DNA from: Gluconacetobacter azotocaptans
Lineage (GTDB): Bacteria; Pseudomonadota; Alphaproteobacteria; Acetobacterales; Acetobacteraceae
Length of the DNA stretch: 64,000 nucleotides
Assembly: GCF_014174355.1 (NCBI RefSeq)
Contig: NZ_JABEQF010000001.1
Coordinates: 248,001 to 312,000, forward strand
Reading direction: 5' to 3'
Part shown: piece after piece, positions 1 to 64,000 of the stretch
How positions within the stretch are numbered: the first letter of the stretch is position 1
Layout of the letters: every line of letters begins with the position of its first letter
Notes under the pieces: model-generated
What the model was told of the DNA's origin: nothing
What the model saw: only the letters and a program-made list of their open reading frames with translations
The model's database searches: none
Program-made: the position numbers and the translations under genes

Positions 1-111
1 GGACCGCCCGGATGCGGGGCGGCGTCATCCGACCCGGACTCTTCTCATTGTCCAGGCTGATCTGTATGGGCTGGTGCCGGATGACTGCCGCCGGCGGTCC
101 TGGAGGTTTTC

Positions 112-1113
112 TTGCGTATTCTCATGACCGGGACGGCGGGGTTCATCGGCTTCCATCTGGCGCTGCGGCTGCTGGCCGAGGGGCACGACGTCACGGGCAT
201 CGACGGCATGACCTCCTATTACGATATCGCGCTGAAACAGGCACGGCATGCCCGCCTGCGCGAATGTCCGGGCTTCACCTGTCATGAATTCATGCTGGAA
301 GATTCCGGCGCGCTGGCCAGGGCCTGCCGCGCGGCCCGGCCCGACATCGTCATTCATCTGGCAGCGCAGGCTGGGGTGCGGTACAGCCTGGAAAATCCCG
401 GCGCCTATGTCAGCGCGAATGTGGTGGGCACCCATAACCTGCTGGAACAGGTGAAGGATCTGCCGGTCCGGCATTTCATCCTGGCCTCGACCTCGTCGGT
501 CTACGGTGCCAGCCTCGAGATTCCGTTCGCCGAGGATCTGCCGTGCAACCAGCCGTTGAGCCTGTATGCCGCGACCAAGAAGGCGTGCGAGGGCATCGGC
601 CATTCCTACGCCCATCTGCATGGCCTGCCGATTACCGCCTGCCGATTCTTCACCGTCTACGGGCCGTGGGGGCGGCCGGACATGGCGCTGTTCCGCTTTA
701 CCCGCAACATCTTCGCCGGCCTGCCGATCGACGTCTATAACGGCGGGGACATGCAGCGCGACTTTACCTATGTCGACGATCTGGTCGAGGCCGTCTGCCG
801 CCTGCTGCCCCTTCCGCCGGCGACCCAGGCCGGGCATGGCGCCAGTCCGGTCGCGCCCTATCGCGTGGTGAATGTCGGCGGGGGGCAGCCGGTCGGCCTG
901 CGGGATTTCATCACCGCCATCGAACGCGCGACGGGTCGGGAGGCAATCTGCAACATGCTGCCCATGCAGCGGGGTGACGTGCCGCGCTCGTGGGCGGACT
1001 GCACGGTTCTGGAACAGTTGACCGGCTTTCATCCCGCGACGCCCTTGCAGGCCGGAGTGGACGCCTTCGTCGCGTGGTATCGCCAATGGTATCGGGCCGC
1101 CGACGGGGCGTGA
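112..1113 (+). CDS. NAD-dependent sugar epimerase, UDP-glucuronate 4-epimerase-like
   Basis: Extended-SDR nucleotide-sugar epimerase of 333 residues, the usual length. The Rossmann glycine motif (GTAGFIG) is at residues 7-13, the Ser/Thr region around residues 126-129, and the catalytic pair YAATK puts Tyr at 152 and Lys at 156. The N-terminal pattern (GFIGFHLALRLL, then a DG-x-YYD loop) resembles UDP-glucuronate epimerases, which interconvert UDP-GlcA and UDP-GalA in the cytoplasm. I chose a TTG start because GGAGG lies five bases upstream and no better in-frame start precedes the glycine motif. The product could supply acidic sugars to the polysaccharide locus downstream. Exact substrate is inferred from family resemblance only. 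Bases 1-111 upstream hold no convincing gene. Confidence 0.85.
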   Translation: MRILMTGTAGFIGFHLALRLLAEGHDVTGIDGMTSYYDIALKQARHARLRECPGFTCHEFMLEDSGALARACRAARPDIVIHLAAQAGVRYSLENPGAYVSANVVGTHNLLEQVKDLPVRHFILASTSSVYGASLEIPFAEDLPCNQPLSLYAATKKACEGIGHSYAHLHGLPITACRFFTVYGPWGRPDMALFRFTRNIFAGLPIDVYNGGDMQRDFTYVDDLVEAVCRLLPLPPATQAGHGASPVAPYRVVNVGGGQPVGLRDFITAIERATGREAICNMLPMQRGDVPRSWADCTVLEQLTGFHPATPLQAGVDAFVAWYRQWYRAADGA

Positions 1114-1125
1114 TCCGGCTGGATC

Positions 1126-1155
1126 TTATCCACAGAATTGGGGACAATCCTGTGG
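1126..1155. other. DnaA-box-like pair (TTATCCACA and an inverted CTGTGG half)
   Basis: The intergenic stretch after the epimerase contains TTATCCACA, a perfect match to the classical DnaA box (1126-1134). After a 14-base spacer comes CTGTGG (1150-1155), forming an inverted repeat with CCACAG (1130-1135). One perfect and one weak box could bind DnaA, but this is far short of an origin. It may be a titration or regulatory site, or chance. Confidence 0.3.
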
Positions 1156-1222
1156 GCGGTACTGGGGGGCATGGGCGGACAATGATCTTCTTCCTTGGTG
1201 GAATCGCGAGTCACCGCGAATC

Positions 1223-1242
1223 GCCCTGTCTCGCGACAGGGC
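1223..1242. other. Perfect stem-loop just upstream of the Nudix start
   Basis: GCCCTGTC, a TCGC loop, then GACAGGGC gives an 8-bp perfect GC-rich stem that ends 10 bases before the ATG at 1253. It has no T-run. It could weaken or gate translation of the Nudix gene, or end transcription from the epimerase gene. Its function is not shown by sequence. Confidence 0.4.
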
Positions 1243-1252
1243 AGGGCCGGCG

Positions 1253-1963
1253 ATGGGCCAGGTAGAGGACGGGTCGGTCCCGATCGTCTTCGCCCCGACG
1301 ATCCCGGCGGACTGCCACGCCCGGGTCCGCGCGGCCCCGCATTTCCGGCGCTGGCTGGCGGCCGCGGCGGCGGGTTTCGACCTGCGGCGGGTCACGGTAG
1401 AGAGTGTGACGTTCTTCGGTCCGCGGGTCGGGTTCATCCTGCTCCAGGCCGATGCCTGGCATGACGGCCGGCAGGTGCCGGGCACGGTCCTGCTGCGCGG
1501 CGATTCGGTGTCCATCCTGCTGGTCCTGCGTCATGCCGGCCATCCTGACCGGACCATCCTGACCTGCGAGGCCCGGCTGCCGGCGGCATGCCCCGACCTG
1601 CTGTCGTTGCCGGCGGGGATGCTGGACGGCGAGACCTTCGCCAGCACCGCCCTGCGCGAATTGTCCGAGGAGATCGGGGCCGACCTGGCGGTGCGCCAGG
1701 ACATGCTGGTGGACCTTGCGACCGTGTGGCTGTCGCCGGGCGGCTGCGATGAGGCGATCGCCCTGTACTATGCCGTCCTGGACCTTGATGACGCGGCGAT
1801 TCGCGCCCTGGATGGTCGCCGGACGGGTAATGCGGACGAACGTGAATCGATCCGGGTGCGGGTGGTCGATCTGGACGATATTCCGCGCATCGGCAGGACC
1901 GACGCCAAGACGCTGCTGTCGTTCTACATGTATCGCGACCGGGCGGCCCGCGTCGGCGCGTGA
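1253..1963 (+). CDS. Nudix hydrolase, ADP-sugar pyrophosphatase-like
   Basis: A 236-residue protein with a Nudix box at about residues 121-143 (PAGMLDGE, then RELSEEIGAD). The three glutamates that bind the divalent metal are present. The first box glycine is replaced by Ala in the form seen in ADP-ribose/ADP-sugar pyrophosphatases, so cleavage of a nucleoside-diphosphate sugar to a nucleoside monophosphate and a sugar phosphate is the best guess. The N-terminal 100 residues before the box are longer than in minimal Nudix proteins. It sits between a nucleotide-sugar epimerase and a ureohydrolase with separate spacing, so an operon link is unproven. The substrate cannot be read from the sequence. 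Confidence 0.8.
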   Translation: MGQVEDGSVPIVFAPTIPADCHARVRAAPHFRRWLAAAAAGFDLRRVTVESVTFFGPRVGFILLQADAWHDGRQVPGTVLLRGDSVSILLVLRHAGHPDRTILTCEARLPAACPDLLSLPAGMLDGETFASTALRELSEEIGADLAVRQDMLVDLATVWLSPGGCDEAIALYYAVLDLDDAAIRALDGRRTGNADERESIRVRVVDLDDIPRIGRTDAKTLLSFYMYRDRAARVGA

Positions 1964-2027
1964 TGTATTGCCCGATCGGTGGAAACCGTGGACATTCGGG
2001 CTTTCATGTCGTGATCGGAATATTCCA

Positions 2028-2987
2028 GTGGAACCAGACGATTGCCAGCCGGTCGATGCCGCGCTCGTGCCCCGTTTTGCCGGCCTTGCGACCTTCATGC
2101 GCCTGCCGTACCGGCAGTCGACCATGGGCCTGGATGTGGCGCTGTACGGGATTCCATGGGATGGCGGCACCACCAATCGCGCCGGCGCCCGTCATGGCCC
2201 GCGCGAAGTGCGCAGCCAGTCCAGCATGATGCGCAGCGTCCATCACGTGACCGGCCTGCAGCCGTTCCGCGCCGCCCGCGTGGCGGATGTCGGCGATCTA
2301 TCGGTCAACCCGACCGATATCGAGGACACGCTGGAACGGATCACGGCGGGGGTGGCGGCCATCGTGCAGGCGGGGGCGATCCCGCTGGGCGTCGGGGGCG
2401 ATCATCTGACAACCTTGCCGGTGCTGCGCGCCGTTGCACGGTCGGGGCCGGTGGGCCTGATCCAGTTCGACGCCCATTCGGACACCAACGACACCTATTT
2501 TGGCAACAGCCCCTATACCCATGGCACGCCGTTCCGCCGCGCGATCGAGGAAGGGATCCTGGACCCGAAGCGCATGATCCAGATCGGCCTGCGCGGGTCG
2601 CTCTATGACCCCGGCGACCATGACTGGGCCAAGGCGCAGGGCATACGGACGATGTATATGGAGGAATGCGTGCACCTGGGCCCCGAGCGGGTCATGGAGG
2701 AAGCGCGGCGCGTCGTGGGTGACGGCCCGACTTATGTGACCTTCGACATCGACTGCCTGGACCCGTCGATGGCGCCGGGGACCGGTACGCCGGAAATCGG
2801 CGGCTTCACCACGCGCGAGGCCCAGCAGATGCTGCGCCTGCTGGAAGGCGTCCGGATCGTCGGCGCCGACGTGGTGGAGGTCGCGCCGCCCTTCGACCTG
2901 TCCGGCATCACCGCGCTGGCGGGGGCGACTGTCCTGTTCGAACTGCTGTGCGTCGTCGCGTCGGGTCGCCGGCAGGCCGGTGTCTGA
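2028..2987 (+). CDS. Ureohydrolase: agmatinase / guanidinobutyrase-type
   Basis: Arginase/agmatinase superfamily member of 319 residues with the dinuclear Mn site intact: GGDH near residue 123, DAHSDT near 148 and DIDCLDPSMAPGTGTPE near 241. It should release urea from a guanidino compound in the cytoplasm. The N-terminal stretch QPVDAALVPRFAG followed by TFMRLP is typical of agmatinase and guanidinobutyrase subfamilies rather than arginase. The reading frame stays open upstream through the Nudix gene, where it is a shadow. I chose GTG at 2028 because it begins the conserved N-terminus. Which guanidino substrate it uses (agmatine, 4-guanidinobutyrate or another) cannot be decided. It converges on the Rieske gene, whose stop is only 9 bases away. 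Confidence 0.85.
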   Translation: MEPDDCQPVDAALVPRFAGLATFMRLPYRQSTMGLDVALYGIPWDGGTTNRAGARHGPREVRSQSSMMRSVHHVTGLQPFRAARVADVGDLSVNPTDIEDTLERITAGVAAIVQAGAIPLGVGGDHLTTLPVLRAVARSGPVGLIQFDAHSDTNDTYFGNSPYTHGTPFRRAIEEGILDPKRMIQIGLRGSLYDPGDHDWAKAQGIRTMYMEECVHLGPERVMEEARRVVGDGPTYVTFDIDCLDPSMAPGTGTPEIGGFTTREAQQMLRLLEGVRIVGADVVEVAPPFDLSGITALAGATVLFELLCVVASGRRQAGV

Positions 2988-2996
2988 AACGGTTTC

Positions 2997-4052
2997 TCAG
3001 GCGATGACGCCGTAGGTGATGCCCAGGTCACGCAGCCAGCGGCGGTAGGCGACGCCCATCCGGTCTGACCGGTGGTGCATTTCGGCGCGCAGGTCGACGG
3101 GAATGCGCTCCGGCCGCTGGGTTTCCACGATGTCGCGGTCCTGATTGTAGACGATGTCCTGGCGCGGCAGCATGTCGGCTTCTGTCAGGTCGGGGGCGAA
3201 ATTGATCGCGAAGACCACGCGGGCGACCGACGTGACCTCATCCACCGGCTGGACGGTAAACATGGTCACGAACCGGTCGTCGGGCGAGCCAAGATGCGCC
3301 TGCGCGGGGTCGACGATGCGCACGCGCTTGGAAAAGGCGGCCACCAACGGGCGCAGGCAATAATAGGTGTACCCCGCCTGGACCGGAATTTTGCGGAAAT
3401 CGCCGACGGGCTGGAACACGCTGATTTCGGAGGACACCAGGCCGTCGGCGCTGCGGGTCACGTCGTAATCGGGGATGATGTCGGGCGCGTCGGGCACGCC
3501 GTTCAGGCCGGAATGGACGAAGGGAAAATGCGTGGCGTCGACGAAATTCTCGACGGCGCGGAACCCGTTGGCGCGATAGACATACGGCCCGGCATGGAAA
3601 ATCCTGAAGCCCGGCAGGTCGCGGGCAGGGAAGGCCGGAATGGGGTGGGCGGGCTTGCCCAGCGTCGCCCAGACCAGCCCGTCCTGCTCCTGCGCGCGGA
3701 CCGGGAAGGCCCGGGCCTTGGGCGGGATCGGCTGGTCGGGCGCCACGGGAATGTGGACGCAGCGCGCCTGCCCGTCGAAACGCCAGCCATGATACGGGCA
3801 GACCACCGTGTCGTCCTTGATCCAGCCTTTGGACAGGCGCGCGCCGCGATGGATGCATAAATCGTCCCAGACATGGACCGCCCCCGCCGCGTCGCGCCAG
3901 ACGATCAGGTCGCGGCCCAGCAGGGTGGCGGGGGTGATCGTGCCGGCGACGATCTCGCGGCTGCGGGCCACGGGGTACCAGTCATCCAGCATGACCGGAT
4001 CGTCGCACAGGCGCGACACGGCCGTGGTATCGAGGGCGGGGGCATCGGACAT
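2997..4052 (-). CDS. Rieske non-haem iron oxygenase, vanillate-demethylase-like
   Basis: A 351-residue oxygenase component. The Rieske [2Fe-2S] ligands are Cys66/His68 and Cys85/His88 (CIH and CPYH), and the catalytic mononuclear iron motif N-x2-D-x2-H-x4-H spans residues 169-180. Length and order match single-component oxygenases of the vanillate O-demethylase type, which hydroxylate or demethylate aromatic acids and need a separate reductase. No ferredoxin reductase gene is nearby, so electrons must come from elsewhere. ATG at 4052 follows GAGGAG at good spacing and lies 10 bases after the upstream FAD monooxygenase stop, which implies a two-gene operon. The aromatic substrate is unknown. 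Confidence 0.85.
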   Translation of the reverse strand: MSDAPALDTTAVSRLCDDPVMLDDWYPVARSREIVAGTITPATLLGRDLIVWRDAAGAVHVWDDLCIHRGARLSKGWIKDDTVVCPYHGWRFDGQARCVHIPVAPDQPIPPKARAFPVRAQEQDGLVWATLGKPAHPIPAFPARDLPGFRIFHAGPYVYRANGFRAVENFVDATHFPFVHSGLNGVPDAPDIIPDYDVTRSADGLVSSEISVFQPVGDFRKIPVQAGYTYYCLRPLVAAFSKRVRIVDPAQAHLGSPDDRFVTMFTVQPVDEVTSVARVVFAINFAPDLTEADMLPRQDIVYNQDRDIVETQRPERIPVDLRAEMHHRSDRMGVAYRRWLRDLGITYGVIA

Positions 4053-4062
4053 GACGGGCTCC

Positions 4063-5262
4063 TCAGGCGGCCGAGGCCGTGGGTTCGGGCGGGAGGGTCG
4101 CATCGTGTTCGTAGATCCAGTTGGCCTTGATCCCGGACCGGTGCGGATTGATCAGGCTGCGCAGCCGGTACGCCATGTCGCGTCGCCAGAGCGCCAGCGG
4201 CGAGGACAGATGGTAGGTCCGTCCCCGTTCGCGCGATTCCAACTGCACGCGCCGGGTGCGCGGCAGGCGTCGGGCCTCGTACGCCGACAATGCGCCCGCT
4301 ACATCGGGCCCGGCGGCCAGGCAGGACGCCAGGACGAACGCATCCTCGATCGCCATGCCCGCGCCCTGCGACAGGAAGGGCAGCATCGGGTGGGCGGCGT
4401 CGCCCAGCAGGGTGATCGCGCCGTCCGACCAGCGCGGCATGGGGTCGCGGTCGAACAGTCCCCATTTGAAAACGTTGTCCGCCTGCCCGAACAGGCGCTG
4501 CAGGTTGGGATGCCACCCCGTGAACGCGTCCAGCAATTCCTCGCGGGAGCTTGGCACGTTCCACGATTCCTCGACCCAGGAGGCGGTTTCGGTCACGGCG
4601 ACGATGTTCACGGCGCGCCCGCCACGGACGTAATAGGTCACGACATGCGCCTGCGGCCCCAGCCAGAACGATGAATCGGGGGATACGTACTCCAGCGGCT
4701 GCTTGTCGTACGGGACGACGGCGCGATAGCACATGTTGCCGGTGAAGCGGGCCGGCGCGGTGCCGAACAGCGACGCGCGCACGACGGAATGGATGCCGTC
4801 GGCGCCGACGATCAGATCGGCCTCGAACGTGCCGCCATCCGCGAAGGAGGCGACGGCCCCGGACGGGGTGCGCGCGACGCTGCTGCACGCGCGCGCGAAC
4901 GTAACCCGTTCGGCGGGGATGCGCCGGGCGAACAGCGCGTGCAGGTCCGCCCGATGGACATGAAAGAACGGCGCGCCGTACAGGCGGGGGCAATCCTCGG
5001 CCAGCGGCGTGCGCCACATTTCCCGTGCCGTCTTCCAGTTGCGCCCGACCAGGGCCTGCGGCGTGAAGCTGATGGTCCGCAGCGCCTCCATCAGCCCCAT
5101 CGCCCGGATGATTTTCACGGCGTTGGGCGTCACCTGAATGCCGGCGCCGACTTCGCCGAAGGCGGGCGCGCGCTCGAACAGATGGACGTCGATCCCCTGT
5201 TGCAGCAGCGCCAGCGCCAGGGCCGCGCCGCCGATTCCGCCTCCGATGATACCGACGCGCAT
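4063..5262 (-). CDS. FAD-dependent aromatic-acid monooxygenase
   Basis: Class A flavoprotein monooxygenase of 399 residues, in the salicylate hydroxylase / 3-hydroxybenzoate 6-hydroxylase / NicC group. The ADP-binding motif GGGIGG is at residues 7-12, the second motif GADGIHS is near 157, and the FAD-ribityl motif GDAAHP is near 293. These enzymes hydroxylate a phenolic or pyridinic acid with NAD(P)H and O2. ATG at 5262 begins MRVGIIGG; an upstream Met in frame adds five unlikely residues. It is the first gene of the operon with the Rieske oxygenase and diverges from a GntR regulator. It resembles the NicC in this window in outline but belongs to a separately regulated pathway. Confidence 0.85.
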   Translation of the reverse strand: MRVGIIGGGIGGAALALALLQQGIDVHLFERAPAFGEVGAGIQVTPNAVKIIRAMGLMEALRTISFTPQALVGRNWKTAREMWRTPLAEDCPRLYGAPFFHVHRADLHALFARRIPAERVTFARACSSVARTPSGAVASFADGGTFEADLIVGADGIHSVVRASLFGTAPARFTGNMCYRAVVPYDKQPLEYVSPDSSFWLGPQAHVVTYYVRGGRAVNIVAVTETASWVEESWNVPSSREELLDAFTGWHPNLQRLFGQADNVFKWGLFDRDPMPRWSDGAITLLGDAAHPMLPFLSQGAGMAIEDAFVLASCLAAGPDVAGALSAYEARRLPRTRRVQLESRERGRTYHLSSPLALWRRDMAYRLRSLINPHRSGIKANWIYEHDATLPPEPTASAA

Positions 5263-5279
5263 GCACCACCTCCACAATA

Positions 5280-5289
5280 TCGTATACGA
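5280..5289. promoter_or_regulatory. Putative GntR/FadR-type operator TCGTATACGA
   Basis: A perfect 10-bp palindrome 17 bases upstream of the FAD monooxygenase ATG, inside an AT-rich patch of the divergent promoter region. It fits the general t-n-GT-n-AC-n-a shape of FadR-subfamily operators, and the adjacent divergent gene encodes such a regulator. Binding is inferred. Confidence 0.45.
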
Positions 5290-5431
5290 AATAAAGGGCT
5301 CGACGTTGCGTCAGGGATCGAAGCATGCGCGGGGCGAGGCGGTCAACAATATTCCTTTTCCGGAATGAACAGTCTTGCATCGCGGCTGTCCCGCCCCCTA
5401 GATTGCAACGAAATGTGAACCACGGGGCGGC

Positions 5432-6142
5432 ATGCGCGACAGACAGGACAGGCCGGGTGTTGCGGCACGGCGGCCGCTGCTGGAACTGGTGCTGCCGGTT
5501 CTGCGCGACGCCATCATCAATCGCACCTTGCCCCCCGGCGAGCGGTTGTCGGAAGGCGACATCTGCGCCCGGCTGGGAATTTCGCGTACCCCATTGCGCG
5601 AGGCCCTGCGGATACTGGAGATCGAAGGACTGGTGACGATGGCCGCCGGGGTCGGCGCGATGGTGACGCCGATCAGCCCGCCGGACCTGCATGATCGTTT
5701 CGAGCTGCTGGCGGGGCTGGAGGCGATCGCCGCCGCGCGCGTCGCCGGGCGGCGCGACCCCGCCACCATCCGGCAGATCCTGGCGATCCAGCGCGACATG
5801 GAATCCGCGTCGCGGCAGGGATCGCAGGAGGACTATTATCGGGCGAACGACCGGTTCCACCAGACGATCGTCGAGGCCGCGGGCAACGAGGTGGTACTGA
5901 ACGCCCACCGTACGGCGATGTGGCATGTGTATCGTATCCGTCATGCCACCAATGCCGCCACACCCCTGAAGCCCGACGCCGCCCGGCATCATGAGCACAT
6001 CATCGCCGCCGTGATCGCAGGCGATGTCGATGGGGCGTTCGTCGCGATGCGCCGGCATCTGGAGGACGTGTCCGACCTTATCCTGGGCCGGCTCGCCGCC
6101 GGGTGGTTCGACGCGATCGACCGCGATGCGCCGCCCCCCTGA
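5432..6142 (+). CDS. GntR-family (FadR subfamily, FCD domain) transcriptional regulator
   Basis: A 236-residue regulator with an N-terminal winged helix-turn-helix (recognition region about residues 43-62, SEGDICARLG then SRTPLREAL) and an all-helical C-terminal FCD ligand domain. The metal-site pattern is preserved: NDRFHQ in the middle, and HEH near the C-terminal third. Such proteins usually sense a carboxylate effector and repress a neighbouring catabolic operon. It diverges from the FAD monooxygenase/Rieske pair and is followed by transporter genes, so it most likely controls both arms through the intergenic palindrome. The ATG at 5432 follows a GGGGCGG stretch. Confidence 0.85.
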   Translation: MRDRQDRPGVAARRPLLELVLPVLRDAIINRTLPPGERLSEGDICARLGISRTPLREALRILEIEGLVTMAAGVGAMVTPISPPDLHDRFELLAGLEAIAAARVAGRRDPATIRQILAIQRDMESASRQGSQEDYYRANDRFHQTIVEAAGNEVVLNAHRTAMWHVYRIRHATNAATPLKPDAARHHEHIIAAVIAGDVDGAFVAMRRHLEDVSDLILGRLAAGWFDAIDRDAPPP

Positions 6143-6181
6143 CGGGTTGACCGGCGCCGGACGACGGGGGAACATGATGCG

Positions 6182-6439
6182 ATGACGGAAAGACCGCACC
6201 AGAGTACCGCGCGGCGAGGGCGGGATATCCATGCTCCGATCTGGAGAATTCTGGTCGGGGTGGGCATTCCCTTCGTCGCGGTCGATCTGGCGTTGCCGGT
6301 GCTGGACCGCGTGGGGGGGACGGTGCTGGGGTTTCCCACGGTGGTGTTCTGGCTGTTCGCGTGGTTCATCCTGACCAGCGTCTGCCTGTCCGCCGTCTGG
6401 TTCCTGCATGACCGTCGCCGGACGGACGAAGCCGGCTGA
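6182..6439 (+). CDS. DUF3311 small membrane protein
   Basis: An 85-residue protein with two predicted transmembrane helices (about residues 22-45 and 50-72) and a charged C-terminal tail. Proteins of this kind (DUF3311) are commonly encoded directly before a sodium:solute symporter and are presumed to be a small partner or assembly subunit. That is exactly the arrangement here, with 68 bases to the chosen symporter start. Its own function is not established. It may be co-transcribed with the GntR gene, whose stop is 39 bases upstream. Confidence 0.75.
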   Translation: MTERPHQSTARRGRDIHAPIWRILVGVGIPFVAVDLALPVLDRVGGTVLGFPTVVFWLFAWFILTSVCLSAVWFLHDRRRTDEAG

Positions 6440-6507
6440 CGCCCCCGCCCCGCCCGGTTGCGGCGGTGGATACGCATTCGACAGACGAACGGAAAGAAAG
6501 TCCCCTC

Positions 6508-7968
6508 ATGGCGACAGTGACGTTTTGCCTCGTGATCCTGTTGTCGCTGGCGATCGCGCTGTATTCCCGGCGAGGACATCATCATCAGGGCTCTCGGGAT
6601 TTTTTCGTGGCCTCGGGGCAGTTCGGCGGGGTGCTGCTGTTCTTCCTGGCGGTGGGCGAGACCTACAGCATCGGCAGCGTCCTGGGGTTTCCGGCCGGGA
6701 CGTTCAGCCACGGCACGGCATTCATCATCTGGTTCCTGAGCTATATCGTCCTGGCCTATCCCGTCGGCTATTTTCTCAATCCCTGGATCTGGCAGGCCGG
6801 ACGGGACCATAATGCCATCACCATGGCCGATCTGTTCCGGCACCATTTCGGCAGCCGCGCGGTCGAGATCGCGATGGCGCTGAATGCCATCCTGTTCCTG
6901 ATCCCGTTCGGCGATTTGCAATTCACCGGCCTGCTGGCCGTGCTTCAGGGGTTCGGCTGGCCGGTTCCGACATTCGTCATCACGACGGTGGCGGCGGTGA
7001 CGGCATTCTTCTGGGTGGCGCTGTCGGGGATCCGGGCGCCGGCCTATGTGTCGATCCTGAAGGATGTCATGATGATCGTCGCCGTCGTGGCGGCCGGTCT
7101 CGCGGCGCTGCTGGCCTCGGGCCATCTGCCCGATGTCCGGCAGGCCGGGCAGGATATCGCGCGGATCCGCCCGACAGGGCGCGAGGAGGCGTTCGCCATG
7201 TCCACGGTGGTGCTGCAGGCCATCGGTTTCTGCGTGGCGCCCCAGACGATCGCCTTCCTGTTCACCGGCCGGTCGCGACGGATCGTCCGGCGCAACCAGG
7301 TCCTGATGCCGCTTTACATGCTGATGTTCCCGTTCCTGTACTGGGTCGCGGATTATGCGCGGCGGTCGGGTATGCCGCTGCATGCGCCCAACGATGCCTT
7401 CATGGCGGTGTCGCTGACCCTGCTGCCCGGGTGGGTGGACGGGCTGGTGGCGGCGGCCTGCGCGCTTTCGGCATTGGTCGTGCTGGCGGGGATCTGCCTG
7501 GCCATCGGCCCGCTGGTGTCGCACAATCTGCTGCATGGCCTGTCGGATCGCCAGCAGCGGTACGGGGCGCAGATCGTGATTGCGGTCTATCTGCTGTTTT
7601 CGATCGTCAGCGCGGCGCATGCGTCCGGACTGATGATCAAGTTCAACACCATGTACTATTTCGGCGTCACGCAGGCGGCGCCCGGCATATTCGCCATCCT
7701 GGCGGCGCGGGCCGTCAGCCCCGCGGCTGTGGTCGCAGGGCTGGTGGCGGGCGATCTGCTGTCGATGGGGCTGTATCTGGGCGACATCGACCTGGGCGGG
7801 GTCAATCCCGGCCTGGTCGGCCTGGTGGCGAATGCCCTTGTCCTGTGGGGCGGAAGCCGCCTGTTGCCCAGCCGGGCGCTGGTGCCGATCCTGCACCGGG
7901 CCGGGGCGCAGGCGATTGAGGCGAAGGCAACCAAAGGGCGCAGCCCTTTGGAACCCTGGACTTTATGA
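6508..7968 (+). CDS. Sodium:solute symporter (SSS family), probable carboxylate uptake
   Basis: A 486-residue polytopic inner-membrane protein with about 13 hydrophobic segments and the SSS-type FFVASGQFGG/GETYSIGS region near the N-terminus. It resembles the MctP/PanF branch that imports monocarboxylates with Na+ and pairs with DUF3311 proteins. ATG at 6508 is preferred over an upstream in-frame ATG at 6466 because GGAAAGAAAG precedes it at seven bases and the upstream 14 residues are polar. Context (GntR regulator, FAD monooxygenase, Rieske oxygenase) suggests uptake of the aromatic or related acid degraded by that unit. Its last residues are encoded inside a repeated hairpin (7931-7951). 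Confidence 0.85.
   Translation: MATVTFCLVILLSLAIALYSRRGHHHQGSRDFFVASGQFGGVLLFFLAVGETYSIGSVLGFPAGTFSHGTAFIIWFLSYIVLAYPVGYFLNPWIWQAGRDHNAITMADLFRHHFGSRAVEIAMALNAILFLIPFGDLQFTGLLAVLQGFGWPVPTFVITTVAAVTAFFWVALSGIRAPAYVSILKDVMMIVAVVAAGLAALLASGHLPDVRQAGQDIARIRPTGREEAFAMSTVVLQAIGFCVAPQTIAFLFTGRSRRIVRRNQVLMPLYMLMFPFLYWVADYARRSGMPLHAPNDAFMAVSLTLLPGWVDGLVAAACALSALVVLAGICLAIGPLVSHNLLHGLSDRQQRYGAQIVIAVYLLFSIVSAAHASGLMIKFNTMYYFGVTQAAPGIFAILAARAVSPAAVVAGLVAGDLLSMGLYLGDIDLGGVNPGLVGLVANALVLWGGSRLLPSRALVPILHRAGAQAIEAKATKGRSPLEPWTL
7931..7951. repeat. CCAAAGGGC hairpin repeat / terminator overlapping the symporter 3' end
   Basis: CCAAAGGGC, loop GCA, GCCCTTTGG: a perfect 9-bp stem that lies within the last codons of the symporter and also faces the converging SGNH-like gene, which ends at 7988. 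A near copy of its left part (CCAAAGGGCGTAGCCCT) occurs at 38280. It probably acts as a bidirectional terminator and belongs to a dispersed repeat family. Confidence 0.6.
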
Positions 7969-7987
7969 AATTACCGATCCTGCCCCA

Positions 7988-9361
7988 TCAGTGATCGCGT
8001 CCGGCAATTCTGACGTTCGGCGCGGTGGCGCGTATGTCGGCCATGGCCTGCAGGATCTGCCTGCGCAGGAGGATCTGCATCTGTCCGCTCTGGTGGATGC
8101 CGTCCGGCAGGTGTTGGCCGGCGCCCAGTTCGGCGGCCAGGGCATCGACGTCGATGATGGTCAGTTCGCGCGTCTCGGCGATGTCGTGGAGCATCAGGTT
8201 CTGCTCCTTGGCCGCTATGTTCGACAGCGTGGCGCTCATCGGCGCGTCGAAGGCCACATAGCTGGATATATCCTCGTAGCCGGATGTCGACATGCGGTTC
8301 AGGACAAGGATCCGGCCGCCGGTGGTCCGCGCGAGCGTATCGATCAGCTTCTCGTAATCGCGGCGAACGGTGTCGATGGACCGCTTGATCGGTTCGAAGG
8401 CACTGGCCAGCCAGGCCTGGATGGCCGGCCCGGCGGCGGCCTGGTGGTGACGCATGATGTGGAGATGATAGCCGAGCACACGGTGGCGCAGGATGGATTG
8501 CGGCTCGGCACTGAGCGACAGCAGGACGCCATCGGCCGGCCCCAGGCGCCGTGTCCCGGTGGACGAGATGATGTTGTAATTGTCCTTCAGCGGCGTGTTG
8601 CGCAGCACCGACAGCAGGGCGCCGGCGAACATCCAGTCGTCGGCCGTCGGCAGGACGGTGGACGTGCCGAGAAAACGGCGCAGATCTTCGGCAAGCGCGT
8701 CGAACTGGGCCGGCGTCCGGGTCAGCTGATCCAGCAGAACGGGCGCGCAGGGCGCCACCGGATGGTCGGGAATGAAGACGAACTGCATGGCGTCCGAGGC
8801 GGCTTCGAACATTTCCAGGAAAGCGCATTGTTCGCCCAGAATGACGCCCGTCGTGTCGCACAGGCCCAGGCTGAGAAGCGTGACGGGGGTTTCGCCTTCC
8901 TCGCACCACCAGCCGCGACTGCGGCCGTTCCAGCCCGGCAGCAGGCCCGAATGCACGTCGGCCAGCGCGGTCATGCGCCGTCCCGCGACCACCAGAAGGC
9001 GCAGCCGCCCTTGGTCGCTTTCGTCGGCCGGCTGGTCGGGTTCGATATGCCCCAGGACCGTATCGGCCTTCCAGGCATCGACCCCACGGATGCTCAGGTA
9101 GCCGCCGCGGGTCATTTCCGGATGGATGGTCAACCGGCCGCTGACGCGGGGGGCGAAGACCACCTGCAACTCCAGCTCGTCGGCGACGGCGTGATGGCGG
9201 CCGACGCGGACGCTGGCCGGTTCCAGGCTGACGTTGCAATAGGCGATGGGTTGACCGGCACGGCAGAACTGGCCGCTCTCGCGCAGCCAGCGTAACCCGG
9301 AACGCACGATGGTATAGCCGTCCGACGCCAGCGGGCCGAACCGCAAGGGGATTCCGCTCAT
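7988..9361 (-). CDS. Barrel-plus-SGNH-like protein of the polysaccharide locus
   Basis: A 457-residue protein I cannot place in a named family. Residues 1-130 look like a beta-rich, lipoyl/biotinyl-like barrel region (for example VVFAPRVSGRLTI). The C-terminal 190 residues match the second half of SGNH hydrolases: ADGVLLSLSAEP at 276-287, ILVLNRMS at 351-358, IIDVDAL at 402-408 and DGIH at 420-423. The last supplies a possible catalytic Asp/His pair. These blocks are shared with the genes at 17373 and 19291. No classical GDS serine is visible and there is no signal peptide. Its ATG overlaps the stop of the lipoyl-like gene upstream (ATGA), so the two are translationally coupled. A role in acyl transfer or modification of the polysaccharide is inference. 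Confidence 0.6.
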   Translation of the reverse strand: MSGIPLRFGPLASDGYTIVRSGLRWLRESGQFCRAGQPIAYCNVSLEPASVRVGRHHAVADELELQVVFAPRVSGRLTIHPEMTRGGYLSIRGVDAWKADTVLGHIEPDQPADESDQGRLRLLVVAGRRMTALADVHSGLLPGWNGRSRGWWCEEGETPVTLLSLGLCDTTGVILGEQCAFLEMFEAASDAMQFVFIPDHPVAPCAPVLLDQLTRTPAQFDALAEDLRRFLGTSTVLPTADDWMFAGALLSVLRNTPLKDNYNIISSTGTRRLGPADGVLLSLSAEPQSILRHRVLGYHLHIMRHHQAAAGPAIQAWLASAFEPIKRSIDTVRRDYEKLIDTLARTTGGRILVLNRMSTSGYEDISSYVAFDAPMSATLSNIAAKEQNLMLHDIAETRELTIIDVDALAAELGAGQHLPDGIHQSGQMQILLRRQILQAMADIRATAPNVRIAGRDH

Positions 9362-9726
9362 GAATGACTTCCCGTCCACATGCCGTCGTGATGGATGATA
9401 CCCGCAATGGTGCAGCGCACCTGGCGCGTCGTCTCCTGATCGATCGGTTCGGAAGGATCGGTGCTGAACAGCGCGATCCGGTCCCCAAGGGCGCAGTGCT
9501 GTCCGGGCACGACGTCGATTTTCCGAAGATAGACGGTCTCGCGCAACACCAGCCGATAGAACGACACGGGCGGGCATTCCTGGGCGAAGGCGCTGCTGAG
9601 ATCCACGCTCAGATCCATCAGCTTGCTTCCCAGACGAAGCGAATCGTCCCTTGCTCCGTAAAGACATTCTATGGTGGCGCCGGACATCTGCGGAACGATG
9701 ACGGGAAGCTTGAATTCGTAAAGCAT
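9358..9726 (-). CDS. Lipoyl-domain-like protein lacking the lipoylation lysine
   Basis: A 122-residue protein that aligns by eye from end to end with the lipoyl carrier at 15128. Both begin M-[LI]-Y-x-x-x-[LV]-P-x-x-VP, and both end in LR-[KE]-I, a PG turn, C-A-x-G, then ALFS. Where the carrier has ETHKA with the modifiable lysine, this protein has DLSVDL, so it cannot carry lipoate at that site. I chose ATG 9726 because it matches the carrier's start. The last four bases overlap the downstream SGNH-like gene. It may be a structural or binding version of a lipoyl domain, held next to a partner SGNH-like protein. Function is unknown. Confidence 0.6.
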   Translation of the reverse strand: MLYEFKLPVIVPQMSGATIECLYGARDDSLRLGSKLMDLSVDLSSAFAQECPPVSFYRLVLRETVYLRKIDVVPGQHCALGDRIALFSTDPSEPIDQETTRQVRCTIAGIIHHDGMWTGSHS

Positions 9727-9867
9727 TATCGGTCCCATTATATGAAAGAGACGATTGATTCGGAGCATGCAACGAATACGAACAAACAGGACGATACTCT
9801 GGACGACGGTTCCTACAACGATCCTGATATCAGCGGGTTTTCCGCAGTGTCCTAAAAAAGCCTTATT

Positions 9868-11064
9868 TCAATGGACGGCAACATAGTCGCTGTAGATGGG
9901 GGCGCTGTCCGCGCCGATCAGGCTGATATCGACGCCATCGCCCCTGGAGGTCTGCAGGATGCGCCAGGTCGGCGGGATCGCCACGCCCACCGAGCCGGTA
10001 AAAAGCCGGGGCAGGCATTGGGTGACCATGCGGGCATCCACCCGCCCAAAAAAATGGTCGCGCCACGCAGGGTCCCGGCCGCCTTTCGACAGGTCCCAAC
10101 TCATGAAATCGAACGATGCCCATCCCTGGTCGTCGAGCCAGACCTCCGACCAGTAATGCAGTGTCGGCGAGCGCTGAAAGAGAAAATATCCGCTCACCAG
10201 CCGGGCCGGAATGCCCCGCGCGCGGCACAGCGCGACAAAAAATGCCGATCCCAGCTGGCAATCGCAGCACCTGGCTTCGAGAACCCAGTCGAGGGGGGCG
10301 TCTAGCCGGAGCTGGTCATAATGCACAGGGCCGGACAGGAACTCGTCGATCATGAAATCCCAGAAGGCGCGTACCGCGACCTTCGGGGCCGCCGATCCGC
10401 CCAGCCGCCGGGCCAGCGCGGCGATCGGTGGAGTCAGCTTGATCAGCCCTTCGTCCGGCCGCAGGTACAGATCGACATCCGGCGGGTCGGGGGCGTCCAG
10501 GCCCGATCGGGGGCGGAAGCAGATATCGGCGCCGATGCTGATCTCCTCCGCCGCCGAGGGCGACACCTGCACGTCCAGGCGCCCGTCGCTCAGGACGCAG
10601 GTTGCGCCCTGATCGGGGATCTGGGCGCGGATATCCAGGAAATCGCAGCGATGACGCAACGGCAGGCCCAGTCTCAGGCGTCTTGCCTTGCCCGGGGCGG
10701 CATTCCGGAAATTGTAGGTCCGCCGAAGGGTTACCGTGACCGGTTCATCCGCCCTCGCGGCCAGGTCGCCGATCAGCCGGCGGCTGGTGGTTACATAATG
10801 ATTCTGCCAGAAATCATCGTCGCCGATGGTTCCGGCATGTTTAAGGGAGTGTACCACTTCGACGGGATCGAAAAATCGCCGTCCCGCCGGGTCCAGACGA
10901 ACGCCGAGGCCACTCGCGATCCAACGGTCCAGCGCCTCTCGCGCGATGATTCGGGCACCATCGATATCGTTGCAGAATGCCCAGCCCAGCAGAAGCAGAC
11001 TGTCCAGCATGCGCTCTTCATCGACGGTTCTGTATCGGTCGTCAAACTTCAGGATCGTCGTCAT
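9868..11064 (-). CDS. Transglutaminase-like (cysteine protease fold) protein
   Basis: A 398-residue protein with a C-terminal transglutaminase core. The pattern is CDCQLGSAFF at 267-276 with probable nucleophile Cys269, then RARGIPARLVSGYF, His303 in LHYWSEVW and Asp319 in ASFDF, giving the expected Cys-His-Asp order and spacing. There is no signal peptide or membrane segment, so it is probably cytoplasmic. Family members act as peptidases, amidases or amide-forming enzymes, and the reaction here is not deducible. ATG at 11064 follows GGAGAG. It lies 59 bases after the SMR-like gene in the same direction, and in a locus of glycosyltransferases it may add or remove an amino-acid substituent. 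That role is inference. Confidence 0.7.
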   Translation of the reverse strand: MTTILKFDDRYRTVDEERMLDSLLLLGWAFCNDIDGARIIAREALDRWIASGLGVRLDPAGRRFFDPVEVVHSLKHAGTIGDDDFWQNHYVTTSRRLIGDLAARADEPVTVTLRRTYNFRNAAPGKARRLRLGLPLRHRCDFLDIRAQIPDQGATCVLSDGRLDVQVSPSAAEEISIGADICFRPRSGLDAPDPPDVDLYLRPDEGLIKLTPPIAALARRLGGSAAPKVAVRAFWDFMIDEFLSGPVHYDQLRLDAPLDWVLEARCCDCQLGSAFFVALCRARGIPARLVSGYFLFQRSPTLHYWSEVWLDDQGWASFDFMSWDLSKGGRDPAWRDHFFGRVDARMVTQCLPRLFTGSVGVAIPPTWRILQTSRGDGVDISLIGADSAPIYSDYVAVH

Positions 11065-11123
11065 CGACGCTCTCCGGGAAACGTATGTCAGCTCCGAAAA
11101 CGCCCCGGGCCGGGGTAACGCCC

Positions 11124-11504
11124 TTACGACGCGCGCGCCATCAGCACGACGCCGGAGACGATCACGACCAGCCCTACGACCCGCATCGGATGGATGTCCT
11201 CGCCCAGAAAGACGATACCGGCGAGGACGGTCAGCACGATGCCGAACGCGACGCAGGGATAGGCCTGGGATACGTCGATACGCGCCAGCACCAGCAGCCA
11301 CACGACAGCGCTGAGGCCGAAGGCCAGCAGGCCCAGCACGACGGGCACATTCAGCGCGATCACCGACACCGCGTCCCAGACGCCGGCCCGGCTGGCGATC
11401 GCAGCCTGGACCGCTCGGTCGGACATTCCCGTCTTCAGCAGGATCTGGGCGGACGAGGACAGCAGCACGCTGACGAGGACAAGGCCGATCGTTCCGAAAG
11501 TCAT
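11124..11504 (-). CDS. Small four-helix DMT/SMR-type membrane protein, ArnE/ArnF-like flippase candidate
   Basis: A 126-residue protein with four hydrophobic helices, the size and layout of the small multidrug resistance / EamA-half group. It has SAQILLKTGM after helix 1 and IDVSQAYPCV before helix 3, a pattern seen in ArnE/ArnF-type flippases of lipid-linked aminoarabinose. Its ATG overlaps the stop of the preceding GT-C-like gene by four bases (ATGA), so the two are translationally coupled. Next to a UbiA-type prenyl-phosphate glycosyl donor enzyme and a GT-C-like protein, flipping a polyprenyl-phosphate sugar across the inner membrane is the most economical role. A drug-efflux role is less likely in this setting but not excluded. 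Confidence 0.7.
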   Translation of the reverse strand: MTFGTIGLVLVSVLLSSSAQILLKTGMSDRAVQAAIASRAGVWDAVSVIALNVPVVLGLLAFGLSAVVWLLVLARIDVSQAYPCVAFGIVLTVLAGIVFLGEDIHPMRVVGLVVIVSGVVLMARAS

Positions 11505-13222
11505 GGTGTGGATACCCCTGGCACGGCGAAGACGCAAAGACGGTCAAATCGGGCTGCCGGCGGCAGTGAATAGGGCTGCGTGCAACCATCGACCACGTAG
11601 GCAATGCCGTGATCCGCGGCATAGGACAGGCGTTGGGGAAGCGTCTTCAATGTTCTTACCTCCGTTATCCGGGTTTGCCATGTCTGGTAATAGGCGGGCG
11701 CCCACATCACGGCGGCCCCGGCCTGGGAAAATACCCAGGCCTGCCGGTGCGAGAAATAGGGAAATACGACGCCGCCTTCGAACAGCTGTTCCTGATCCGC
11801 ACTTGTCTTGGGAAACACGCCCGAATCCCGCAAGGCCCCGGGGGGGGCGAGAAATACGGCATCCGGCTTCGTCTGCGTCCTGGCCCATGTACCCACGGCC
11901 TGCCACTCGTCTCGTTGCGCGACATAGGCACGGTCGGACGTGACGGCGTGGTAGATCCGCGCCGCGTTGTACAGCACCACCGGCAGAAGCAGGGCCGCCG
12001 GCGCGTAAACGCGCCACGAACTGGAGAGGGCGGGCGATGTCCGATGCCACAGCAAGAGCGGAATGGCCAGGGGCAGCAGAAGTTTGATCGAGCAGGACAG
12101 CAGGACGAGTACCGGCGCCCACACCAGGCGCTCCGTCTCGTCGCGGGAAAATATCCATCTGGTGGACAGGGTCGCGATGGCGGTCGCCGCCAGCAGATGC
12201 ACGCTGCTTCCCGATCGCAGCAGGTGCAGGTTCAACAGCATGCGCGCATGGGTCGCGAAGGGCAGAAAGGCGCCGAAGATCCAGACGGTTGCGGCCCCGC
12301 ACAATGCGGCTGTCAGATACGAATTGGGCGCGCGCAGCATCTGCGCGGCGATCACGCCGCAGCAGAAAATGCTCGCCAGAAGGCATGCCTCCCGGAACGA
12401 GATGGTCCATATCAGGAAATGATCTGGAAAGAATGACGTCAGATAAGTGATGTAATCGAAATCTGTTGCCGGCCTGACATACGGATTGACCAGGATGTTG
12501 TAGACGACGGGCGCGGCCAGCAGACCGAAGAGCGCAAGCCCGGCGCACCCTTGCAGCAGAAGCGCCGTCCAGGTCCATTTGTGCCGTCGCCATTGGGACA
12601 ACAGGATGAAGGCGAGGGGAACCGCGGTCCAGACCGCGATGAACGCGTTGATGAAGAACGTCACGCCGTTCATGGCGAAGGCGGCGGTGACCCGCCCCCG
12701 CGCCGCCCAGGCCAGGGCCAGCAGCGTCGTTCCGTTGGCCAGTTCGGATTGCGTGAAGTTGTTGATCAGCAGGCCCCCGCCGCCCGCATTGGAAAAGGCA
12801 TGCAACGTCGAGGACACGGCGAGAAGGGCCGTGAATACCAGACGTTCCTTCGGGCTTTCGAGCCCCAGGAGGCTCGCCCATGACAGGAAGCCGAGAAACA
12901 GAAGGGTTCGCGACAGGATCTGGAATACGAACAGAATCGCGTAAACGTCCTGGCCATGTACGCGGTCGGACAACAATTGCCAGAAGCCGGACGAATAGAA
13001 GCGCAGGCTCTGGATAAACAGGTCATTCGCGAATTGAGGTTCGTTATACAGCCCGGCCAGGATGGAGAGATGATAGAAATTGTTGAGCTGCCCACCGATC
13101 TGTCCCGACAGCACGATCGACAGGAACGCGCCGAACGAGGCGATGGCGAACGTGGCGCACCAGTCCGGCACGCGTCGTACGCGCAGGGTCGTAGCACTCG
13201 GCAGGGTGGTGGAGCCCGTCAT
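11501..13222 (-). CDS. Polytopic membrane protein, GT-C-like glycosyltransferase candidate
   Basis: A 573-residue inner-membrane protein with about 11-13 hydrophobic segments and a soluble C-terminal domain of about 130 residues (GTWARTQT onward). The architecture is that of GT-C glycosyltransferases, which use polyprenyl-phosphate sugars on the periplasmic side. No single diagnostic motif is certain, but acidic residues follow the first helix, as expected (FANDLFIQ). It is flanked by a HAD-UbiA enzyme (93 bases upstream) and an SMR-like flippase overlapping its stop. This fits a make-flip-transfer set for a lipid-linked pentose. A similar, unrelated-looking membrane protein is encoded at 55186. 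Confidence 0.65.
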   Translation of the reverse strand: MTGSTTLPSATTLRVRRVPDWCATFAIASFGAFLSIVLSGQIGGQLNNFYHLSILAGLYNEPQFANDLFIQSLRFYSSGFWQLLSDRVHGQDVYAILFVFQILSRTLLFLGFLSWASLLGLESPKERLVFTALLAVSSTLHAFSNAGGGGLLINNFTQSELANGTTLLALAWAARGRVTAAFAMNGVTFFINAFIAVWTAVPLAFILLSQWRRHKWTWTALLLQGCAGLALFGLLAAPVVYNILVNPYVRPATDFDYITYLTSFFPDHFLIWTISFREACLLASIFCCGVIAAQMLRAPNSYLTAALCGAATVWIFGAFLPFATHARMLLNLHLLRSGSSVHLLAATAIATLSTRWIFSRDETERLVWAPVLVLLSCSIKLLLPLAIPLLLWHRTSPALSSSWRVYAPAALLLPVVLYNAARIYHAVTSDRAYVAQRDEWQAVGTWARTQTKPDAVFLAPPGALRDSGVFPKTSADQEQLFEGGVVFPYFSHRQAWVFSQAGAAVMWAPAYYQTWQTRITEVRTLKTLPQRLSYAADHGIAYVVDGCTQPYSLPPAARFDRLCVFAVPGVSTP

Positions 13223-13314
13223 GTTATACCATCCGCGTTATGAATGATTTTCTGGCGGTACGCCTCATGCCCGACCTGTCCTGTCGTATGTGTCACCGCT
13301 TTCGCCGCCTGGCA

Positions 13315-14754
13315 TCAGATCGAGACCAGCACGACCAGAAGCGAGACTGCGACCGCGTAGCGGCAGGTGCGATCGCGCAACGCCCAGATGACGGGGTCGT
13401 CGTGCATCTGGCGCCGATGCGCGACCAGCAGCGCGCGTGCAAGGATGAACAGCAGAATGGGCGACAGGATCCAAAGAATGTACGGGTGGGTATACATCTC
13501 TCTGACCGAATCGGACGTAATATACAGGGTGAACACCGTGACGGCATTTGTCCCGCAGGCCGCCGCCAGCGCCGCCAGGATCATCAGGTCGTCCTTCCGG
13601 TAGGCCCGGCTGCTCGATTCCGGAAGATTGCCGTCCAGCCGGACGAGAAGTTCGGTGTATCGCTTGATCAAGGCCAGGGAAGTGAAGACGAACAGCGAGA
13701 ACGCCAGGATCCATTCCGACAGAAGGATGCCTGTCGCCGCCGCCCCCCCGATCAGCCTGGCCGTGTAGAGCAGCGCAAGTCCCACGACGTCGCCGAGCAT
13801 CTTGCGCTTGAGCCAGAAGGAATAGCAGGTGGTCAGGGCGACATAGCCGGCCAGCGTGACCGAGAACATCCATGGCAACACAAGACAGGCGGCAACGGCG
13901 CCCAGAGCCAGTATCGGGATGGCCCTCAGGGCAGAATGGACCGACAGGGCGCCACTGGCCAACGGACGCCGTCTTTTTGAGGGATGCAGACGGTCATCGC
14001 TCAGATCGACCATATCATTCAGCAGATATATGGCTGAGGCGGTGACGCAGAAGGCCAGGAACGCGACGCAGCTTGCGGCCAGCGTTGCGATATGAAAGGC
14101 ATGCGCGGCCAGAGCGGGCAGAAACACCAGAACGTTTTTCGCGTATTGGTGGACCCGAAGCGCCCGCGCCCAGATCTTAAGGGTGTGACGTGGCTTTTCG
14201 ATGACGTCGACGTTCTCGAACGCATTCAGCTTCCTGAGTGAGCGGGCATCCAGTCCGATGGCATGGCAGCGATGGGCGTGACGCCAGATTGCCAGGTCAT
14301 GGCGGTGGTTGCCGACATAATCGAACCCCTTGTCGCCGAAAGCGTCGACCAGTACGCGCGCCTTGTTGGCGCCTGCCAGATTGTGGCGCTTGTCGCTGGC
14401 GAACAGCCCGTCGAAACTGCCGAGATGGTCGGCCACCGCATGGGCAAATCGTTCGTTCGAAGCCGTGGCCAGATAGACCGGTCGTCCCTCCATCCGGGCG
14501 TCGTCGATCAGCTGCAGAATGGCTTGATGATAGGGCAGCGTCGAGGCGTCGATCTCGGCATGCGAAGCCACGGCCTGCTTCAGATGAGCCCGCCCGCGCA
14601 ACAGCGAGAAGAGCAGGGCCGGCAGGGCCGCGGGATTTCGCCCGACGCAGTTGAAAAAGGATTCTATGAGAAGATCCGACGCTATCAGCGTGCCGTCCAG
14701 ATCGACAACCAACGGATGCGAGTGGGTTTGACCCAGGGACACTGCTATGTTCAT
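13315..14754 (-). CDS. HAD phosphatase-UbiA prenyltransferase fusion, decaprenyl-phosphoribose-synthase-like
   Basis: A 479-residue fusion. Residues 15-190 form a HAD-type phosphatase domain (VVDLDGT with Asp18/Asp20; TASN near 97; GNHRHDL near 148). Residues 195-479 are a UbiA membrane domain with nine or so helices and the prenyl-pyrophosphate/metal motif NDMVDLSDD at 246-254. UbiA proteins with this sequence style belong with decaprenylphosphoryl-5-phosphoribose synthase, which moves ribose-5-phosphate from PRPP to polyprenyl phosphate. A fused HAD domain could then remove the 5-phosphate. It is the first gene after a 373-base AT-rich gap that probably holds its promoter. The donor product is inferred, not shown. 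Confidence 0.75.
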   Translation of the reverse strand: MNIAVSLGQTHSHPLVVDLDGTLIASDLLIESFFNCVGRNPAALPALLFSLLRGRAHLKQAVASHAEIDASTLPYHQAILQLIDDARMEGRPVYLATASNERFAHAVADHLGSFDGLFASDKRHNLAGANKARVLVDAFGDKGFDYVGNHRHDLAIWRHAHRCHAIGLDARSLRKLNAFENVDVIEKPRHTLKIWARALRVHQYAKNVLVFLPALAAHAFHIATLAASCVAFLAFCVTASAIYLLNDMVDLSDDRLHPSKRRRPLASGALSVHSALRAIPILALGAVAACLVLPWMFSVTLAGYVALTTCYSFWLKRKMLGDVVGLALLYTARLIGGAAATGILLSEWILAFSLFVFTSLALIKRYTELLVRLDGNLPESSSRAYRKDDLMILAALAAACGTNAVTVFTLYITSDSVREMYTHPYILWILSPILLFILARALLVAHRRQMHDDPVIWALRDRTCRYAVAVSLLVVLVSI

Positions 14755-15127
14755 GTGCGCCTCAAGGTATATTAAATATGAAATGAAAATATTCTATATA
14801 ATATAAAATATAGATGATTTTTATATTAAAAATACTCTGCGCTAAATTGCAGCTTGTTTCTAACGGCGATCTGTCGAGTTGGTTCCTGCCCGATGTTACG
14901 AAATCTTATATTTCCGGTTAATCGGTCGTGCGTGATGCCGCTGTCTTCAACTGCATGTTTCATCAGACCCCGTTCCATGGCCGGGCGCCTGCATTGTGTC
15001 ATCTGAGAGTTCCCGGGGCGACGGTCTGAAAATGAAGGCGAAATGGCCGGGAAACATGACATCAGACGAAGATGCAGGCGCGCGGTGTCGTTCATATAGC
15101 TGACGGGTGCCCCAGGGGGCGGACCGG
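14755..15127. promoter_or_regulatory. AT-rich intergenic region, probable promoter of the HAD-UbiA operon
   Basis: A 373-base gap in an otherwise tightly packed - strand run. The first 80 bases (14765-14845) are strongly AT-rich, with repeated TATA-like runs, and sit directly upstream of the HAD-UbiA start. An 89-codon open frame (14826-15095, -) lacks a ribosome site and family features, and I regard it as spurious. No clear operator or RNA structure is visible. Confidence 0.4.
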
Positions 15128-15433
15128 TCAGGTCACCTCGAAATCGACCAGGATGTCGGTTGCCGCCGCGTCGCCTTCGGGCAATGGCTCATCCGCGCTG
15201 TCCGAGAAGAGCGCCAGGCGCAGGCCGACAGCGCACCAGTCTCCGGGCTCGGCCTTTATTTCGCGCAGGATTCCAGCCTGGCCGGCACGGACCTCGACCA
15301 CCGCCTTGTGGGTTTCCAGTTCGACAATCAGGTCACCCGCTGCAAATGTCGATCCCGCGCCGCCATGCCATTCCAGGATCCGGATTTCCTCGACGCCCGG
15401 TACCGCGGCGGGAACTGACAATTGATAGATCAT
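15128..15433 (-). CDS. Free-standing lipoyl-carrier domain protein
   Basis: A 101-residue protein consisting essentially of one lipoyl/biotinyl domain. The modification hairpin reads ELETHKAVVEV with Lys43 as the expected lipoylation site. The ETxKA context is typical of lipoyl rather than biotinyl domains (which have MKM). It lacks the subunit-binding and acyltransferase core of an E2. AAGGAGG lies at ideal spacing before ATG 15433. It follows E1beta by 28 bases, so it probably accepts an acyl group from the E1alpha/E1beta pair. With no E2 core or E3 in the window, the acyl-lipoyl may be used by another enzyme in the locus, which is inference. A lipoyl-less paralogue lies at 9358. Confidence 0.8.
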   Translation of the reverse strand: MIYQLSVPAAVPGVEEIRILEWHGGAGSTFAAGDLIVELETHKAVVEVRAGQAGILREIKAEPGDWCAVGLRLALFSDSADEPLPEGDAAATDILVDFEVT

Positions 15434-15461
15434 TACTGTCCTCCTTGTTGTCTGGGTGGTG

Positions 15462-16451
15462 TCAGCGCGTGAGCAGCGTGCGGATGGCGTCCGCCACGCG
15501 GGGCGCGTCGGGGATGCAGGCGGCCTCCAGTACCGGATTCGACGAGACCGGGGCGGGAAGGGCGCCGATGCGCATCCATGGTTTCGGACCGGTCCGCTCG
15601 AAGGTCCGGGTCGCCACTTCGGTGCCGACGCCGCAGACGGTCTGGCCTTCCTCCAGGGTCAGCAGGCGGCCGGTCCGTTCGACGGAGCCCGCCACGGTGT
15701 CGATGTCCAGCGGCGCCAGACTGCGCAGGTCGATGACCTCGCAGGATATGCCGTCCTGGGCCACGATCTGTGCGGCGTCGCATGCCACGCGCATCATGTA
15801 GCCGTGGCTGACCAGGGTCAGGTCGGTTCCCTCGCGCCGTATGCAGGCCTGCCCGAAGGGAATGGAGGTTTCCGTGACCGGTACGTCGCCGGGTGTCGGA
15901 AAAAGCCGCTTGTGGTCGATATAGACCACCGGCCCGTCGCTGCGCAAAGCCGTCTTCATCAGGCCGTAGGCGTCGGCGGGCGTCGAGGGGGCAACGACCC
16001 GCAGGCCCGGGACGCTCATCAGCCAGGCTTCGATGCATTGGGAATGGGCCACACCCTGTCCCTGGGCGCCCGCCGTGGTCTTGACCACCATAGGCGCCGA
16101 AAGGCCGCCCGCCGTCTTGTAGCGCAGCTTGGCCGCGTAATTGATCAGGGCGTCGAAGCCCAGCATCAGGAAATCCATGTAGGTGATGCTGACCAGCGGC
16201 CGATAGCCCGCCGCCGCCACGCCGGCGGCGATGCCGACGGTGGCAGCCTCGGCGACCGGGGTGTCGCGTATGCGCTCCGGCCCGAATATCTTGTACAGCC
16301 CGTCGAATTCCCGATACGAGCCACCGAAGGAGCCGACGTCCTGGCCCAGGATCAGGACATGGGGGTCCCGCGTCATTTCCTCGCGCACCGCGCGTGTCAC
16401 CGCTTCGCGGAAAAACATCCGGGCCATGACCGGCTTTTGTTCATACAACAT
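15462..16451 (-). CDS. 2-oxoacid dehydrogenase E1 component, beta subunit
   Basis: A 329-residue TPP-dependent E1beta subunit. It contains the activating Glu68 (DTPVAEAATVG), the active-site His136 in GQGVAHSQCIEAW, and the C-terminal transketolase-like domain (VIDLRSLAPLD). Such subunits pair with E1alpha to decarboxylate a 2-oxo acid and reductively acylate a lipoyl domain. An AGGAGG site nine bases upstream fixes ATG at 16451, so the gene overlaps the end of E1alpha by 11 bases. It belongs to the acetoin/branched-chain dehydrogenase type by length. Substrate is unknown. Its position among glycosyltransferase and SGNH-like genes, not with E2/E3 genes, is unusual. Confidence 0.85.
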   Translation of the reverse strand: MLYEQKPVMARMFFREAVTRAVREEMTRDPHVLILGQDVGSFGGSYREFDGLYKIFGPERIRDTPVAEAATVGIAAGVAAAGYRPLVSITYMDFLMLGFDALINYAAKLRYKTAGGLSAPMVVKTTAGAQGQGVAHSQCIEAWLMSVPGLRVVAPSTPADAYGLMKTALRSDGPVVYIDHKRLFPTPGDVPVTETSIPFGQACIRREGTDLTLVSHGYMMRVACDAAQIVAQDGISCEVIDLRSLAPLDIDTVAGSVERTGRLLTLEEGQTVCGVGTEVATRTFERTGPKPWMRIGALPAPVSSNPVLEAACIPDAPRVADAIRTLLTR

Positions 16452-17376
16452 GTCGCAGAACCTCCTGTGCCGCCGGGTAGGGCGATGCCTCGGCGTAGGC
16501 CATGGCCTGTGCGATTTCCGTCGCCGCGTCCTGGCGCATCTGCTCCAACTGCGCGTCGTCCAGCATGCCGTCCGCCTGCAGGGCGTCGGCATGGCGCCGG
16601 ATCGGGCAATGGGTCTGCAGTTCGGCCAGTTCGGCGCGGCTGCGGGTTTCCCGGGCCGTCGTGGAATGCGACCGCAGGCGAATGGATTTGCATTCCAGGA
16701 AGGCCGGCCCCAGACCGTCGCGGACGTAACGCACCGCATCGCGTGCCGCCGCCGCGACGCCCTGCACATCCAGCCCGTCGATGGTGCGGGTCCACATGCC
16801 GAACGTGGCACCCAGGTCCGACAGATTGGCCACCGCCAGCGCCGCATCGCGCGTGGTCGAGACCGAAAGCTGGTTATTGTTGCAGACGAACAGGATCGGC
16901 AGTTTCCACTGTGCCGCCATGTTCATGGTCTCGTGCAGGGCACCCGCGCCGCAGGCCCCGTCGCCGAACAGGATGACGACGATGCCGCCGTCGCCGTCCA
17001 GCTGCCGGGCCATGGCCACCCCGGCGGCGATGCTGATATTGCCGCCCACGACGGCGTGCGCGCCGAAAAAGCCCACCTCCGGGTCGGACATATGGCCGCG
17101 TCCCGCGCGGCCCTGGTTCATGCCGCCGGACTTTCCCAGCAATTCCGCCATGACCCGTTCCGGCGCGACGCCACGGGCCAGTGCCGGACCGATCGAGCGC
17201 CCACCGGTCAGCAACTGGTCCCCGGCGCCCAGTGCCGAGGCCAGGCCGACGGCGACGGCTTCTTCGCCAGATGACAGCAGCTGGAAACCATGCTCCTTCC
17301 GGCGGGCCAGCGTGTCCTCGAAGGTGCGGATCATCAGCATGGCGCGCAGGGCGCCCACGGGATCGATATGGGTCAT
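16441..17376 (-). CDS. 2-oxoacid dehydrogenase E1 component, alpha subunit
   Basis: A 311-residue E1alpha with the thiamine pyrophosphate motif GDG (138-140) followed about 26 residues later by NNN (166-168), and the GRGHMSDP/FFGAHAVVGGNI region at 92-114. The usual YRDHGH segment is replaced by GGRSIGPALARG at 58-69, so a conserved active-site histidine appears to be missing, which could alter substrate or activity. It works with the E1beta that overlaps its 3' end. Its ATG overlaps the stop of the SGNH-like gene at 17373 by four bases. This coupling ties the decarboxylase to the polysaccharide gene set. Confidence 0.85.
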   Translation of the reverse strand: MTHIDPVGALRAMLMIRTFEDTLARRKEHGFQLLSSGEEAVAVGLASALGAGDQLLTGGRSIGPALARGVAPERVMAELLGKSGGMNQGRAGRGHMSDPEVGFFGAHAVVGGNISIAAGVAMARQLDGDGGIVVILFGDGACGAGALHETMNMAAQWKLPILFVCNNNQLSVSTTRDAALAVANLSDLGATFGMWTRTIDGLDVQGVAAAARDAVRYVRDGLGPAFLECKSIRLRSHSTTARETRSRAELAELQTHCPIRRHADALQADGMLDDAQLEQMRQDAATEIAQAMAYAEASPYPAAQEVLRHVV

Positions 17377-18239
17377 TGCGGTTTCAGTCCCATCAGTCTG
17401 ACCATGCCGGACGTCAGCAGGCCGAGGCTTTCCTGCACGCCCCGTCGCCGGACCGCGTGAATGAGTTTGTCTGCCGCCTGGCGTGGCGGGATCTGTCCCT
17501 TCAGCACCTGCCGGATCAGCCAGCCGACATGGTTGTCCTGGACTGAGTCGGTAATGGTGGAGACGACCTGCCGTCGCCGGCCCTTGCCCATGGTCATCAG
17601 ATTGCCCGGAACAAGATCGGGCGGGGGCTGGATGGCGGGCCGGCTGGCGGTAATCGCCCGCTTGACGCGCTCCTGCGCTTCGAAGGGCAGGGCGGCGTCC
17701 AGGGCGTTGTCCACGATTCCCAGCGCCAGCGCATGGCCCGCAAGCTCGGCGGCGTCATGGCCGTCCATGCCGTAATCGGTCATTACCCGCACGGCGCCGA
17801 CATCGCTGAATATCCTGTCCAGATCAATGACGAAGAGGCCATAGGCGCGTGACAGCTCCGTCGCCAGCAGATTCAACCGGCGCAGGCGCACCAGGATGGC
17901 CTCGGCGCGATCAGGGTCGCGCTGCGCGCCGATATGACGAAAGATGGTGGTGACAAGGACCGGGTCGCCGCTGTCGCACAGGGCGGCGTAGTCCTGGCGA
18001 AGCCGCTGTTCGACCTCGCTCCAGGGGGTATCCAGCCGCTCCAGCCCCAGCTCCGGCGTCAGCGAGGCGATGCGGATCGTGCCGGCCGCCGCCGTCCGCA
18101 AGCCGTCGAAATCCGCGACCGTGGCACAGGCCAGCTTCGCCCCTTCATCGGCAAGGCCGGCCTGCAGGATCTGGGCAGCCCTGGCCACGGTGGCCTGTTC
18201 GCCGGGGGGGACGAAGGCCGCGACGGATATCTGCGTCAT
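17373..18239 (-). CDS. SGNH-like protein, divergent, without recognisable catalytic serine
   Basis: A 288-residue protein of no named family. Its middle aligns by eye with the SGNH-like protein at 19291: L-R-R-L-N-L, then ELS, G, and VIDLD (residues 138-141) against I-R-R-F-N-L, ELS, G, IVDVD. A block VLVTTIFRH at 94-102 corresponds to ILVHNLSS in the other. A late His161 in MDGHDAAE may replace the SGNH Asp/His pair, but its Asp is at -2, not -3. No N-terminal GDS is present, nor a signal peptide. Four-base overlaps on both sides (GT2 upstream, E1alpha downstream) show tight coupling. It may act on the acyl group made by E1/lipoyl carrier, which is speculation. Confidence 0.55.
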   Translation of the reverse strand: MTQISVAAFVPPGEQATVARAAQILQAGLADEGAKLACATVADFDGLRTAAAGTIRIASLTPELGLERLDTPWSEVEQRLRQDYAALCDSGDPVLVTTIFRHIGAQRDPDRAEAILVRLRRLNLLATELSRAYGLFVIDLDRIFSDVGAVRVMTDYGMDGHDAAELAGHALALGIVDNALDAALPFEAQERVKRAITASRPAIQPPPDLVPGNLMTMGKGRRRQVVSTITDSVQDNHVGWLIRQVLKGQIPPRQAADKLIHAVRRRGVQESLGLLTSGMVRLMGLKPQ

Positions 18240-19288
18240 TGGAATATCCCCTGGTCGGCAGGGCAGGAGGCGGACGGCGCGGCGCAGGCTGCCAGATAGG
18301 CCGCGCGTACCGCGTCGCGCCCCTCCAGGCCGTCATAGGCCGCGGCGACGCGCGCCAGTTGCGGCAAGGATAGGATTCGCGATGTTTCGAGTACGGTCTT
18401 CTCGTCGCTCAGGCTTTGCCAGAGCAGCGGCAGCAGGGCCACGTCGGCGCGGGGATGGGCGGTATAGAAGATGTCTTCCCAGTTCTTGTCCTGCAGGGGG
18501 TCGCGCCAGCCGCTGCGATGGATCATGTGATAGCTGCGCGCGGTGGTGGCCGTCATTTTTCCGCCGGCGTGGCAAAGCCGCAAAGCCAGCTCGCGATGTT
18601 CGTTGATCGAGAGATCAGGGTGGAAACCGCCGGAGTCCAGAAAGGCGTCGCGGACGACCGACTGGTTGGCGCCGGCGGCCGCGGCCCACAGGATACCGCA
18701 ATCCTCGTCGTCCCTCAGGGCTTCCATTTCCAGTTCATAGAGCTTGCGCGGGCCATATCCCGGATAGACGCCGGGCTGCGCACGGCCGTCGATTTCGTCG
18801 AACCGGCTTCTGATCTGTTGGCGGGTGACCCGGGCGCGGTCCATCTCGGCGGGGGACATGCGGGTCACCCGTTCTTCATGGCCGGGCTGGGGTGTGCCGG
18901 CCTCGGGGTCGCGGAACGGGCGCGTGCATCTCAGGTGAAAATTCTCGCCGCGAACGATCAGGTCCGGCCGCAGGCGGTGGCGTTGCATGTGCTGGGCGAC
19001 CAGGTCGGGCGCTGCCAGCGTATCGCCGTCCAGGAAGATCAGGATGTCCCCGCTGGCATGCGCGGCCCCGGCATTGGCGGCGGCGGACCGGCCGGCCGGC
19101 TTCGCATGATGCACGGCCACAAGGTCAAGATCGCGCGGGGCCTCGGCGATGACCGACGCCGTGTGGTCGGTCGAACCGTCGTTGACGACCACGACCTCCG
19201 CCGCTTCGGTTTGACAGGCCAGGGAGGTCAGGGTCAGGCGCAGGCGGTCTGCTTCGTTCATGGAACGGATGACGACAGTCGCGTGCAT
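18236..19288 (-). CDS. Family 2 glycosyltransferase
   Basis: A 350-residue GT2 enzyme with a GT-A nucleotide-sugar fold. VVVNDGSTDHT lies near residue 36, FLDGDT near 92 provides the metal-binding acidic motif, and NEHRELALRL near 228 corresponds to the catalytic-base ED region. It has no membrane helix, so it should act at the inner face of the membrane. The first Met in frame (19294) sits only two or three bases after GGAGGAG, so I prefer the Met at 19288. The stop overlaps the next SGNH-like gene by four bases. Sugar donor and acceptor are unknown. Confidence 0.85.
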   Translation of the reverse strand: MHATVVIRSMNEADRLRLTLTSLACQTEAAEVVVVNDGSTDHTASVIAEAPRDLDLVAVHHAKPAGRSAAANAGAAHASGDILIFLDGDTLAAPDLVAQHMQRHRLRPDLIVRGENFHLRCTRPFRDPEAGTPQPGHEERVTRMSPAEMDRARVTRQQIRSRFDEIDGRAQPGVYPGYGPRKLYELEMEALRDDEDCGILWAAAAGANQSVVRDAFLDSGGFHPDLSINEHRELALRLCHAGGKMTATTARSYHMIHRSGWRDPLQDKNWEDIFYTAHPRADVALLPLLWQSLSDEKTVLETSRILSLPQLARVAAAYDGLEGRDAVRAAYLAACAAPSASCPADQGIFQ

Positions 19289-19290
19289 GG

Positions 19291-20088
19291 TCATTTCTCC
19301 TCCGCACTATCGAGCACGCCCAGGTCGGCAAGCACGCGTACGGCTTCTTCCGCAACGCGCCTGTACCCTTCGGGTGTTAGATGGAACGTATCGAGTTTCA
19401 GCCTGTCCGCGCCATGGCGGGCGATGACGGCATCCACGTCCACAATGGATATGCCGATCGTCGCCGAAAGTTCCACGAGGGCCAGGTTGAAACGTCGTAT
19501 ACGTGTCGAAAATGTTTCATCCAGGCCCAGATAGCAGTGGACCCCGTCGCCCGGGACGACCGACGACAGATTATGGACCAGAATCGGGACATCCCGTTCC
19601 TGGTGCAGTCTTTCGACAATCTGCGTCAGATTGTCCATCGACTGCTCGACCGTCAGAAAACCGGTCGTCTTGAATTCCGATCGCAACCATCGCCTGTCCG
19701 CGTCCGTCCAGGTGGCGGTGTCGGCGGGATACAGAAGATATTCCTCCGTCCGGTGGCGCACCAGTTCGGTGGCCACGTCCGGAAGGATCGACAGGAAAAT
19801 GGCGTCGGCAGGCGTTGTGAAAAGCGCCTTGCTGAACTGGCTGGTCGTCGGATAGTTGCCAAGCGGCATGGTGCGCTCGGCCAGGGAGGCCGGAACGGTG
19901 CCGGTCGCGGCAAGAACGGCGTCCGAACGTGTCAGGGTTTCATGGCGCAGGCGCGTCGACAGGCCCGGATAGGAGCCGCGCAGGATCTCGTTGATGCCGT
20001 TCCACTGCACCGTGCCGCCGATCCGGCAGGAATGCAGGGCATCATGGACATCGACATTGCCTTTGGCGAAGAGGGTCAGCCGCTTCAT
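19291..20088 (-). CDS. SGNH-hydrolase-like protein with altered nucleophile region
   Basis: A 265-residue protein with the C-terminal half of an SGNH hydrolase: ADAIFLSILPD at 94-104, ILVHNLSS at 169-176, IVDVD at 215-219, and DTFHLTPEGYRR at 233-244, where Asp233 and His236 form the DxxH pair. At the N-terminus, where GDS would be expected, the sequence is KGNVDVHDAL, so the catalytic serine is not evident. There is no signal peptide. It precedes a GT2 gene with a few bases of overlap and follows a 68-base AT-rich gap. Members of this fold are esterases or acyltransferases. An acyl-transfer role on a sugar is a reasonable but unproven guess. Confidence 0.65.
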   Translation of the reverse strand: MKRLTLFAKGNVDVHDALHSCRIGGTVQWNGINEILRGSYPGLSTRLRHETLTRSDAVLAATGTVPASLAERTMPLGNYPTTSQFSKALFTTPADAIFLSILPDVATELVRHRTEEYLLYPADTATWTDADRRWLRSEFKTTGFLTVEQSMDNLTQIVERLHQERDVPILVHNLSSVVPGDGVHCYLGLDETFSTRIRRFNLALVELSATIGISIVDVDAVIARHGADRLKLDTFHLTPEGYRRVAEEAVRVLADLGVLDSAEEK

Positions 20089-20156
20089 GCGCTTTTCGTT
20101 TCCTGTCGGTTTTATTTGAATTATTTGATATTATGGAAGTATTGTTTATATTGGGA

Positions 20157-21005
20157 TCATGTCGCGGTTGCCGGCGAAGGCGACCGGTATCCGGCAAGCC
20201 GGCCGAAAAAGGTCATGACGTAATATCGGCCAATCAGAAAATCGAACTTTGCGAAATTGACCAGGGCGCCACCGATCGGGCGAAGCAGGAAACGGGCGAC
20301 TGTTGCCCCGTCGCAGCGATTCTTGCGCATGACCCGCCCCATGCCGAGCCCGTACGGGAAGGCCCGCGACACATTCAGGGCCACCGGTTTGTCGGGATGA
20401 ATGATCCGCAGCCGGTGGATGTAGCGTCCGGACGCGCCGCCCGACAGCATGCGCAGGGCGAGATCCTGTCCTTCCCCCGACCCGAAGCGTGTGCCCGGCC
20501 CAAGTGTTTCGTCAAATCCGCCGACGATTTCGAAAAGGGGCCGGCGGATGAACAGGTTGAACTCGATCAGGCACGTCCACACGGTCTGGCTGTCGATGGC
20601 GCTGTCATGTCTCAGCCATCGGCCCGACCGCCCTGACGTGCCGCCGGGCAGGATGACCGACCCCGTAAGGAAGCCGGTTCCCGGATCGTTACGGAAAAAC
20701 TGATCGACCTGCATCAGGACATCCTGCGTGTATTCGCAATCGTCGTCGGGGAATGTGATGATGTCGCCGGTCGCATGCCGCGCGCCCAGGTTCCGGGCAT
20801 GGTTGCACAGGCGCACCGCGCTGCGCAGGTGAAGGATGCGCAGGTGGTCGGTGAATTCGGCAATGACGGGATCGAGGCGGTTGTCGTCATTCTGGTCCAC
20901 GACGATGATCTCGAACGATCGGACGGCCTGCATGGTCAGGGACCGCAGAAGGCAGCGCACTTCGTCGGTGCGCCCCAGGGTCGGCACGATAAGGGAAAAG
21001 CGCAT
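20157..21005 (-). CDS. Family 2 glycosyltransferase
   Basis: A 282-residue GT2 protein. It shows an N-terminal SLIVPTLGR strand, VVDQND near 35, the metal motif FPDDDCEY near 85-92 and a catalytic region with GSGEGQDLALR near 195. It lacks transmembrane helices apart from a hydrophobic tail near YYVMTFFGRL. It is one of four predicted GTs in the - strand half of the locus and lies 25 bases downstream of the next GT2 gene. The sugar specificity is not readable. Confidence 0.85.
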   Translation of the reverse strand: MRFSLIVPTLGRTDEVRCLLRSLTMQAVRSFEIIVVDQNDDNRLDPVIAEFTDHLRILHLRSAVRLCNHARNLGARHATGDIITFPDDDCEYTQDVLMQVDQFFRNDPGTGFLTGSVILPGGTSGRSGRWLRHDSAIDSQTVWTCLIEFNLFIRRPLFEIVGGFDETLGPGTRFGSGEGQDLALRMLSGGASGRYIHRLRIIHPDKPVALNVSRAFPYGLGMGRVMRKNRCDGATVARFLLRPIGGALVNFAKFDFLIGRYYVMTFFGRLAGYRSPSPATAT

Positions 21006-21030
21006 GGCGTATCGTCCGATGAGGAGGTGT

Positions 21031-21918
21031 CTACAGCGTCAGTATGCGTTCGGGCGCAATACGGCCCCGCAGCATATCGACAAGGGCCAGTCCGTTGCCG
21101 ATGAGACGGCCCCGACGATCGACATAGGGTTCGGGCCGCAGGCTGAAGATCAGATTCATCGCGATATTGCGGCCGACGCTGCGCAACGTGTGGTCCCAGG
21201 GAAAGGTGCCCTTGCGCGACAGGTAGACCGGATTGGCGACCTGCGAATATCCCAGGCGCCGGCCGGGGGTGCGGCCCGTCTTGGTGCCCATGTGAATGCC
21301 CTTGGCGCTGTTGACCTTGACGATGCGGCCGTGGCGGCCCAGGCGCCGGGAAAAATCGATATCCTCGTACCAGGCATAAAGCGGCAGGCGTTCGTCGAAA
21401 CGAACCCCATGTCGCCTGATTTCGGACATGCGGAAGGCCATGTTGCAGCCATAGCTGCTCCATACCGTCTCGACCGGCGGCAGGTTCGGGTTGTCGTTGA
21501 CCGTCGGATCGGCCAGCATCGCCAGCGCGGCTTCGGACGAAATGCCCGGCCCCTTTGCGCCATCGGCAAGGACCCGGCCGGTTGCGGCGGAAATGGTCGG
21601 GTCGGCCTGAAACGCCTGCACGCACTGAAACAGGTAATCCCGGTCCGGGATGAAATCGTCGTCGAAGAAGACAATAAGATCGGTGTCCTGGGCATGAGAC
21701 AGCACGACGTTGCGCTGATGCGGCGCGCCCATCGGCCCCTGAAGCAGAACGAGGTCATGGGCTTCGACCAGTCCCGCCGCGTCGGACGGGCGGGGGGTGC
21801 AGACGACGATGCGTTGCACGGGGTAGCTCTGGTTTCGTAGTTCGTCGATGGTCTCGCGCAGAATGGCGGGACGTCCGCAACTGACGATGGCGATGGTGAC
21901 GGTCAAGGGTGTCTTCAT
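21031..21918 (-). CDS. Family 2 glycosyltransferase
   Basis: A 295-residue GT2 enzyme (TVTIAIVSCGRP start, VFFDDDF near residue 85 as metal motif, WYEDIDFSRRLG near 190 as catalytic-base region). The ATG at 21918 shares a base with the stop of the upstream GT4-type gene (TGATG), so translation is coupled. A GTG one codon earlier is a possible alternative. It probably transfers one sugar of the repeat unit on the cytoplasmic side. Confidence 0.85.
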   Translation of the reverse strand: MKTPLTVTIAIVSCGRPAILRETIDELRNQSYPVQRIVVCTPRPSDAAGLVEAHDLVLLQGPMGAPHQRNVVLSHAQDTDLIVFFDDDFIPDRDYLFQCVQAFQADPTISAATGRVLADGAKGPGISSEAALAMLADPTVNDNPNLPPVETVWSSYGCNMAFRMSEIRRHGVRFDERLPLYAWYEDIDFSRRLGRHGRIVKVNSAKGIHMGTKTGRTPGRRLGYSQVANPVYLSRKGTFPWDHTLRSVGRNIAMNLIFSLRPEPYVDRRGRLIGNGLALVDMLRGRIAPERILTL

Positions 21919-23117
21919 CACATGGTTCCGGCTTGCGAGTACACGGGCGGGTGCCTGTGCGGCATCGGGGTTGGGGCTGTCGGCGAGCGGATGCGGGCTT
22001 CCGACAGCAGATCGCGCGACAGTTCGACATGTCGCGCGACGTAGGCACGGGAATTCAGGCAGTCGCGCATCCGCTGTTGGGCATGGGCGACCATCGCGGC
22101 CTGGCCTGCCGGATCCGCCGCCAGTTCGACGATGGCGCGCGCCAGGGCCGGCGCATCCCCGACCGGCACGTACCGGATGGCGTCGTCGCCGAAATAATGG
22201 CGCAGGCCGCCCACGTCGCTGGCGATGACCGGTACCCCGCGCGCTATCGCCTCCTGGATGGCCGTGATACCCGATGCATGCTGGTTGGGACCGACCGGCA
22301 CCACGACCAGATCCGCCTGGTCGTACAGGCCGAACAGTTCCGTATTGTTCGTCAGCGTCGCCAGCGTCACATGCGCCACCGTGGAAAGCATCCGGCGTGC
22401 CGCGCGATCGGTGGTGGCAATGGTCACCTTGCAGGGAAGGTCGGACGTCGCCTTCAGCAGGGTGTTCCAGTCGCGGTGCCGGTCATTGCCCAGGGACAGT
22501 ACGCGGATCGGCGCGCCCGGAGGCATGCCGCGCGGGGGGCGAACGATCATTTCGTCGATCCGGATGCCGAATTCCATCAGCGCCATGCGCCGGTCGGGAA
22601 AAATCCCGGCGGCCTGGTTCATGTTGCAAGGGGACAGGAAGGTCAGGATATCCGCACGGGAGAGAAGGTTGCGGAAGACGAGACGATTTTTCCACGATTC
22701 CTTTGGCCAGCGATCCATCAGCCAGACGCTCTGCGCGATCGTCCGGGGATGCCGGCGCCGGGGAAACAGGCGCAGGACCATCTGGACCGCCAGGGACTGG
22801 GATTCGGTATGGGTCCAGACGACGTCGCTGCCCAGGATGGCGGCACGGTTCCGCCACGCATGAACGAAATCGAAGCCCAGGAGCAGGCGCGCGCCATAGC
22901 GGAGCAGACGCCCGGGAAGCCCTTCCGGGGCATCCTCGGATTGGGTGATGGTAAAACCTGGTTCGGATGCGCGCAGATAGCCGTAGGCATATTCCTCATT
23001 CAGGCCCAGGATGCGCCCTTCCTGCCACCGCCGATGCCACGTCGTGGCCCCGTAGCCGTAACTGAGCTGCACGAAGGCGCGTATGGGCTGCCCAGCTTCG
23101 TTCTTTGGCATATACAT
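21918..23117 (-). CDS. Family 1/4 (GT-B) glycosyltransferase
   Basis: A 399-residue GT-B protein. The C-terminal Rossmann half contains VRVLSLGNDRHRDWNTLL near 200 and the donor-binding segment GITAIQEAIARGVPVIASDVGG near 300-321, which is diagnostic of GT4-type retaining enzymes. The N-terminal half is less typical (SYGYGATTWHRRW). ATG at 23117 begins MYMPKNEAG. An upstream extension in the same frame crosses the small secreted-protein gene and is unlikely. It belongs to the exopolysaccharide operon between the small secreted protein and the GT2 genes. Confidence 0.85.
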   Translation of the reverse strand: MYMPKNEAGQPIRAFVQLSYGYGATTWHRRWQEGRILGLNEEYAYGYLRASEPGFTITQSEDAPEGLPGRLLRYGARLLLGFDFVHAWRNRAAILGSDVVWTHTESQSLAVQMVLRLFPRRRHPRTIAQSVWLMDRWPKESWKNRLVFRNLLSRADILTFLSPCNMNQAAGIFPDRRMALMEFGIRIDEMIVRPPRGMPPGAPIRVLSLGNDRHRDWNTLLKATSDLPCKVTIATTDRAARRMLSTVAHVTLATLTNNTELFGLYDQADLVVVPVGPNQHASGITAIQEAIARGVPVIASDVGGLRHYFGDDAIRYVPVGDAPALARAIVELAADPAGQAAMVAHAQQRMRDCLNSRAYVARHVELSRDLLSEARIRSPTAPTPMPHRHPPVYSQAGTM

Positions 23118-23131
23118 GTCCTTTCCCGGGG

Positions 23132-23530
23132 TCAGAAAACCCCGACGCTGACGATCGCGACGTTTCGTGCGGCCATGCGGCCGATCTGGGTGGCGCGGGC
23201 GGTGGCGGCGGTCGACTGCTTCGCGGACTGATGGCAATAATTGCCTTCCAGGCCCAGATGCAGGCCGTAGCGCGCATTGACGGTTCTGCCGAACCGTCCG
23301 CTGTACGCCCTGGCCGCCATGAAGGACCCCGTGCCCAGCCGGGTCACGCCGCTGACATACAGGACGCCGCCACTCGGGACGCTGCACCATATGACCGTGG
23401 GCGGGCGCACCGGCTGGGCTGCCATGTCCGGGTCGTCCTGTGCGCTGGCCGGGCGGCACGTCGCGACGGCAAGGAGGACAAGACCGCACAGTGCCGTCAC
23501 GCGGCGGCCGATGGGGAAAGCGGACTGCAT
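23132..23530 (-). CDS. Small secreted protein of unknown function
   Basis: A 132-residue protein with an N-terminal Sec signal (RR, then a hydrophobic stretch ALCGLVLLAVATC, and cleavage after PASA). The mature part is about 100 residues with two cysteines (WCS and NYCH) and a Gly-rich middle (TRLGTGSFMAARAYSGRFG). I recognise no family. GGAGG precedes ATG 23530 at good spacing, and the longer in-frame start at 23575 is less likely. It lies between the Wzc/GumC-like gene and the first GT-B gene, so a periplasmic role in polysaccharide export is plausible but unsupported by any motif. Confidence 0.6.
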   Translation of the reverse strand: MQSAFPIGRRVTALCGLVLLAVATCRPASAQDDPDMAAQPVRPPTVIWCSVPSGGVLYVSGVTRLGTGSFMAARAYSGRFGRTVNARYGLHLGLEGNYCHQSAKQSTAATARATQIGRMAARNVAIVSVGVF

Positions 23531-23596
23531 CAATGCCTCCGGCCTGGGGGTATCGGGTGCCTGTCTATTGCTCATCGCCGCCCGATGCCCTCTGTC

Positions 23597-25819
23597 CTAC
23601 GATGTCAGCAGGCCGTACTGGCTGTAGATGCCCAACTGCCGCCGTTCGGACTGTTCGAGCCCGCGTGACGGCACCTGCGTCAGCACGCCGCCCAGAACGC
23701 GGGCGTCGTAGGCGTGCAGGATGCGCATGCCCTCGGCCAGCGCCGACGGCGCCGTCAGCCCCCATTTGACGACCATCACGACGCCGTCGGTCTGCTGCGC
23801 CAGGACGGCGGCGTCGGGGAAGGCCAGGACCGGCGGCGTATCCAGGATGATCATGTCGTAGTGGGGCGAAAACTGCGCCAGGATCCGGCTGAGTTCCAGC
23901 GGCGAGACCATCGCGCAATTGCGTTCGTTCCGGGGGCGGAGGGTCAGGATATCCACCCCGGGCAGCACGTCGCGCGTCAGCCCGCCCGCCCCGGGGTTGA
24001 GGGGAAGGGTATTGTCACCCGGCCGGTCCGACTTGCCCACGACCGCCAGGGCCGAGGGATTGCGTGTGTCGCAGTCGATGACCAGCGCGCGCTGCAGGTC
24101 CCGGCCCGTATTGGCGGCCAGGGACACCGCGAAGGTCGTCTTGCCTTCTCCGGGGCTGGCCGACGTGACGAGGACCACCTTGGCCCGGAAGCGGCTGTGG
24201 CCGAAGCACAGGATGCTGCGAATGGCTTCGATCGTCTCGACATAGGCCGAGGACGTCCCGCCCGAGCGGTAATGTCGCGCCAGGCCGCCGCTCAACGCCG
24301 GGACCAGGCCCAGGGTGAACAGCCCGGGCACCGAGTCCAGCTGGGACGTGCTGCGGATGCCGTTGCGGATCCGGTCGATCACCAGGGCGGCGCCGGTACT
24401 GAGCATCAGCGAAAACAGGACGGCGATGGCCATGTATTGCATGCGCGGCGGCCCGGAGATACCCAGGGGCGTCTCGGCGTGGGAAATCAGTTCGGCCTCC
24501 GGCTCCTGCAACTGCGCCTGCGTCGATGTCTGTGCGAAGCGGCCCAGATAGTCCTGATAGACGGCGCGCGCGGCGTTGGCCTCGCTGACCAGCTGGCGCA
24601 GGCCGACATTCGCCTGGTTTTCGCTGGTGACCTGGTGCTGCAAGGCATCCACGGCGCGGCTCAACGCGGTGACGCGCGCCTGGGCGGCACTGACGTCCTT
24701 GGCGACGCTGTCGGCGATGCGGGCGGTTTCGGTGCCGATCTGGCGCTGGACCTGAGCCTCGGCCGCCTGCGCGGCCTTCAGCTCGGGATTGCCGTCCAGA
24801 TAGGTCTGGCTGAGGGTAGCGACGTGGCTGCTGAGCTGGGCGCGCTGCGTCTGGAGTTGTTGGACCAGCGGGGCCGCCACGACTTCGGGCAGGCTGCCCA
24901 GCGTGCCGTTGCGCGCCGCGTCGCGGACCTCCATGTAGCGCGAGCGCTTTTCCTCGAGAATGCCCTGCGCGACCATCAGCTCCTGGTTCATCTGCGTAAG
25001 CTGCTGATCGGCGACGGTCGACATGTCCACGCCGCCGCCGCCGGGGCCGGGCTGCTGCTCCATGCGGGCGGAAATCAGCCCGTTCTGTTCGCGGAATGCC
25101 TCGACCGCCTGCTCCGCCTTGCGCAGCCGTTCGCGCAGCGGCACGATCTGGTCGTCCAGAAGGGAGTTGGCCCGCCAGGTCGCCGCGACCTTCATCTGGC
25201 GCCGGAAGTTCAAATAGACGTCGGCATAGGCATTGGCGATGCGTGCGCTGGAGGCCGCATCGGCGGTCTTGGCCGTGATCGTGATGATGTAGGATCGGCC
25301 GTCATTGAGGATGTTGACCTTGTTGGTCAGCATCATGGCCGTGATCTGAAGGCGTTGGGCCGGCGTCAGGGGCGTTGTCGGCGCGGGCGGATGGCCCGTG
25401 ATCGTGAACACGGTGTTCATGATCTTCGCCTTGAGGGGAACGTGCTCAAGCGCCTCGCGGAATTCGGGATCGTCGACCAGATGCAACTGCTTCACCACGG
25501 CGGTCGCGATCGCGGGGCTGCGCAGGATGCTGACCTGGGTGTTGATGACCACCATGTCGATGTCGGCGCCCGAGGTCGTGGCCTGCAGGTCCCGGAACGG
25601 TGTCTGTCGTGTTCCCATCAGCAATGCGGACGATGCGGTGTAGTACGGCTTCATCTGCTGGATCGCGAACACGGCCGGAAGGCTGAGCCCAAGGGTGATC
25701 AGCGCGACCGTAAGACGGTGGCGACCCAAGGCGCCGAACACCTGTGTCGGGGACGCCTGCTGAACCCCGGAGTGGTCTGCCGGCAAGCCACTCAGTGACG
25801 CTAGCTGGAGCTGGTTCAT
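23597..25819 (-). CDS. Polysaccharide co-polymerase / BY-kinase, Wzc/GumC-like
   Basis: A 740-residue chain-length and export protein. A Wzz-type N-terminal membrane helix (about residues 30-50) is followed by a long periplasmic coiled-coil region, a second helix near 440-460 and a cytoplasmic P-loop ATPase: Walker A SPGEGKTT and Walker B MIILDTPP. It resembles Wzc and fused GumC-type proteins. The C-terminus (YSQYG) has two tyrosines rather than a long Tyr cluster, so autophosphorylation may be limited. It should link the inner-membrane polymerase to the outer-membrane Wza/GumB-like lipoprotein encoded at 29063. ATG 25819 begins MNQLQL; the upstream frame is a shadow of the sugar transferase gene. 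Confidence 0.9.
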   Translation of the reverse strand: MNQLQLASLSGLPADHSGVQQASPTQVFGALGRHRLTVALITLGLSLPAVFAIQQMKPYYTASSALLMGTRQTPFRDLQATTSGADIDMVVINTQVSILRSPAIATAVVKQLHLVDDPEFREALEHVPLKAKIMNTVFTITGHPPAPTTPLTPAQRLQITAMMLTNKVNILNDGRSYIITITAKTADAASSARIANAYADVYLNFRRQMKVAATWRANSLLDDQIVPLRERLRKAEQAVEAFREQNGLISARMEQQPGPGGGGVDMSTVADQQLTQMNQELMVAQGILEEKRSRYMEVRDAARNGTLGSLPEVVAAPLVQQLQTQRAQLSSHVATLSQTYLDGNPELKAAQAAEAQVQRQIGTETARIADSVAKDVSAAQARVTALSRAVDALQHQVTSENQANVGLRQLVSEANAARAVYQDYLGRFAQTSTQAQLQEPEAELISHAETPLGISGPPRMQYMAIAVLFSLMLSTGAALVIDRIRNGIRSTSQLDSVPGLFTLGLVPALSGGLARHYRSGGTSSAYVETIEAIRSILCFGHSRFRAKVVLVTSASPGEGKTTFAVSLAANTGRDLQRALVIDCDTRNPSALAVVGKSDRPGDNTLPLNPGAGGLTRDVLPGVDILTLRPRNERNCAMVSPLELSRILAQFSPHYDMIILDTPPVLAFPDAAVLAQQTDGVVMVVKWGLTAPSALAEGMRILHAYDARVLGGVLTQVPSRGLEQSERRQLGIYSQYGLLTS

Positions 25820-25863
25820 GGCATGGTCTCTCGCATCGGGGCAAAAGGGAATGTCAACGGCGG

Positions 25864-27348
25864 CTAGCGCGCGCCGCTTTGGAACAGGACGGCGGGCACG
25901 GTCTTGGCCAGGATGACGACGTCGTTCCACAGGCTCCAGTTCCGGACATACCAGTTGTCCAGCTGCACCCGTCGGGGATAGGACGTGTCGCTGCGGCCGC
26001 TGACCTGCCACAGGCCGGTGATGCCGGGGCGGATCGCCTGATAGTATTCTATGTCGTCACCGTAATGGTCCTGCTCGGCTTCGACGATGGGCCGGGGGCC
26101 GACCAGACTCATTTCCAGGCGCAGAACGTTCAGAAGCTGCGGCAGTTCGTCCAGGCTGGTCTTGCGCAGGAAATGACCGATCGCCGTGATCCGTGGATCG
26201 TTCGTCAGCTTGCGCGACGCCGCCCATTCCGCCGCCGCCTGGGGGTCCCGCGCCAGAAGGTCCGCCAGGATATGGTCGGCATTCTGCGCCATCGAGCGGA
26301 ATTTGAGACACCGGAAGGTGTGCCCGTTCCGGCCCACGCGAAGATGCCCGAACGTCGCCGATCCTCCGTCGAGCCGGACCAGCACGTAGAGTATGACGAA
26401 AAGCGGCAGCGTCAGCAGCAGGAGGATGGATGCCACGGTGACGTCGAAGGCGATTTTCGTCGCCCGATGGAAGGGCTGGTCCAGGCTGCTGCGGAACGTC
26501 AGCATCATGGTGTCGTAGCTGAAATAGCACAGACGTTCATGATCGAGGGGAACGCCGTCCATCTGCGGCACCAGCGAGAACGGAACCCGTCCGCGCGTGA
26601 CGCGGGAAATGACCGCGCGCCCCATGTCGTCGTTGGCGTCGACCGCCAGAACCAGCCGCGCCGCGCCGTAACGGGTCAGCAGGACACGCGCCAGATGGGC
26701 CGGCGCCACGCGCAGCAGCGTATCGGACGACACGCAGCCGACCGAGCGCAGACCGGGCAGGCGCTCGCTGGAAAAGGCTTCGACGGTGCGGGCGCATGTG
26801 TCGGGATTTCCGACCAGCAGAACGGGCAATTGCCAGATCCCGAAGAAATGCAGGATATTTTTGGCGGCCTGCCGGAATGAAATGGCCAGGATGGAAAACA
26901 GCGTCCACTGTTCGATCAGCGGCAGGGCCGGAGCCGTCGGCCACAGCAGGAACCAGATCCCCGACGTCGCCACCAGCACGGCGCCGGCCCCCGCGATGAC
27001 CTGCGGTACCTCGCTGAGGAAGGGAAGGCGGTCGCGGTAATGGCCCTTCTTTGAAAAATAAGCGATCAAGCCCACGAACATGAAGATGGACAGCCAGAGT
27101 CCCCGGGACTCGATCAGAGGGTCGTGCGGCACCACATGCCATGCGGATATCAGGTGGCTGGTGGCGGCCGCGATGGAAAACGCCATCACGTCGCCAAGCA
27201 TTAGCGCGTATACCGACAAATAACGAAAAGACGGGGCATGCGATGGAAGCAGCGGTTGAGGGGCGTCGGTGGCAGGAATAGTGCTGCCTTCTGTCCGGGC
27301 GGCCGCATTCGGCATTCCAATGACTATGCTGGAAGTCTGCATGGACAT
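25864..27348 (-). CDS. Undecaprenyl-phosphate glycosyl-1-phosphate transferase (WbaP/GumD/AceA-type priming enzyme)
   Basis: A 494-residue polyprenyl-phosphate hexose-1-phosphate transferase that starts the repeat unit. Four N-terminal helices and a central CoA-binding-like domain precede the catalytic C-terminal bacterial sugar transferase domain. That domain has [10 protein letters not shown] with a membrane segment, [28 protein letters not shown] and [14 protein letters not shown], all family signatures. Such enzymes load glucose- or galactose-1-phosphate on undecaprenyl phosphate. ATG 27348 begins MSMQTSS after CGGGGA. It is the first gene of the 19-kb - strand run and diverges from the export genes. 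A GumD/AceA role in acetan- or Gum-like polysaccharide is likely. Confidence 0.9.
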
Positions 27349-27723
27349 AATACATCCCCGTATTGAAATATGAAAATAGTATAGAAATTTCCAAAAAAAA
27401 CGGAGAAAAAACAGAAAATTACACAATATAATAGAACTGAAGCGTATTTATTGGCGTTGTTTAAAATGTCCGCCGTGGTCAATATAGGCCGGGTGATCCG
27501 AACGGGCTATACGCAGGGTATTCGTTAAAGTTTCACGGCAATTCGTAATAAAATTTAAAGACTTGGCCGACGAGAAAACACGATAATGTGATGACAGCAG
27601 GGGGCGGGGGGATTGCAAATAAAGCTGGCAAAACGGGGTGCAGTTTCTCTACATAGAAACGGCGTTTCCAATAAAAAACGACAATTCTGGAAATCAATAA
27701 ACCGACACATTGCAAGGCCTCCG
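27349..27723. promoter_or_regulatory. AT-rich divergent promoter region of the polysaccharide locus
   Basis: About 375 bases separate the divergent priming-transferase gene and the outer-membrane barrel gene. Composition drops sharply from the surrounding high GC, with A/T runs around 27370-27440 and 27540-27600. It must hold promoters for both arms. I can see no clean operator palindrome or coding sequence. A TTG-initiated extension of the barrel gene from 27613 is possible but has non-coding base composition. Confidence 0.45.
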
Positions 27724-29037
27724 GTGCGAACAACCTTACCTGTCAGTCTGGGTCTGATCGTCATTGCCCCTTTGTTTCTGCCGGATGTCGCATCCGCCCA
27801 GATAATTGATGCTTATTTCCCTCCCCTGGGGTCGGGTTTCGGCGACCTGGCGACCGAGGCGCAGCAGGTGCAGACGCTTGAACATTATGCCCCGCAGGGC
27901 CTGCGCTACGGGCCTGTCCGTTTCGATGCCAGCGGCGGCGAAAACGTTGGCTATGACAACAATGTCAATCGCCTGGCGAACGGGCGCGGCAGCGCCACCC
28001 TTATCACCAGCGGCGCGGCGTCGGCCGTGGCCCAATGGCAGCGCGACCAGGTTCACGTCAACCTGAATGTCGACGATTATCGTTTTATCTCCCAGTCGAT
28101 CCAGAACCGCACCAACTGGACGGTCGCGGCGGGGGGTATTCACGATTTCGGCCACGACAGGCTGGGCCTGGCATACACCCATCTGTCGCTTGTCCAGACG
28201 CCGGTGGACCTTGGCGCCCTCGGGCTGAGCCAGCCGGTGCCGTACCAGTTTGATAACGTCAGGCTCAGCTATACCGCCACGACCCATGGCCGTTTCAGCT
28301 TCATCCCCGAAGCCCAGCTCAGCCGGTATCATTTCAACCGGATCGTTCCGACCGAGATGGAAATCGACCAGAGCTACCGCAATCGGGCAGTAATTACCGA
28401 GGGCGTTACGGGGCGGTATGACCTGGCCGCGGGCCAGCAGATCCTGGTTGTGCTGCTGGGAACCGAGATCCGGTATCTGGACAGCAGTCCGGGGCTTCCG
28501 ACACGCGATTCGAACGGTGCGTCGGGAATGGTGGGCGTGGATCTGGGCCTGTCCGGTCCGATCCGTTTCCGCGCGCTGATTGGATATCAGACCCGGCGGT
28601 ACCGTTCGGCCCTGTTCGGCAACCTTTCGGCCCCGATGGCCGAGGCAGAGCTGGGATGGAACCCGACGCGGTTGACGATGGCGACGCTGACGGTTCGCCA
28701 TGGGATCGAGGACAGCGCTTTCGAGAATATTGTGGGCTTTACCTATACGTCCGCCCAGATCGGGGTGCGCCATGCCTATAGCCGCAATATCGTGCTGGTC
28801 GCGCAGGCCGGCTATCAGCAAGCGAGCTATTCCCAGACGCCCCAGGCCCTGAACAATACCATCCTGACCCAGGTGGGGGCCAGCCAGGCTGTCTATTCGA
28901 TCGGCGCCGGGGCGCAATGGCTGATGAACCGCCATATCAGTTGGACGTTCAATTACAACTTCTCCAGCCAGAGCACGGTGGGGACGGGACACGTCCCCGA
29001 CCATACCTTCATGCTTGGTTTGCGCTTCTCGCTCTAG
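27724..29037 (+). CDS. Outer-membrane beta-barrel protein of the exopolysaccharide locus
   Basis: A 437-residue secreted protein. The N-terminus forms a Sec signal (LPVSLGLIVIAPLFLP, cleavage after VASA), followed by a short linker and a long series of amphipathic strands ending in FMLGLRFSL, with the terminal aromatic/hydrophobic pattern of an outer-membrane barrel. It resembles outer-membrane beta-barrel proteins found next to polysaccharide export genes. I prefer GTG at 27724, because the preceding 111 bases of open frame (from a TTG at 27613) are AT-rich like non-coding DNA. The Wza/GumB-like gene follows by 25 bases, so it probably forms part of the export path or an anchoring step. Confidence 0.75.
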   Translation: MRTTLPVSLGLIVIAPLFLPDVASAQIIDAYFPPLGSGFGDLATEAQQVQTLEHYAPQGLRYGPVRFDASGGENVGYDNNVNRLANGRGSATLITSGAASAVAQWQRDQVHVNLNVDDYRFISQSIQNRTNWTVAAGGIHDFGHDRLGLAYTHLSLVQTPVDLGALGLSQPVPYQFDNVRLSYTATTHGRFSFIPEAQLSRYHFNRIVPTEMEIDQSYRNRAVITEGVTGRYDLAAGQQILVVLLGTEIRYLDSSPGLPTRDSNGASGMVGVDLGLSGPIRFRALIGYQTRRYRSALFGNLSAPMAEAELGWNPTRLTMATLTVRHGIEDSAFENIVGFTYTSAQIGVRHAYSRNIVLVAQAGYQQASYSQTPQALNNTILTQVGASQAVYSIGAGAQWLMNRHISWTFNYNFSSQSTVGTGHVPDHTFMLGLRFSL

Positions 29038-29062
29038 CCCTCATAACGGGAGCATACGAAGA

Positions 29063-29647
29063 ATGCCGACGACCTGTTTCATGCGCCCCCGCTTCGCCGC
29101 CCAGACTGCCCTTTTCGGCATGGCGGCGATCCTGGCCGGGTGCTCGGCTGGCGCCGATCTTCAGCCGCTGACGCCCTACGATCCCAATCAGTACAAACTG
29201 GGCGTCGATGACGAGATCAGGGTCATCACCTATGGACAGGATCAGCTGACCTCGGACTTCCGGGTCGACAGCAACGGCAAAATCGCCTTTCCCCTGACCG
29301 GCGGCCTGCAGGCCGAAGGGCTGACGACGGCCCAGTTCGCGGCCGAAATCGTGTCGGCGCTGCAAAAAGCGCGCATGGTGCGCGAACCCCATGTGTCGGT
29401 CGAGGTAACGTCGTACAGGCTGGTTTCGCTTCTGGGTGAGGTGGCGCGTCCCGGCCAGTATCCCTACCAGCCCTTCATGACGATGCTGACCGCGGTCGCC
29501 GCAGCGGGCGGATTTACCTATCGCGCGCTGGAACAACGGGCCTATGTCGTGCGTCAGGAAGGCAACCATACAGTCGTGGGGCGCCTGGCGCCGCAGGAGT
29601 ATGTCAAGCCGGGCGACGTCATCAAGATTTACGAACGCCATTTCTGA
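29063..29647 (+). CDS. Polysaccharide export lipoprotein, Wza/GumB-like
   Basis: A 194-residue lipoprotein. A signal peptide ends in the lipobox LAGC at about residue 27, followed by a polysaccharide biosynthesis/export (PES) domain (YKLGVDDEIRVITYG, then VDSNGKIAFPLTG) and a SLBB-type domain (VSLLGEVARPGQYPY). It is short relative to E. coli Wza and similar to GumB. It should form the outer-membrane export channel working with the Wzc/GumC-like protein. ATG 29063 is preceded by an ACGAAGA region. It sits between the barrel gene and a GT4 gene in one + strand operon. Confidence 0.9.
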   Translation: MPTTCFMRPRFAAQTALFGMAAILAGCSAGADLQPLTPYDPNQYKLGVDDEIRVITYGQDQLTSDFRVDSNGKIAFPLTGGLQAEGLTTAQFAAEIVSALQKARMVREPHVSVEVTSYRLVSLLGEVARPGQYPYQPFMTMLTAVAAAGGFTYRALEQRAYVVRQEGNHTVVGRLAPQEYVKPGDVIKIYERHF

Positions 29648-29693
29648 CCGCTACCGCAAAGCCACCTGATCGGACGTGACATGGGGGTATATC

Positions 29694-30902
29694 GTGACGC
29701 TCATGCAGCCTGACCCAAGCGTCGCGCCTGTCATAAAGGTGGCGATCGTTCATGAATGGCTCGAACATTTTGCCGGATCCGAACGGGTGGTCGAGCAGCT
29801 TCTGCTTGTTTTTCCGCAAGCGGAACTGTTTGCCATCGTCGATTTCATGCCGGCGTCCGAACGGGGCATGCTCGCGGGGCGCAGGGTCACGACCACCTTC
29901 ATCCAGCGGTTGCCGTTCGCGCGGAAGCTGTTCCGAAACTACATCGGCCTGATGCCCATCGCGGTGGAACAGCTCGACCTTTCGGGCTTCGACCTGATCA
30001 TTTCCAGCAACCACGCCGTGGCCAAGGGGGTTATTACCGGCCCGGACCAGATCCATGTCAGCTATGTCCACTCGCCCATGCGCTATGCCTGGGACATGCA
30101 GGCCGCCTATCTGCGGCAGGGGGGAATGGAGCGCGGCCTGAAGGGCCTGTTCGCGCGCTGGCTGTTGCATCGGCTGCGGAACTGGGACGTGCGATCGGCC
30201 AGCGGCGTCGACATGTTCGTCGCCAATTCCCACTACATTCGCCGCCGTATCAGCAAGGTGTACCGGCGCGAGGCCGCCGTCGTCTATCCTCCGGTCGACA
30301 TCACGCGCTTTCAGGTGACGCAGGGCCCGCGTGAAGCCTATGTGGTGGTGTCCCGTCTTGTACCGTACAAGCGCGTCGATCTGGTGGTCGAGGCCTTCCG
30401 GCGGATGCCGCACCGCACGTTGATCGTGGTGGGCGACGGCCCCGAGCGCGATCGCATCGCGGCCCTGGCGTCGGGTGCGCCGAACATCACGATGCGCGGC
30501 AAGGTGCCGCATGACGCGTTGCTGGCGCTGATGCAGGGCGCGCGCGCGTTCGTCTTCGCGGCGGAAGAGGATTTCGGGATCGCGATGGTCGAAGCCCAGG
30601 CCTGCGGCACGCCGCTGATCGCGTTCGGGCGCGGAGGCGCGCTGGACATCGTGCGCGGCGTGGGGGACGCCGGCGGCCCGACGGGCCTTTTGTTCGACTG
30701 CCAGACGTCGGACGCCATTGTCGATGCGGTGGAACGGTTCACGGTGCTGGCGCCCCTGATGACGCCGGAATTGTGCCGGGCGAACGCGTTGCGCTTTTCG
30801 GAGGAGGCATTTCGCGATTCGATGCGCGGGCTGGTGGAGCAGGTCCTGTCGGATAACTCCCGTTCCGCCCGGACGCAACCGGCGGCCCGGGACGGCGATT
30901 GA
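29694..30902 (+). CDS. Family 4 glycosyltransferase, mannosyltransferase-like
   Basis: A 402-residue GT-B enzyme. KVAIVHEWLEHFAGSER at the N-terminus is a hallmark of GumH/AceC-like GT4 enzymes, and the donor site EEDFGIAMVEAQACGTPLIA near residue 290 has the E-x7-E pattern. VVSRLVPYKRVDLVVEAF precedes it. It should add a sugar, perhaps mannose, to the lipid-linked intermediate in the cytoplasm. A GGGGGT stretch supports GTG at 29694. An upstream GTG (29676) and a downstream ATG (29703) are alternatives. It is followed by the Wzy-like gene. Confidence 0.85.
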   Translation: MTLMQPDPSVAPVIKVAIVHEWLEHFAGSERVVEQLLLVFPQAELFAIVDFMPASERGMLAGRRVTTTFIQRLPFARKLFRNYIGLMPIAVEQLDLSGFDLIISSNHAVAKGVITGPDQIHVSYVHSPMRYAWDMQAAYLRQGGMERGLKGLFARWLLHRLRNWDVRSASGVDMFVANSHYIRRRISKVYRREAAVVYPPVDITRFQVTQGPREAYVVVSRLVPYKRVDLVVEAFRRMPHRTLIVVGDGPERDRIAALASGAPNITMRGKVPHDALLALMQGARAFVFAAEEDFGIAMVEAQACGTPLIAFGRGGALDIVRGVGDAGGPTGLLFDCQTSDAIVDAVERFTVLAPLMTPELCRANALRFSEEAFRDSMRGLVEQVLSDNSRSARTQPAARDGD

Positions 30903-30961
30903 CCATGGTGTAACCCTGTCCCTTTTTCCTGGGGCCTTTTTCTTGATCGGAGGCCACCACC

Positions 30962-32455
30962 ATGGCTGTTCCTTTCGCCGGTCTGATTCTTTTCCCGCTG
31001 TGCCTGTTATTGTGGATGCGGCCCTATATCCTGCTGCAGGTCCTGATGGTGGCCGGCGTCTTTCCTGCGGCCGCGGCGCTTGTCCTGGGCGGGCTGGGGG
31101 TGCAGCCGTCTCTGGTGCCGGCATTCGCCTTTATCTCGTACGTGCTGCTGCAGCGCATGCTGGGGGTACGCTATCCCGGTGACCAGATCGCATGGTGGCT
31201 CTGCCTGCCGTTCGTGCTGACGGCCGCCTGGACGGTCATGGGATCGATCGTGATGCCTCGGCTGTTCATGAACAGCGTCCTGGTCTGGCCGCAGAGAAAC
31301 GATGCCGTGGGCCATCAGGTGCTGCTGGCGCCCAGTTTCGGCAATGTGTCCCAGGATATGTACCTGCTGGTCAATGTCGTGCTGATGGTGACGGCGGCAG
31401 GGTTCCTGACCCGTGGGGATATCCGCATCGACAAGCTGTATCGCGCCTATCTTTTCAGCGGCTGGGTGGTCTGCGTGATCTGCTTCTGGCAGCTGGCGCA
31501 TCGCCTGGCGGGCGTGCCGTTCCCGGAAACGCTGCTGTATTCCAATCCCGGATGGGCCATCCTGGCCGAGCAGATGGCGGGCTCGGTTCCCCGCATCAAT
31601 GGCTCGTTCACCGAACCTTCGGCCTGTTCGACCTATCTGGCGGGGATCGTGTATTCGACCCTGTGGATCGTGCTGCAGGGATATCGCGTGCCGATGGCGC
31701 GCCTGCTGATCCCGTCCGCATTCATCGCGCTTCTGTGCACGACGTCCACCACGGGCTTCGTCACGATGGCAGTGGGCGTGCTGCTGCTTCCCGCGGCGGC
31801 CATGGCCACCGGATCCATCCGGCTGGCGGGACGTTTCGTTCGCTTTGCCGTGATCGGCGCGGCGGCGGCGGGGTGCGGGCTGCTGGTCCTTGTGACCGTT
31901 GCCCCGCAGTTCGCGCCGGCCGCCAAGTTCGTGCTGGAATCGACCGAGAGCAAGCGCGATTCCCAATCCTATCAGGAGCGGTCGCAGGCCGATGCCGATG
32001 CCCTGGCCGTGGTGCCGCAGACCTATGGGCTGGGGGCGGGGTGGGGCAGCACCCGTGCGTCCAGCCTGATCCCCGGCCTGCTGTCGGCGATCGGCGTCGT
32101 GGGAGTGATCGGGTTGCTGATCTTCGACTGGCGCCTGGTGCGCGAATCCATGACCGCGCGGCGTCTGGTCCCGCCGTGTCCCGAAAGCCTGGTCATTGAC
32201 GGCGGCCTGGCGGCGCTGGCCGGGCGGCTGGTCTCGGCCTGTGTGTCCGGCCCCACCATCGGGGCTCCGGATTTCTACCTGATGATGGCGCTGGTGATCG
32301 CCGCGATCGCCCGCATACGGGTATGGGTCCGCGTAAATGGCGGGGTGCGTGACCAGCGGACCTTCGCCACGTCAGCGACGGTGCCCTTCCCGGCGGAAGA
32401 TGAAGGGGGGCTGATACGCGGGCGTATCGCCCCGGAACTGGCGCCGGAGCGATAG
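30962..32455 (+). CDS. Wzy/O-antigen-polymerase-like membrane protein
   Basis: A 497-residue polytopic protein with about 10-12 helices and a large periplasmic loop between residues 320 and 365 (ESKRDSQSYQERSQAD, then GLGAGWGSTRASS). This resembles the catalytic loop of O-antigen ligase/polymerase proteins. Its likely role is polymerisation of flipped repeat units (GumE-like). GGAGG precedes ATG 30962. It closes the + strand export operon. No Wzx flippase gene is seen in the window, so the repeat-unit flippase must lie elsewhere. Confidence 0.75.
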   Translation: MAVPFAGLILFPLCLLLWMRPYILLQVLMVAGVFPAAAALVLGGLGVQPSLVPAFAFISYVLLQRMLGVRYPGDQIAWWLCLPFVLTAAWTVMGSIVMPRLFMNSVLVWPQRNDAVGHQVLLAPSFGNVSQDMYLLVNVVLMVTAAGFLTRGDIRIDKLYRAYLFSGWVVCVICFWQLAHRLAGVPFPETLLYSNPGWAILAEQMAGSVPRINGSFTEPSACSTYLAGIVYSTLWIVLQGYRVPMARLLIPSAFIALLCTTSTTGFVTMAVGVLLLPAAAMATGSIRLAGRFVRFAVIGAAAAGCGLLVLVTVAPQFAPAAKFVLESTESKRDSQSYQERSQADADALAVVPQTYGLGAGWGSTRASSLIPGLLSAIGVVGVIGLLIFDWRLVRESMTARRLVPPCPESLVIDGGLAALAGRLVSACVSGPTIGAPDFYLMMALVIAAIARIRVWVRVNGGVRDQRTFATSATVPFPAEDEGGLIRGRIAPELAPER

Positions 32456-32529
32456 AAATCATATTTTAATGTCTAAATTGCCGTCCGTCCGGAACGCGCC
32501 GCCCCGGCGGTGCGTTTGTCTGGTTGATG

Positions 32530-32682
32530 TCAGAATATGACAAACCCGAGGATGATCAGGATCCACAGGCCCACTCCGATCACGACGGCGCGCACCAGCC
32601 CCCGTGCCGGCCGCAGGCCGTCCACCTGGGTCGTGGGCGAACAGATGGGTGCGGCAACGTCCTGCTTGCTGGGTTCTGACAT
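32530..32682 (-). CDS. Small single-helix membrane protein
   Basis: A 50-residue protein with a polar N-terminus (MSEPSKQDVA) and one C-terminal hydrophobic helix (AVVIGVGLWILIILGFVIF). The ATG at 32682 is the likely start; a longer frame from 32712 adds ten residues. It converges on the Wzy-like gene and stands alone. No known family is recognised. It is short, so confidence is moderate, but the tail-anchor pattern is clean. Confidence 0.5.
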   Translation of the reverse strand: MSEPSKQDVAAPICSPTTQVDGLRPARGLVRAVVIGVGLWILIILGFVIF

Positions 32683-32820
32683 GGTCCCGGTCTCGTTCCT
32701 GTCGTTCCACACGCTCAGACCGCGGTGGATAACGCAGTATTACGCTTTATAGGCGGAATGATAATATTCCTCTTACAGCGCCTGAACACCCCTATTTGGC
32801 AAGGGGCGCGGGTTATGCAA

Positions 32821-32850
32821 GCCCCCGCCGCATGCCCCGATTGCGGGGGC
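32821..32850 (-). terminator. Inverted repeat downstream of acuI-like gene
   Basis: GCCCCCGC and GCGGGGGC form a perfect 8-bp stem around a 14-base loop, 15 bases past the acuI-like stop on the - strand. There is no strong T-run, so it may be a weak or Rho-assisted terminator. Confidence 0.45.
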
Positions 32851-32864
32851 CGATCGGGCGGCGG

Positions 32865-33842
32865 TTACAGGGCGACGACGATCCGTCCGCGTATCCGGCC
32901 TTCCAGAAGGTCGCGGGCGGCGGGGATGACGTCCGACAGGGCGATCTCCTGCGTCATCGTCTCCAGTTCGGTGGGATTGAGGTCCTGGGCCAGGCGCCGC
33001 CACGCTTCCACCCGCTCGGCGCGCGGGCACATCACGCTGTCCACGCCCACCAGGGTCACGCCGCGCAGGATGAAGGGTGCGACGGTGGCGGGAAACGCCA
33101 TGCCGCCCGCCAGACCGCAGGCGGTGACGACGCCCCGGTACTGCATCGCCGCGCAGACGCTGGCCAGGATCTGCCCCCCCACGACGTCCACCGCCCCGGC
33201 CCAGCGCGCCCGTTCCAGCGGGCGGCCGGGATGCGACAGGCTGTCGCGGTCCACGATCTCGGCGGCGCCCAGCGACCGCAGGTAGCTCTCTTCCTCCGGC
33301 CGGCCGGTGACCGCCACGACGCGATAGCCCAGGCGCGACAGCAGCGAGACGGCGACGCCACCGACGCCGCCCGAGGCTCCGGTCACGACGACGTCCCCCG
33401 ACGCGGGGCTGATGCCATGGCGTTCCAGCGCCATGACGCACAACATGGCCGTATAGCCGGCTGTTCCGATGGCCATGGCCTGCCGCGTCGTGAATGCAGC
33501 GGGAAGCGGCACCAGCCAGTCGCCCCGCACGGCCGCCATCTGGGCCAGGCCGCCCCAATGGCTTTCGCCCACGCCCCAGCCGTTCAGCACCACGCGATCG
33601 CCGGCGCGATAGTCGGGGTGGCCGGATTCGGTGACGACCCCCGCCAGGTCGATGCCCGGCACCATCGGGAAGCTGCGGACGACCGGCCCGCGGCCGGTGA
33701 TCGCCAGAGCGTCCTTGTAGTTGAGCGAGGAATATTCGACCCGCACCCTGACGTCGCAATCGGGCAGGCGCGCGGGTTCGAGCGAGCGCAGCGCCGCGTG
33801 ATAGCCGTCGGCGTTCTTCTCGATCAGGATCGCCCTGAACAT
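32865..33842 (-). CDS. acuI: Acrylyl-CoA reductase-like quinone oxidoreductase (AcuI/YhdH family)
   Basis: A 325-residue MDR-superfamily NADPH oxidoreductase. Family signs are the N-terminal [23 protein letters not shown], and the nucleotide motif [14 protein letters not shown]. It lacks the zinc ligands of classical alcohol dehydrogenases. AcuI/YhdH enzymes reduce acryloyl-CoA to propionyl-CoA, removing a toxic electrophile. ATG at 33842 is preferred over the ATG at 33848 because AGGAGA touches the latter but is six bases from the former. The upstream TetR gene overlaps this region, giving an acuR-acuI-like operon. The physiological source of acrylate is not shown in the window. Confidence 0.85.
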
Positions 33843-33844
33843 GG

Positions 33845-34537
33845 TCATTCTCCTGAAGCAGATCGTGTTCGGGCCACGCCCGCCGGCACGTGCAGGCCCG
33901 CGATGAAAACCCTCTGGAACAGACGCAGCGGGACGGGGCTGCGTTCCAGCTTCGCGCGCAGCACCGCGCCTTCCCACCCGATCCAGAAAAAGGCGGCGAG
34001 GTCGGCGCAGGACGATCGGGGGGCGATGTCCCCGGCGTCGCGGGCCAGGTGCAGGCAGTGCGCCGTGCGGTCCTGCCAGCCCAGCAGGATGTCGTGCAGG
34101 CGCTGTCGGAACGATTCCGGCAACGCCCCCATTTCCTGGCCCAGATTGCCGACCAGGCAGCCCCGCCGGTAGGCATGCCGGGCCATGCCGGCACAGGCAT
34201 CGTCGATCATCGCGTACAGCCGATCGAGCGGCGCGCGGGCATCGTCGCACAGGAACCGTTCCAGCCGCCGGTCGAAATAGGCGGCGTAGCCGTCGATCAG
34301 CCGCAGGCCGAACGATTCCTTGCTGTCGAAATAATGGTAGAACGACCCCTTGGGCACCCTGGCGATCCGCAGGATCTCGTCCAGGCCGGTGGCCACATAT
34401 CCCTTTTCGGTAAGCAACGCGATGCCGGTGCGGATCAGCAGGTCGCGCACGTCGTCGCCGTCGCCCGGCGCGCGCGGCGGCCGGCCGCGCCGGCGGGAAT
34501 GGGGAGGCGCGACGAGGCAGGGCGGGTCGTCGGACAT
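33845..34537 (-). CDS. acuR: TetR-family regulator, AcuR-like
   Basis: A 230-residue TetR protein. The N-terminal helix-turn-helix has [19 protein letters not shown] at about residues 52-70, and the C-terminal ligand domain is of the NemR/AcuR type ([11 protein letters not shown]). It directly precedes the acuI-like gene with overlapping ends, as in known acuR-acuI arrangements where AcuR represses until acrylate binds. A GACCGGTC palindrome lies 13-20 bases upstream of its ATG. Some AcuR-like proteins sense other electrophiles, so the effector is inferred. Confidence 0.8.
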
Positions 34538-34549
34538 GACGATTTATTG

Positions 34550-34557
34550 GACCGGTC
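34550..34557. promoter_or_regulatory. Palindrome GACCGGTC, candidate AcuR-like operator
   Basis: A perfect 8-bp palindrome (extended TTGGACCGGTCGTC) immediately upstream of the TetR start. Related TetR regulators of electrophile responses bind GACC/GGTC half-sites. Position and symmetry suggest autoregulation of the acuR-acuI pair. Confidence 0.4.
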
Positions 34558-34698
34558 GTCTTTTAAAATCCAGTATCGTTCCCGTGAGGCAGGCCGCGTT
34601 CAGAGGCTTTGACCCGGGCGGGCGGTTCGGGCAGGGTTTCGCCCCCGGCCCGCGAGCCGGCAGCCTGCCTTTTCACTCGCAGTTATGGAGAGCCCGTC

Positions 34699-36141
34699 GT
34701 GCCCCACTATCCGGATACCCTCCTGTTCATCGACGGACAGTGGACAGCATCGGGGGACAACCGCTTCATCGACGTGGTGAACCCTGCGACCGAACAGGTG
34801 ATCGGGCGGGTGGCCCACGCCGGCCAGCCGGAACTGGCGGCGGCGGTGGTGGCGGCCGAGCGTGGTTTCGCGGTCTGGAGCCGCATGTCGGTGTTCGATC
34901 GCTACAAGATCATGCGTGAGGCCGCGACCCTGTTGCGCGCGCGCGTCGGCACCATCGCCCCGATCATGACCATGGAGCAGGGCAAGCCGCTGGGCGAGGC
35001 GCGGGTCGAACTTCTGGCGGCCGCCGACACCATCGACTGGCTGGCCGAGGAAGGCCGCCGCACCTATGGCCGCCTGGTCCCGTCGCGCGCCACGGGCGTG
35101 ACCCAGGCGGTGATCCGCACGCCGGTCGGCCCGGTTGCCGCGTTCTCGCCGTGGAATTTCCCGGTCAACCAGGTCGTGCGCAAGGTCGGCGCGGCTCTGG
35201 CGACCGGCTGTTCGATTATCGTCAAGGCGGCCGAGGAAACGCCGGGCTCGCCGGCCGAACTGATCCGCGCCTTCGCCGACGCCGGCGTCCCGCCGGGGGT
35301 GATCGGCCTGGTCTACGGCACCCCGTCCGAGATTTCGGAAACGCTGATCGCCCATCCGGCCATCCGCAAGGTGACGTTCACCGGGTCGACCGCGGTGGGC
35401 AAGATGCTGGCGGCGCTGGCGGGGTCGCACATGAAGCGTGCGACCATGGAACTGGGCGGCCACGGTCCGGCGATCGTCTGCGCCGATGCCGATGTCGACC
35501 AGGCGGCGACCACCCTGGCGGCGGCCAAGTTCCGCAATGCCGGGCAGGTCTGCGTCTCGCCGACGCGCTTCCTGGTCGAACGTCCGGTCTTCGGCCGCTT
35601 CGTCGAACGGTTCGCGGCGCTGGCCGCCGCCCATAAGGTCGGTGATGGGCTGGAGCCCGGCACCACCATGGGGCCGATGGCAAACGTCCGGCGCATCGAC
35701 GCGATGGAATCGCTGATCGCCGACGCCACCGCCAAGGGGGCGGAAATCGTCACCGGCGGCCATCGTGTCGGCAATTCGGGCTATTTCTTCGCGCCGACAG
35801 TGCTGTCCGGCCTGACGGGCGAAATGCGGATCATGAACGAGGAGCCGTTCGGCCCGGTGGCGCTGATGTGCCCGTTCGACACGCTGGACCAGGTGGTGAC
35901 CGAGGCGAACCGGCTGCCGTACGGGCTGGCCGCCTATGCCTTTACCGGGTCGGGCCGCACGGCGGCGCGGCTGCGCGACGAGGTGCGCACCGGCATGCTG
36001 ACCGTCAACCATCTGGGCCTGGCCTTCCCGGAAGTCCCGTTCGGCGGGATCGGCGATTCGGGATACGGGTCGGAAGGGGGCACCGAGGCGCTGGAAGCCT
36101 ATCTGGACACGCGCCTTTTCACGATGCGCGAATACGTCTGA
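34699..36141 (+). CDS. NAD(P)-dependent aldehyde dehydrogenase, succinate-semialdehyde-type
   Basis: A 480-residue ALDH with the usual features. The cofactor site SPWNFPVNQVVRK lies near residues 150-162, the catalytic glutamate in MELGGHGP near 251 and the catalytic cysteine in AGQVCVSPTR near 285. The best subgroup match is GabD-like (succinate or other omega-acid semialdehydes) oxidising to the acid in the cytoplasm. GGAGAG lies 6-7 bases before the GTG at 34699; an upstream extension is unconvincing. A nitroreductase gene follows seven bases downstream, suggesting co-expression. The true substrate is not certain. Confidence 0.85.
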   Translation: MPHYPDTLLFIDGQWTASGDNRFIDVVNPATEQVIGRVAHAGQPELAAAVVAAERGFAVWSRMSVFDRYKIMREAATLLRARVGTIAPIMTMEQGKPLGEARVELLAAADTIDWLAEEGRRTYGRLVPSRATGVTQAVIRTPVGPVAAFSPWNFPVNQVVRKVGAALATGCSIIVKAAEETPGSPAELIRAFADAGVPPGVIGLVYGTPSEISETLIAHPAIRKVTFTGSTAVGKMLAALAGSHMKRATMELGGHGPAIVCADADVDQAATTLAAAKFRNAGQVCVSPTRFLVERPVFGRFVERFAALAAAHKVGDGLEPGTTMGPMANVRRIDAMESLIADATAKGAEIVTGGHRVGNSGYFFAPTVLSGLTGEMRIMNEEPFGPVALMCPFDTLDQVVTEANRLPYGLAAYAFTGSGRTAARLRDEVRTGMLTVNHLGLAFPEVPFGGIGDSGYGSEGGTEALEAYLDTRLFTMREYV

Positions 36142-36148
36142 ACCCGGC

Positions 36149-36973
36149 ATGACCGACGATGTGATCGCCGAGCTGTGGAGAGAGCGCTACCGGACCGCGC
36201 CGCCGGCCGGCGGATGGTCCGGCGACGACGTGCTGCGCCATCTGCTGTCGCATCGCTCGGTCCGCGCCTACCGTCCCGACCCGCTGCCCGACGGGGCGTT
36301 GGAGGCCGCGGTGGCGGCTGCGCAATCGGCCTCGACCTCCTCCAACCTTCAGGCCTGGAGCGTGGTGGCGGTCGAGGACCCGGCCCGGCGCGCCCGCCTG
36401 GCGGCCCTGGCCGGCGGGCAGGCGCATATCGTGCAGGCGCCCCTGTTCCTGGCCTGGCTGGTGGACCTGTCGCGCCTGTCGCGACTGGGGGCGGCCCGCG
36501 CCCACACCACCGACGGGCTGGATTACCTGGAAATATTCGTCGTAGGTGTCGTGGACGCGGCCCTGGCGGCCCAGAACGCGGCTGCGACCTTCGAATCGCA
36601 GGGGCTGGGGATCGTCTATATCGGCGGGTTGCGCAACCATCCCGAACAGGTGGCGCGGGAACTGGAACTGCCGGAGCGGACGATGGCCGTGTTCGGCATG
36701 TGCGTCGGTCATCCCGATTCCGACCGGCCGGCCACGATCAAGCCGCGCCTGCCGCAATCGGTGGTCCTGCATCGCGAACGCTACGGCATGGCGGACGAGG
36801 CCGCGGGCATCGCGGCTTACGACCAGTACGACGCCGCGTTCCAGCGCGAACAGGGGCTGGCGCCGCGCGCCTGGTCCGACGCCATGGTCCGCCGGGTGGC
36901 CGGGCCGGAATCGCTCAGCGGCCGCGACCGGCTGCGCGACGCGCTGGCGGCGCTGGGCTTTCCGCTGCGCTGA
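36149..36973 (+). CDS. Oxygen-insensitive NADPH nitroreductase, NfsA-like
   Basis: A 274-residue flavoprotein of the nitroreductase fold. HRSVRAYRPDPLP (about residues 35-47) and the FMN-contact region SASTSSNLQAWSVV (about 60-73) match the NfsA/FRP group, and GQGLGI-like SQGLGIVYIGG occurs near 150. It reduces nitroaromatics, quinones or flavins with NADPH. It lies seven bases after the aldehyde dehydrogenase and may share its transcript. The natural substrate is unknown. A 166-base gap to the next gene carries no obvious feature. Confidence 0.85.
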   Translation: MTDDVIAELWRERYRTAPPAGGWSGDDVLRHLLSHRSVRAYRPDPLPDGALEAAVAAAQSASTSSNLQAWSVVAVEDPARRARLAALAGGQAHIVQAPLFLAWLVDLSRLSRLGAARAHTTDGLDYLEIFVVGVVDAALAAQNAAATFESQGLGIVYIGGLRNHPEQVARELELPERTMAVFGMCVGHPDSDRPATIKPRLPQSVVLHRERYGMADEAAGIAAYDQYDAAFQREQGLAPRAWSDAMVRRVAGPESLSGRDRLRDALAALGFPLR

Positions 36974-37139
36974 CGCCGGCGGTCAGCCCTGCCCCGTTCA
37001 GGGGGCTGGCGGGCTTGACGCGCGGCGCGATCTGGGGACTCTGGCCGATCGGCGCGGCCTGTCCGATGGGCGTGCGCCATGCCTGTCATGGGCCGGCGCG
37101 CAGAGGATCGCGCCGATGTGGTGGTGAAAGAGCAAGATC

Positions 37140-38234
37140 ATGGATAGCGCCGACAATTTTCGTTTCACGCTTTCTCCGCATCCCGCGCCGGTTCCGGCCG
37201 CGCAGCGCGCCGCGCTGCTGGCCGATCCGGGATTCGGCCGGGTCTTCACCGATCACATGGCGGTCGTCCGATACAAGGAAGGCCAGGGCTGGCATAACCC
37301 CACCATCGAGGCCCGGGCGCCGATCCCGCTCGATCCCGCCGCTGCCGTGCTGCATTATGCGCAGGAAATCTTCGAGGGAATGAAGGCCTACCGTGCCGCC
37401 GATGGCGGCGTGGTCATGTTCCGCCCCGACGCCAATGCACGCCGTTTCCACCAGTCGGCCGAACGCATGGCGATGGCCCCGGTGCCCGACGCCCTGTTCC
37501 TGGAGGCGGTGCGCCAACTGGTGCGCGTCGATCGCGACTGGATCCCCGAAGGCGAGAATGCCAGCCTGTACCTGCGTCCGTTCATGATCGCGAACGAGGC
37601 GTTCCTGGGCGTGAAGCCGTCGTCGGAATATCTGTTCATCGTCATCGCCTCGCCGGTCGGGTCGTATTTCAGCGGCGGCGCGGTGTCGGTCTGGGTGTCC
37701 GAGGACTATACCCGCGCGGCCCCCGGAGGCACCGGGGCGGCCAAGTGCGGCGGCAATTATGCCGCCAGCCTGCTGGCGCAGCGCGAGGCCAAGGCCCAGG
37801 GCTGCGACCAGGTGGTGTTCCTGGATGCCGTCGAACATCGCTGGGTGGAGGAGATGGGCGGCATGAACATCTTCTTCGTGATGGACGACGGGTCGCTGGT
37901 GACGCCGCCGCTGGGCGGGACCATCCTGCCGGGCATCACCCGCGACGCGATCCTGACGCTGGCGCGTGATCGCGGCCTTGCGGTGCGCGAGGAACCGTAC
38001 AGCATCGACCAGTGCTATGCCGATGCGGCCAGCGGCCGACTGAAGGAAGTCTTCGCCTGCGGGACGGCGGCGGTGGTGACGCCGGTCGGCCGGCTGCGCG
38101 GCAAGAGGGGCGAAATCGTGATCGGCAGCGGCAACGGCGCCGACCCGGTGACGGAAAGCCTGCGCGCCGCCCTGATCGGCATCCAGCGCGGCCAGCTTCC
38201 CGACCCGCACGGCTGGGTGCAGCGGGTCGACTGA
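37140..38234 (+). CDS. ilvE: Branched-chain amino acid aminotransferase
   Basis: A 364-residue class IV PLP aminotransferase of the longer bacterial/eukaryotic-like IlvE type. Landmarks are HYAQEIFEGMKAYR near residue 70, the PLP lysine in TGAAKCGGNYAAS near 200, and EEMGGMNIFFV then LGGTILPGITRDAIL near 240-265. It interconverts branched-chain amino acids and their 2-oxo acids with glutamate. Those oxo acids are potential substrates for the E1alpha/E1beta pair elsewhere in the window, but nothing links the loci directly. A hairpin repeat follows the stop. Confidence 0.9.
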   Translation: MDSADNFRFTLSPHPAPVPAAQRAALLADPGFGRVFTDHMAVVRYKEGQGWHNPTIEARAPIPLDPAAAVLHYAQEIFEGMKAYRAADGGVVMFRPDANARRFHQSAERMAMAPVPDALFLEAVRQLVRVDRDWIPEGENASLYLRPFMIANEAFLGVKPSSEYLFIVIASPVGSYFSGGAVSVWVSEDYTRAAPGGTGAAKCGGNYAASLLAQREAKAQGCDQVVFLDAVEHRWVEEMGGMNIFFVMDDGSLVTPPLGGTILPGITRDAILTLARDRGLAVREEPYSIDQCYADAASGRLKEVFACGTAAVVTPVGRLRGKRGEIVIGSGNGADPVTESLRAALIGIQRGQLPDPHGWVQRVD

Positions 38235-38279
38235 CCCGCGCCGCCGACCGGCCCACAGGCCGGGCTTTGTCCGAACCCA

Positions 38280-38328
38280 CCAAAGGGCGTAGCCCTGACG
38301 AATGGGATGCAAGGGCCTCGGCCCTTGC
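38280..38328. repeat. Hairpin repeat after ilvE, related to 7931-7951
   Basis: CCAAAGGGCGTAGCCCT at 38280 matches the left part of the hairpin at 7931 with one change. It is followed by GCAAGGGC, loop CTCG, GCCCTTGC (38309-38328), a perfect 8-bp stem. It lies between the converging ilvE and nicR genes and can serve as a terminator for both. Confidence 0.6.
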
Positions 38329-38379
38329 CGGGTTCGGGCAGAGCCGACCTTCCTTTGAAGCCTGCCGCCGCAGAAAAAT

Positions 38380-38856
38380 TCAGATCCCGGCGAGTTTGCG
38401 CAGGATATGCATCGCCGCGACCCGTTCGCACTCGTTCAGCGGCGCCAGGGTCAGTTCCGTGATGTGCAGGGCCTCGGGGATATGGGTGCGGACCAGTTCC
38501 TCGCCCTGCGGGGTCAGCGACACGATGCGCTGCCGCCGGTCGGCGGTGTCGTTGTGGATATCCACCAGCTGCCGTTCCTTCAGGCGCGCCACGATGCCCC
38601 GCAGCGTCGCGTGATCGATGGCCGTGGTGCGGCCGATATGGATCAGCGGGGCGGGTTGTTCGTCGCGGATGGCCACCAGCACGGCGAACTGCACGGCGGT
38701 CAGCCTGTCGTCGGGAATCGTTTCCTGGAAGAGCGCGGTATGCCGCTGATAGGCGCGGCGCAGCAGATGGCCGATCTGGGCGGACAGATCGTAGGCGGCG
38801 GGGGGCGCGGGTTTGGACGACCTGCCTGAGTTCGTGCTCCTGGTCGCCGCCGTCAT
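38380..38856 (-). CDS. nicR: MarR-family repressor of nicotinate catabolism
   Basis: A 158-residue MarR protein with the winged helix-turn-helix at about residues 60-115 (IGRTTAIDHATLRGIVARL then the DRRQR wing). It is divergent from the nic genes, and in Pseudomonas putida a MarR protein, NicR, represses the nic operons and is relieved by 6-hydroxynicotinate. Identification rests on family plus the complete nic cluster next door. Two symmetric or repeated DNA elements in the intergenic region are candidate operators. The ATG at 38856 gives a polar 20-residue N-terminus before the conserved domain. Confidence 0.85.
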   Translation of the reverse strand: MTAATRSTNSGRSSKPAPPAAYDLSAQIGHLLRRAYQRHTALFQETIPDDRLTAVQFAVLVAIRDEQPAPLIHIGRTTAIDHATLRGIVARLKERQLVDIHNDTADRRQRIVSLTPQGEELVRTHIPEALHITELTLAPLNECERVAAMHILRKLAGI

Positions 38857-38935
38857 GATGCCTCTTTCCGTCCTGGCCGTGTCGTGGGGACCATACGTGA
38901 CTTGGTCTGTTCATGCAAAAATCCGGTAAGGTGCC

Positions 38936-38961
38936 ATTGGTTATCGGGAACGATTTCCAAT
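38936..38961. promoter_or_regulatory. Near-perfect palindrome in the nicR-nicT intergenic region
   Basis: ATTGGTTATCG, spacer GGAA, CGATTTCCAAT: arms of 11 bases with nine pairing. It lies 80 bases upstream of nicR and 75 upstream of nicT. Its symmetry and location are right for a MarR-type or other dimeric regulator, or for a promoter element of either gene. Confidence 0.45.
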
Positions 38962-38986
38962 CGAAATGTCTAGTCGGCACGACAAA

Positions 38987-39004
38987 TAATGTGTACGCTA
39001 TATC
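38987..39004 (-). promoter_or_regulatory. Candidate NicR site upstream of nicT
   Basis: Read on the - strand, this segment (GATATAGCGTACACATTA) matches a segment before nicC at 40424-40442. The shared consensus is ATATnGCGTAYACAYTRT with a GTAYAC core. It ends 31 bases before the nicT ATG. Two copies at the two likely nic promoters suggest a common regulator. Confidence 0.5.
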
Positions 39005-39035
39005 GGAATGATCTCGAACGGCCGGGTGCGCGTAT

Positions 39036-40385
39036 ATGACGGGTTCCGATCTCTCCCTCGATCTTGATGGCGATTTCTCGCGAGGCGGCGTGGCGGGCGA
39101 CCCTGTCGCCGCGCTGTATCGGCGGGTCGCCTGGCGGATCGCGCCTTTCCTGTGCCTGGGCTTCCTCGCGGCCTATGTCGACCGGGTGAATGTCGGCTTC
39201 GCCAAGCTGCGGATGGCGTCCGACCTGGGGCTGGGCGAGGCCGCGTACGGCCTGGGGGCCGGCCTGTTCTTCATCGGCTACGTGCTGTGCGAGGTACCGA
39301 GCAACGTCGTCCTGCAACGTGTGGGCGCGCGCTTCTGGCTGGCCCGCATCATGTTGACCTGGGGCCTGCTGTCCGGGGCCATGTGCATGGTCCACACGCC
39401 GATGTCCTTCTACGTGCTGCGCCTGCTGCTGGGCATCGCCGAGGCCGGGTTCATGCCCGGCGCGCTGCTCTATCTCAGCCAATGGTTCCCGCCGGATCGC
39501 CGCGCGCGGGTCACGGCGCTGTTCATGGTCGGCATTCCGCTGTCCAGCGTGCTGGGGGCGCCGCTGTCGGGCTTTATCATGGCGCATGTCTCGGGCGTGG
39601 GCGGGATCGCCGGCTGGCGCTGGCTGTTCGCGATCGAGGCCCTGCCGCCCATACTGCTGGGCGTGTGGGCCTTGCTGTTCCTGCCCGACAGCATCGAGCG
39701 ATCGGCCTGGCTGAGCGGGGCCGAGCGGCAGTTCCTGCGTGGCCGGTTGCGCGAGGCGCACGACGATCATGCGGTCTCGCACCTGTGGGCGGCCTTTCGC
39801 GACATCCGGGTCTGGCACCTGGGGCTGATCGACGGGTCGGTGCTGCTTGGCCTGTATACGGTGGCGTTCTGGTTTCCCTCGTTCCTGAAAGGGCACGGAG
39901 TGCACGATCCGATGACCATCGGCTGGATCACGACCATCCCGCACCTGGTCGCGGTCTGCTGCATGATTTTGAATGGATGGCATTCCGACCGGTCGGGCGA
40001 ACGCCGGCTGCATATCGTGCTGCCGATCGTGGCGGGGGCGGTGCTGCTGGCCTGCAGCACGCTGGCGGACGGCAGCCTGGTGCTGTCGGTGACGCTGATC
40101 GCACTGGCCAACGGGGCGATCCTCGGCGCGCTGCCGCCCTTCTGGTGCATTCCCGCCAATTTCCTGACAGGGCCGGCCGCCGCGGCGGGGCTTGCGATCG
40201 CCTGTTCCTTCGCCAACCTGGCGGGCTTTTTCGCCACGGCCCTGATCGGCTGGACCATCGAACGCACCCACAGCCCCGACCTGGCGCTGGATATCTTCGC
40301 CCTGGCAATGGGGTGTGCGGCGCTGAGCCTGTTCCTGATCCCCCGGTCGGTGGTCGATCGCGGCGGGAAACGCCCCATGGCGTGA
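39036..40385 (+). CDS. nicT: MFS transporter, nicotinate-pathway uptake (anion:cation symporter family)
   Basis: A 449-residue major facilitator protein with 12 predicted helices. The helix 2-3 region (GAGLFFIGYVLCEVPSNV) and the RIMLTWGLLSGAM loop are typical of the anion:cation symporter family, which imports aromatic and sugar acids. NicT of P. putida belongs to this family and takes up 6-hydroxynicotinate. The gene is first in the + strand nic series and divergent from nicR. An upstream ATG at 39009 is possible, but the 39036 start is closer to the conserved start. The exact nicotinate derivative carried is inferred. Confidence 0.8.
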   Translation: MTGSDLSLDLDGDFSRGGVAGDPVAALYRRVAWRIAPFLCLGFLAAYVDRVNVGFAKLRMASDLGLGEAAYGLGAGLFFIGYVLCEVPSNVVLQRVGARFWLARIMLTWGLLSGAMCMVHTPMSFYVLRLLLGIAEAGFMPGALLYLSQWFPPDRRARVTALFMVGIPLSSVLGAPLSGFIMAHVSGVGGIAGWRWLFAIEALPPILLGVWALLFLPDSIERSAWLSGAERQFLRGRLREAHDDHAVSHLWAAFRDIRVWHLGLIDGSVLLGLYTVAFWFPSFLKGHGVHDPMTIGWITTIPHLVAVCCMILNGWHSDRSGERRLHIVLPIVAGAVLLACSTLADGSLVLSVTLIALANGAILGALPPFWCIPANFLTGPAAAAGLAIACSFANLAGFFATALIGWTIERTHSPDLALDIFALAMGCAALSLFLIPRSVVDRGGKRPMA

Positions 40386-40423
40386 CGCGAGGCCCGAGGC
40401 ACCAAATTTCTTGCCGGACCGAA

Positions 40424-40442
40424 ATATCGCGTATACACTGTA
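40424..40442 (+). promoter_or_regulatory. Candidate NicR site upstream of nicC
   Basis: ATATCGCGTATACACTGTA shares the ATATnGCGTAYACAYTRT consensus with 38987-39004. It lies 52 bases before the nicC ATG in the 109-base nicT-nicC gap, suggesting a separate promoter for the nicC onward operon. Confidence 0.5.
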
Positions 40443-40479
40443 AATGAATCGGGGCATCGGCCCTGCGGCTCGAATGTGA

Positions 40480-41622
<1,143 letters not shown>

Positions 41623-41646
41623 CGGCGCGGGCCGGGGAGGGCAGGC

Positions 41647-42135
41647 ATGGCGGACGGCGCGGTCGAGATCATGGTCAACGGGACGCGGCACGCCGTGCAG
41701 GTCGATCCCGGCACGCCGTTATTGTACGTGCTGCGCAATGACCTGGGGCTGAACGGACCCAAATACGGCTGCGGCCTGGGCGAATGCGGGGCCTGCACGG
41801 TGCTGATCGCGGGGCGGGCCGCGCGTTCGTGCAGCGTGCCGGTCGATGTTGCCCGTCACTGGCCCATCACGACCCTGGAAGGGCTGGTCGTGGACGGCGT
41901 GCCCGACCCGGTGCAGGATGCCTTCATTACCGAACAGGCGGTGCAGTGCGGCTATTGCCTGAACGGCATGGTCATGACCGTGCGGGCGCTGCTGAACGCC
42001 AACCCGGCCCCGACCGAGGCGGAGATCCGCGATGCGCTGCGGTACAATCTGTGCCGCTGCGGCACGCATATGGAAATCCTGAACGCGGCGCGCCGGGCCT
42101 GCGGCCTGCCGGTTCGCGTGGCAGCGGGGGGCTGA
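41647..42135 (+). CDS. nicA: Nicotinate dehydrogenase small subunit, [2Fe-2S]
   Basis: A 162-residue ferredoxin-like subunit of the xanthine dehydrogenase family. The plant-type cluster ligands are Cys42, Cys47, Cys50 (GCGLGECGAC) and Cys62. The second cluster ligands follow in CGYC and CRC. It moves electrons from the molybdenum site of NicB to the haem domain. GGGGAGGGCAGGC precedes ATG 41647. The nicB start lies 8 bases after its stop. It catalyses with NicB the hydroxylation of nicotinate to 6-hydroxynicotinate with water as oxygen source. Confidence 0.92.
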   Translation: MADGAVEIMVNGTRHAVQVDPGTPLLYVLRNDLGLNGPKYGCGLGECGACTVLIAGRAARSCSVPVDVARHWPITTLEGLVVDGVPDPVQDAFITEQAVQCGYCLNGMVMTVRALLNANPAPTEAEIRDALRYNLCRCGTHMEILNAARRACGLPVRVAAGG

Positions 42136-42143
42136 GGGCGGCC

Positions 42144-45100
42144 ATGGACGACATCGCCCGTTCCGGCGGATTTCTCGCCATCGTCCGTCCCGCCCGCTCG
42201 CCGGGCGGCCTCGTGGCGCGGGCGGTGTCCATCGAGAGCCTGCCGGAGGAGATCTTCGTCGTCGTGCATGCGACGGGCGGCGTGACCGGCTATTGCGGGC
42301 ATGTTGACCTGGGCACCGGCATCCGCACCGCGCTGGCCCAGATCGTGTCCGAGGAACTCGACGTACCGTTCGGCGACGTCGCCATGGTGCTGGGCCATAC
42401 CGGCGAGACCCCCAACCAGGGGGCGACGATCGCCAGCGAAACCATCCAGGTGTCCGCCGTCCCCCTGCGCAAGGCCGCCGCCCATGCGCGCGCCGTGCTT
42501 CTGGACCTGGCCGCCGACCGGACCGGCCGCCCGGCGGCGGAGCTGGACCTGCGTGACGGGCTGGTCGTCAGCGATCTGCCGCTGCCCGACAACGCCGCCC
42601 TGACCTACGGCATGCTGCTGCACGGGCAGGCCCTGCGGGTGCAACTGGACGAGGACATCCCCGTCAAATCGCCCGACCGCTATCGGGTGGTGGGGCGGAC
42701 GGTGCCGCGCGTCGACATCCCCGACAAGGTGACGGGCCGGGCGGTCTATGTGCACGACGTGCGCGTCGCAGGCATGCTGCACGGGCGGGTGGTGCGCCCG
42801 CCCTATGGTGGGTTCGACCACGGGCCGTTCGTCGGACGCAGCCTGCGGCAGGTGCATCGCGCGTCGGTGGCGCATCTGCCGGGGCTGGTCGATGTGGTCG
42901 TCATCGGTGATTTCGTCGGCGTGGTGGCCGAGCGCGAGGAACAGGCCGCCGAGGCCGCGCGCCTGCTGCATGTCGTATGGGACGTGCCCGACCTGCCGGA
43001 CCTGTCGGACCTGGAAGGCGCGCTGCTGGCCAATCCGGCGACTCCGCGCCGCCTGCTGGACCGGGGCGATGTCGATGCGGCGCTGGACGGCCCGGGGGCC
43101 CGGATGGACCGGACCTACCTGTGGCCGTACCAGATGCATGGCTCGATCGGCCCGTCCTGCGCGGTGGCCGACTGGCGGGCCGATGGGCTGACCCTCTGGT
43201 CCGGCACGCAGAATCCGCACATGCTGCGCGCGGATATCGCCCTGCTGGCCGATCTGCCCGAGGAGCGGATTTCCATCATCCGGCACGAGGCCGCCGGATG
43301 CTACGGCCGCAACTGCGCCGACGATGTCTGCGGCGATGCCATGCTGCTGTCGCGTGCGGTCGGCCGGCCGGTGCGGGTGCAACTGACCCGCGAACAGGAA
43401 CATGTGTGGGAACCCAAGGGCGCCGCGCAGTTGATGCAGGTGCGCGGCGGCATCACGCCCGACGGCGTGCCGGCGGCGTATGATTTTTCCACGCGCTATC
43501 CCTCGAACGTCTCGCCGTTGCTGGGGCTGGTGCTCACCGGCACCGTCCCGGCGGCCGTGCCGTCGGTGGTGCCGATGGGCGACCGCACCTGCATCCCGCC
43601 CTATGCCTACGACAATGCGCGGGTCACGGTGCATGACATGCCGCCCATCGCGCGGGCGTCGTGGTTTCGCGGCGTGTCGGCAATGCCCAACAGCTTCGCC
43701 CACGAATGCTATGTCGACGAACTGGCCGCCGCCGCCGGGGTCGATCCGGTGGAGTATCGCCTGCGCTACCTGAAGGATGCGCGTGCCGCCGAATTGCTGC
43801 GCGCCGTGGCCCGGCGGGCGGACTGGGCGGCGCGCACCGCACCTGTCCGGGTCGATCCGGCCGCGCGGGTGCTGCGCGGGCGCGGGGTGGCCTATGCCCA
43901 GTATGTCCACGGCACCTTCCCGGGGGTGCCGGCGGCCTGGGCCGCCTGGGTCACGGATGTCGCGGTCGATCGCCAGACCGGCCACGTCACGGTGACGCGC
44001 GTCGTCGTGGGGCAGGATTCCGGCATGATGGTCAACCCGGCCGGGGTGCGGCACCAGATCCACGGCAATGTCATCCAGTCTACCAGCCGCGCCCTGCGCG
44101 AGGAAGTGTCGTTCGATGACTCCGGCGTCGCCAGCCGGGAGTGGGGCGGCTATCCGCTGATCACATTCCCCGAGGTGCCGGACATCGACGTGCTGATGCT
44201 GGACCGGCCGGACCAGCCGCCGCTGGGCGTGGGGGAATCGGCGTCGGTTCCCGGCGCGGCCGCCATCGCCAACGCGCTGTATGACGCGACCGGGGTGCGG
44301 TTTCGCGAACTGCCCTTCACGCCCGACCGCATCCGGGCCGGGCTGGATGCGGCGCTGGGCCCGCTGCCCGCGCCGGAGCCGGAGCCTCTGCCGCAACCGA
44401 TGCCCGCGCGGCCTGCGCCGATGCCCGCATTGGCGCGCCCACGCCTGTGGACGGGGCTGGCGGCACTGGGGACGCTCTGTTCGACCATCGGTGGGCTGGC
44501 GGTGACGGCTTCGCCATGGCGGCCGGAAATCGCGCCGATCGCCCGTCCGGACCCGCGCCTGTTTTCGGCCGAGACCATCGCGCGGGGCCGCGCGCTGGCG
44601 GCGGCCGGCGACTGCGCCGTGTGCCATACCGCGCCCGGCGGCGCGGCCAATGCCGGCGGGCTGGAACTGGACACGCCCTTCGGCATCATCCGCACGACCA
44701 ACATCACGCCCGACGAGGAAACCGGCATCGGCCGCTGGTCCTATCCCGCCTTTGCCCGCGCCATGCGCGAGGGAATCGGGCGCGACGGCCGGCATCTGTA
44801 TCCCGCCTTTCCTTACACCGCGTTTGCCAAAATTACCGAACCCGACATGGAAGCGCTGTACGCCTATCTGATGGCGCAGCAGCCGGTGCGGAATGTGGTA
44901 CCGGAAACGAAGCTGGCCTTCCCCTACAATATCCGGCCGATGATGGCGGGGTGGAACGTGTTGTATCACGACCCCCGGCCATTCGCGCCCGACCCCGCCC
45001 GCTCGGTGGAATGGAATCGCGGCGCCTATCTGGCCGAGGGGCTGGGCCATTGCGGCGCCTGCCACACCCCCCGCAACGCCCTGGGGGCCGAGCGGTGGAA

Positions 45101-45776
45101 GAGGGCCTATCTGGACGGCGGTGAGGCCGAGGGCTGGGATGCCCCGGCGCTGAGCGCGCTGTCGCGGTCGCCGCTGCCCTGGACGGCGGACGAATTGTTC
45201 ACCTATCTGCGCACCGGTTTTTCCGACCGGCACGGGCCGGCGGCGGGGCCGATGGCACCCGTCGTGGCCGAGATGGCCCGGATGCCCGAGGCGGATGTGC
45301 GGGCGATCGCGGCCTATGTTGCCTCGTTCGACACGCGCGAGACTACCGGGGATCTGCCCGCCGGGAATCTGGCCGAACGCATTGAGGACGCGGCCGCCGC
45401 GCGCCAGGCCGACGCGGCCTGGGCCGGACAGGGGGCGCGGGTCTATGGCGGCAGTTGCGCCGCCTGCCACGAGGGGCAGCAGGCGCATATGTTCGGCGCC
45501 CGCCCGTCGCTGGCGCTGAACACCAATGTCGCCGCCGACCGGCCGGACAATCTGGTCCGGGTGATCCTGGACGGGATCGCCCATCCCGCGACGCCGGGCG
45601 TGGGGGCGATGCCCGCCTTCCGCGACAGCCTGACCGACGGGCAGATCGTCGACCTGGTGCGCCATATCCGCGCGACCTTCGCACCGGGCCGCCCGGCATG
45701 GGACGGGGTCGCGGCGACGGTGGCCCGGCTGCGCGCCGCGCCGTCCCATGCGGCCCCTCATCCGGTGCTTCCATGA
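42144..45776 (+). CDS. nicB: Nicotinate dehydrogenase large subunit: molybdopterin domain fused to a three-haem cytochrome c
   Basis: A 1210-residue fusion. Residues 1-730 form a molybdopterin-cytosine-dinucleotide domain of the xanthine oxidase large-subunit type (GHVDLGTGIRTAL, RPPYGG, GVGESASVPG). A proline-rich linker and one hydrophobic segment (about 775-795) follow, then a cytochrome c region with three CxxCH sites at about residues 824, 970 and 1105 (CAVCH, CGACH, CAACH). This is the P. putida NicB plan, where electrons leave to the respiratory chain instead of NAD. The hydrophobic segment suggests a membrane anchor with haems outside the cytoplasm. It overlaps the following permease by four bases (ATGA). 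Confidence 0.92.
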   Translation: MDDIARSGGFLAIVRPARSPGGLVARAVSIESLPEEIFVVVHATGGVTGYCGHVDLGTGIRTALAQIVSEELDVPFGDVAMVLGHTGETPNQGATIASETIQVSAVPLRKAAAHARAVLLDLAADRTGRPAAELDLRDGLVVSDLPLPDNAALTYGMLLHGQALRVQLDEDIPVKSPDRYRVVGRTVPRVDIPDKVTGRAVYVHDVRVAGMLHGRVVRPPYGGFDHGPFVGRSLRQVHRASVAHLPGLVDVVVIGDFVGVVAEREEQAAEAARLLHVVWDVPDLPDLSDLEGALLANPATPRRLLDRGDVDAALDGPGARMDRTYLWPYQMHGSIGPSCAVADWRADGLTLWSGTQNPHMLRADIALLADLPEERISIIRHEAAGCYGRNCADDVCGDAMLLSRAVGRPVRVQLTREQEHVWEPKGAAQLMQVRGGITPDGVPAAYDFSTRYPSNVSPLLGLVLTGTVPAAVPSVVPMGDRTCIPPYAYDNARVTVHDMPPIARASWFRGVSAMPNSFAHECYVDELAAAAGVDPVEYRLRYLKDARAAELLRAVARRADWAARTAPVRVDPAARVLRGRGVAYAQYVHGTFPGVPAAWAAWVTDVAVDRQTGHVTVTRVVVGQDSGMMVNPAGVRHQIHGNVIQSTSRALREEVSFDDSGVASREWGGYPLITFPEVPDIDVLMLDRPDQPPLGVGESASVPGAAAIANALYDATGVRFRELPFTPDRIRAGLDAALGPLPAPEPEPLPQPMPARPAPMPALARPRLWTGLAALGTLCSTIGGLAVTASPWRPEIAPIARPDPRLFSAETIARGRALAAAGDCAVCHTAPGGAANAGGLELDTPFGIIRTTNITPDEETGIGRWSYPAFARAMREGIGRDGRHLYPAFPYTAFAKITEPDMEALYAYLMAQQPVRNVVPETKLAFPYNIRPMMAGWNVLYHDPRPFAPDPARSVEWNRGAYLAEGLGHCGACHTPRNALGAERWKRAYLDGGEAEGWDAPALSALSRSPLPWTADELFTYLRTGFSDRHGPAAGPMAPVVAEMARMPEADVRAIAAYVASFDTRETTGDLPAGNLAERIEDAAAARQADAAWAGQGARVYGGSCAACHEGQQAHMFGARPSLALNTNVAADRPDNLVRVILDGIAHPATPGVGAMPAFRDSLTDGQIVDLVRHIRATFAPGRPAWDGVAATVARLRAAPSHAAPHPVLP

Positions 45777-47086
45777 ACAGCGCATGGCCGACATGGCGCC
45801 GGGTGGACGGGCAGGGCGTCGTCGCGCCCGACGAGCGCCTGGCGTGGGGCCAGACCGTGATGATGGGCCTGCAGCATGTGCTGGCGATGGCGGGCTCGAC
45901 CATTCTCGGCCCGCTGCTGATGGGCTTCGACCCGAACGTGGCGATCCTGTTTTCGGGGCTGGGGACCCTGCTGTTCTTCGTGGTGACGGGCGGGCGGGTG
46001 CCCAGCTATCTGGGGTCCAGCTTTTCCTTCATCGCTCTGGTGGCGTCGGTGACGGGCTATGCGGGGCATGGTCCCAACCCGGACGTGCCCCTGGCGGCCG
46101 GCGGCATCGTCACGGCGGGGGCGGTCTATGCGTTGCTGGGGCTGCTGGTGTGTGCGACCGGCACCGGCTGGATCGAACGGCTGATGCCGCCGGTGGTGAC
46201 GGGGGCGGTGGGGGCGGCGATCGGCCTCAACCTGGCGCCCATGGCTGCCCATGGGGTCAGCGGATCGCCGGCCGCGACGCTGACGGGCCTGTTCACTCTG
46301 CTGGCCGTCGCAGCGTTCGCCGTCTATGCGCCGCCCCTGCTGCGCCGGTTGTCGATCCTGTGCGCCATGGCGTTGTCCTGCGTGGTCTATGTGCTGGCGG
46401 CCAATGGGCTGGGCCTGGCGCCGCCGGTCGATTTCGCGCCGGTGCGCGCCGCCGCCTGGTTCGGCCTGCCGCCCCTGCGGGCGCCGCGTTTCCAGCCCCA
46501 CGCCATGCTGGCCATCGCCCCGGTCGCGATCGTGCTGGTGGCGGAAAATCTGGGGCACCTGAAGGCATTGGGCGCGATCACCGGCCAGCCGTTCACGCGC
46601 ATGGCCGGGCGCACCTTCCTGGGCGACGGGCTGGCGACGATGCTGGCGGGCAGCGGCGGCGGCACGGGGGTGACGACCTATGTCGAGAATATCGGCGTCA
46701 TGGCGATCTCGCGCGTCTATTCCACGCTGATCTTCATCGTCGCGGCGCTGTTCGCCATCCTGCTGGGGTTTTCGCCGGGCTTCGGGGCGATGCTGCGGGC
46801 GATCCCCGACCCGGTGCTGGGCGGTCTGGCCATTGCCGTATTCGGGCTGATCGCCGCGACCATGGTCCGGATCTGGGTCGATCACGCCGTCGATTTCACC
46901 GACCCGCGCAATCTGTTCACCGTCGGCGTGGCCCTGGTGGCCGGGGCGGGAAATCTGACGGTGTCCGTGGGTGGCGTCACGCTGGGCGGCATTACCACGG
47001 CGACCGTGGCCGCGATCGGCCTGTACCAGTTTCTCGGGTGGGGCCGCGCGCGCAATGTCGTTGCCTTGTCTTCCGGCAGGGAGTAG
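45773..47086 (+). CDS. NCS2 (uracil/xanthine permease family) transporter inside the nic operon
   Basis: A 437-residue nucleobase:cation symporter-2 protein with about 13-14 helices. Signature segments are MGLQHVLAMAG near residue 31, SFSFIALV near 83, and VAENLGHLKALGAITG near 250, which carries the conserved glutamate of the substrate site. The stretch GGGTGVTTYVENIGVMAIS follows. The family imports uracil, xanthine or urate with protons. ATG 45773 overlaps the nicB stop, so it is certainly part of the nic operon. Uptake of nicotinate or a hydroxypyridine is the likely role. This is unlike the classical P. putida gene set and is inferred from context. Confidence 0.85.
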   Translation: MNSAWPTWRRVDGQGVVAPDERLAWGQTVMMGLQHVLAMAGSTILGPLLMGFDPNVAILFSGLGTLLFFVVTGGRVPSYLGSSFSFIALVASVTGYAGHGPNPDVPLAAGGIVTAGAVYALLGLLVCATGTGWIERLMPPVVTGAVGAAIGLNLAPMAAHGVSGSPAATLTGLFTLLAVAAFAVYAPPLLRRLSILCAMALSCVVYVLAANGLGLAPPVDFAPVRAAAWFGLPPLRAPRFQPHAMLAIAPVAIVLVAENLGHLKALGAITGQPFTRMAGRTFLGDGLATMLAGSGGGTGVTTYVENIGVMAISRVYSTLIFIVAALFAILLGFSPGFGAMLRAIPDPVLGGLAIAVFGLIAATMVRIWVDHAVDFTDPRNLFTVGVALVAGAGNLTVSVGGVTLGGITTATVAAIGLYQFLGWGRARNVVALSSGRE

Positions 47087-47090
47087 GAAA

Positions 47091-48140
47091 ATGCCTGTAA
47101 GCGACTTCGAACTTGTGGAGGCCTGGGGCCAGGTCCTGGCCCTGTCGGGGGTGCGGGCCGGGCAGACGGTGACGGTCCTGACGTCGAGCGACACGAATGC
47201 GCAGACGATGCGCACGGCGATCCTGGCCGCACAGGCCAGAGGGGCCATCGTCAATCGGCTGGACCTGCTGCCGGTCAACGGCGGCACGTCGCTGTCGCGC
47301 GACCCGCTGGCCTTCGTCGGCACGACGCCGCTGACCGGCAACCGCGCGGCGCTGGAACTGCTGAAGGCCAGCGACCTGGTGCTGGATTTGATGACCCTGC
47401 TGTTCTCGGCCGAGCAGCATGAAATCCTGGCGGCCGGCGGGCGCATCCTGCTGGCGGTCGAACCGCCCGAGATCCTGCTGCGCATGGTCCCCACCGAAGC
47501 GGACCGGCAGAAGGTCCTGGCAGCGTCGAAGGTGCTGCGCGCGGCGCGCGAGATGCATGTGACCTCGGCCGCCGGCACCGACGTCCGCTTCACCCTGGGC
47601 GATTATCCGATCCTGGAGGAGTACGGCTTCTGCGAGCGGCCCGGCCGGTGGGATCACTGGCCCAGCGGCTTCCTGGCCACCTGGTCGAACGAGGGCACGG
47701 CCCAGGGCCGGATCGTGCTGGATCGCGGGGACATCCTGCTGCCGCAGAAATCCTATGTGCGGGACCCGGTGACCTTCACGATCCGCGATGGCTACGTGAC
47801 CGAAATCGAGGGCGGGCTCGATGCCGATCTCCTGAAAGGCTACATGGAGTCCTTCAACGATCCGGAAGTCTACGCGATTTCCCATGTCGGCTGGGGGCTG
47901 CAGGACCGCGCGCATTGGTCGGTGTTGGGGCTGTACGACCGCGAGGCGACGATCGGCATGGATTCCCGAGCCTGCGCCGGCAATTTCCTGTGGTCGACCG
48001 GTCCGAACAACGAGGCCGGGGGCACGCGCGACACCGCCTGTCATATCGACATTCCCATGCGCAACTGCACCGTCATGCTGGACGGAAACGCGGTGGTGCG
48101 TGACGGCAAACTGGTGAACGCAACGGAGGGTGGACAGTGA
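47091..48140 (+). CDS. nicX: 2,5-dihydroxypyridine 5,6-dioxygenase
   Basis: A 349-residue extradiol-type Fe(II) dioxygenase of the NicX family (leucyl aminopeptidase-like fold). Glu177, His265 (ISHVGW), His318 and Asp320 (CHIDIP) fall at exactly the residue numbers I recall as the metal and active-site positions of P. putida NicX, and length is the same within one residue. It opens 2,5-dihydroxypyridine to N-formylmaleamate. The ATG at 47091 follows GGGAGTAGG. The end overlaps the nicF GTG start (GTGA). Assignment is strong. Confidence 0.95.
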   Translation: MPVSDFELVEAWGQVLALSGVRAGQTVTVLTSSDTNAQTMRTAILAAQARGAIVNRLDLLPVNGGTSLSRDPLAFVGTTPLTGNRAALELLKASDLVLDLMTLLFSAEQHEILAAGGRILLAVEPPEILLRMVPTEADRQKVLAASKVLRAAREMHVTSAAGTDVRFTLGDYPILEEYGFCERPGRWDHWPSGFLATWSNEGTAQGRIVLDRGDILLPQKSYVRDPVTFTIRDGYVTEIEGGLDADLLKGYMESFNDPEVYAISHVGWGLQDRAHWSVLGLYDREATIGMDSRACAGNFLWSTGPNNEAGGTRDTACHIDIPMRNCTVMLDGNAVVRDGKLVNATEGGQ

Positions 48141-48763
48141 CCGAGACGAATAACGCGCTGTATCAGCGCCAGGGCTTCGGCCGCCAACTGGGCATCGTGG
48201 GGCAGGTGGGCCTGCTGATCGTGGATTTCGTCAATGGCTTTGCCGATCCGGCGGCGTTCGGCGGCGGCAATATTCCGCAGGCCATTGCGCAGACGAAGCC
48301 GTTGCTGGCAACGGCCCGTCGCCTGGGCTGGCCGGTCGCGCATACGCGCATCGTCTTTGCCGATGACGGGTCGGACGCCAATGTCTTCTCGGCCAAGGTG
48401 CCCAGCATGCTGGGCCTGACCGAGACCAATCCCACCAGCGCCATCGTGCCCGAACTGGCCCCGCTGGCGGGCGAGTATGTCGTGCGCAAGACCGTGCCCT
48501 CGGCGTTTTCCGGCACGCCGCTGGCGTCGTGGTACGCGCATCGCGGCGTGCAGACGCTGGTGGTCGCGGGCTGCGTCACCAGCGGCTGCGTCCGCGCCAG
48601 CGTGATCGACGCCATGTCGCTGGGCTTCCGCCCGATCGTCGTCGCCGACTGCGTCGGCGACCGCGCGATCGGCCCGCACGAGGCGAACCTGTTCGACATG
48701 GCGCAGAAATGCGGCGACGTCATGCCGTACGAGACGCTGCTGTCGCGCCTGTCCAACCAGTGA
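48137..48763 (+). CDS. nicF: Maleamate amidohydrolase
   Basis: A 208-residue isochorismatase-family amidase. LIVDFVNGFADP supplies the catalytic Asp near residue 31, VRKTVPSAF the lysine near 119, and GCVTSGCVRASVIDA the nucleophilic cysteine at 151. This is the Asp-Lys-Cys arrangement of cysteine amidohydrolases. NicF hydrolyses maleamate to maleate and ammonia. The GTG start overlaps the nicX stop. The next pathway enzyme, maleate cis-trans isomerase (NicE), is not encoded in the window, so maleate must be processed by a gene elsewhere. Confidence 0.93.
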   Translation: MTETNNALYQRQGFGRQLGIVGQVGLLIVDFVNGFADPAAFGGGNIPQAIAQTKPLLATARRLGWPVAHTRIVFADDGSDANVFSAKVPSMLGLTETNPTSAIVPELAPLAGEYVVRKTVPSAFSGTPLASWYAHRGVQTLVVAGCVTSGCVRASVIDAMSLGFRPIVVADCVGDRAIGPHEANLFDMAQKCGDVMPYETLLSRLSNQ

Positions 48764-48801
48764 CTCCCAGTGCCGGCCGCCTATTGATGAAGGACGAGAT
48801 G

Positions 48802-49605
48802 ATGACCGAGAGCACCTTTCTGTACGGGGCGAACGTCCACGCCAATTCCATTCGCCAGCATTATCTGCGCTACGGCGGCAAGGGTATGCCGCTGGTGCTG
48901 GTTCCGGGCATCACCAGCCCGGCCATCACCTGGGGCTTCGTCGCCGAACGCCTGGCGGCGACGCACGATGTCTACGTCCTGGATGTGCGCGGGCGCGGCC
49001 TGTCCGAGGGCGGGCCGGACCTGGCCTACGACCTGGACGCCTATGCGGCCGACGTGCGGGGCTTCGTCACCGCCCTTGGGCTGAGCGAGTACGTGGTGCT
49101 GGGTCATTCGATGGGGGCGCGGATCGCCATTCGCATGGCGCGGCAGGACGCCACCGGCATCGCCGCGCTGGTCCTGGTCGACCCGCCGGTCAGCGGCCCG
49201 GGCCGCCGTGCCTATCCGGCGCGGATCGAATGGTATGTCGAGTCGATCCACGAGGCCCGGCGCGGCATGGATGCCGAGGCAATGCGCCGCTATTGCCCCA
49301 GTTGGACCGAGGAGCAGCGTCGCCTGCGCGCCGAATGGCTGCATACCTGCGACGAACTGGCGACCCGTATCACGTTCGAGAAATTCCATACCGAGGACGT
49401 GCATCAGGATATCCCTTACCTGACGCCCCCCACGCTGCTGATGAGCGCCGCCCGCGGCGATGTCATCCTGCCCGAGGAGGAGGCCGAGATCCGCATCCTG
49501 TTGCCCTCCGTCGCCACCACCCGCGTCCCCGACGCCGGCCACATGATCCCGTGGGACAATCTGGACGGCTTCTGCGACGCGGTCGCCGGCTTCCTGGCGG
49601 CCTGA
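48802..49605 (+). CDS. nicD: N-formylmaleamate deformylase
   Basis: A 267-residue alpha/beta hydrolase. The nucleophile elbow GHSMGA puts Ser at 103, and AGHMIPWD near the C-terminus carries the catalytic His. The N-terminal segment FLYGANVHANSIRQHYLRYG and VLDVRGRGLS are almost identical in style to P. putida NicD as I recall it. It removes the formyl group of N-formylmaleamate, giving maleamate and formate, ahead of NicF. I chose ATG 48802 because AAGGACG lies seven bases upstream and the protein then starts like NicD. Further ATGs at 48787 and 48799 are possible. It closes the nic operon. Confidence 0.93.
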   Translation: MTESTFLYGANVHANSIRQHYLRYGGKGMPLVLVPGITSPAITWGFVAERLAATHDVYVLDVRGRGLSEGGPDLAYDLDAYAADVRGFVTALGLSEYVVLGHSMGARIAIRMARQDATGIAALVLVDPPVSGPGRRAYPARIEWYVESIHEARRGMDAEAMRRYCPSWTEEQRRLRAEWLHTCDELATRITFEKFHTEDVHQDIPYLTPPTLLMSAARGDVILPEEEAEIRILLPSVATTRVPDAGHMIPWDNLDGFCDAVAGFLAA

Positions 49606-49626
49606 TCCGGGCGGAGTGGGCGGGAC

Positions 49627-50400
49627 TTATTTGGTGGTGTAGCCGCCGTTGACCAAAATGGTCTGGCCCGTCATCCACCAGCCGTCCGAAACCAGATGGC
49701 GGATGATCGGCACTATATCGGCGATGTCGGTCAGCCCGGTGGTGGAGAACGCGGAAAGAGCGGCGGCGGTCTTGTGGTAGGCTACGGCGTCGACGCCCTC
49801 GGCGGGGTAGAAGAACGGGGTATCCATCGGGCCGGGACCCACCGCGTTGACCGAGATGCCGCGTGATCCGAATTCCTTGGACGCGGCCCGGGTGAAATGT
49901 TCGACCGACGCCTTGGTGCCCGCATAGGTCGCATAGAATGGCGTGTACGCCCCCAGCAGCGAAGTCACCAGCGTCAGCACCTTGCCGCCGTCATTCACGT
50001 GGCGCCCGGCCTCGCGCAGGAAGAAGAAGGCGCTTTTGGCGTTGACGGCGGTCATGTCGTCATACTCGGCCTCGTCGGTCTCGATGATCGGCTTTTTCAG
50101 GACCTTGCCCACGGTGTTGATGGCGATGTCCGGCCGGCCGAAGGCCTGGATTGTGTCGGCGAACAGCGTCTCCATCGCCCCGGCGGTCGTCAGGTCGGCC
50201 TGGAAGGCGGCAGCCTCGGCACCGGCGGCCCGGATGGCCGCCACCGTCTCGTCCGCCGCGTCGCGGCTGGCGGTGCTGTTGTAATGGATGGCCACCGCCC
50301 GCGCGCCCCGCGCCGCCAGGTCGCGGGCCACCAGCCCGCCCAGATTCTTGGCGCCGCCCGCGATCAGGACGGTCTTGCCCTGGATGGTATGGCTGGTCAT
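49627..50400 (-). CDS. Short-chain dehydrogenase/reductase
   Basis: A 257-residue classical SDR. The cofactor motif GGAKNLGG is near residues 15-22, NTVGKV near 90, a Ser near 140 and the YATYAGTK motif near 157 give Tyr and Lys, and the C-terminus is GQTILVNGG. It is an NAD(P)-dependent oxidoreductase of unknown substrate. It converges on nicD, its stop lying 22 bases away, and diverges from a LysR gene, the usual sign that LysR regulates it. It probably has nothing to do with the nic operon. Confidence 0.85.
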   Translation of the reverse strand: MTSHTIQGKTVLIAGGAKNLGGLVARDLAARGARAVAIHYNSTASRDAADETVAAIRAAGAEAAAFQADLTTAGAMETLFADTIQAFGRPDIAINTVGKVLKKPIIETDEAEYDDMTAVNAKSAFFFLREAGRHVNDGGKVLTLVTSLLGAYTPFYATYAGTKASVEHFTRAASKEFGSRGISVNAVGPGPMDTPFFYPAEGVDAVAYHKTAAALSAFSTTGLTDIADIVPIIRHLVSDGWWMTGQTILVNGGYTTK

Positions 50401-50490
50401 GGTCCGCTTCCCTTCCCTGTGGCCTGTCGGGAACAGAATGGGTGGTCCGGATTTCAGGATAAAGATGCCTGTCTTGACATGATCCGTCGC

Positions 50491-50506
50491 CGATTGCGAA
50501 CAATCG
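50491..50506. promoter_or_regulatory. Palindrome CGATTG-CGAA-CAATCG upstream of the LysR gene
   Basis: Perfect 6-base arms separated by four bases, 15 bases before the LysR ATG within the divergent SDR-LysR promoter region. It contains the ATTG/CAAT dyad often seen in LysR operators, so it is a candidate autoregulatory site. Confidence 0.4.
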
Positions 50507-50521
50507 TGCGGAGGCGATGTG

Positions 50522-51469
50522 ATGGACCGGATCGACCTGTTCAGGATCTTCGCCCGCGTGGTCGCATGCGGGCATTTCACGCAGGCGGCACAGACCCTGC
50601 ATCTGCCGCGCTCGACGGTGTCCACCTCCATCCGGACGCTGGAGACGCTGCTGGGCACGCGCTTGATTCACCGCACGACGCGCCGCATGGCGCTGACCGA
50701 GGACGGGCGGATGTTCCATGACCGCTGCCTGAGGTTGTTGCAGGAGTATGACGAGGCCGAAACGCTGTTCCGCCGGGGCGCGGCGCCCCTGCATGGCCGG
50801 CTGCGGATCAACGTGCCGGCGCGGTTGGGACGGCTGGTGATCGCGCCGGCCCTGCCGGATTTCCTGGGCCGGTATCCGGGGATCGCACTGGACATGGGGT
50901 CCACCGATCGGGCGGTCGATCTGGTGTGGGAAGGGGTCGATTGTGCCGTCCGGGTCGGCGTGCTGGAGGACTCGGGTCTGATTGCCCGCCCGGTCGGACA
51001 ATTGACGTTGGTCAATTGCGCCAGCCCGGATTATCTGGCGCGGCACGGCATTCCGCGTGAGACCGCCGAGCTGGCCCGGCATGTCGCCGTCGGCTACACG
51101 GCCCCCGCGACGGGCCGGACCGAGGAATGGGAAGTCGCGGGCCGCGACGGCGTGCGGCTAATGGCCCTTCCCAGCCGGGTGACGGTCAATTGTGCCGAAT
51201 CCTATATCGCCTGCTGCCTGGCGGGGCTGGGGTTGATCCAGGTGCCGCTGTACGACGTGCGCGCCCATCTGGATACGGGCGCGCTGGTCGAGGTGCTGCC
51301 CGATGCGCGGGCGGCGCCGATGCCGGTCCATCTGGTCTTTCCGCATCGCGGTCCGCGCACGCGGCGGCTGGCGGTATTCGCCGACTGGCTGACCAGCTTG
51401 CTGGCGGCGCGCGTGATCGACGCGCCGGACAGCGGGCCAACCCGTCCGCCGGTCGCGGACGGGGGGTGA
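50522..51469 (+). CDS. LysR-family transcriptional regulator
   Basis: A 315-residue LysR protein. The N-terminal helix-turn-helix is at residues 4-63 (FTQAAQTLHLPRSTVSTSI), then a linker helix and a periplasmic-binding-like effector domain. It resembles the CrgA/AaeR-type group that often regulates a divergent SDR or quinone-reducing enzyme. GGAGG lies before ATG 50522, and a GTG one codon earlier is possible. The divergent SDR gene is the likely target. Effector unknown. Confidence 0.88.
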   Translation: MDRIDLFRIFARVVACGHFTQAAQTLHLPRSTVSTSIRTLETLLGTRLIHRTTRRMALTEDGRMFHDRCLRLLQEYDEAETLFRRGAAPLHGRLRINVPARLGRLVIAPALPDFLGRYPGIALDMGSTDRAVDLVWEGVDCAVRVGVLEDSGLIARPVGQLTLVNCASPDYLARHGIPRETAELARHVAVGYTAPATGRTEEWEVAGRDGVRLMALPSRVTVNCAESYIACCLAGLGLIQVPLYDVRAHLDTGALVEVLPDARAAPMPVHLVFPHRGPRTRRLAVFADWLTSLLAARVIDAPDSGPTRPPVADGG

Positions 51470-51476
51470 TCGGCGA

Positions 51477-51830
51477 TCAGGGCAGGGCGGCGATGCCCGT
51501 CAGTTCCACGCGCCAGTAGGGGTCGGCCAGGCTGGCCTCGACGGTGGCGCGGGCGGGCTTGTTGGCGGGGTCCAGCCAGGCGTCCCATGCCCGGTTCATG
51601 CCGGCCATGTCGCCCATGTCGGCCAGGAAGATCTGCACCGTGATCAGGCGGCTCTTGTCGGTGCCGGCCTCGGCCAGCAGGGCGTCGACCTGCCGCAGGA
51701 TGTCGGCCATCTGGCCCTCGGCATCCAGTGTGGCGTCATCGGCCACCTGACCGGCAAGATAGACCAGCCCATTATGGACGACCGCGCCGGTCAGGCGGGC
51801 TTCGGGTTGCAGGCGGGTAATGGGCGACAT
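51477..51830 (-). CDS. RidA/YjgF/Rid-family protein
   Basis: A 117-residue Rid-family protein. The characteristic C-terminal part includes KPARATVEASLADPYWRVELT, where the Arg equivalent to the RidA imine-binding arginine is present. RidA hydrolyses reactive 2-aminoacrylate-type imines; other subgroups lack that activity. Sequences like VYLAGQVADDA place it in a Rid subgroup rather than RidA itself. It converges on the LysR gene, stops eight bases away, and is not obviously linked to its neighbours. Confidence 0.85.
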   Translation of the reverse strand: MSPITRLQPEARLTGAVVHNGLVYLAGQVADDATLDAEGQMADILRQVDALLAEAGTDKSRLITVQIFLADMGDMAGMNRAWDAWLDPANKPARATVEASLADPYWRVELTGIAALP

Positions 51831-51914
51831 CGGATGGCCTTCCTCTGATGGATGGGCGGAGGATCGGGACGATAGACCGATCGGGCCCTGTGGAAACAGG
51901 GGGGGGCGGCGCCG

Positions 51915-53306
51915 TCAGCGCGCCGGGCGGTCGGTCAGCGTGCCGAGGAAGGCGACGATATCCTGCCGCTCCCGGTCCGTCAGGGCCGGGGCGTCGCCCG
52001 GGTGGCGGTCGAACGGTGCGTCGGTGGTATCGATGTTCGATTGGTAGGGCTGCGGAAGGTCGTCGTATTTCAGCACATGCCCCTTCGCATCGACGGGGTA
52101 CACCCGTTGCGGCGCGATATCACGGAACGTGTAAAAAGCCAGGACCTGATCCAGCGTGCGAAAGACCCCATTATGGAAGAAGGCATGCCGGGTGGCGGTG
52201 TTGCGCAGGGTCGGGGTCGTGAACATGCCGCACCACATGGCCTGCCCCGTCATGTCGGGGCGCTGCGGCCCGCACAGGCCCAGATCATGGAATGCCGCGT
52301 CGCGATTGACGGCCAATGCACGGTTCCGGGGGGCGCCGAGGGCTTCGAACTGGTGATCGGTCAGCAGCGGCGGCGCGCCGTCCGGGCCGGGCCGGTCGGG
52401 ATGGCAGGCCGCGCAATTGCCTTTGGCCGGGTCGTTGAACAACAGATATCCCCGCCGTTCGGCCGGCGTCAGGCGCGCCCGGCCTTCCAGCCAGGCGTCG
52501 AACCGGCTGGAATAGGGATGGAAGGCCGGATCCTCGATCTGATAGCGCGACACGGCGAACAGCGCCTCGGCCAGCAGCAGGTCCGGCGACTGTGCCGCGG
52601 CGGGGCCGGCCAGTTGTAGCAAGACCCTAGTGTAGGGGGCATGGGCCAGCCGCGACAGGACGATGGCGCGGCTGGAAGCCATTTCCTGCGGGTCGAACAG
52701 CGGGCCGGACGCCTGCTGTTGCAGTGTGTCGGCCCGCCCGTCCCAGAACAGTCCGCCCTGCGGGACCAGGTTGGTGGCCGATGCCGCGACGTTCTGCGCG
52801 CTTTTGGCCGCGTGGGGCGCTGGCGGCCCAGCGGCGGCTGCTGGGGGTGGGCCTTCGCTCTCGGCGTCGTCGGGGCCGATACTGAATCCGGGCCGGCGTT
52901 CCAGATAGGTCAGCGTCGGCACGGCGCGCAGGCCCTGCCGGGTCAGGTCGTGGCCCCCGCGCGCCACCATGTCCTGGCCGGGAGGGCCGTAATGTGCGGC
53001 CCGGTCGTGGCATGACGCGCAGGAGAGCCGCCCCGATCCCGACAGAGCCTGGTCATGGAAGATTGCCCGGCCCGCCAGCGCCATGGCCGACAGCGGCGCC
53101 GAGAGCGGCCGTTGCAACCGCACCGGACAGGGATTGCCGCCGTCGCTGGCGGGCAGGCATGCGCCGGCCCCCATGGCGCTGGACTGGGCATTGCCCAGCG
53201 CCGGCCAGAGAACGAGCCCCAGGATGGGAAGCCAACGAAGAGGCGGACGACCAACCGGCAGCCATCCGAATGGCCGCCGGGGGGCGTCGGCGCGGGGCCG
53301 GGTCAT
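51915..53306 (-). CDS. Dihaem cytochrome c peroxidase-like protein (CcpA/MauG superfamily)
   Basis: A 463-residue secreted protein. An N-terminal hydrophobic stretch with GNA cleavage-like site (about residues 26-41) is followed by two haem sites, CASCH at 96-100 and CAACH at 298-302. Spacing of about 200 residues and the RADTLQQQASGPL segment match the bacterial dihaem peroxidase/MauG superfamily. A Pro/Ala-rich insert lies at 150-175. It should act in the periplasm, reducing peroxide or oxidising an unknown partner. ATG 53306 is five bases from the phosphoesterase stop, so the pair forms an operon. Confidence 0.85.
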   Translation of the reverse strand: MTRPRADAPRRPFGWLPVGRPPLRWLPILGLVLWPALGNAQSSAMGAGACLPASDGGNPCPVRLQRPLSAPLSAMALAGRAIFHDQALSGSGRLSCASCHDRAAHYGPPGQDMVARGGHDLTRQGLRAVPTLTYLERRPGFSIGPDDAESEGPPPAAAAGPPAPHAAKSAQNVAASATNLVPQGGLFWDGRADTLQQQASGPLFDPQEMASSRAIVLSRLAHAPYTRVLLQLAGPAAAQSPDLLLAEALFAVSRYQIEDPAFHPYSSRFDAWLEGRARLTPAERRGYLLFNDPAKGNCAACHPDRPGPDGAPPLLTDHQFEALGAPRNRALAVNRDAAFHDLGLCGPQRPDMTGQAMWCGMFTTPTLRNTATRHAFFHNGVFRTLDQVLAFYTFRDIAPQRVYPVDAKGHVLKYDDLPQPYQSNIDTTDAPFDRHPGDAPALTDRERQDIVAFLGTLTDRPAR

Positions 53307-53310
53307 GCCG

Positions 53311-55011
53311 TTATCGGGAAGGCCGCGTGGTTGCCGTCCGCAACGGCGTGCCGCTACGGGGATCGAGGTAAAGGGGGACCAGGCGCGGTGGCTGCGTGAA
53401 GTCGAACAGGCCGGACAAATCCGCGGCGTCGGCATCGAACGAGCCGCCGCCCAGGCGGGCGCCACCCAGCCAGTTATCCTCGATGAACCGGGTGACCGAA
53501 CTCTGAGTGATCAGGGTATGGCCGACGTAGTTGGTCCGCGCCCAGGGCGAGACGACGATCAGCGGAAGGCGGGTGCCGGGGCCACAGCGTCCGTTGACCG
53601 GCTTGCCGTCCACGCCGGCCGGCCGGGTGCCGGTGCCGCATCGGCCCGGTCCGTTCAACTGGTCGGTCTCGGCGTCGAACGAGGCGCGGGTGGTGGGCGT
53701 GAAGGCGTGATCGTACCAGCCGTCCGAATCGTCCCACGCGATGATGATGGCGGTGTGCTTCCATTCCGGCCGATGCTGCACGGCGTTGATGACACCGACG
53801 AGGCCCTGCTGCTCGTCCAGCGGGTCGGAATAGCCGGCATGGCCGTCCTGATAGGCCGGCAGTTTCAGGAACGACACCGCGGGTAGCTGTCCGGTGCGCA
53901 GGGCGGCGAAGAAATCATGCAGGTCGTATTCGTGGTTCGCCGGATCGCGCGTGGTGCCGTCGGGGCCGAACGTATGGCCGATGGCGGCGACGGACCCCGG
54001 CCGGGCATGGGTAGGGTTGGCGGTGCTGGGATAGTACTGGAACCAGTTGTGATGCGGGATGTAGTCGACGACGGTTTCGCCAACGAGGGGCGAGGGTGTG
54101 GCGCGCTGGCATCCGGTGGACCCGTCGGGGTTGCGCAGGCCCAGGTCGAACCCGCCCATGAACCCGCCCCACGAAATGTCGGCGGCATTCAGCAGGTCGC
54201 CGATATTGCGCCCGCGCATCACCACCTGGTCTCCGGGAACCGAACATACGTCGTGGGCGGGGTCGATGTCGTTGATCATCGTCCAGCCGCCCTGTCCGTC
54301 GGCAATGTAGGGCGACGAGATCTGCCGGGTCGCGGGCTTCTGCGTCGTCGCGACGATCTGCATGCCGTTGGTCTGGCCTGACACCACCTCCAGCGCGCCG
54401 GGGGTCGAGGGGCCGTAGGTATCGGTATAGGCCGCGTCGCTCATGGCGAATCTCTGGACATAGCGCCACAATGCGCCGACGGTGTTGCCGTCATAATAGC
54501 CCATGACCTGCCCGCGGGTGGCGAATGCGCCGACACCGCCCGGCGTGCCGCGCCCGGTGTGAAGGGGAAACAGGTCGGCCTTGCCGCCGTTATAGGCCAG
54601 TTGTTCGGCCGTGTAGGCGTGGTTCTGGTCGGCGGTGGCGGCCTGGCTCCGGTCCAGTCGGAAGGGCAGGGCGGCCTCGCGCCCGTTGAGCGGGCCGGCA
54701 TTGGGGTTGGACGTCAGCAGGCCGGCGGCCGCCAGCGTATTGGCCACAGGGGTACCCGCCCGCGCGACGAAGGCCGGTTCGCCCGGAGGGTTGGCCGCCT
54801 GCGGATAGGTGGCGAAATAATGGTCGAACGAGACGTTTTCGTCATACACGACGATCAGGTGCCGGATTGGCGTGGCGGGGGCATGCGCCTCCGCCCCCGC
54901 CCCCAAGGCTGGTCCCGAGCGCATGAGAAGGGGACTGGAGAGCGCGGTGGCCATAAGGACAGACAGCACGCACCGTCTAGATGTTACAATTGGGCGACAG
55001 AGGGCAAACAT
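53311..55011 (-). CDS. Secreted phosphoesterase, phospholipase C / AcpA-like
   Basis: A 566-residue protein of the phosphoesterase (PF04185-type) family that includes phosphatidylcholine phospholipase C and acid phosphatase AcpA. VYDENVSFDHYFATYP (about residues 55-70) holds the metal/nucleophile region. Later HNWFQYY, DDSDGWYDHAF and SPWARTNYVGH are family motifs. The N-terminus (TSRRCVLSVLMATALSSPLL) has an arginine pair and hydrophobic stretch suggesting Tat or Sec export. It may release phosphate from organic phosphates or phospholipids outside the cytoplasm. It is followed closely by a dihaem peroxidase, an unexplained partnership. Confidence 0.85.
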   Translation of the reverse strand: MFALCRPIVTSRRCVLSVLMATALSSPLLMRSGPALGAGAEAHAPATPIRHLIVVYDENVSFDHYFATYPQAANPPGEPAFVARAGTPVANTLAAAGLLTSNPNAGPLNGREAALPFRLDRSQAATADQNHAYTAEQLAYNGGKADLFPLHTGRGTPGGVGAFATRGQVMGYYDGNTVGALWRYVQRFAMSDAAYTDTYGPSTPGALEVVSGQTNGMQIVATTQKPATRQISSPYIADGQGGWTMINDIDPAHDVCSVPGDQVVMRGRNIGDLLNAADISWGGFMGGFDLGLRNPDGSTGCQRATPSPLVGETVVDYIPHHNWFQYYPSTANPTHARPGSVAAIGHTFGPDGTTRDPANHEYDLHDFFAALRTGQLPAVSFLKLPAYQDGHAGYSDPLDEQQGLVGVINAVQHRPEWKHTAIIIAWDDSDGWYDHAFTPTTRASFDAETDQLNGPGRCGTGTRPAGVDGKPVNGRCGPGTRLPLIVVSPWARTNYVGHTLITQSSVTRFIEDNWLGGARLGGGSFDADAADLSGLFDFTQPPRLVPLYLDPRSGTPLRTATTRPSR

Positions 55012-55039
55012 AGTCGTAAGTATAAAGGAGGATAGGAAG

Positions 55040-55081
55040 ATGGGAAACGGTTTTCTGGACCGGCAGAACGATCTGTTGTGA
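55040..55081 (+). CDS. Possible 13-residue mini-ORF with strong ribosome site
   Basis: AAAGGAGG (55024-55031) stands eight bases before an ATG that opens a 13-codon frame (MGNGFLDRQNDLL) ending in TGA. The ribosome site is among the best in the window, yet the ORF is tiny. It lies in the 174-base gap between the phosphoesterase start and the membrane protein at 55186. It may be a leader peptide, a translated remnant, or chance. Confidence 0.2.
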   Translation: MGNGFLDRQNDLL

Positions 55082-55185
55082 TGCCCCTGATTGCGGATAA
55101 GGCGTATAGTGCGTGACCGCCCCGAGAGCCGGAGGGTGCGGACGCTGATCGTCAGCGTGGATTTCCTTAGGGATGTGAGTTTTTG

Positions 55186-57222
55186 ATGGAAGACAGGGCG
55201 CTCAAGTTATCAGACCTGACGATCTTGATCGCGTTGCCGATCATCCTGTTTCAGGTTTTTCAGTATATGGAGGTGGAGAACCCGATTTATATTTGGGATT
55301 ACAAGGCCTACTGGCTGACTTGGGAAAATTTTTCCCAGATGGCGGTCCACGCGCCATGGCATTGGGTCAAGGCGAATTTGGCAAGCATAAATGGAAGTGA
55401 TTACAATACGTCGCCAATTTCCGTCCTGTTTCCATTTTATTTCATCGGTATAGGGAGCAGGTTAGAGTATGTTCTTGGACTGTCTCTGTTTTATCTTCTG
55501 CCCATCGTGTATCTGACCGCTGCGATCTTCGACAGGCTGAAACCCGGCCAGTCGCGGTTGTGGCAGGGGGTAATCGTTCTTGCCACGACGGCCTACGCGC
55601 CATTCTGGAAACCGATCCTCCGAGGGTATCCGGATGATGTCGGTCTGATCGCCATCATGCTTGCCATCCTGTATGTGCTTCGCACCGATCTGACCGGCAG
55701 GATACGGCCGAAGACCATCCTGATGCTCGGTATCCTGATGTGGATGCCTTTTCTGCTGCGGCGGTGGTATGCCTATACCGTGGTGTCGCTGTACATGACG
55801 ATGCCCTTCCTGAATTTCATGCTGTTTTCGGGGCAGGAGAAGTCAAAACTGGTGCAATTCAAGAATGTAGCCGGCCATTTCGTTGGCGCCGGCATTGTTT
55901 CTATCGTATTTGCTATTATATTTCAGCTTAGTCTGCTCCGACGCATTGTCGGAACAAATTATTCCTATATCTATTCGGCTTATCAGACCGATTTCCAGAC
56001 GTCGTTGCATTATATGCTGCATGACGGTGGATTATATATGCTTCCGTTTTTCTGTGTTGGCGCCATATGGAGCATGTCCAGGACCAGAAGCCCGGCAAAG
56101 AATTTCTGTCTTTTTTCGGCGGCAAATTTATTCATCAGCTTTATCCTTTTTACACGCACGCAGAGCCCGGGCATGCAGCATTGTCTGCCGTTTTCGATGT
56201 GGGTTTTGTTCACATCTCTTTTCGGGTTTCGATGGTTGCTTGACCTGATCCGCAATGGTGCCGCTCAGAGGGCCGTGATGCGCCTGGCGGCCGTGACTCT
56301 GTTGCTCATTTTCATGGCGACGTTCAACAGGGTGCAGGGCAGGGCCATGCTGGTTAACGACTACATGCCATCGAAACTCTACCCGCTTCATCTGGATAAT
56401 TTTCAGAATTACCGGACGATGGCCGACACGCTGGAAAAACTGGCGTCGGGCGACGACAGGATCCTGGTGCTGAGTTCGAATGACATATTGAGCGACGATC
56501 TGGTATCAACCCTGACGCATGGTCGTATCGACAGCCATCTGGTTTACGCGTCGCAGGTCGATTTGCGTGACAGGCTGCGTCTGACCGAATTCATGGCGCG
56601 ATATGTGGTCGTGGCCGACCCGATCCAGATTCACCTTCATCCGGAGGGACAGAGGGTGATTGCGATTCCTGCGCAGGAAATACTGAGTGGGAGGGGGATC
56701 GGGGCGGCTTACAGAAGGACAGATATGGCGTTTCATCTGTCCAATAACGTAACGGCAACCATCTTTGAAAAAATCAGGCCATTTACGCCGGACGAGGCGG
56801 AACGGTTTATCAAGGAATTCGTGGATTTCTATCCGGACTGGAAAGGGGCGTATTCGACGCCGTTGAGCGAATCCTATCTGACGGCGAACATTGCGCGGGG
56901 GGATATCTGGGGCGCATTCGACCTGGGTTTCAACGGAGAAGCTATCGTCGCCCATCCGGGGGAACATTCGCCGACCATCGTGGACTGGTATTTCGGCACC
57001 CTTCACGAGTTGGCTTTTCGTTCGACCAATACCCGCTGCCCGACAGCCGACGGGGTGACGATCCAACTGGCGCAGGGGGACGGCGCGCCGATCCGGATCG
57101 AGGTGCCGAACGGCGGCACGCGAGAGGTCGACGTGTCGGCGCTGGCTGGAAAAACCGGGCGGGTCGTCATTGATAAGAACGGGAATTCGGCCTGCGATGA
57201 GGTAGAAATCACAGCGCGATAG
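55186..57222 (+). CDS. Large polytopic membrane protein, GT-C-like
   Basis: A 678-residue protein with about ten helices in the first 400 residues and a soluble C-terminal part of about 270 residues. WDYKAYWLTWENFS after the first helix gives the acidic residue expected in GT-C loops. I recognise no named family. It is the first gene of a lower-GC island with a DUF4422-GT8 protein and a GtrB-like GT2. Together they look like a glycosyl-modification unit, where a polyprenyl-phosphate sugar is transferred outside the cytoplasm. ATG 55186 is preferred over a TTG one codon earlier. The ribosome site is weak. Confidence 0.6.
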   Translation: MEDRALKLSDLTILIALPIILFQVFQYMEVENPIYIWDYKAYWLTWENFSQMAVHAPWHWVKANLASINGSDYNTSPISVLFPFYFIGIGSRLEYVLGLSLFYLLPIVYLTAAIFDRLKPGQSRLWQGVIVLATTAYAPFWKPILRGYPDDVGLIAIMLAILYVLRTDLTGRIRPKTILMLGILMWMPFLLRRWYAYTVVSLYMTMPFLNFMLFSGQEKSKLVQFKNVAGHFVGAGIVSIVFAIIFQLSLLRRIVGTNYSYIYSAYQTDFQTSLHYMLHDGGLYMLPFFCVGAIWSMSRTRSPAKNFCLFSAANLFISFILFTRTQSPGMQHCLPFSMWVLFTSLFGFRWLLDLIRNGAAQRAVMRLAAVTLLLIFMATFNRVQGRAMLVNDYMPSKLYPLHLDNFQNYRTMADTLEKLASGDDRILVLSSNDILSDDLVSTLTHGRIDSHLVYASQVDLRDRLRLTEFMARYVVVADPIQIHLHPEGQRVIAIPAQEILSGRGIGAAYRRTDMAFHLSNNVTATIFEKIRPFTPDEAERFIKEFVDFYPDWKGAYSTPLSESYLTANIARGDIWGAFDLGFNGEAIVAHPGEHSPTIVDWYFGTLHELAFRSTNTRCPTADGVTIQLAQGDGAPIRIEVPNGGTREVDVSALAGKTGRVVIDKNGNSACDEVEITAR

Positions 57223-57396
57223 GTCCATCGTCCAGGTCCGTAAAACGGGGTAGAGTAGCGGGGGAGAAGGAACCGGAGAGGTCCCTTTTGCCTTGATGTT
57301 GGGAAGAATTGCGAGAGAACATGCCGCCAGCGGTCGTGGTGCCACGGGAGACATGTTAAATCGTGAGAAGATGCGTGTTTGAAGAATGAGGCCGAA

Positions 57397-59262
57397 GTGA
57401 AGACCGAAATATATATCGCTGCCCACAGAGAAGCCGACATGCTTTCCGGAGCGTGCTTTATTCCGATCCAGGTAGGAAAATCTCTGTCGAACGAGGATAT
57501 GTACCCGACCGGCGACGATACAGGCGATAATATTTCGGAAAAAAATCATACCTTCTGCGAACTGACCGCTTTGTACTGGCTCTGGAAAAATACCTCCGGA
57601 CAGGATTATGTCGGGCTGTTCCATTATCGCCGCCATCTGAATTTTTCCCTGGTCGAAGGGCCGGAGGACCAGTGGGGGATGGTTGTCTATCCGGCGATGG
57701 ATGACGAATATGTGGATGCGAACAACCTGACCGACGATGGCGTGTCGTTTTTCGTCGGGGAGAACGACATCGTGCTGCCCAAGCGGTGGGATGTCCGACA
57801 GGCCGGCTCACGCACGATGCGGGAGCATTACAAGAGCGGCGGGCATCACAATATCAAGGACTATGACCGGGCAACGGAAATCATCAAGAAAAAATACCCC
57901 GCTTACGCGCCGTTCGTGCGCAAGGTGAATGAGTCTTCGCGGGGCTACTTCACCAACATGTTTGTCATGAAGCGGGACATTTTTGATCAATATTGCAGCT
58001 GGTTGTTCGATGTGCTGTTCGAGCTTGAACGACAGATCGACTTGTCGGCCTATTCCATTCAGGAAGATCGGGTCTTCGGCTACATTTCCGAGTGGCTTTT
58101 CAATATATTTATCGAAAAATATATGTATGATCACAAGGAAGTGAAAGTCCGCGAGGCCCAGCGTACGTTCGTCGAGAATCCACTGACGTCGGTGACGCCG
58201 TTCTTCGATGAGAACGCCGTTCCGATCGTCCTGTCGTTCAACGACGCCTTCACGCCTTATGCGGGCGCCTGTATCCAGTCCATCATCAATACGTCATCAG
58301 CGGACACGAATTACGATATCGTCGTCATCAATGACGATATATCGGACAATAGCAAGACGCTGTTGACCAGCCTCGCCAGCGGCAGGGCCAACATATCCAT
58401 ACGGTTCATCGAAGTCGGTTTCATATTCGATAAATTCGACCTCGATACGCATATGCATTTTTCCAGGGAAACGTACTATCGTCTTTGTATCCCGGAAATA
58501 TTTTCACATTATAGTCGAATCATTTATATTGATAGCGATACTATCATAAAGCGTGACCTGGCGCAGTTGTTCGCGACGGATCTTCAGGGGAAGATGGTGG
58601 GCGCGGTGCGGGACTGCGTCATGACGGGCTTCCGCAAGCTGCGCATTCCGTCGATGGCGGAATGCGGGGGGCTGGATGCGGACAGCTATCTGCGTGGATA
58701 TGTCGGGATGCCGGATCCGGCCGGCTATTTTCAGGCCGGCGTCATGGTCTTCGATCTTCCGCGGATAGATGGTGCGTATCCGGACCGTGTCCGGTCTATA
58801 TTGGAATCAGGTCGACGTTACTGGTTCCTGGATCAGGATATCCTGAATCTTCTTTTTCAGGGCAATGTCCATTACCTTGATATGCAATGGAACGTCTATC
58901 ACGGCAATGGCGATGTCCACACGTTTTTCGCCAATCTGCCGTCCGATATCCGCAAGGCCTACATGGATGCGCGAAAGGCGCCCTACATCATCCATTATGC
59001 CGGTGAGAAGAAGCCCTGGTCCTTTCCATTAATCGATTTCGCCGTCGATTTCTGGACCGTGCTGCGCCAGACCCCGTGGTATGAGTTCGTGGTCATGCGG
59101 AATGCAAAGGGGGCCTCGGAGACCGCTGTGCAGCATGGGTCGATAATCGTCGGGTTGCGCGACATAGCGCGCGCCGTTGCCAGCCCGATTGCCCCTCTGG
59201 GGTCGAAGCGGCGATCCGCATTGAGGAAAATATATAATGTCGCGCAAAAAATTCGAAATTGA
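57397..59262 (+). CDS. DUF4422-GT8 fusion glycosyltransferase
   Basis: A 621-residue two-domain protein. The N-terminal 250 residues are DUF4422 (TEIYIAAH at the start, ALYWLWKN and GLFHYRRHL near 80), a domain found in surface-polysaccharide glycosyltransferases. The remainder is a GT8 domain: IVLSFNDAFTPYAGACIQSI near 284 and the metal site YIDSDTII near 378. GT8 enzymes transfer glucose or galactose retaining configuration. GTG 57397 is chosen because the protein then starts with the DUF4422 strand; a TTG six codons upstream is possible. GC content is lower than the neighbouring catabolic genes, a hint of transfer. Confidence 0.8.
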   Translation: MKTEIYIAAHREADMLSGACFIPIQVGKSLSNEDMYPTGDDTGDNISEKNHTFCELTALYWLWKNTSGQDYVGLFHYRRHLNFSLVEGPEDQWGMVVYPAMDDEYVDANNLTDDGVSFFVGENDIVLPKRWDVRQAGSRTMREHYKSGGHHNIKDYDRATEIIKKKYPAYAPFVRKVNESSRGYFTNMFVMKRDIFDQYCSWLFDVLFELERQIDLSAYSIQEDRVFGYISEWLFNIFIEKYMYDHKEVKVREAQRTFVENPLTSVTPFFDENAVPIVLSFNDAFTPYAGACIQSIINTSSADTNYDIVVINDDISDNSKTLLTSLASGRANISIRFIEVGFIFDKFDLDTHMHFSRETYYRLCIPEIFSHYSRIIYIDSDTIIKRDLAQLFATDLQGKMVGAVRDCVMTGFRKLRIPSMAECGGLDADSYLRGYVGMPDPAGYFQAGVMVFDLPRIDGAYPDRVRSILESGRRYWFLDQDILNLLFQGNVHYLDMQWNVYHGNGDVHTFFANLPSDIRKAYMDARKAPYIIHYAGEKKPWSFPLIDFAVDFWTVLRQTPWYEFVVMRNAKGASETAVQHGSIIVGLRDIARAVASPIAPLGSKRRSALRKIYNVAQKIRN

Positions 59263-59297
59263 ATTGGTGACGGCCCGTCCGGATTCCGTGTGACAAG

Positions 59298-60266
59298 ATG
59301 ACGAAGCAAATGACGCCGATATTGGCCATTGTTGTGCCATGCTATAATGAATCGGAAGTCTTTCCTCTGTGTCTTCGCGAATTGTCGGCCGTCATGGCCG
59401 GCATGGTCGGAAACGGGTTGATTGCCGGCAACAGCTACCTTCTGTTCGTCGATGACGGCAGCAAGGACGACAGTTGGGCCCAGATCGAAGCGGCCTGCCG
59501 TGGCAACGGCCATGTGCAGGGCCTGAAGCTGTCGCGGAACAAGGGCCATCAGCTTGCCTTGCTGGCGGGCCTTGCGGCGGCGGATGCCGACATCATCGTC
59601 AGCATAGATGCCGATCTTCAGGATGATATTTCGGTCATACCGGACATGGTGAAGGCATATCTCGCCGGCAGCGACATCGTGTACGGCGTGCGTGGGTCAC
59701 GCGATGCGGACAGCGGCTTCAAGCGTGTCACGGCCGAAGGCTTCTACAAAGTCATGGGGCTGATGGGGGTGCAGCAGGTCTTTAACCATGCCGATTTCCG
59801 GTTGCTCAGTCGGCGGGCGTGCGCGGCGCTGCTCTCGTACCGCGAGCAGAATATCTATCTGCGCGGCCTGGTTCCGCTTATCGGCTTCACATCATCCTGC
59901 GTCTATTATGATCGCGCCGAACGCGCGGCGGGGGAATCGAAATATCCGCTGAAAAAGATGATCGCCCTGGCGCTGGAGGGCATTACATCGCTCACCGTCA
60001 CGCCGCTGCGGATCATCGCGACCCTGGGCCTGTCCATATCGGCCCTGTCCATGGTGGCCACCGTTTATTCGATCGTGATGAAATATACCGGCAAGACGGT
60101 GGAAGGCTGGACATCGGTCATGATCGCCATCTTCTTCATGGGCGGTGTCCAGATGCTGTCCCTGGGCATTATCGGCGAATATGTCGGCAAAATTTACATG
60201 GAGACGAAAGGCCGGCCGAAGTTTTTCGTGGAAAAACATGTGGGTAGTCTACGCGACGCATCGTAA
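59298..60266 (+). CDS. Polyprenyl-phosphate glycosyltransferase, GtrB/DPM1-like GT2
   Basis: A 322-residue GT2. The catalytic domain has VVPCYNESEVFPL near residue 13, DDGSKDDSW near 51 and SIDADLQDD near 101. Two C-terminal helices (about 240-262 and 270-292) and GEYVGKIYMETKGRPKF are typical of GtrB/bactoprenol glucosyltransferases. It should make polyprenyl-phosphate glucose or a similar donor at the membrane, to be used by a GT-C enzyme such as the product of 55186. The expected small GtrA flippase is not seen in the island. Confidence 0.88.
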   Translation: MTKQMTPILAIVVPCYNESEVFPLCLRELSAVMAGMVGNGLIAGNSYLLFVDDGSKDDSWAQIEAACRGNGHVQGLKLSRNKGHQLALLAGLAAADADIIVSIDADLQDDISVIPDMVKAYLAGSDIVYGVRGSRDADSGFKRVTAEGFYKVMGLMGVQQVFNHADFRLLSRRACAALLSYREQNIYLRGLVPLIGFTSSCVYYDRAERAAGESKYPLKKMIALALEGITSLTVTPLRIIATLGLSISALSMVATVYSIVMKYTGKTVEGWTSVMIAIFFMGGVQMLSLGIIGEYVGKIYMETKGRPKFFVEKHVGSLRDAS

Positions 60267-60325
60267 TGCCCCTCCACAAACAGCAGGTCGATCTGACGGC
60301 CGCGAGGGGCCGCCGGATGTGAACA

Positions 60326-62005
60326 TTACGGCTGCCGCGTGATCATCGGCAGGTCCAGCCCCCGCTCGCGCGCGCAGTCGATGGCGATGTCATAGCCGGC
60401 GTCGGCATGGCGCATCACGCCGGTGGCGGGGTCGTTCCACAGCACGCGCTCCAGCCGGCGCGCGGCCTCGGGCGTGCCGTCGGCGACGATGACCATGCCG
60501 GCATGTTGCGAAAAGCCCATGCCCACGCCACCGCCGTGATGCAGCGACACCCAGGTGGCGCCCGATGCCGTGTTCAGCAGCGCGTTCAGCAGCGGCCAGT
60601 CGGACACCGCGTCGCTGCCGTCGCGCATGGCTTCTGTCTCGCGGTTCGGGCTGGCGACCGATCCACTGTCCAGATGGTCGCGGCCGATCACGATCGGGGC
60701 CTTCAGTTCGCCGCTGGCCACCATCTCGTTGAACGCCAGGCCCAGGCGGTGGCGATCGCTCAGCCCGACCCAGCAGATACGCGACGGCAGGCCTTGGAAC
60801 TGGATCCTGTCGCGCGCCATATCCAGCCAGTTATGCAGGTGGATGTCGTCGGGCAGCAGTTCCTTCACCTTCTGGTCGGTGCGGTAGATGTCCTCGGGGT
60901 CGCCGGACAGGGCGGCCCAGCGGAACGGCCCGACGCCGCGGCAGAACAGCGGGCGGATATAGGCCGGGACGAAGCCGGGGAAGGCGAACGCATCTTCCAG
61001 CCCGGCCTCGAAGGCCATCTGGCGGATGTTGTTACCGTAATCGAAGGTCGGGACACCCTGGCGGTGGAAGGCCACCATGGCTGCTACATGCAGGCGCATC
61101 GACGCCTTCGCCGCAGCCTCGACGGCCGCCGGGTCGGTGACCCGCATCCGTTCGGCCTGTTCCAGCGTCCAGCCCGCAGGCAGATAACCGTTCAGCGGAT
61201 CGTGCGCCGAGGTCTGGTCGGTTACCGCATCCGGACGGATGCCGCGCCCAACCAGTTCGGGGAAGATCTCGGCCGCGTTGCCCAGCAGGCCGACCGACAC
61301 GGCCTCGCCGCGCGCGCAGGCGGCGTGGATGATCTCCAGCGCTTCGTCCAGCGTGTCGACCTTACGGTCCAGATAGCCGGTCTGCAGGCGCTTTTCGATG
61401 CGGCTGGGCTGGCATTCCACCGCCAGCATCGAGGCCCCGGCCATGACGGCGGCCAGGGGCTGCGCGCCGCTCATGCCGCCCAGGCCGCCGGTCAGGATCC
61501 ATTTGCCCTTCAGCGTGCCGCCATAATACTGGCGCCCCATCTCGACAAAGGCTTCGTACGTGCCCTGCACGATCCCCTGCGACCCGATATAGATCCACGA
61601 CCCGGCCGTCATCTGCCCGTACATCATCAGGCCCAGCCGGTCGAGTTCGTTGAACTTGTCCCAGTTGGCCCAGTGCGGGACGATGTTGGAATTGGCGATC
61701 AGGACACGCGGCGCATCCGCATGGGTGCGAAAGACGCCGACCGGCTTGCCCGATTGCACCAGCAGGGTCTGCTCGTCACCCAGGTCGCGCAGGCATTCGA
61801 CGATCTTGTCGTAGCAGGCCCAGTTGCGGGCGGCGCGGCCGATGCCGCCATACACCACCAGGTCGGACGGTCGTTCGGCCACGTCCGGGTCCAGATTGTT
61901 CATCAGCATGCGCAGGGCGGCCTCGGTCTGCCAGCTTCTGGCGGAACGGGACGTGCCGGTATCGGCGCGGACGATGCGGTCGTTCGGGGACGGCTGGTGG
62001 GTCAT
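60326..62005 (-). CDS. hutU: Urocanate hydratase
   Basis: A 559-residue urocanase, full length for the family. [15 protein letters not shown] near residue 47, the NAD-binding glycine stretch [13 protein letters not shown] near 174 and the GDSGSV-related [10 protein letters not shown] region near 450 are family features. It converts urocanate to imidazolonepropionate with tightly bound NAD+. The ATG at 62005 lies just downstream of a palindromic HutC-like site, indicating its own regulated promoter. It follows hutC in the same direction. The first pathway enzyme, HutH, is not in this window. Confidence 0.95.
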
Positions 62006-62022
62006 GGCGACACCTTGACTAT

Positions 62023-62038
62023 ACTTGTATATGCAAGT
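62023..62038. promoter_or_regulatory. HutC-type operator upstream of hutU
   Basis: ACTTGTATATGCAAGT is an inverted repeat (ACTTG/CAAGT arms) with a TGTATA core, 18 bases before the hutU ATG. HutC of the GntR family is known to bind TGTATATACA-like sequences, and hutC is the adjacent gene. It overlaps the likely promoter, so repression when urocanate is absent is expected. Confidence 0.65.
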
Positions 62039-62073
62039 GGTAGCGGCGACCCGCCGCGCCTGTCAACGCAATT

Positions 62074-62114
62074 CGTAACGGGGTCGGACCGGTCGCCCCG
62101 GCTTCGCCGTTACG
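62074..62114. terminator. Inverted repeat between hutC and hutU
   Basis: CGTAACG (62074-62080) and CGTTACG (62108-62114) pair perfectly across a GC-rich loop that itself contains GACCGGTC. The structure overlaps the hutC stop. It may be a terminator or an attenuating structure separating hutC and hutU transcripts. Confidence 0.35.
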
Positions 62115-62826
62115 GGCGGTAGCGTCCGCCCAGGCTGTAGCGGCTTCCGGGATAGGTGAAGATGCCCTTCATCACGACGCGGCTGTCCACCCAGGTGCGG
62201 CGCACCAGTTGCAGGCAGGCCTCGGGCGCATCCAGTTCCAGCAGGTCGCAGATCTGCGCGTTGGGGGTGATGGCGAAGACCACATGCTCGACCTCCTCGG
62301 GGCCGGCGATGCGGTACAGGTGACGGTGCGGATGGGCGATGGAGAAATCCTGGTCCAGATAGTCCGGCGCGAAATGCGGCGAGACGAAGCGTTCCTCGAC
62401 CTGCAAGGGGGTGTCGTCCTCGTAATGGACGATGACGGAATGGAACAGCCGGGCGCCGGGCCGCTGGTCGAAGGCGGTCGCCAGATCCATGTCCGCGCGG
62501 ATCGTGTCCAGGGTAACGATGCGCGACCGATGGATATGGCCGCTGGCCACGATATCGTCGGCGATGTCGCGCAGTTCCAGAAGCTCGGCGCCCGTCGAAG
62601 GGGGCGAGACGAACGTGCCCACGCCCTGCGCCCGCGTCACCACCCCCTCGCTGGTCAGTTCGCGCAGGGCACGATGGACCGTCATGCGCGATACGCCCAG
62701 CGTTTCGACGAACGCGCTTTCGGACGGCAGCCGGCGCCCGACTTCCCATTCGCCGCTCTGGATGCGGTCCAGGATATATTGCTTGACCTGTCCGTACCGG
62801 GTCGGCGGGCGGAGAGTGTCGGACAT
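62110..62826 (-). CDS. hutC: Histidine utilisation repressor, GntR/HutC family
   Basis: A 238-residue GntR-family regulator of the HutC subfamily. The winged helix-turn-helix is at about residues 10-78 (GRRLPSESAFVETLGVSRMT then RALRELTSEG), followed by a UTRA ligand domain (RPGARLFHSVIVHYEDD and EERFVSP). HutC senses urocanate and represses hut genes. AGGAG precedes ATG 62826. It sits between hutI and hutU with a HutC-like operator before hutU, which supports the assignment. Confidence 0.93.
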   Translation of the reverse strand: MSDTLRPPTRYGQVKQYILDRIQSGEWEVGRRLPSESAFVETLGVSRMTVHRALRELTSEGVVTRAQGVGTFVSPPSTGAELLELRDIADDIVASGHIHRSRIVTLDTIRADMDLATAFDQRPGARLFHSVIVHYEDDTPLQVEERFVSPHFAPDYLDQDFSIAHPHRHLYRIAGPEEVEHVVFAITPNAQICDLLELDAPEACLQLVRRTWVDSRVVMKGIFTYPGSRYSLGGRYRP

Positions 62827-62880
62827 GGGGCGTTTCTCCTGAAATGCGGCGGCGATCTGATTATACCGGCCCACGCCGGT

Positions 62881-64000
62881 TTACGAGCCGGCCGCCCCGT
62901 CGGGCCGGCCCTGGAAGACTCGGCCCAGGGGACGCACGCCGCCGATCCAGTAAGACAGTTCGTGCGGGCCGGCGACCGGCCAGAAGGCGATGTCGGCCGA
63001 CAGGCCGGCGGCCAGGCGCCCGGCTTCGTCCCGCAGGCCCAGCGCCCGGGCGCCCACATGGGTGACGCCGGCCAGGGCCTCGGCCGGCGTCATCCGGAAC
63101 AGGGTGCAGGCCATGTTCATCATCGTCGTCAGGTCCAGCGCTGGCGACGTGCCGGGATTGCAGTCGGTGGCCAGGCCCATCGGCACCCCATGGCGGCGGA
63201 ACAGTTCGACCGGCGGCACGGTCTTTTCCCGCACGAAATAGAATGCGCCGGGCAGCAGCATCGCTACCGTCCCGGCGGCGGCCATGGCGCGGATGCCATC
63301 CTCGCTGGCATATTCCACATGGTCGGCCGACAGTGCGCGATAGCGCGCGGCCAGCGCGGCGCCCCCCAGGTCGGACAGCTGGTCTGCGTGCAATCGCACC
63401 GGCAGGCCCAGCGCGCGGGCGGCGTCGAACAGGCGTGCGACCTCGTCGGGCTGGAAGGCGATCCCTTCGCAGAAGGCGTCGACGCTGTCGGCCAGCCCCT
63501 CGGCTGCGACGGCCGGCAGGACGGCGTCCAGCAGATGATCGACATAGGCGCCCCGCCGCCCGGCGAACTCCGGCGGCACGGCATGCGCGCCCAGGAAGGT
63601 CGTATGCACGCGCACCGGCAGGTGGCGGGCCACGGCGCGGGCTACCCGCAACTGCTTCAGCTCGTCTTCCAGGGTCAGGCCGTAGCCGGACTTGATTTCG
63701 ACCGTGGTGACCCCGCCGGCGATCAGCCGCCGCGTGCGCTGCAGCGCCAGGGCCAGCAAGTCCTCGAAGCTGGCGCGCCGTGTCGCCTGCACCGTGGACA
63801 GGATGCCCCCGCCGCGCCGGGCGATGGCTTCGTAGGATACGCCGTTCAGCCGTTCCTCGAACTCGCCGCTGCGGTCGCCGGCATAGACGATGTGCGTGTG
63901 CGGATCGACCAGCCCCGGCGTCGCCCATGCGCCGTCGCAACCGATGACGTCGCGCGCCAAGTCCTGCGGCCGGCCGGGCAGGGCGTCACGCGGACCGACC
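62881..64000 (-). CDS. hutI: Imidazolonepropionase, 5' end beyond the window
   Basis: At least 373 residues of an amidohydrolase-superfamily enzyme; the frame stays open to the right edge, so the start is missing. Zinc-site motifs are visible: [36 protein letters not shown], and [11 protein letters not shown]. HutI hydrolyses 4-imidazolone-5-propionate to N-formimino-L-glutamate, the step after HutU. It precedes hutC by 54 bases on the same strand, so hutI, hutC and hutU form a histidine-degradation group. The remaining hut genes presumably lie to the right of the window. Confidence 0.93.

Follow-up and report, generated by a model that had tools for sequence, protein, structure and literature searches.

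A conserved nine-gene bacterial cassette that joins an E1 pair and a free lipoyl protein to SGNH-like proteins and may serve biosynthetic acylation

To our knowledge, lipoyl thioesters are known only from the 2-oxo acid dehydrogenases and the glycine cleavage system. Hdr-like sulfur oxidation is a further use of lipoyl carriers. AdmF is the transglutaminase-type enzyme of andrimid assembly, and its fold probably acts on carrier thioesters. The locus described here, from Gluconacetobacter azotocaptans, has features in common with several such systems. With the 2-oxo acid dehydrogenase complexes (PDH, BCKDH, and acetoin dehydrogenase) it shares E1-alpha, E1-beta, the lipoyl ETxKA motif, and key E1 residues. 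With LbpA of Hdr-like sulfur oxidation it shares a lipoyl carrier outside the 2-oxo acid dehydrogenases, encoded in its own gene cluster; in the excerpted text of that report, LbpA is GcvH-like and linked to hdr-like genes and mostly also to lipoate-protein ligase genes (PMC6067878). AviB1/AviB2 and Pau11/Pau12, as described in the excerpts of another report, are likewise PDH-like E1 pairs, found in the context of sugar modification (PMC4425429).

Genes of the window

The genes concerned lie on the minus strand of the window, by which we mean the whole stretch of 64,000 nucleotides that was analysed:

7988..9361, minus strand: sgnh3, a beta-rich N-terminus followed by an SGNH domain (predicted model and structural match)
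9358..9726, minus strand: lip2, a lipoyl-fold protein without the lysine (hhalign against lip1, E 2.3e-13)
9868..11064, minus strand: tgl, a transglutaminase-fold protein (PF01841, 6.5e-17)
11124..14754, minus strand: SMR-like transporter, DUF6798-like membrane protein, and UbiA-HAD prenyltransferase (PRK08238), outside the conserved nine
15128..15433, minus strand: lip1, a free lipoyl domain of 101 residues with Lys43 in ETHKA (PF00364 Biotin_lipoyl, 4e-11)
15462..16451, minus strand: E1b, E1-beta (PF02779 Transket_pyr, 2e-37; PF02780 Transketolase_C, 5e-30)
16441..17376, minus strand: E1a, E1-alpha (PF00676 E1_dh, 2.5e-59)
17373..18239, minus strand: sgnh2, a divergent SGNH paralogue (BLAST and alignment likeness to sgnh1)
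18236..19294, minus strand: GT2a, a GT2 glycosyltransferase (PF00535 Glycos_transf_2, 7e-21)
19291..20088, minus strand: sgnh1, an SGNH-fold protein (Lipase_GDSL_2, 9.7e-8, just above the cut-off; predicted model)
20157..27345, minus strand: polysaccharide cluster of two GT2, a GT4, a Wzc-like protein, and a polyprenyl sugar-phosphate transferase (Bac_transf)

The initial annotation had described the six genes from 15128 to 20088 as an E1/lipoyl/SGNH/GT2 module. Their coordinates and strand held on rechecking, as did the length of lip1 and its Lys43, but the unit proved to be larger, comprising nine genes with the addition of sgnh3, lip2, and tgl at 7988-11064. Neighbours overlap by 4 bases at 18236 and 17373, as had been claimed, and there is a third such overlap at 19291, while the reported 11-base overlap at 16441 exists if E1b starts at the ATG at 16451, but not if a later ATG (MARMFF) is used. 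The SMR-like, DUF6798-like, and UbiA-HAD genes recur in three other loci (L013, L014, and L023), and the UbiA-HAD gene is also found, at 40%, in L015.

Distribution and surroundings of the cassette

All nine genes (sgnh1, GT2a, sgnh2, E1a, E1b, lip1, tgl, lip2, and sgnh3) are present in 22 of 33 distinct loci, and 7 of the 11 incomplete loci run into a sequence end. Loci L022, L050, and L052 were left out of the 33 as repeats of L014, L021, and L015, and the residue counts given below exclude copies shorter than 60% of the window protein (one E1a and two GT2a). Among the hosts are Alphaproteobacteria, MAGs that carry the labels Burkholderiales, Acidobacteriaceae, or Myxococcales, and culturable Gluconacetobacter, Methylocapsa, and Novosphingobium, with strains such as Gluconacetobacter johannae LMG 21312 and Methylocapsa palsarum NE2. 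The cassette is rare, scattered across bacteria, and tightly conserved. Its genes occur jointly or not at all: sgnh2 was found in 4 of 150 genomes of the family, and these 4 of the 150 were also the ones with a cassette-type E1a (E<=1e-70); sgnh1 was found in 2 of 385 genomes of the class, and it was again these two, of 372 searched, that gave a strong lip2 match (E<1e-45). Searches of plasmids returned no record for sgnh3 and one for sgnh1.

Neighbours were counted as genes adjacent among the nine, in order and on the same strand. By this measure sgnh2-E1a (25/25, with an epimerase-like ORF in between in L040), E1a-E1b (28/28), and E1b-lip1 (26/26) are always linked, lip2-sgnh3 are linked in 23/26, and sgnh1-GT2a in 24/33. 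The same gene order in distant hosts rules out chance adjacency. One locus, L042, apparently has neither sgnh2 nor sgnh3 and gives no strong match to tgl, which counts against our reading; another, L045, keeps lip1 and its lysine with no E1 within 20.8 kb, as if E1 were merely the loader. Weak lip2 matches (E 3e-5 to 9e-4) were found in nine other genomes; the two of the nine that were inspected (L091 and L096) were rejected as cassette members, since each proved to be a lipoyl domain of ordinary appearance next to a different E1 pair. In these two, a free lipoyl domain accompanies E1 with no E2 noticed beside it, and a housekeeping E2 could serve there, which counts against our reading of the cassette.

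The cassette had also been placed within an exopolysaccharide operon. A polysaccharide cluster does adjoin it in the window, as well as in L023 and on the L014/L022 contig; L025, L026, and L027 have GT2c- or Wzc-like ORFs nearby. However, BLAST revealed no such cluster beside six of ten loci inspected, and 25 of the 43 Pfam families matched by 36 flanking ORFs of the same six loci include no polysaccharide-cluster family; the cluster therefore seems not to be a general companion of the cassette. None was seen beside the cassette of Methylocapsa. These six loci favour an alternative that we consider unlikely, in which the product would be a non-glycan metabolite or a modified protein, with tgl (forming an amide from a carrier thioester) and the SGNH proteins assembling a small molecule that GT2a decorates. 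Also in its favour, C269 of tgl is kept in 28/28 copies and H303 and D319 in 27/28 (the 28th, from L037, is cut short there), which makes up the Cys-His-Asp triad of the transglutaminase core; L038 and L039 each give several tgl BLAST matches; and a transglutaminase domain in andrimid assembly appears in the excerpts of a published report (PMC3826127). Against it stand, besides the polysaccharide genes adjoining the loci named above, the presence of GT2a in 33/33 loci (DGD motif 31/31) and, in addition to GT2a, of a second family common to 9 loci, whose L031 member is a GT2.

Conserved residues and predicted folds

The E1 pair retains the TPP motif and the catalytic Glu and His of 2-oxo acid dehydrogenase E1 proteins, with the GDG of the motif and loop His237 of E1a in 27/27 copies, and Glu68 and His136 of E1b in 28/28. 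The second Asn of the TPP motif is kept in 26/27 E1a, but the first in only 17/27 (Asp in 9, Gly in 1), and His63 of human E1-alpha aligns with Ile; for these reasons, the activity or specificity of the E1 may differ. Cassette E1b proteins are 59-97% identical to that of the window, whereas the best non-cassette E1b among the matches listed (299 genomes) reaches 46%. In a tree with 33 other E1b, all 26/26 cassette sequences form one separate clade (support 1.0).

As the initial annotation had stated for the window, no E2 core or E3 was found alongside. Using the PDH E2, OGDH-type E2, and E3-like protein of this genome as tblastn queries (E<=1e-3), we found lip1 as the sole match in the 547,569 bases of the 33 loci. 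This rules out an ordinary dehydrogenase operon, and the E2 core and E3 near relatives' cassettes, which had been named as evidence against the proposal, were not found, although the lack of E3 is a weak criterion, since E3 can be shared. It is very unlikely, in our view, that the cassette is an extra dehydrogenase front end, with housekeeping E2 and E3 serving lip1 and yielding acyl-CoA for a nearby acyltransferase. In its favour, this genome has E2 cores, and a protein named as E3-like by eye, on contigs other than that of the cassette; against it, the E2 cores are confined to contigs C10 and C12, and the cassette E1b forms a separate clade that keeps company with SGNH and lip2 genes. The genome also encodes LipA and a single enzyme of the LplA/LipB type, and none of the nine families is for lipoylation.

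Lys43 of lip1 is kept in 27/27 copies. Together with the constant position of its gene next to E1b, this points to lipoyl acylation, and argues against the E1 pair being a carboligase that adds a two-carbon sugar branch, as AviB1/AviB2 and Pau11/Pau12 are proposed to do, with the lipoyl proteins regulatory or accessory. The GT2 gene of the cassette would suit such an enzyme, and PDH-like E1 pairs from branched-sugar clusters are described in the excerpts of a published report (PMC4425429), but "lipoyl" is absent from that paulomycin paper's main text, there is no nucleotide-sugar gene among the nine, and the epimerase-like ORF was identified in L040 alone. We regard the carboligase as quite improbable. 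The second lipoyl-fold protein, lip2, is related to lip1 and has an invariant Cys51-Pro-Pro (Cys51 in 28/28) within the loop that takes the place of the lipoyl-lysine turn.

For sgnh1, GDSL_2 matches at E<=1 were obtained in 33/33 members (best 1.1e-8), and the predicted model (pLDDT 92) resembles SGNH esterases with Z 17. The position of the catalytic Ser, read from aligned ranges that are free of gaps in the majority of the rows used, though not in every one, holds Val in 18, Leu in 12, and Asn, His, and Ala in one each of the 33 members, and never Ser; Asp233 (30/33) and His236 (32/33) are mostly kept. The corresponding figures for sgnh3 are 14/26 members with GDSL_2 at E<=1 (best 1.3e-6, with none for the window's own protein), pLDDT 86, and Z 11 for the structural match of its SGNH part. 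Cys168 occupies the Ser position in 26/26 members, a placement read from aligned ranges that is gapless from rows 4jj4, 5b5l, and 1ivn, but needs a gap in rows 4jko and 5bn1, which start at residue 152; His423 is found in 26/26 and Asp420 in 25/26. Thus, sgnh1 and sgnh3 are both predicted to have the SGNH superfamily fold, and neither has the catalytic Ser. A lipoyl-like fold was considered for the sgnh3 N-terminus and scored an hhalign probability of 20. At E<=0.1, Pfam gives no match for the window's sgnh2, which appears SGNH-like by resemblance to sgnh1 alone and lacks visible catalytic residues. Since no signal sequence was seen by eye, the SGNH proteins are probably cytosolic. Profile matches of sgnh1 and sgnh3 to solved structures (two and one, E 0.1 to 0.3) were taken as chance. 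The FkbH N-terminal domain was rejected as a relative of SGNH1, the Pfam matches being too weak (E 0.14 for a Planktothrix protein and 0.11 for 1/33 members), and no SGNH-FkbH link was found in titles and abstract starts from the open-licence PMC literature.

Proposed acyl transfer and known systems

We propose that the cassette is a biosynthetic acylation unit in which a lipoyl carrier replaces CoA and the acyl group reaches a glycosylated product by thiol-based transfer, a reading on which we find the balance roughly even. E1-alpha/beta would decarboxylate a 2-oxo acid and reductively acylate the lipoyl group on Lys43 of lip1. Because there is no E2 core, the acyl group would not be passed to CoA, and would instead move by thioester exchange to Cys168 of SGNH3, Cys51 of lip2, or both. 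SGNH1, which has lost the nucleophile while the His and Asp are mostly retained, might bind the acceptor together with SGNH2 and tgl and finish an ester or amide bond, GT2a would add or supply the sugar of the product, and a shared cellular E3 would reoxidise the dihydrolipoyl group. What we observe are the gene set and its linkage, the failure to find E2 or E3 beside it, the conserved residues, and the folds predicted for SGNH1 and SGNH3; lipoylation, each of the transfers, the acceptor, and the acyl group are what we infer here. A sugar as acceptor is suggested by the presence of GT2a and, where a host has one, by the polysaccharide cluster. The E1 residues, the lip1 lysine, the linkage to SGNH genes, the SGNH3 cysteine, and the missing E2/E3 fit the acyl hand-off from lipoyl to SGNH proteins that the initial annotation had suggested. 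Its choice of recipients fares worse: sgnh1, without Ser in 33/33, and sgnh2, without a conserved His, are probably not nucleophilic.

On Planktothrix plasmid p3 we noted a weak hint of a lipoyl/ACP carrier swap. There, an SGNH1-like domain without the Asp-His pair is fused to a methyltransferase, and the ACP and lipoyl-fold neighbours score under Pfam cut-offs; when searched against plasmids, these parts match only themselves.

A broader version of the scheme is a thiol relay on lipoic acid, running from E1 through the free lipoyl protein to a Cys lipoyl-fold protein and a Cys SGNH enzyme, and on to a dedicated product, where it would end on a sugar or an amine without CoA or ACP. A single SGNH/lipoyl-fold acylation machine, spread from Proteobacteria to cyanobacteria, might then accept either lipoyl or ACP loading as its front end. 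We think this doubtful, and the missing Asp-His pair in Planktothrix makes it less probable.

The cassette suggests that lipoic acid chemistry is also used for building an acylated, probably sugar-containing product. If true, this would be a first biosynthetic use of lipoyl thioesters, and culturable bacteria would offer a novel chemistry of acyl donation, an SGNH enzyme that works with cysteine, and the product itself. No description of the nine-gene set was found in the titles and abstract starts of the open-licence PMC literature.

Compared with 2-oxo acid dehydrogenase complexes, the cassette has no E2 core or E3 that was found alongside, its lipoyl domain stands alone as a protein of 101 residues, and its E1b forms its own clade, with at most 46% identity to other E1b among the matches listed. 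In contrast to LbpA, it has an E1, and neither hdr-like nor lipoylation genes are among its nine. AviB1/AviB2 and Pau11/Pau12 are proposed to form a C-C branch, and not to transfer an acyl group, and no lipoyl protein is mentioned in the excerpts of their description (PMC4425429). The andrimid transglutaminase-type amide step, again from an excerpted report, is likened to tgl by fold (PMC3826127). Finally, the SGNH acyltransferases and esterases PatB, Ape1, and Axe2 have the fold predicted for SGNH1 and the C-terminal part of SGNH3, but where they have Ser, SGNH3 has Cys and SGNH1 mostly Val or Leu, and the cassette proteins are probably cytosolic.

Genes of the cassette in the window and the rest of the genome

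The initial annotation had described a six-gene run, and its position at 15128-20088, on the minus strand, was confirmed. Within it, Pfam assigned families to E1-alpha (E1a), E1-beta (E1b), the lipoyl domain (lip1), the GT2 glycosyltransferase (GT2a), and one SGNH protein. The run had been said to hold two SGNH-like proteins; one stands by Pfam, whereas the other, sgnh2, has no Pfam family at E ≤ 0.1 and was placed through resemblance. Comparison with relatives added three genes, so that the cassette comprises nine.

Features of the window
15128-20088, minus strand: six-gene run (sgnh1, GT2a, sgnh2, E1a, E1b, lip1)
7988-11064: three extra cassette genes, tgl (transglutaminase core), lip2 and sgnh3
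11124-14754, between the cassette halves: SMR-like, DUF6798-like and UbiA-HAD (PRK08238) genes, seen also at L013, L014 and L023 (loci in other genomes)
41784-45773: molybdopterin oxidoreductase carrying fused cytochrome c domains

Elsewhere, the genome encodes PDH, whose E1a is 36% identical to that of the window, an E1 resembling that of acetoin dehydrogenase (32%), and another E2, presumed to be that of OGDH; contigs C10 and C12 are the only ones with E2 cores. LipA and one LplA/LipB-type enzyme are also encoded.

Distribution and order of the nine genes

An sgnh1 profile, run against a single genome of each species, matched 79 stretches, 31 of them encoding a relative. Once L022, L050, and L052 had been dropped as repeats of contigs L014, L021, and L015, and the window and four whole-genome loci had been added, there were 33 distinct loci. 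The complete set of nine genes is present in 22 of these, and 7 of the 11 incomplete loci are flagged as cut by an end of the sequence. Of the other four, L048 has its sgnh2 position filled by an ORF whose GDSL match is weak (E 0.012), and L042 appears to be without sgnh2, sgnh3, or a strong tgl match. The 8.9-kb contig L049 has an SGNH-like ORF, lip2, GT2a, sgnh1, sgnh3, and tgl, and lacks E1a, E1b, and lip1. L045 (7971-14334) is without E1a and E1b, yet retains lip1 with its lysine; its sgnh2 position holds a 214-residue ORF with no Pfam match.

Gene order is strict for the cassette core: sgnh2-E1a in 25/25 and E1a-E1b in 28/28 cases, mostly overlapping or touching (starts were estimated), E1b-lip1 in 26/26 with gaps of at most 73 bases, and lip2-sgnh3 in 23/26. 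Tandem tgl BLAST matches were seen at L038 (three, 16686-19208) and L039 (four, 3198-8787). A second GT2 family, a possible tenth partner, lies close to tgl in nine loci (the L031 member, 4854-5708, is the one identified as GT2 by its own Pfam match).

The cassette genes are rare and linked. Among 150 family genomes, sgnh2 and cassette-type E1a (E ≤ 1e-70) each occur in the same four; sgnh1 occurs in 2 of 385 class genomes, and lip2 in 11 of 372 at E ≤ 0.001, where only the same two as for sgnh1 fall below 1e-45. Cassette E1b proteins share 59-97% identity with the window E1b, the best non-cassette E1b among the matches listed (299 genomes of the phylum) reaching 46%, and the 26 that were placed in a tree with 33 other E1b proteins form one clade (support 1.0). 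Named hosts include Gluconacetobacter johannae, G. tumulisoli, Novosphingobium flavum, Methylocella silvestris, and Methylocapsa palsarum; those of MAGs are labelled Acidocella, Hyphomicrobiales, Caulobacteraceae, Burkholderiales, Acidobacteriaceae, and Myxococcales. The MAG labels of L028, L035, and L050 (Verrucomicrobia, Bordetella parapertussis, Kuenenia) appear to clash with their cassette genes and may be binning errors.

No E2 core or E3 had been noted in the window, and tblastn (E ≤ 1e-3) with the genome's own PDH E2, OGDH-type E2, and E3-like protein found none in the 33 loci (547,569 bases, several loci cut short), lip1 being the sole match.

Conserved residues and a proposed acyl relay

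Judged by its residues, the cassette E1 looks active: the GDG and loop His of E1a (both 27/27) and Glu68 and His136 of E1b (both 28/28) are conserved. Counting against activity, the first Asn of the TPP motif is Asn in only 17/27 (the second in 26/27), and an Ile aligns with His63 of human E1-alpha. Lys43 of lip1 is invariant (27/27). Lip2, a homologue of lip1 by hhalign (E 2.3e-13), has lost the lysine; at the lysine turn the alignment shows an eleven-residue insertion bearing a Cys-Pro-Pro invariant in 28/28.

The AlphaFold models of sgnh1 and sgnh3 have pLDDT values of 92 and 86. The catalytic Ser was located through the aligned ranges of structure rows 4jj4 (Axe2; Ser15, from the title of 4jko) and 5b5l (Ser10, from its own title), assuming an ungapped alignment over the initial ten residues, which gives position 12 in sgnh1 and 168 in sgnh3. 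The row of 1ivn (E. coli thioesterase I, catalytic Ser10) also gives 168; rows 4jko and 5bn1 start earlier in sgnh3 and fit 168 only if a gap is allowed. Position 12 of sgnh1 is Val/Leu in 30/33 and Ser in 0/33. Position 168 of sgnh3 is Cys in 26/26, within a G-x-C that directly follows strand one of the SGNH domain. In both families the Asp-His pair is retained by most members. The Cys (28/28), His, and Asp (27/28 each) of tgl and the DGD of GT2a (31/31) are likewise conserved, and inspection by eye revealed no signal sequence in any of the nine proteins.

The most likely reading of these sequences is a relay in which E1 would load an acyl group onto lip1, a step we regard as probable. Thiol exchange would then carry this group to SGNH3 and lip2, a transfer for which we see an even chance, and from there it would reach an acceptor built with GT2a; that this acceptor contains a sugar we hold to be equally balanced.

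Genomic setting and precedents

The initial annotation had set the module in an exopolysaccharide operon. This holds in Gluconacetobacter, where a polysaccharide cluster adjoins the cassette, but no such cluster was seen at L029, L032, L038, L040, L045, or L046 (six of ten loci inspected), and the operon therefore seems not to be needed for the cassette product. The 36 flanking ORFs of those six loci, picked from rough gene calls, include transporters, PHA synthase, pseudouridine synthase, GT20, and four GT2 proteins; these come from the best 25 of 43 Pfam families, the other 18 having E above 9e-15, provided ranking is by E-value. In the six, BLAST found no match to the priming transferase or the Wzc-like protein of the window.

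Plasmid p3 of Planktothrix agardhii encodes a methyltransferase fused to an SGNH1-like domain (28% identity over 97%) in which the alignment shows no Asp-His pair.

Run on plasmid p3
L020 12226-17241: AMP-binding fragment, annotated ACP, short FAD protein, methyltransferase-SGNH, lipoyl-fold protein, second SGNH-like protein (SGNH-TPR)

The lipoyl-fold protein, annotated as hypothetical, scores 34 bits with the lip1 profile and 31 with the lip2 profile (maxima of 200 shuffles, 4.7 and 2.4); both it and the ACP fall below Pfam cut-offs. This one locus weakly suggests that ACP loading and lipoyl loading could substitute for each other. The region around the run has many glycan genes. A different set of E1a, E1b, and a free lipoyl domain (motif EIEKSTNE), unrelated to the cassette, lies near a Rieske oxygenase gene at L091 (1456-3243) and L096 (1-1791), with no E2 noticed within the 3-kb stretches.

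Among open-licence PMC papers we found no description of the nine-gene set. So far as the portions of the two reports available to us go, it is not present in the LbpA system (PMC6067878) or in the branched-sugar clusters (PMC4425429), and these are its nearest precedents: LbpA as a lipoyl carrier in sulfur oxidation, and branched-sugar synthesis through its use of PDH-like E1 pairs.
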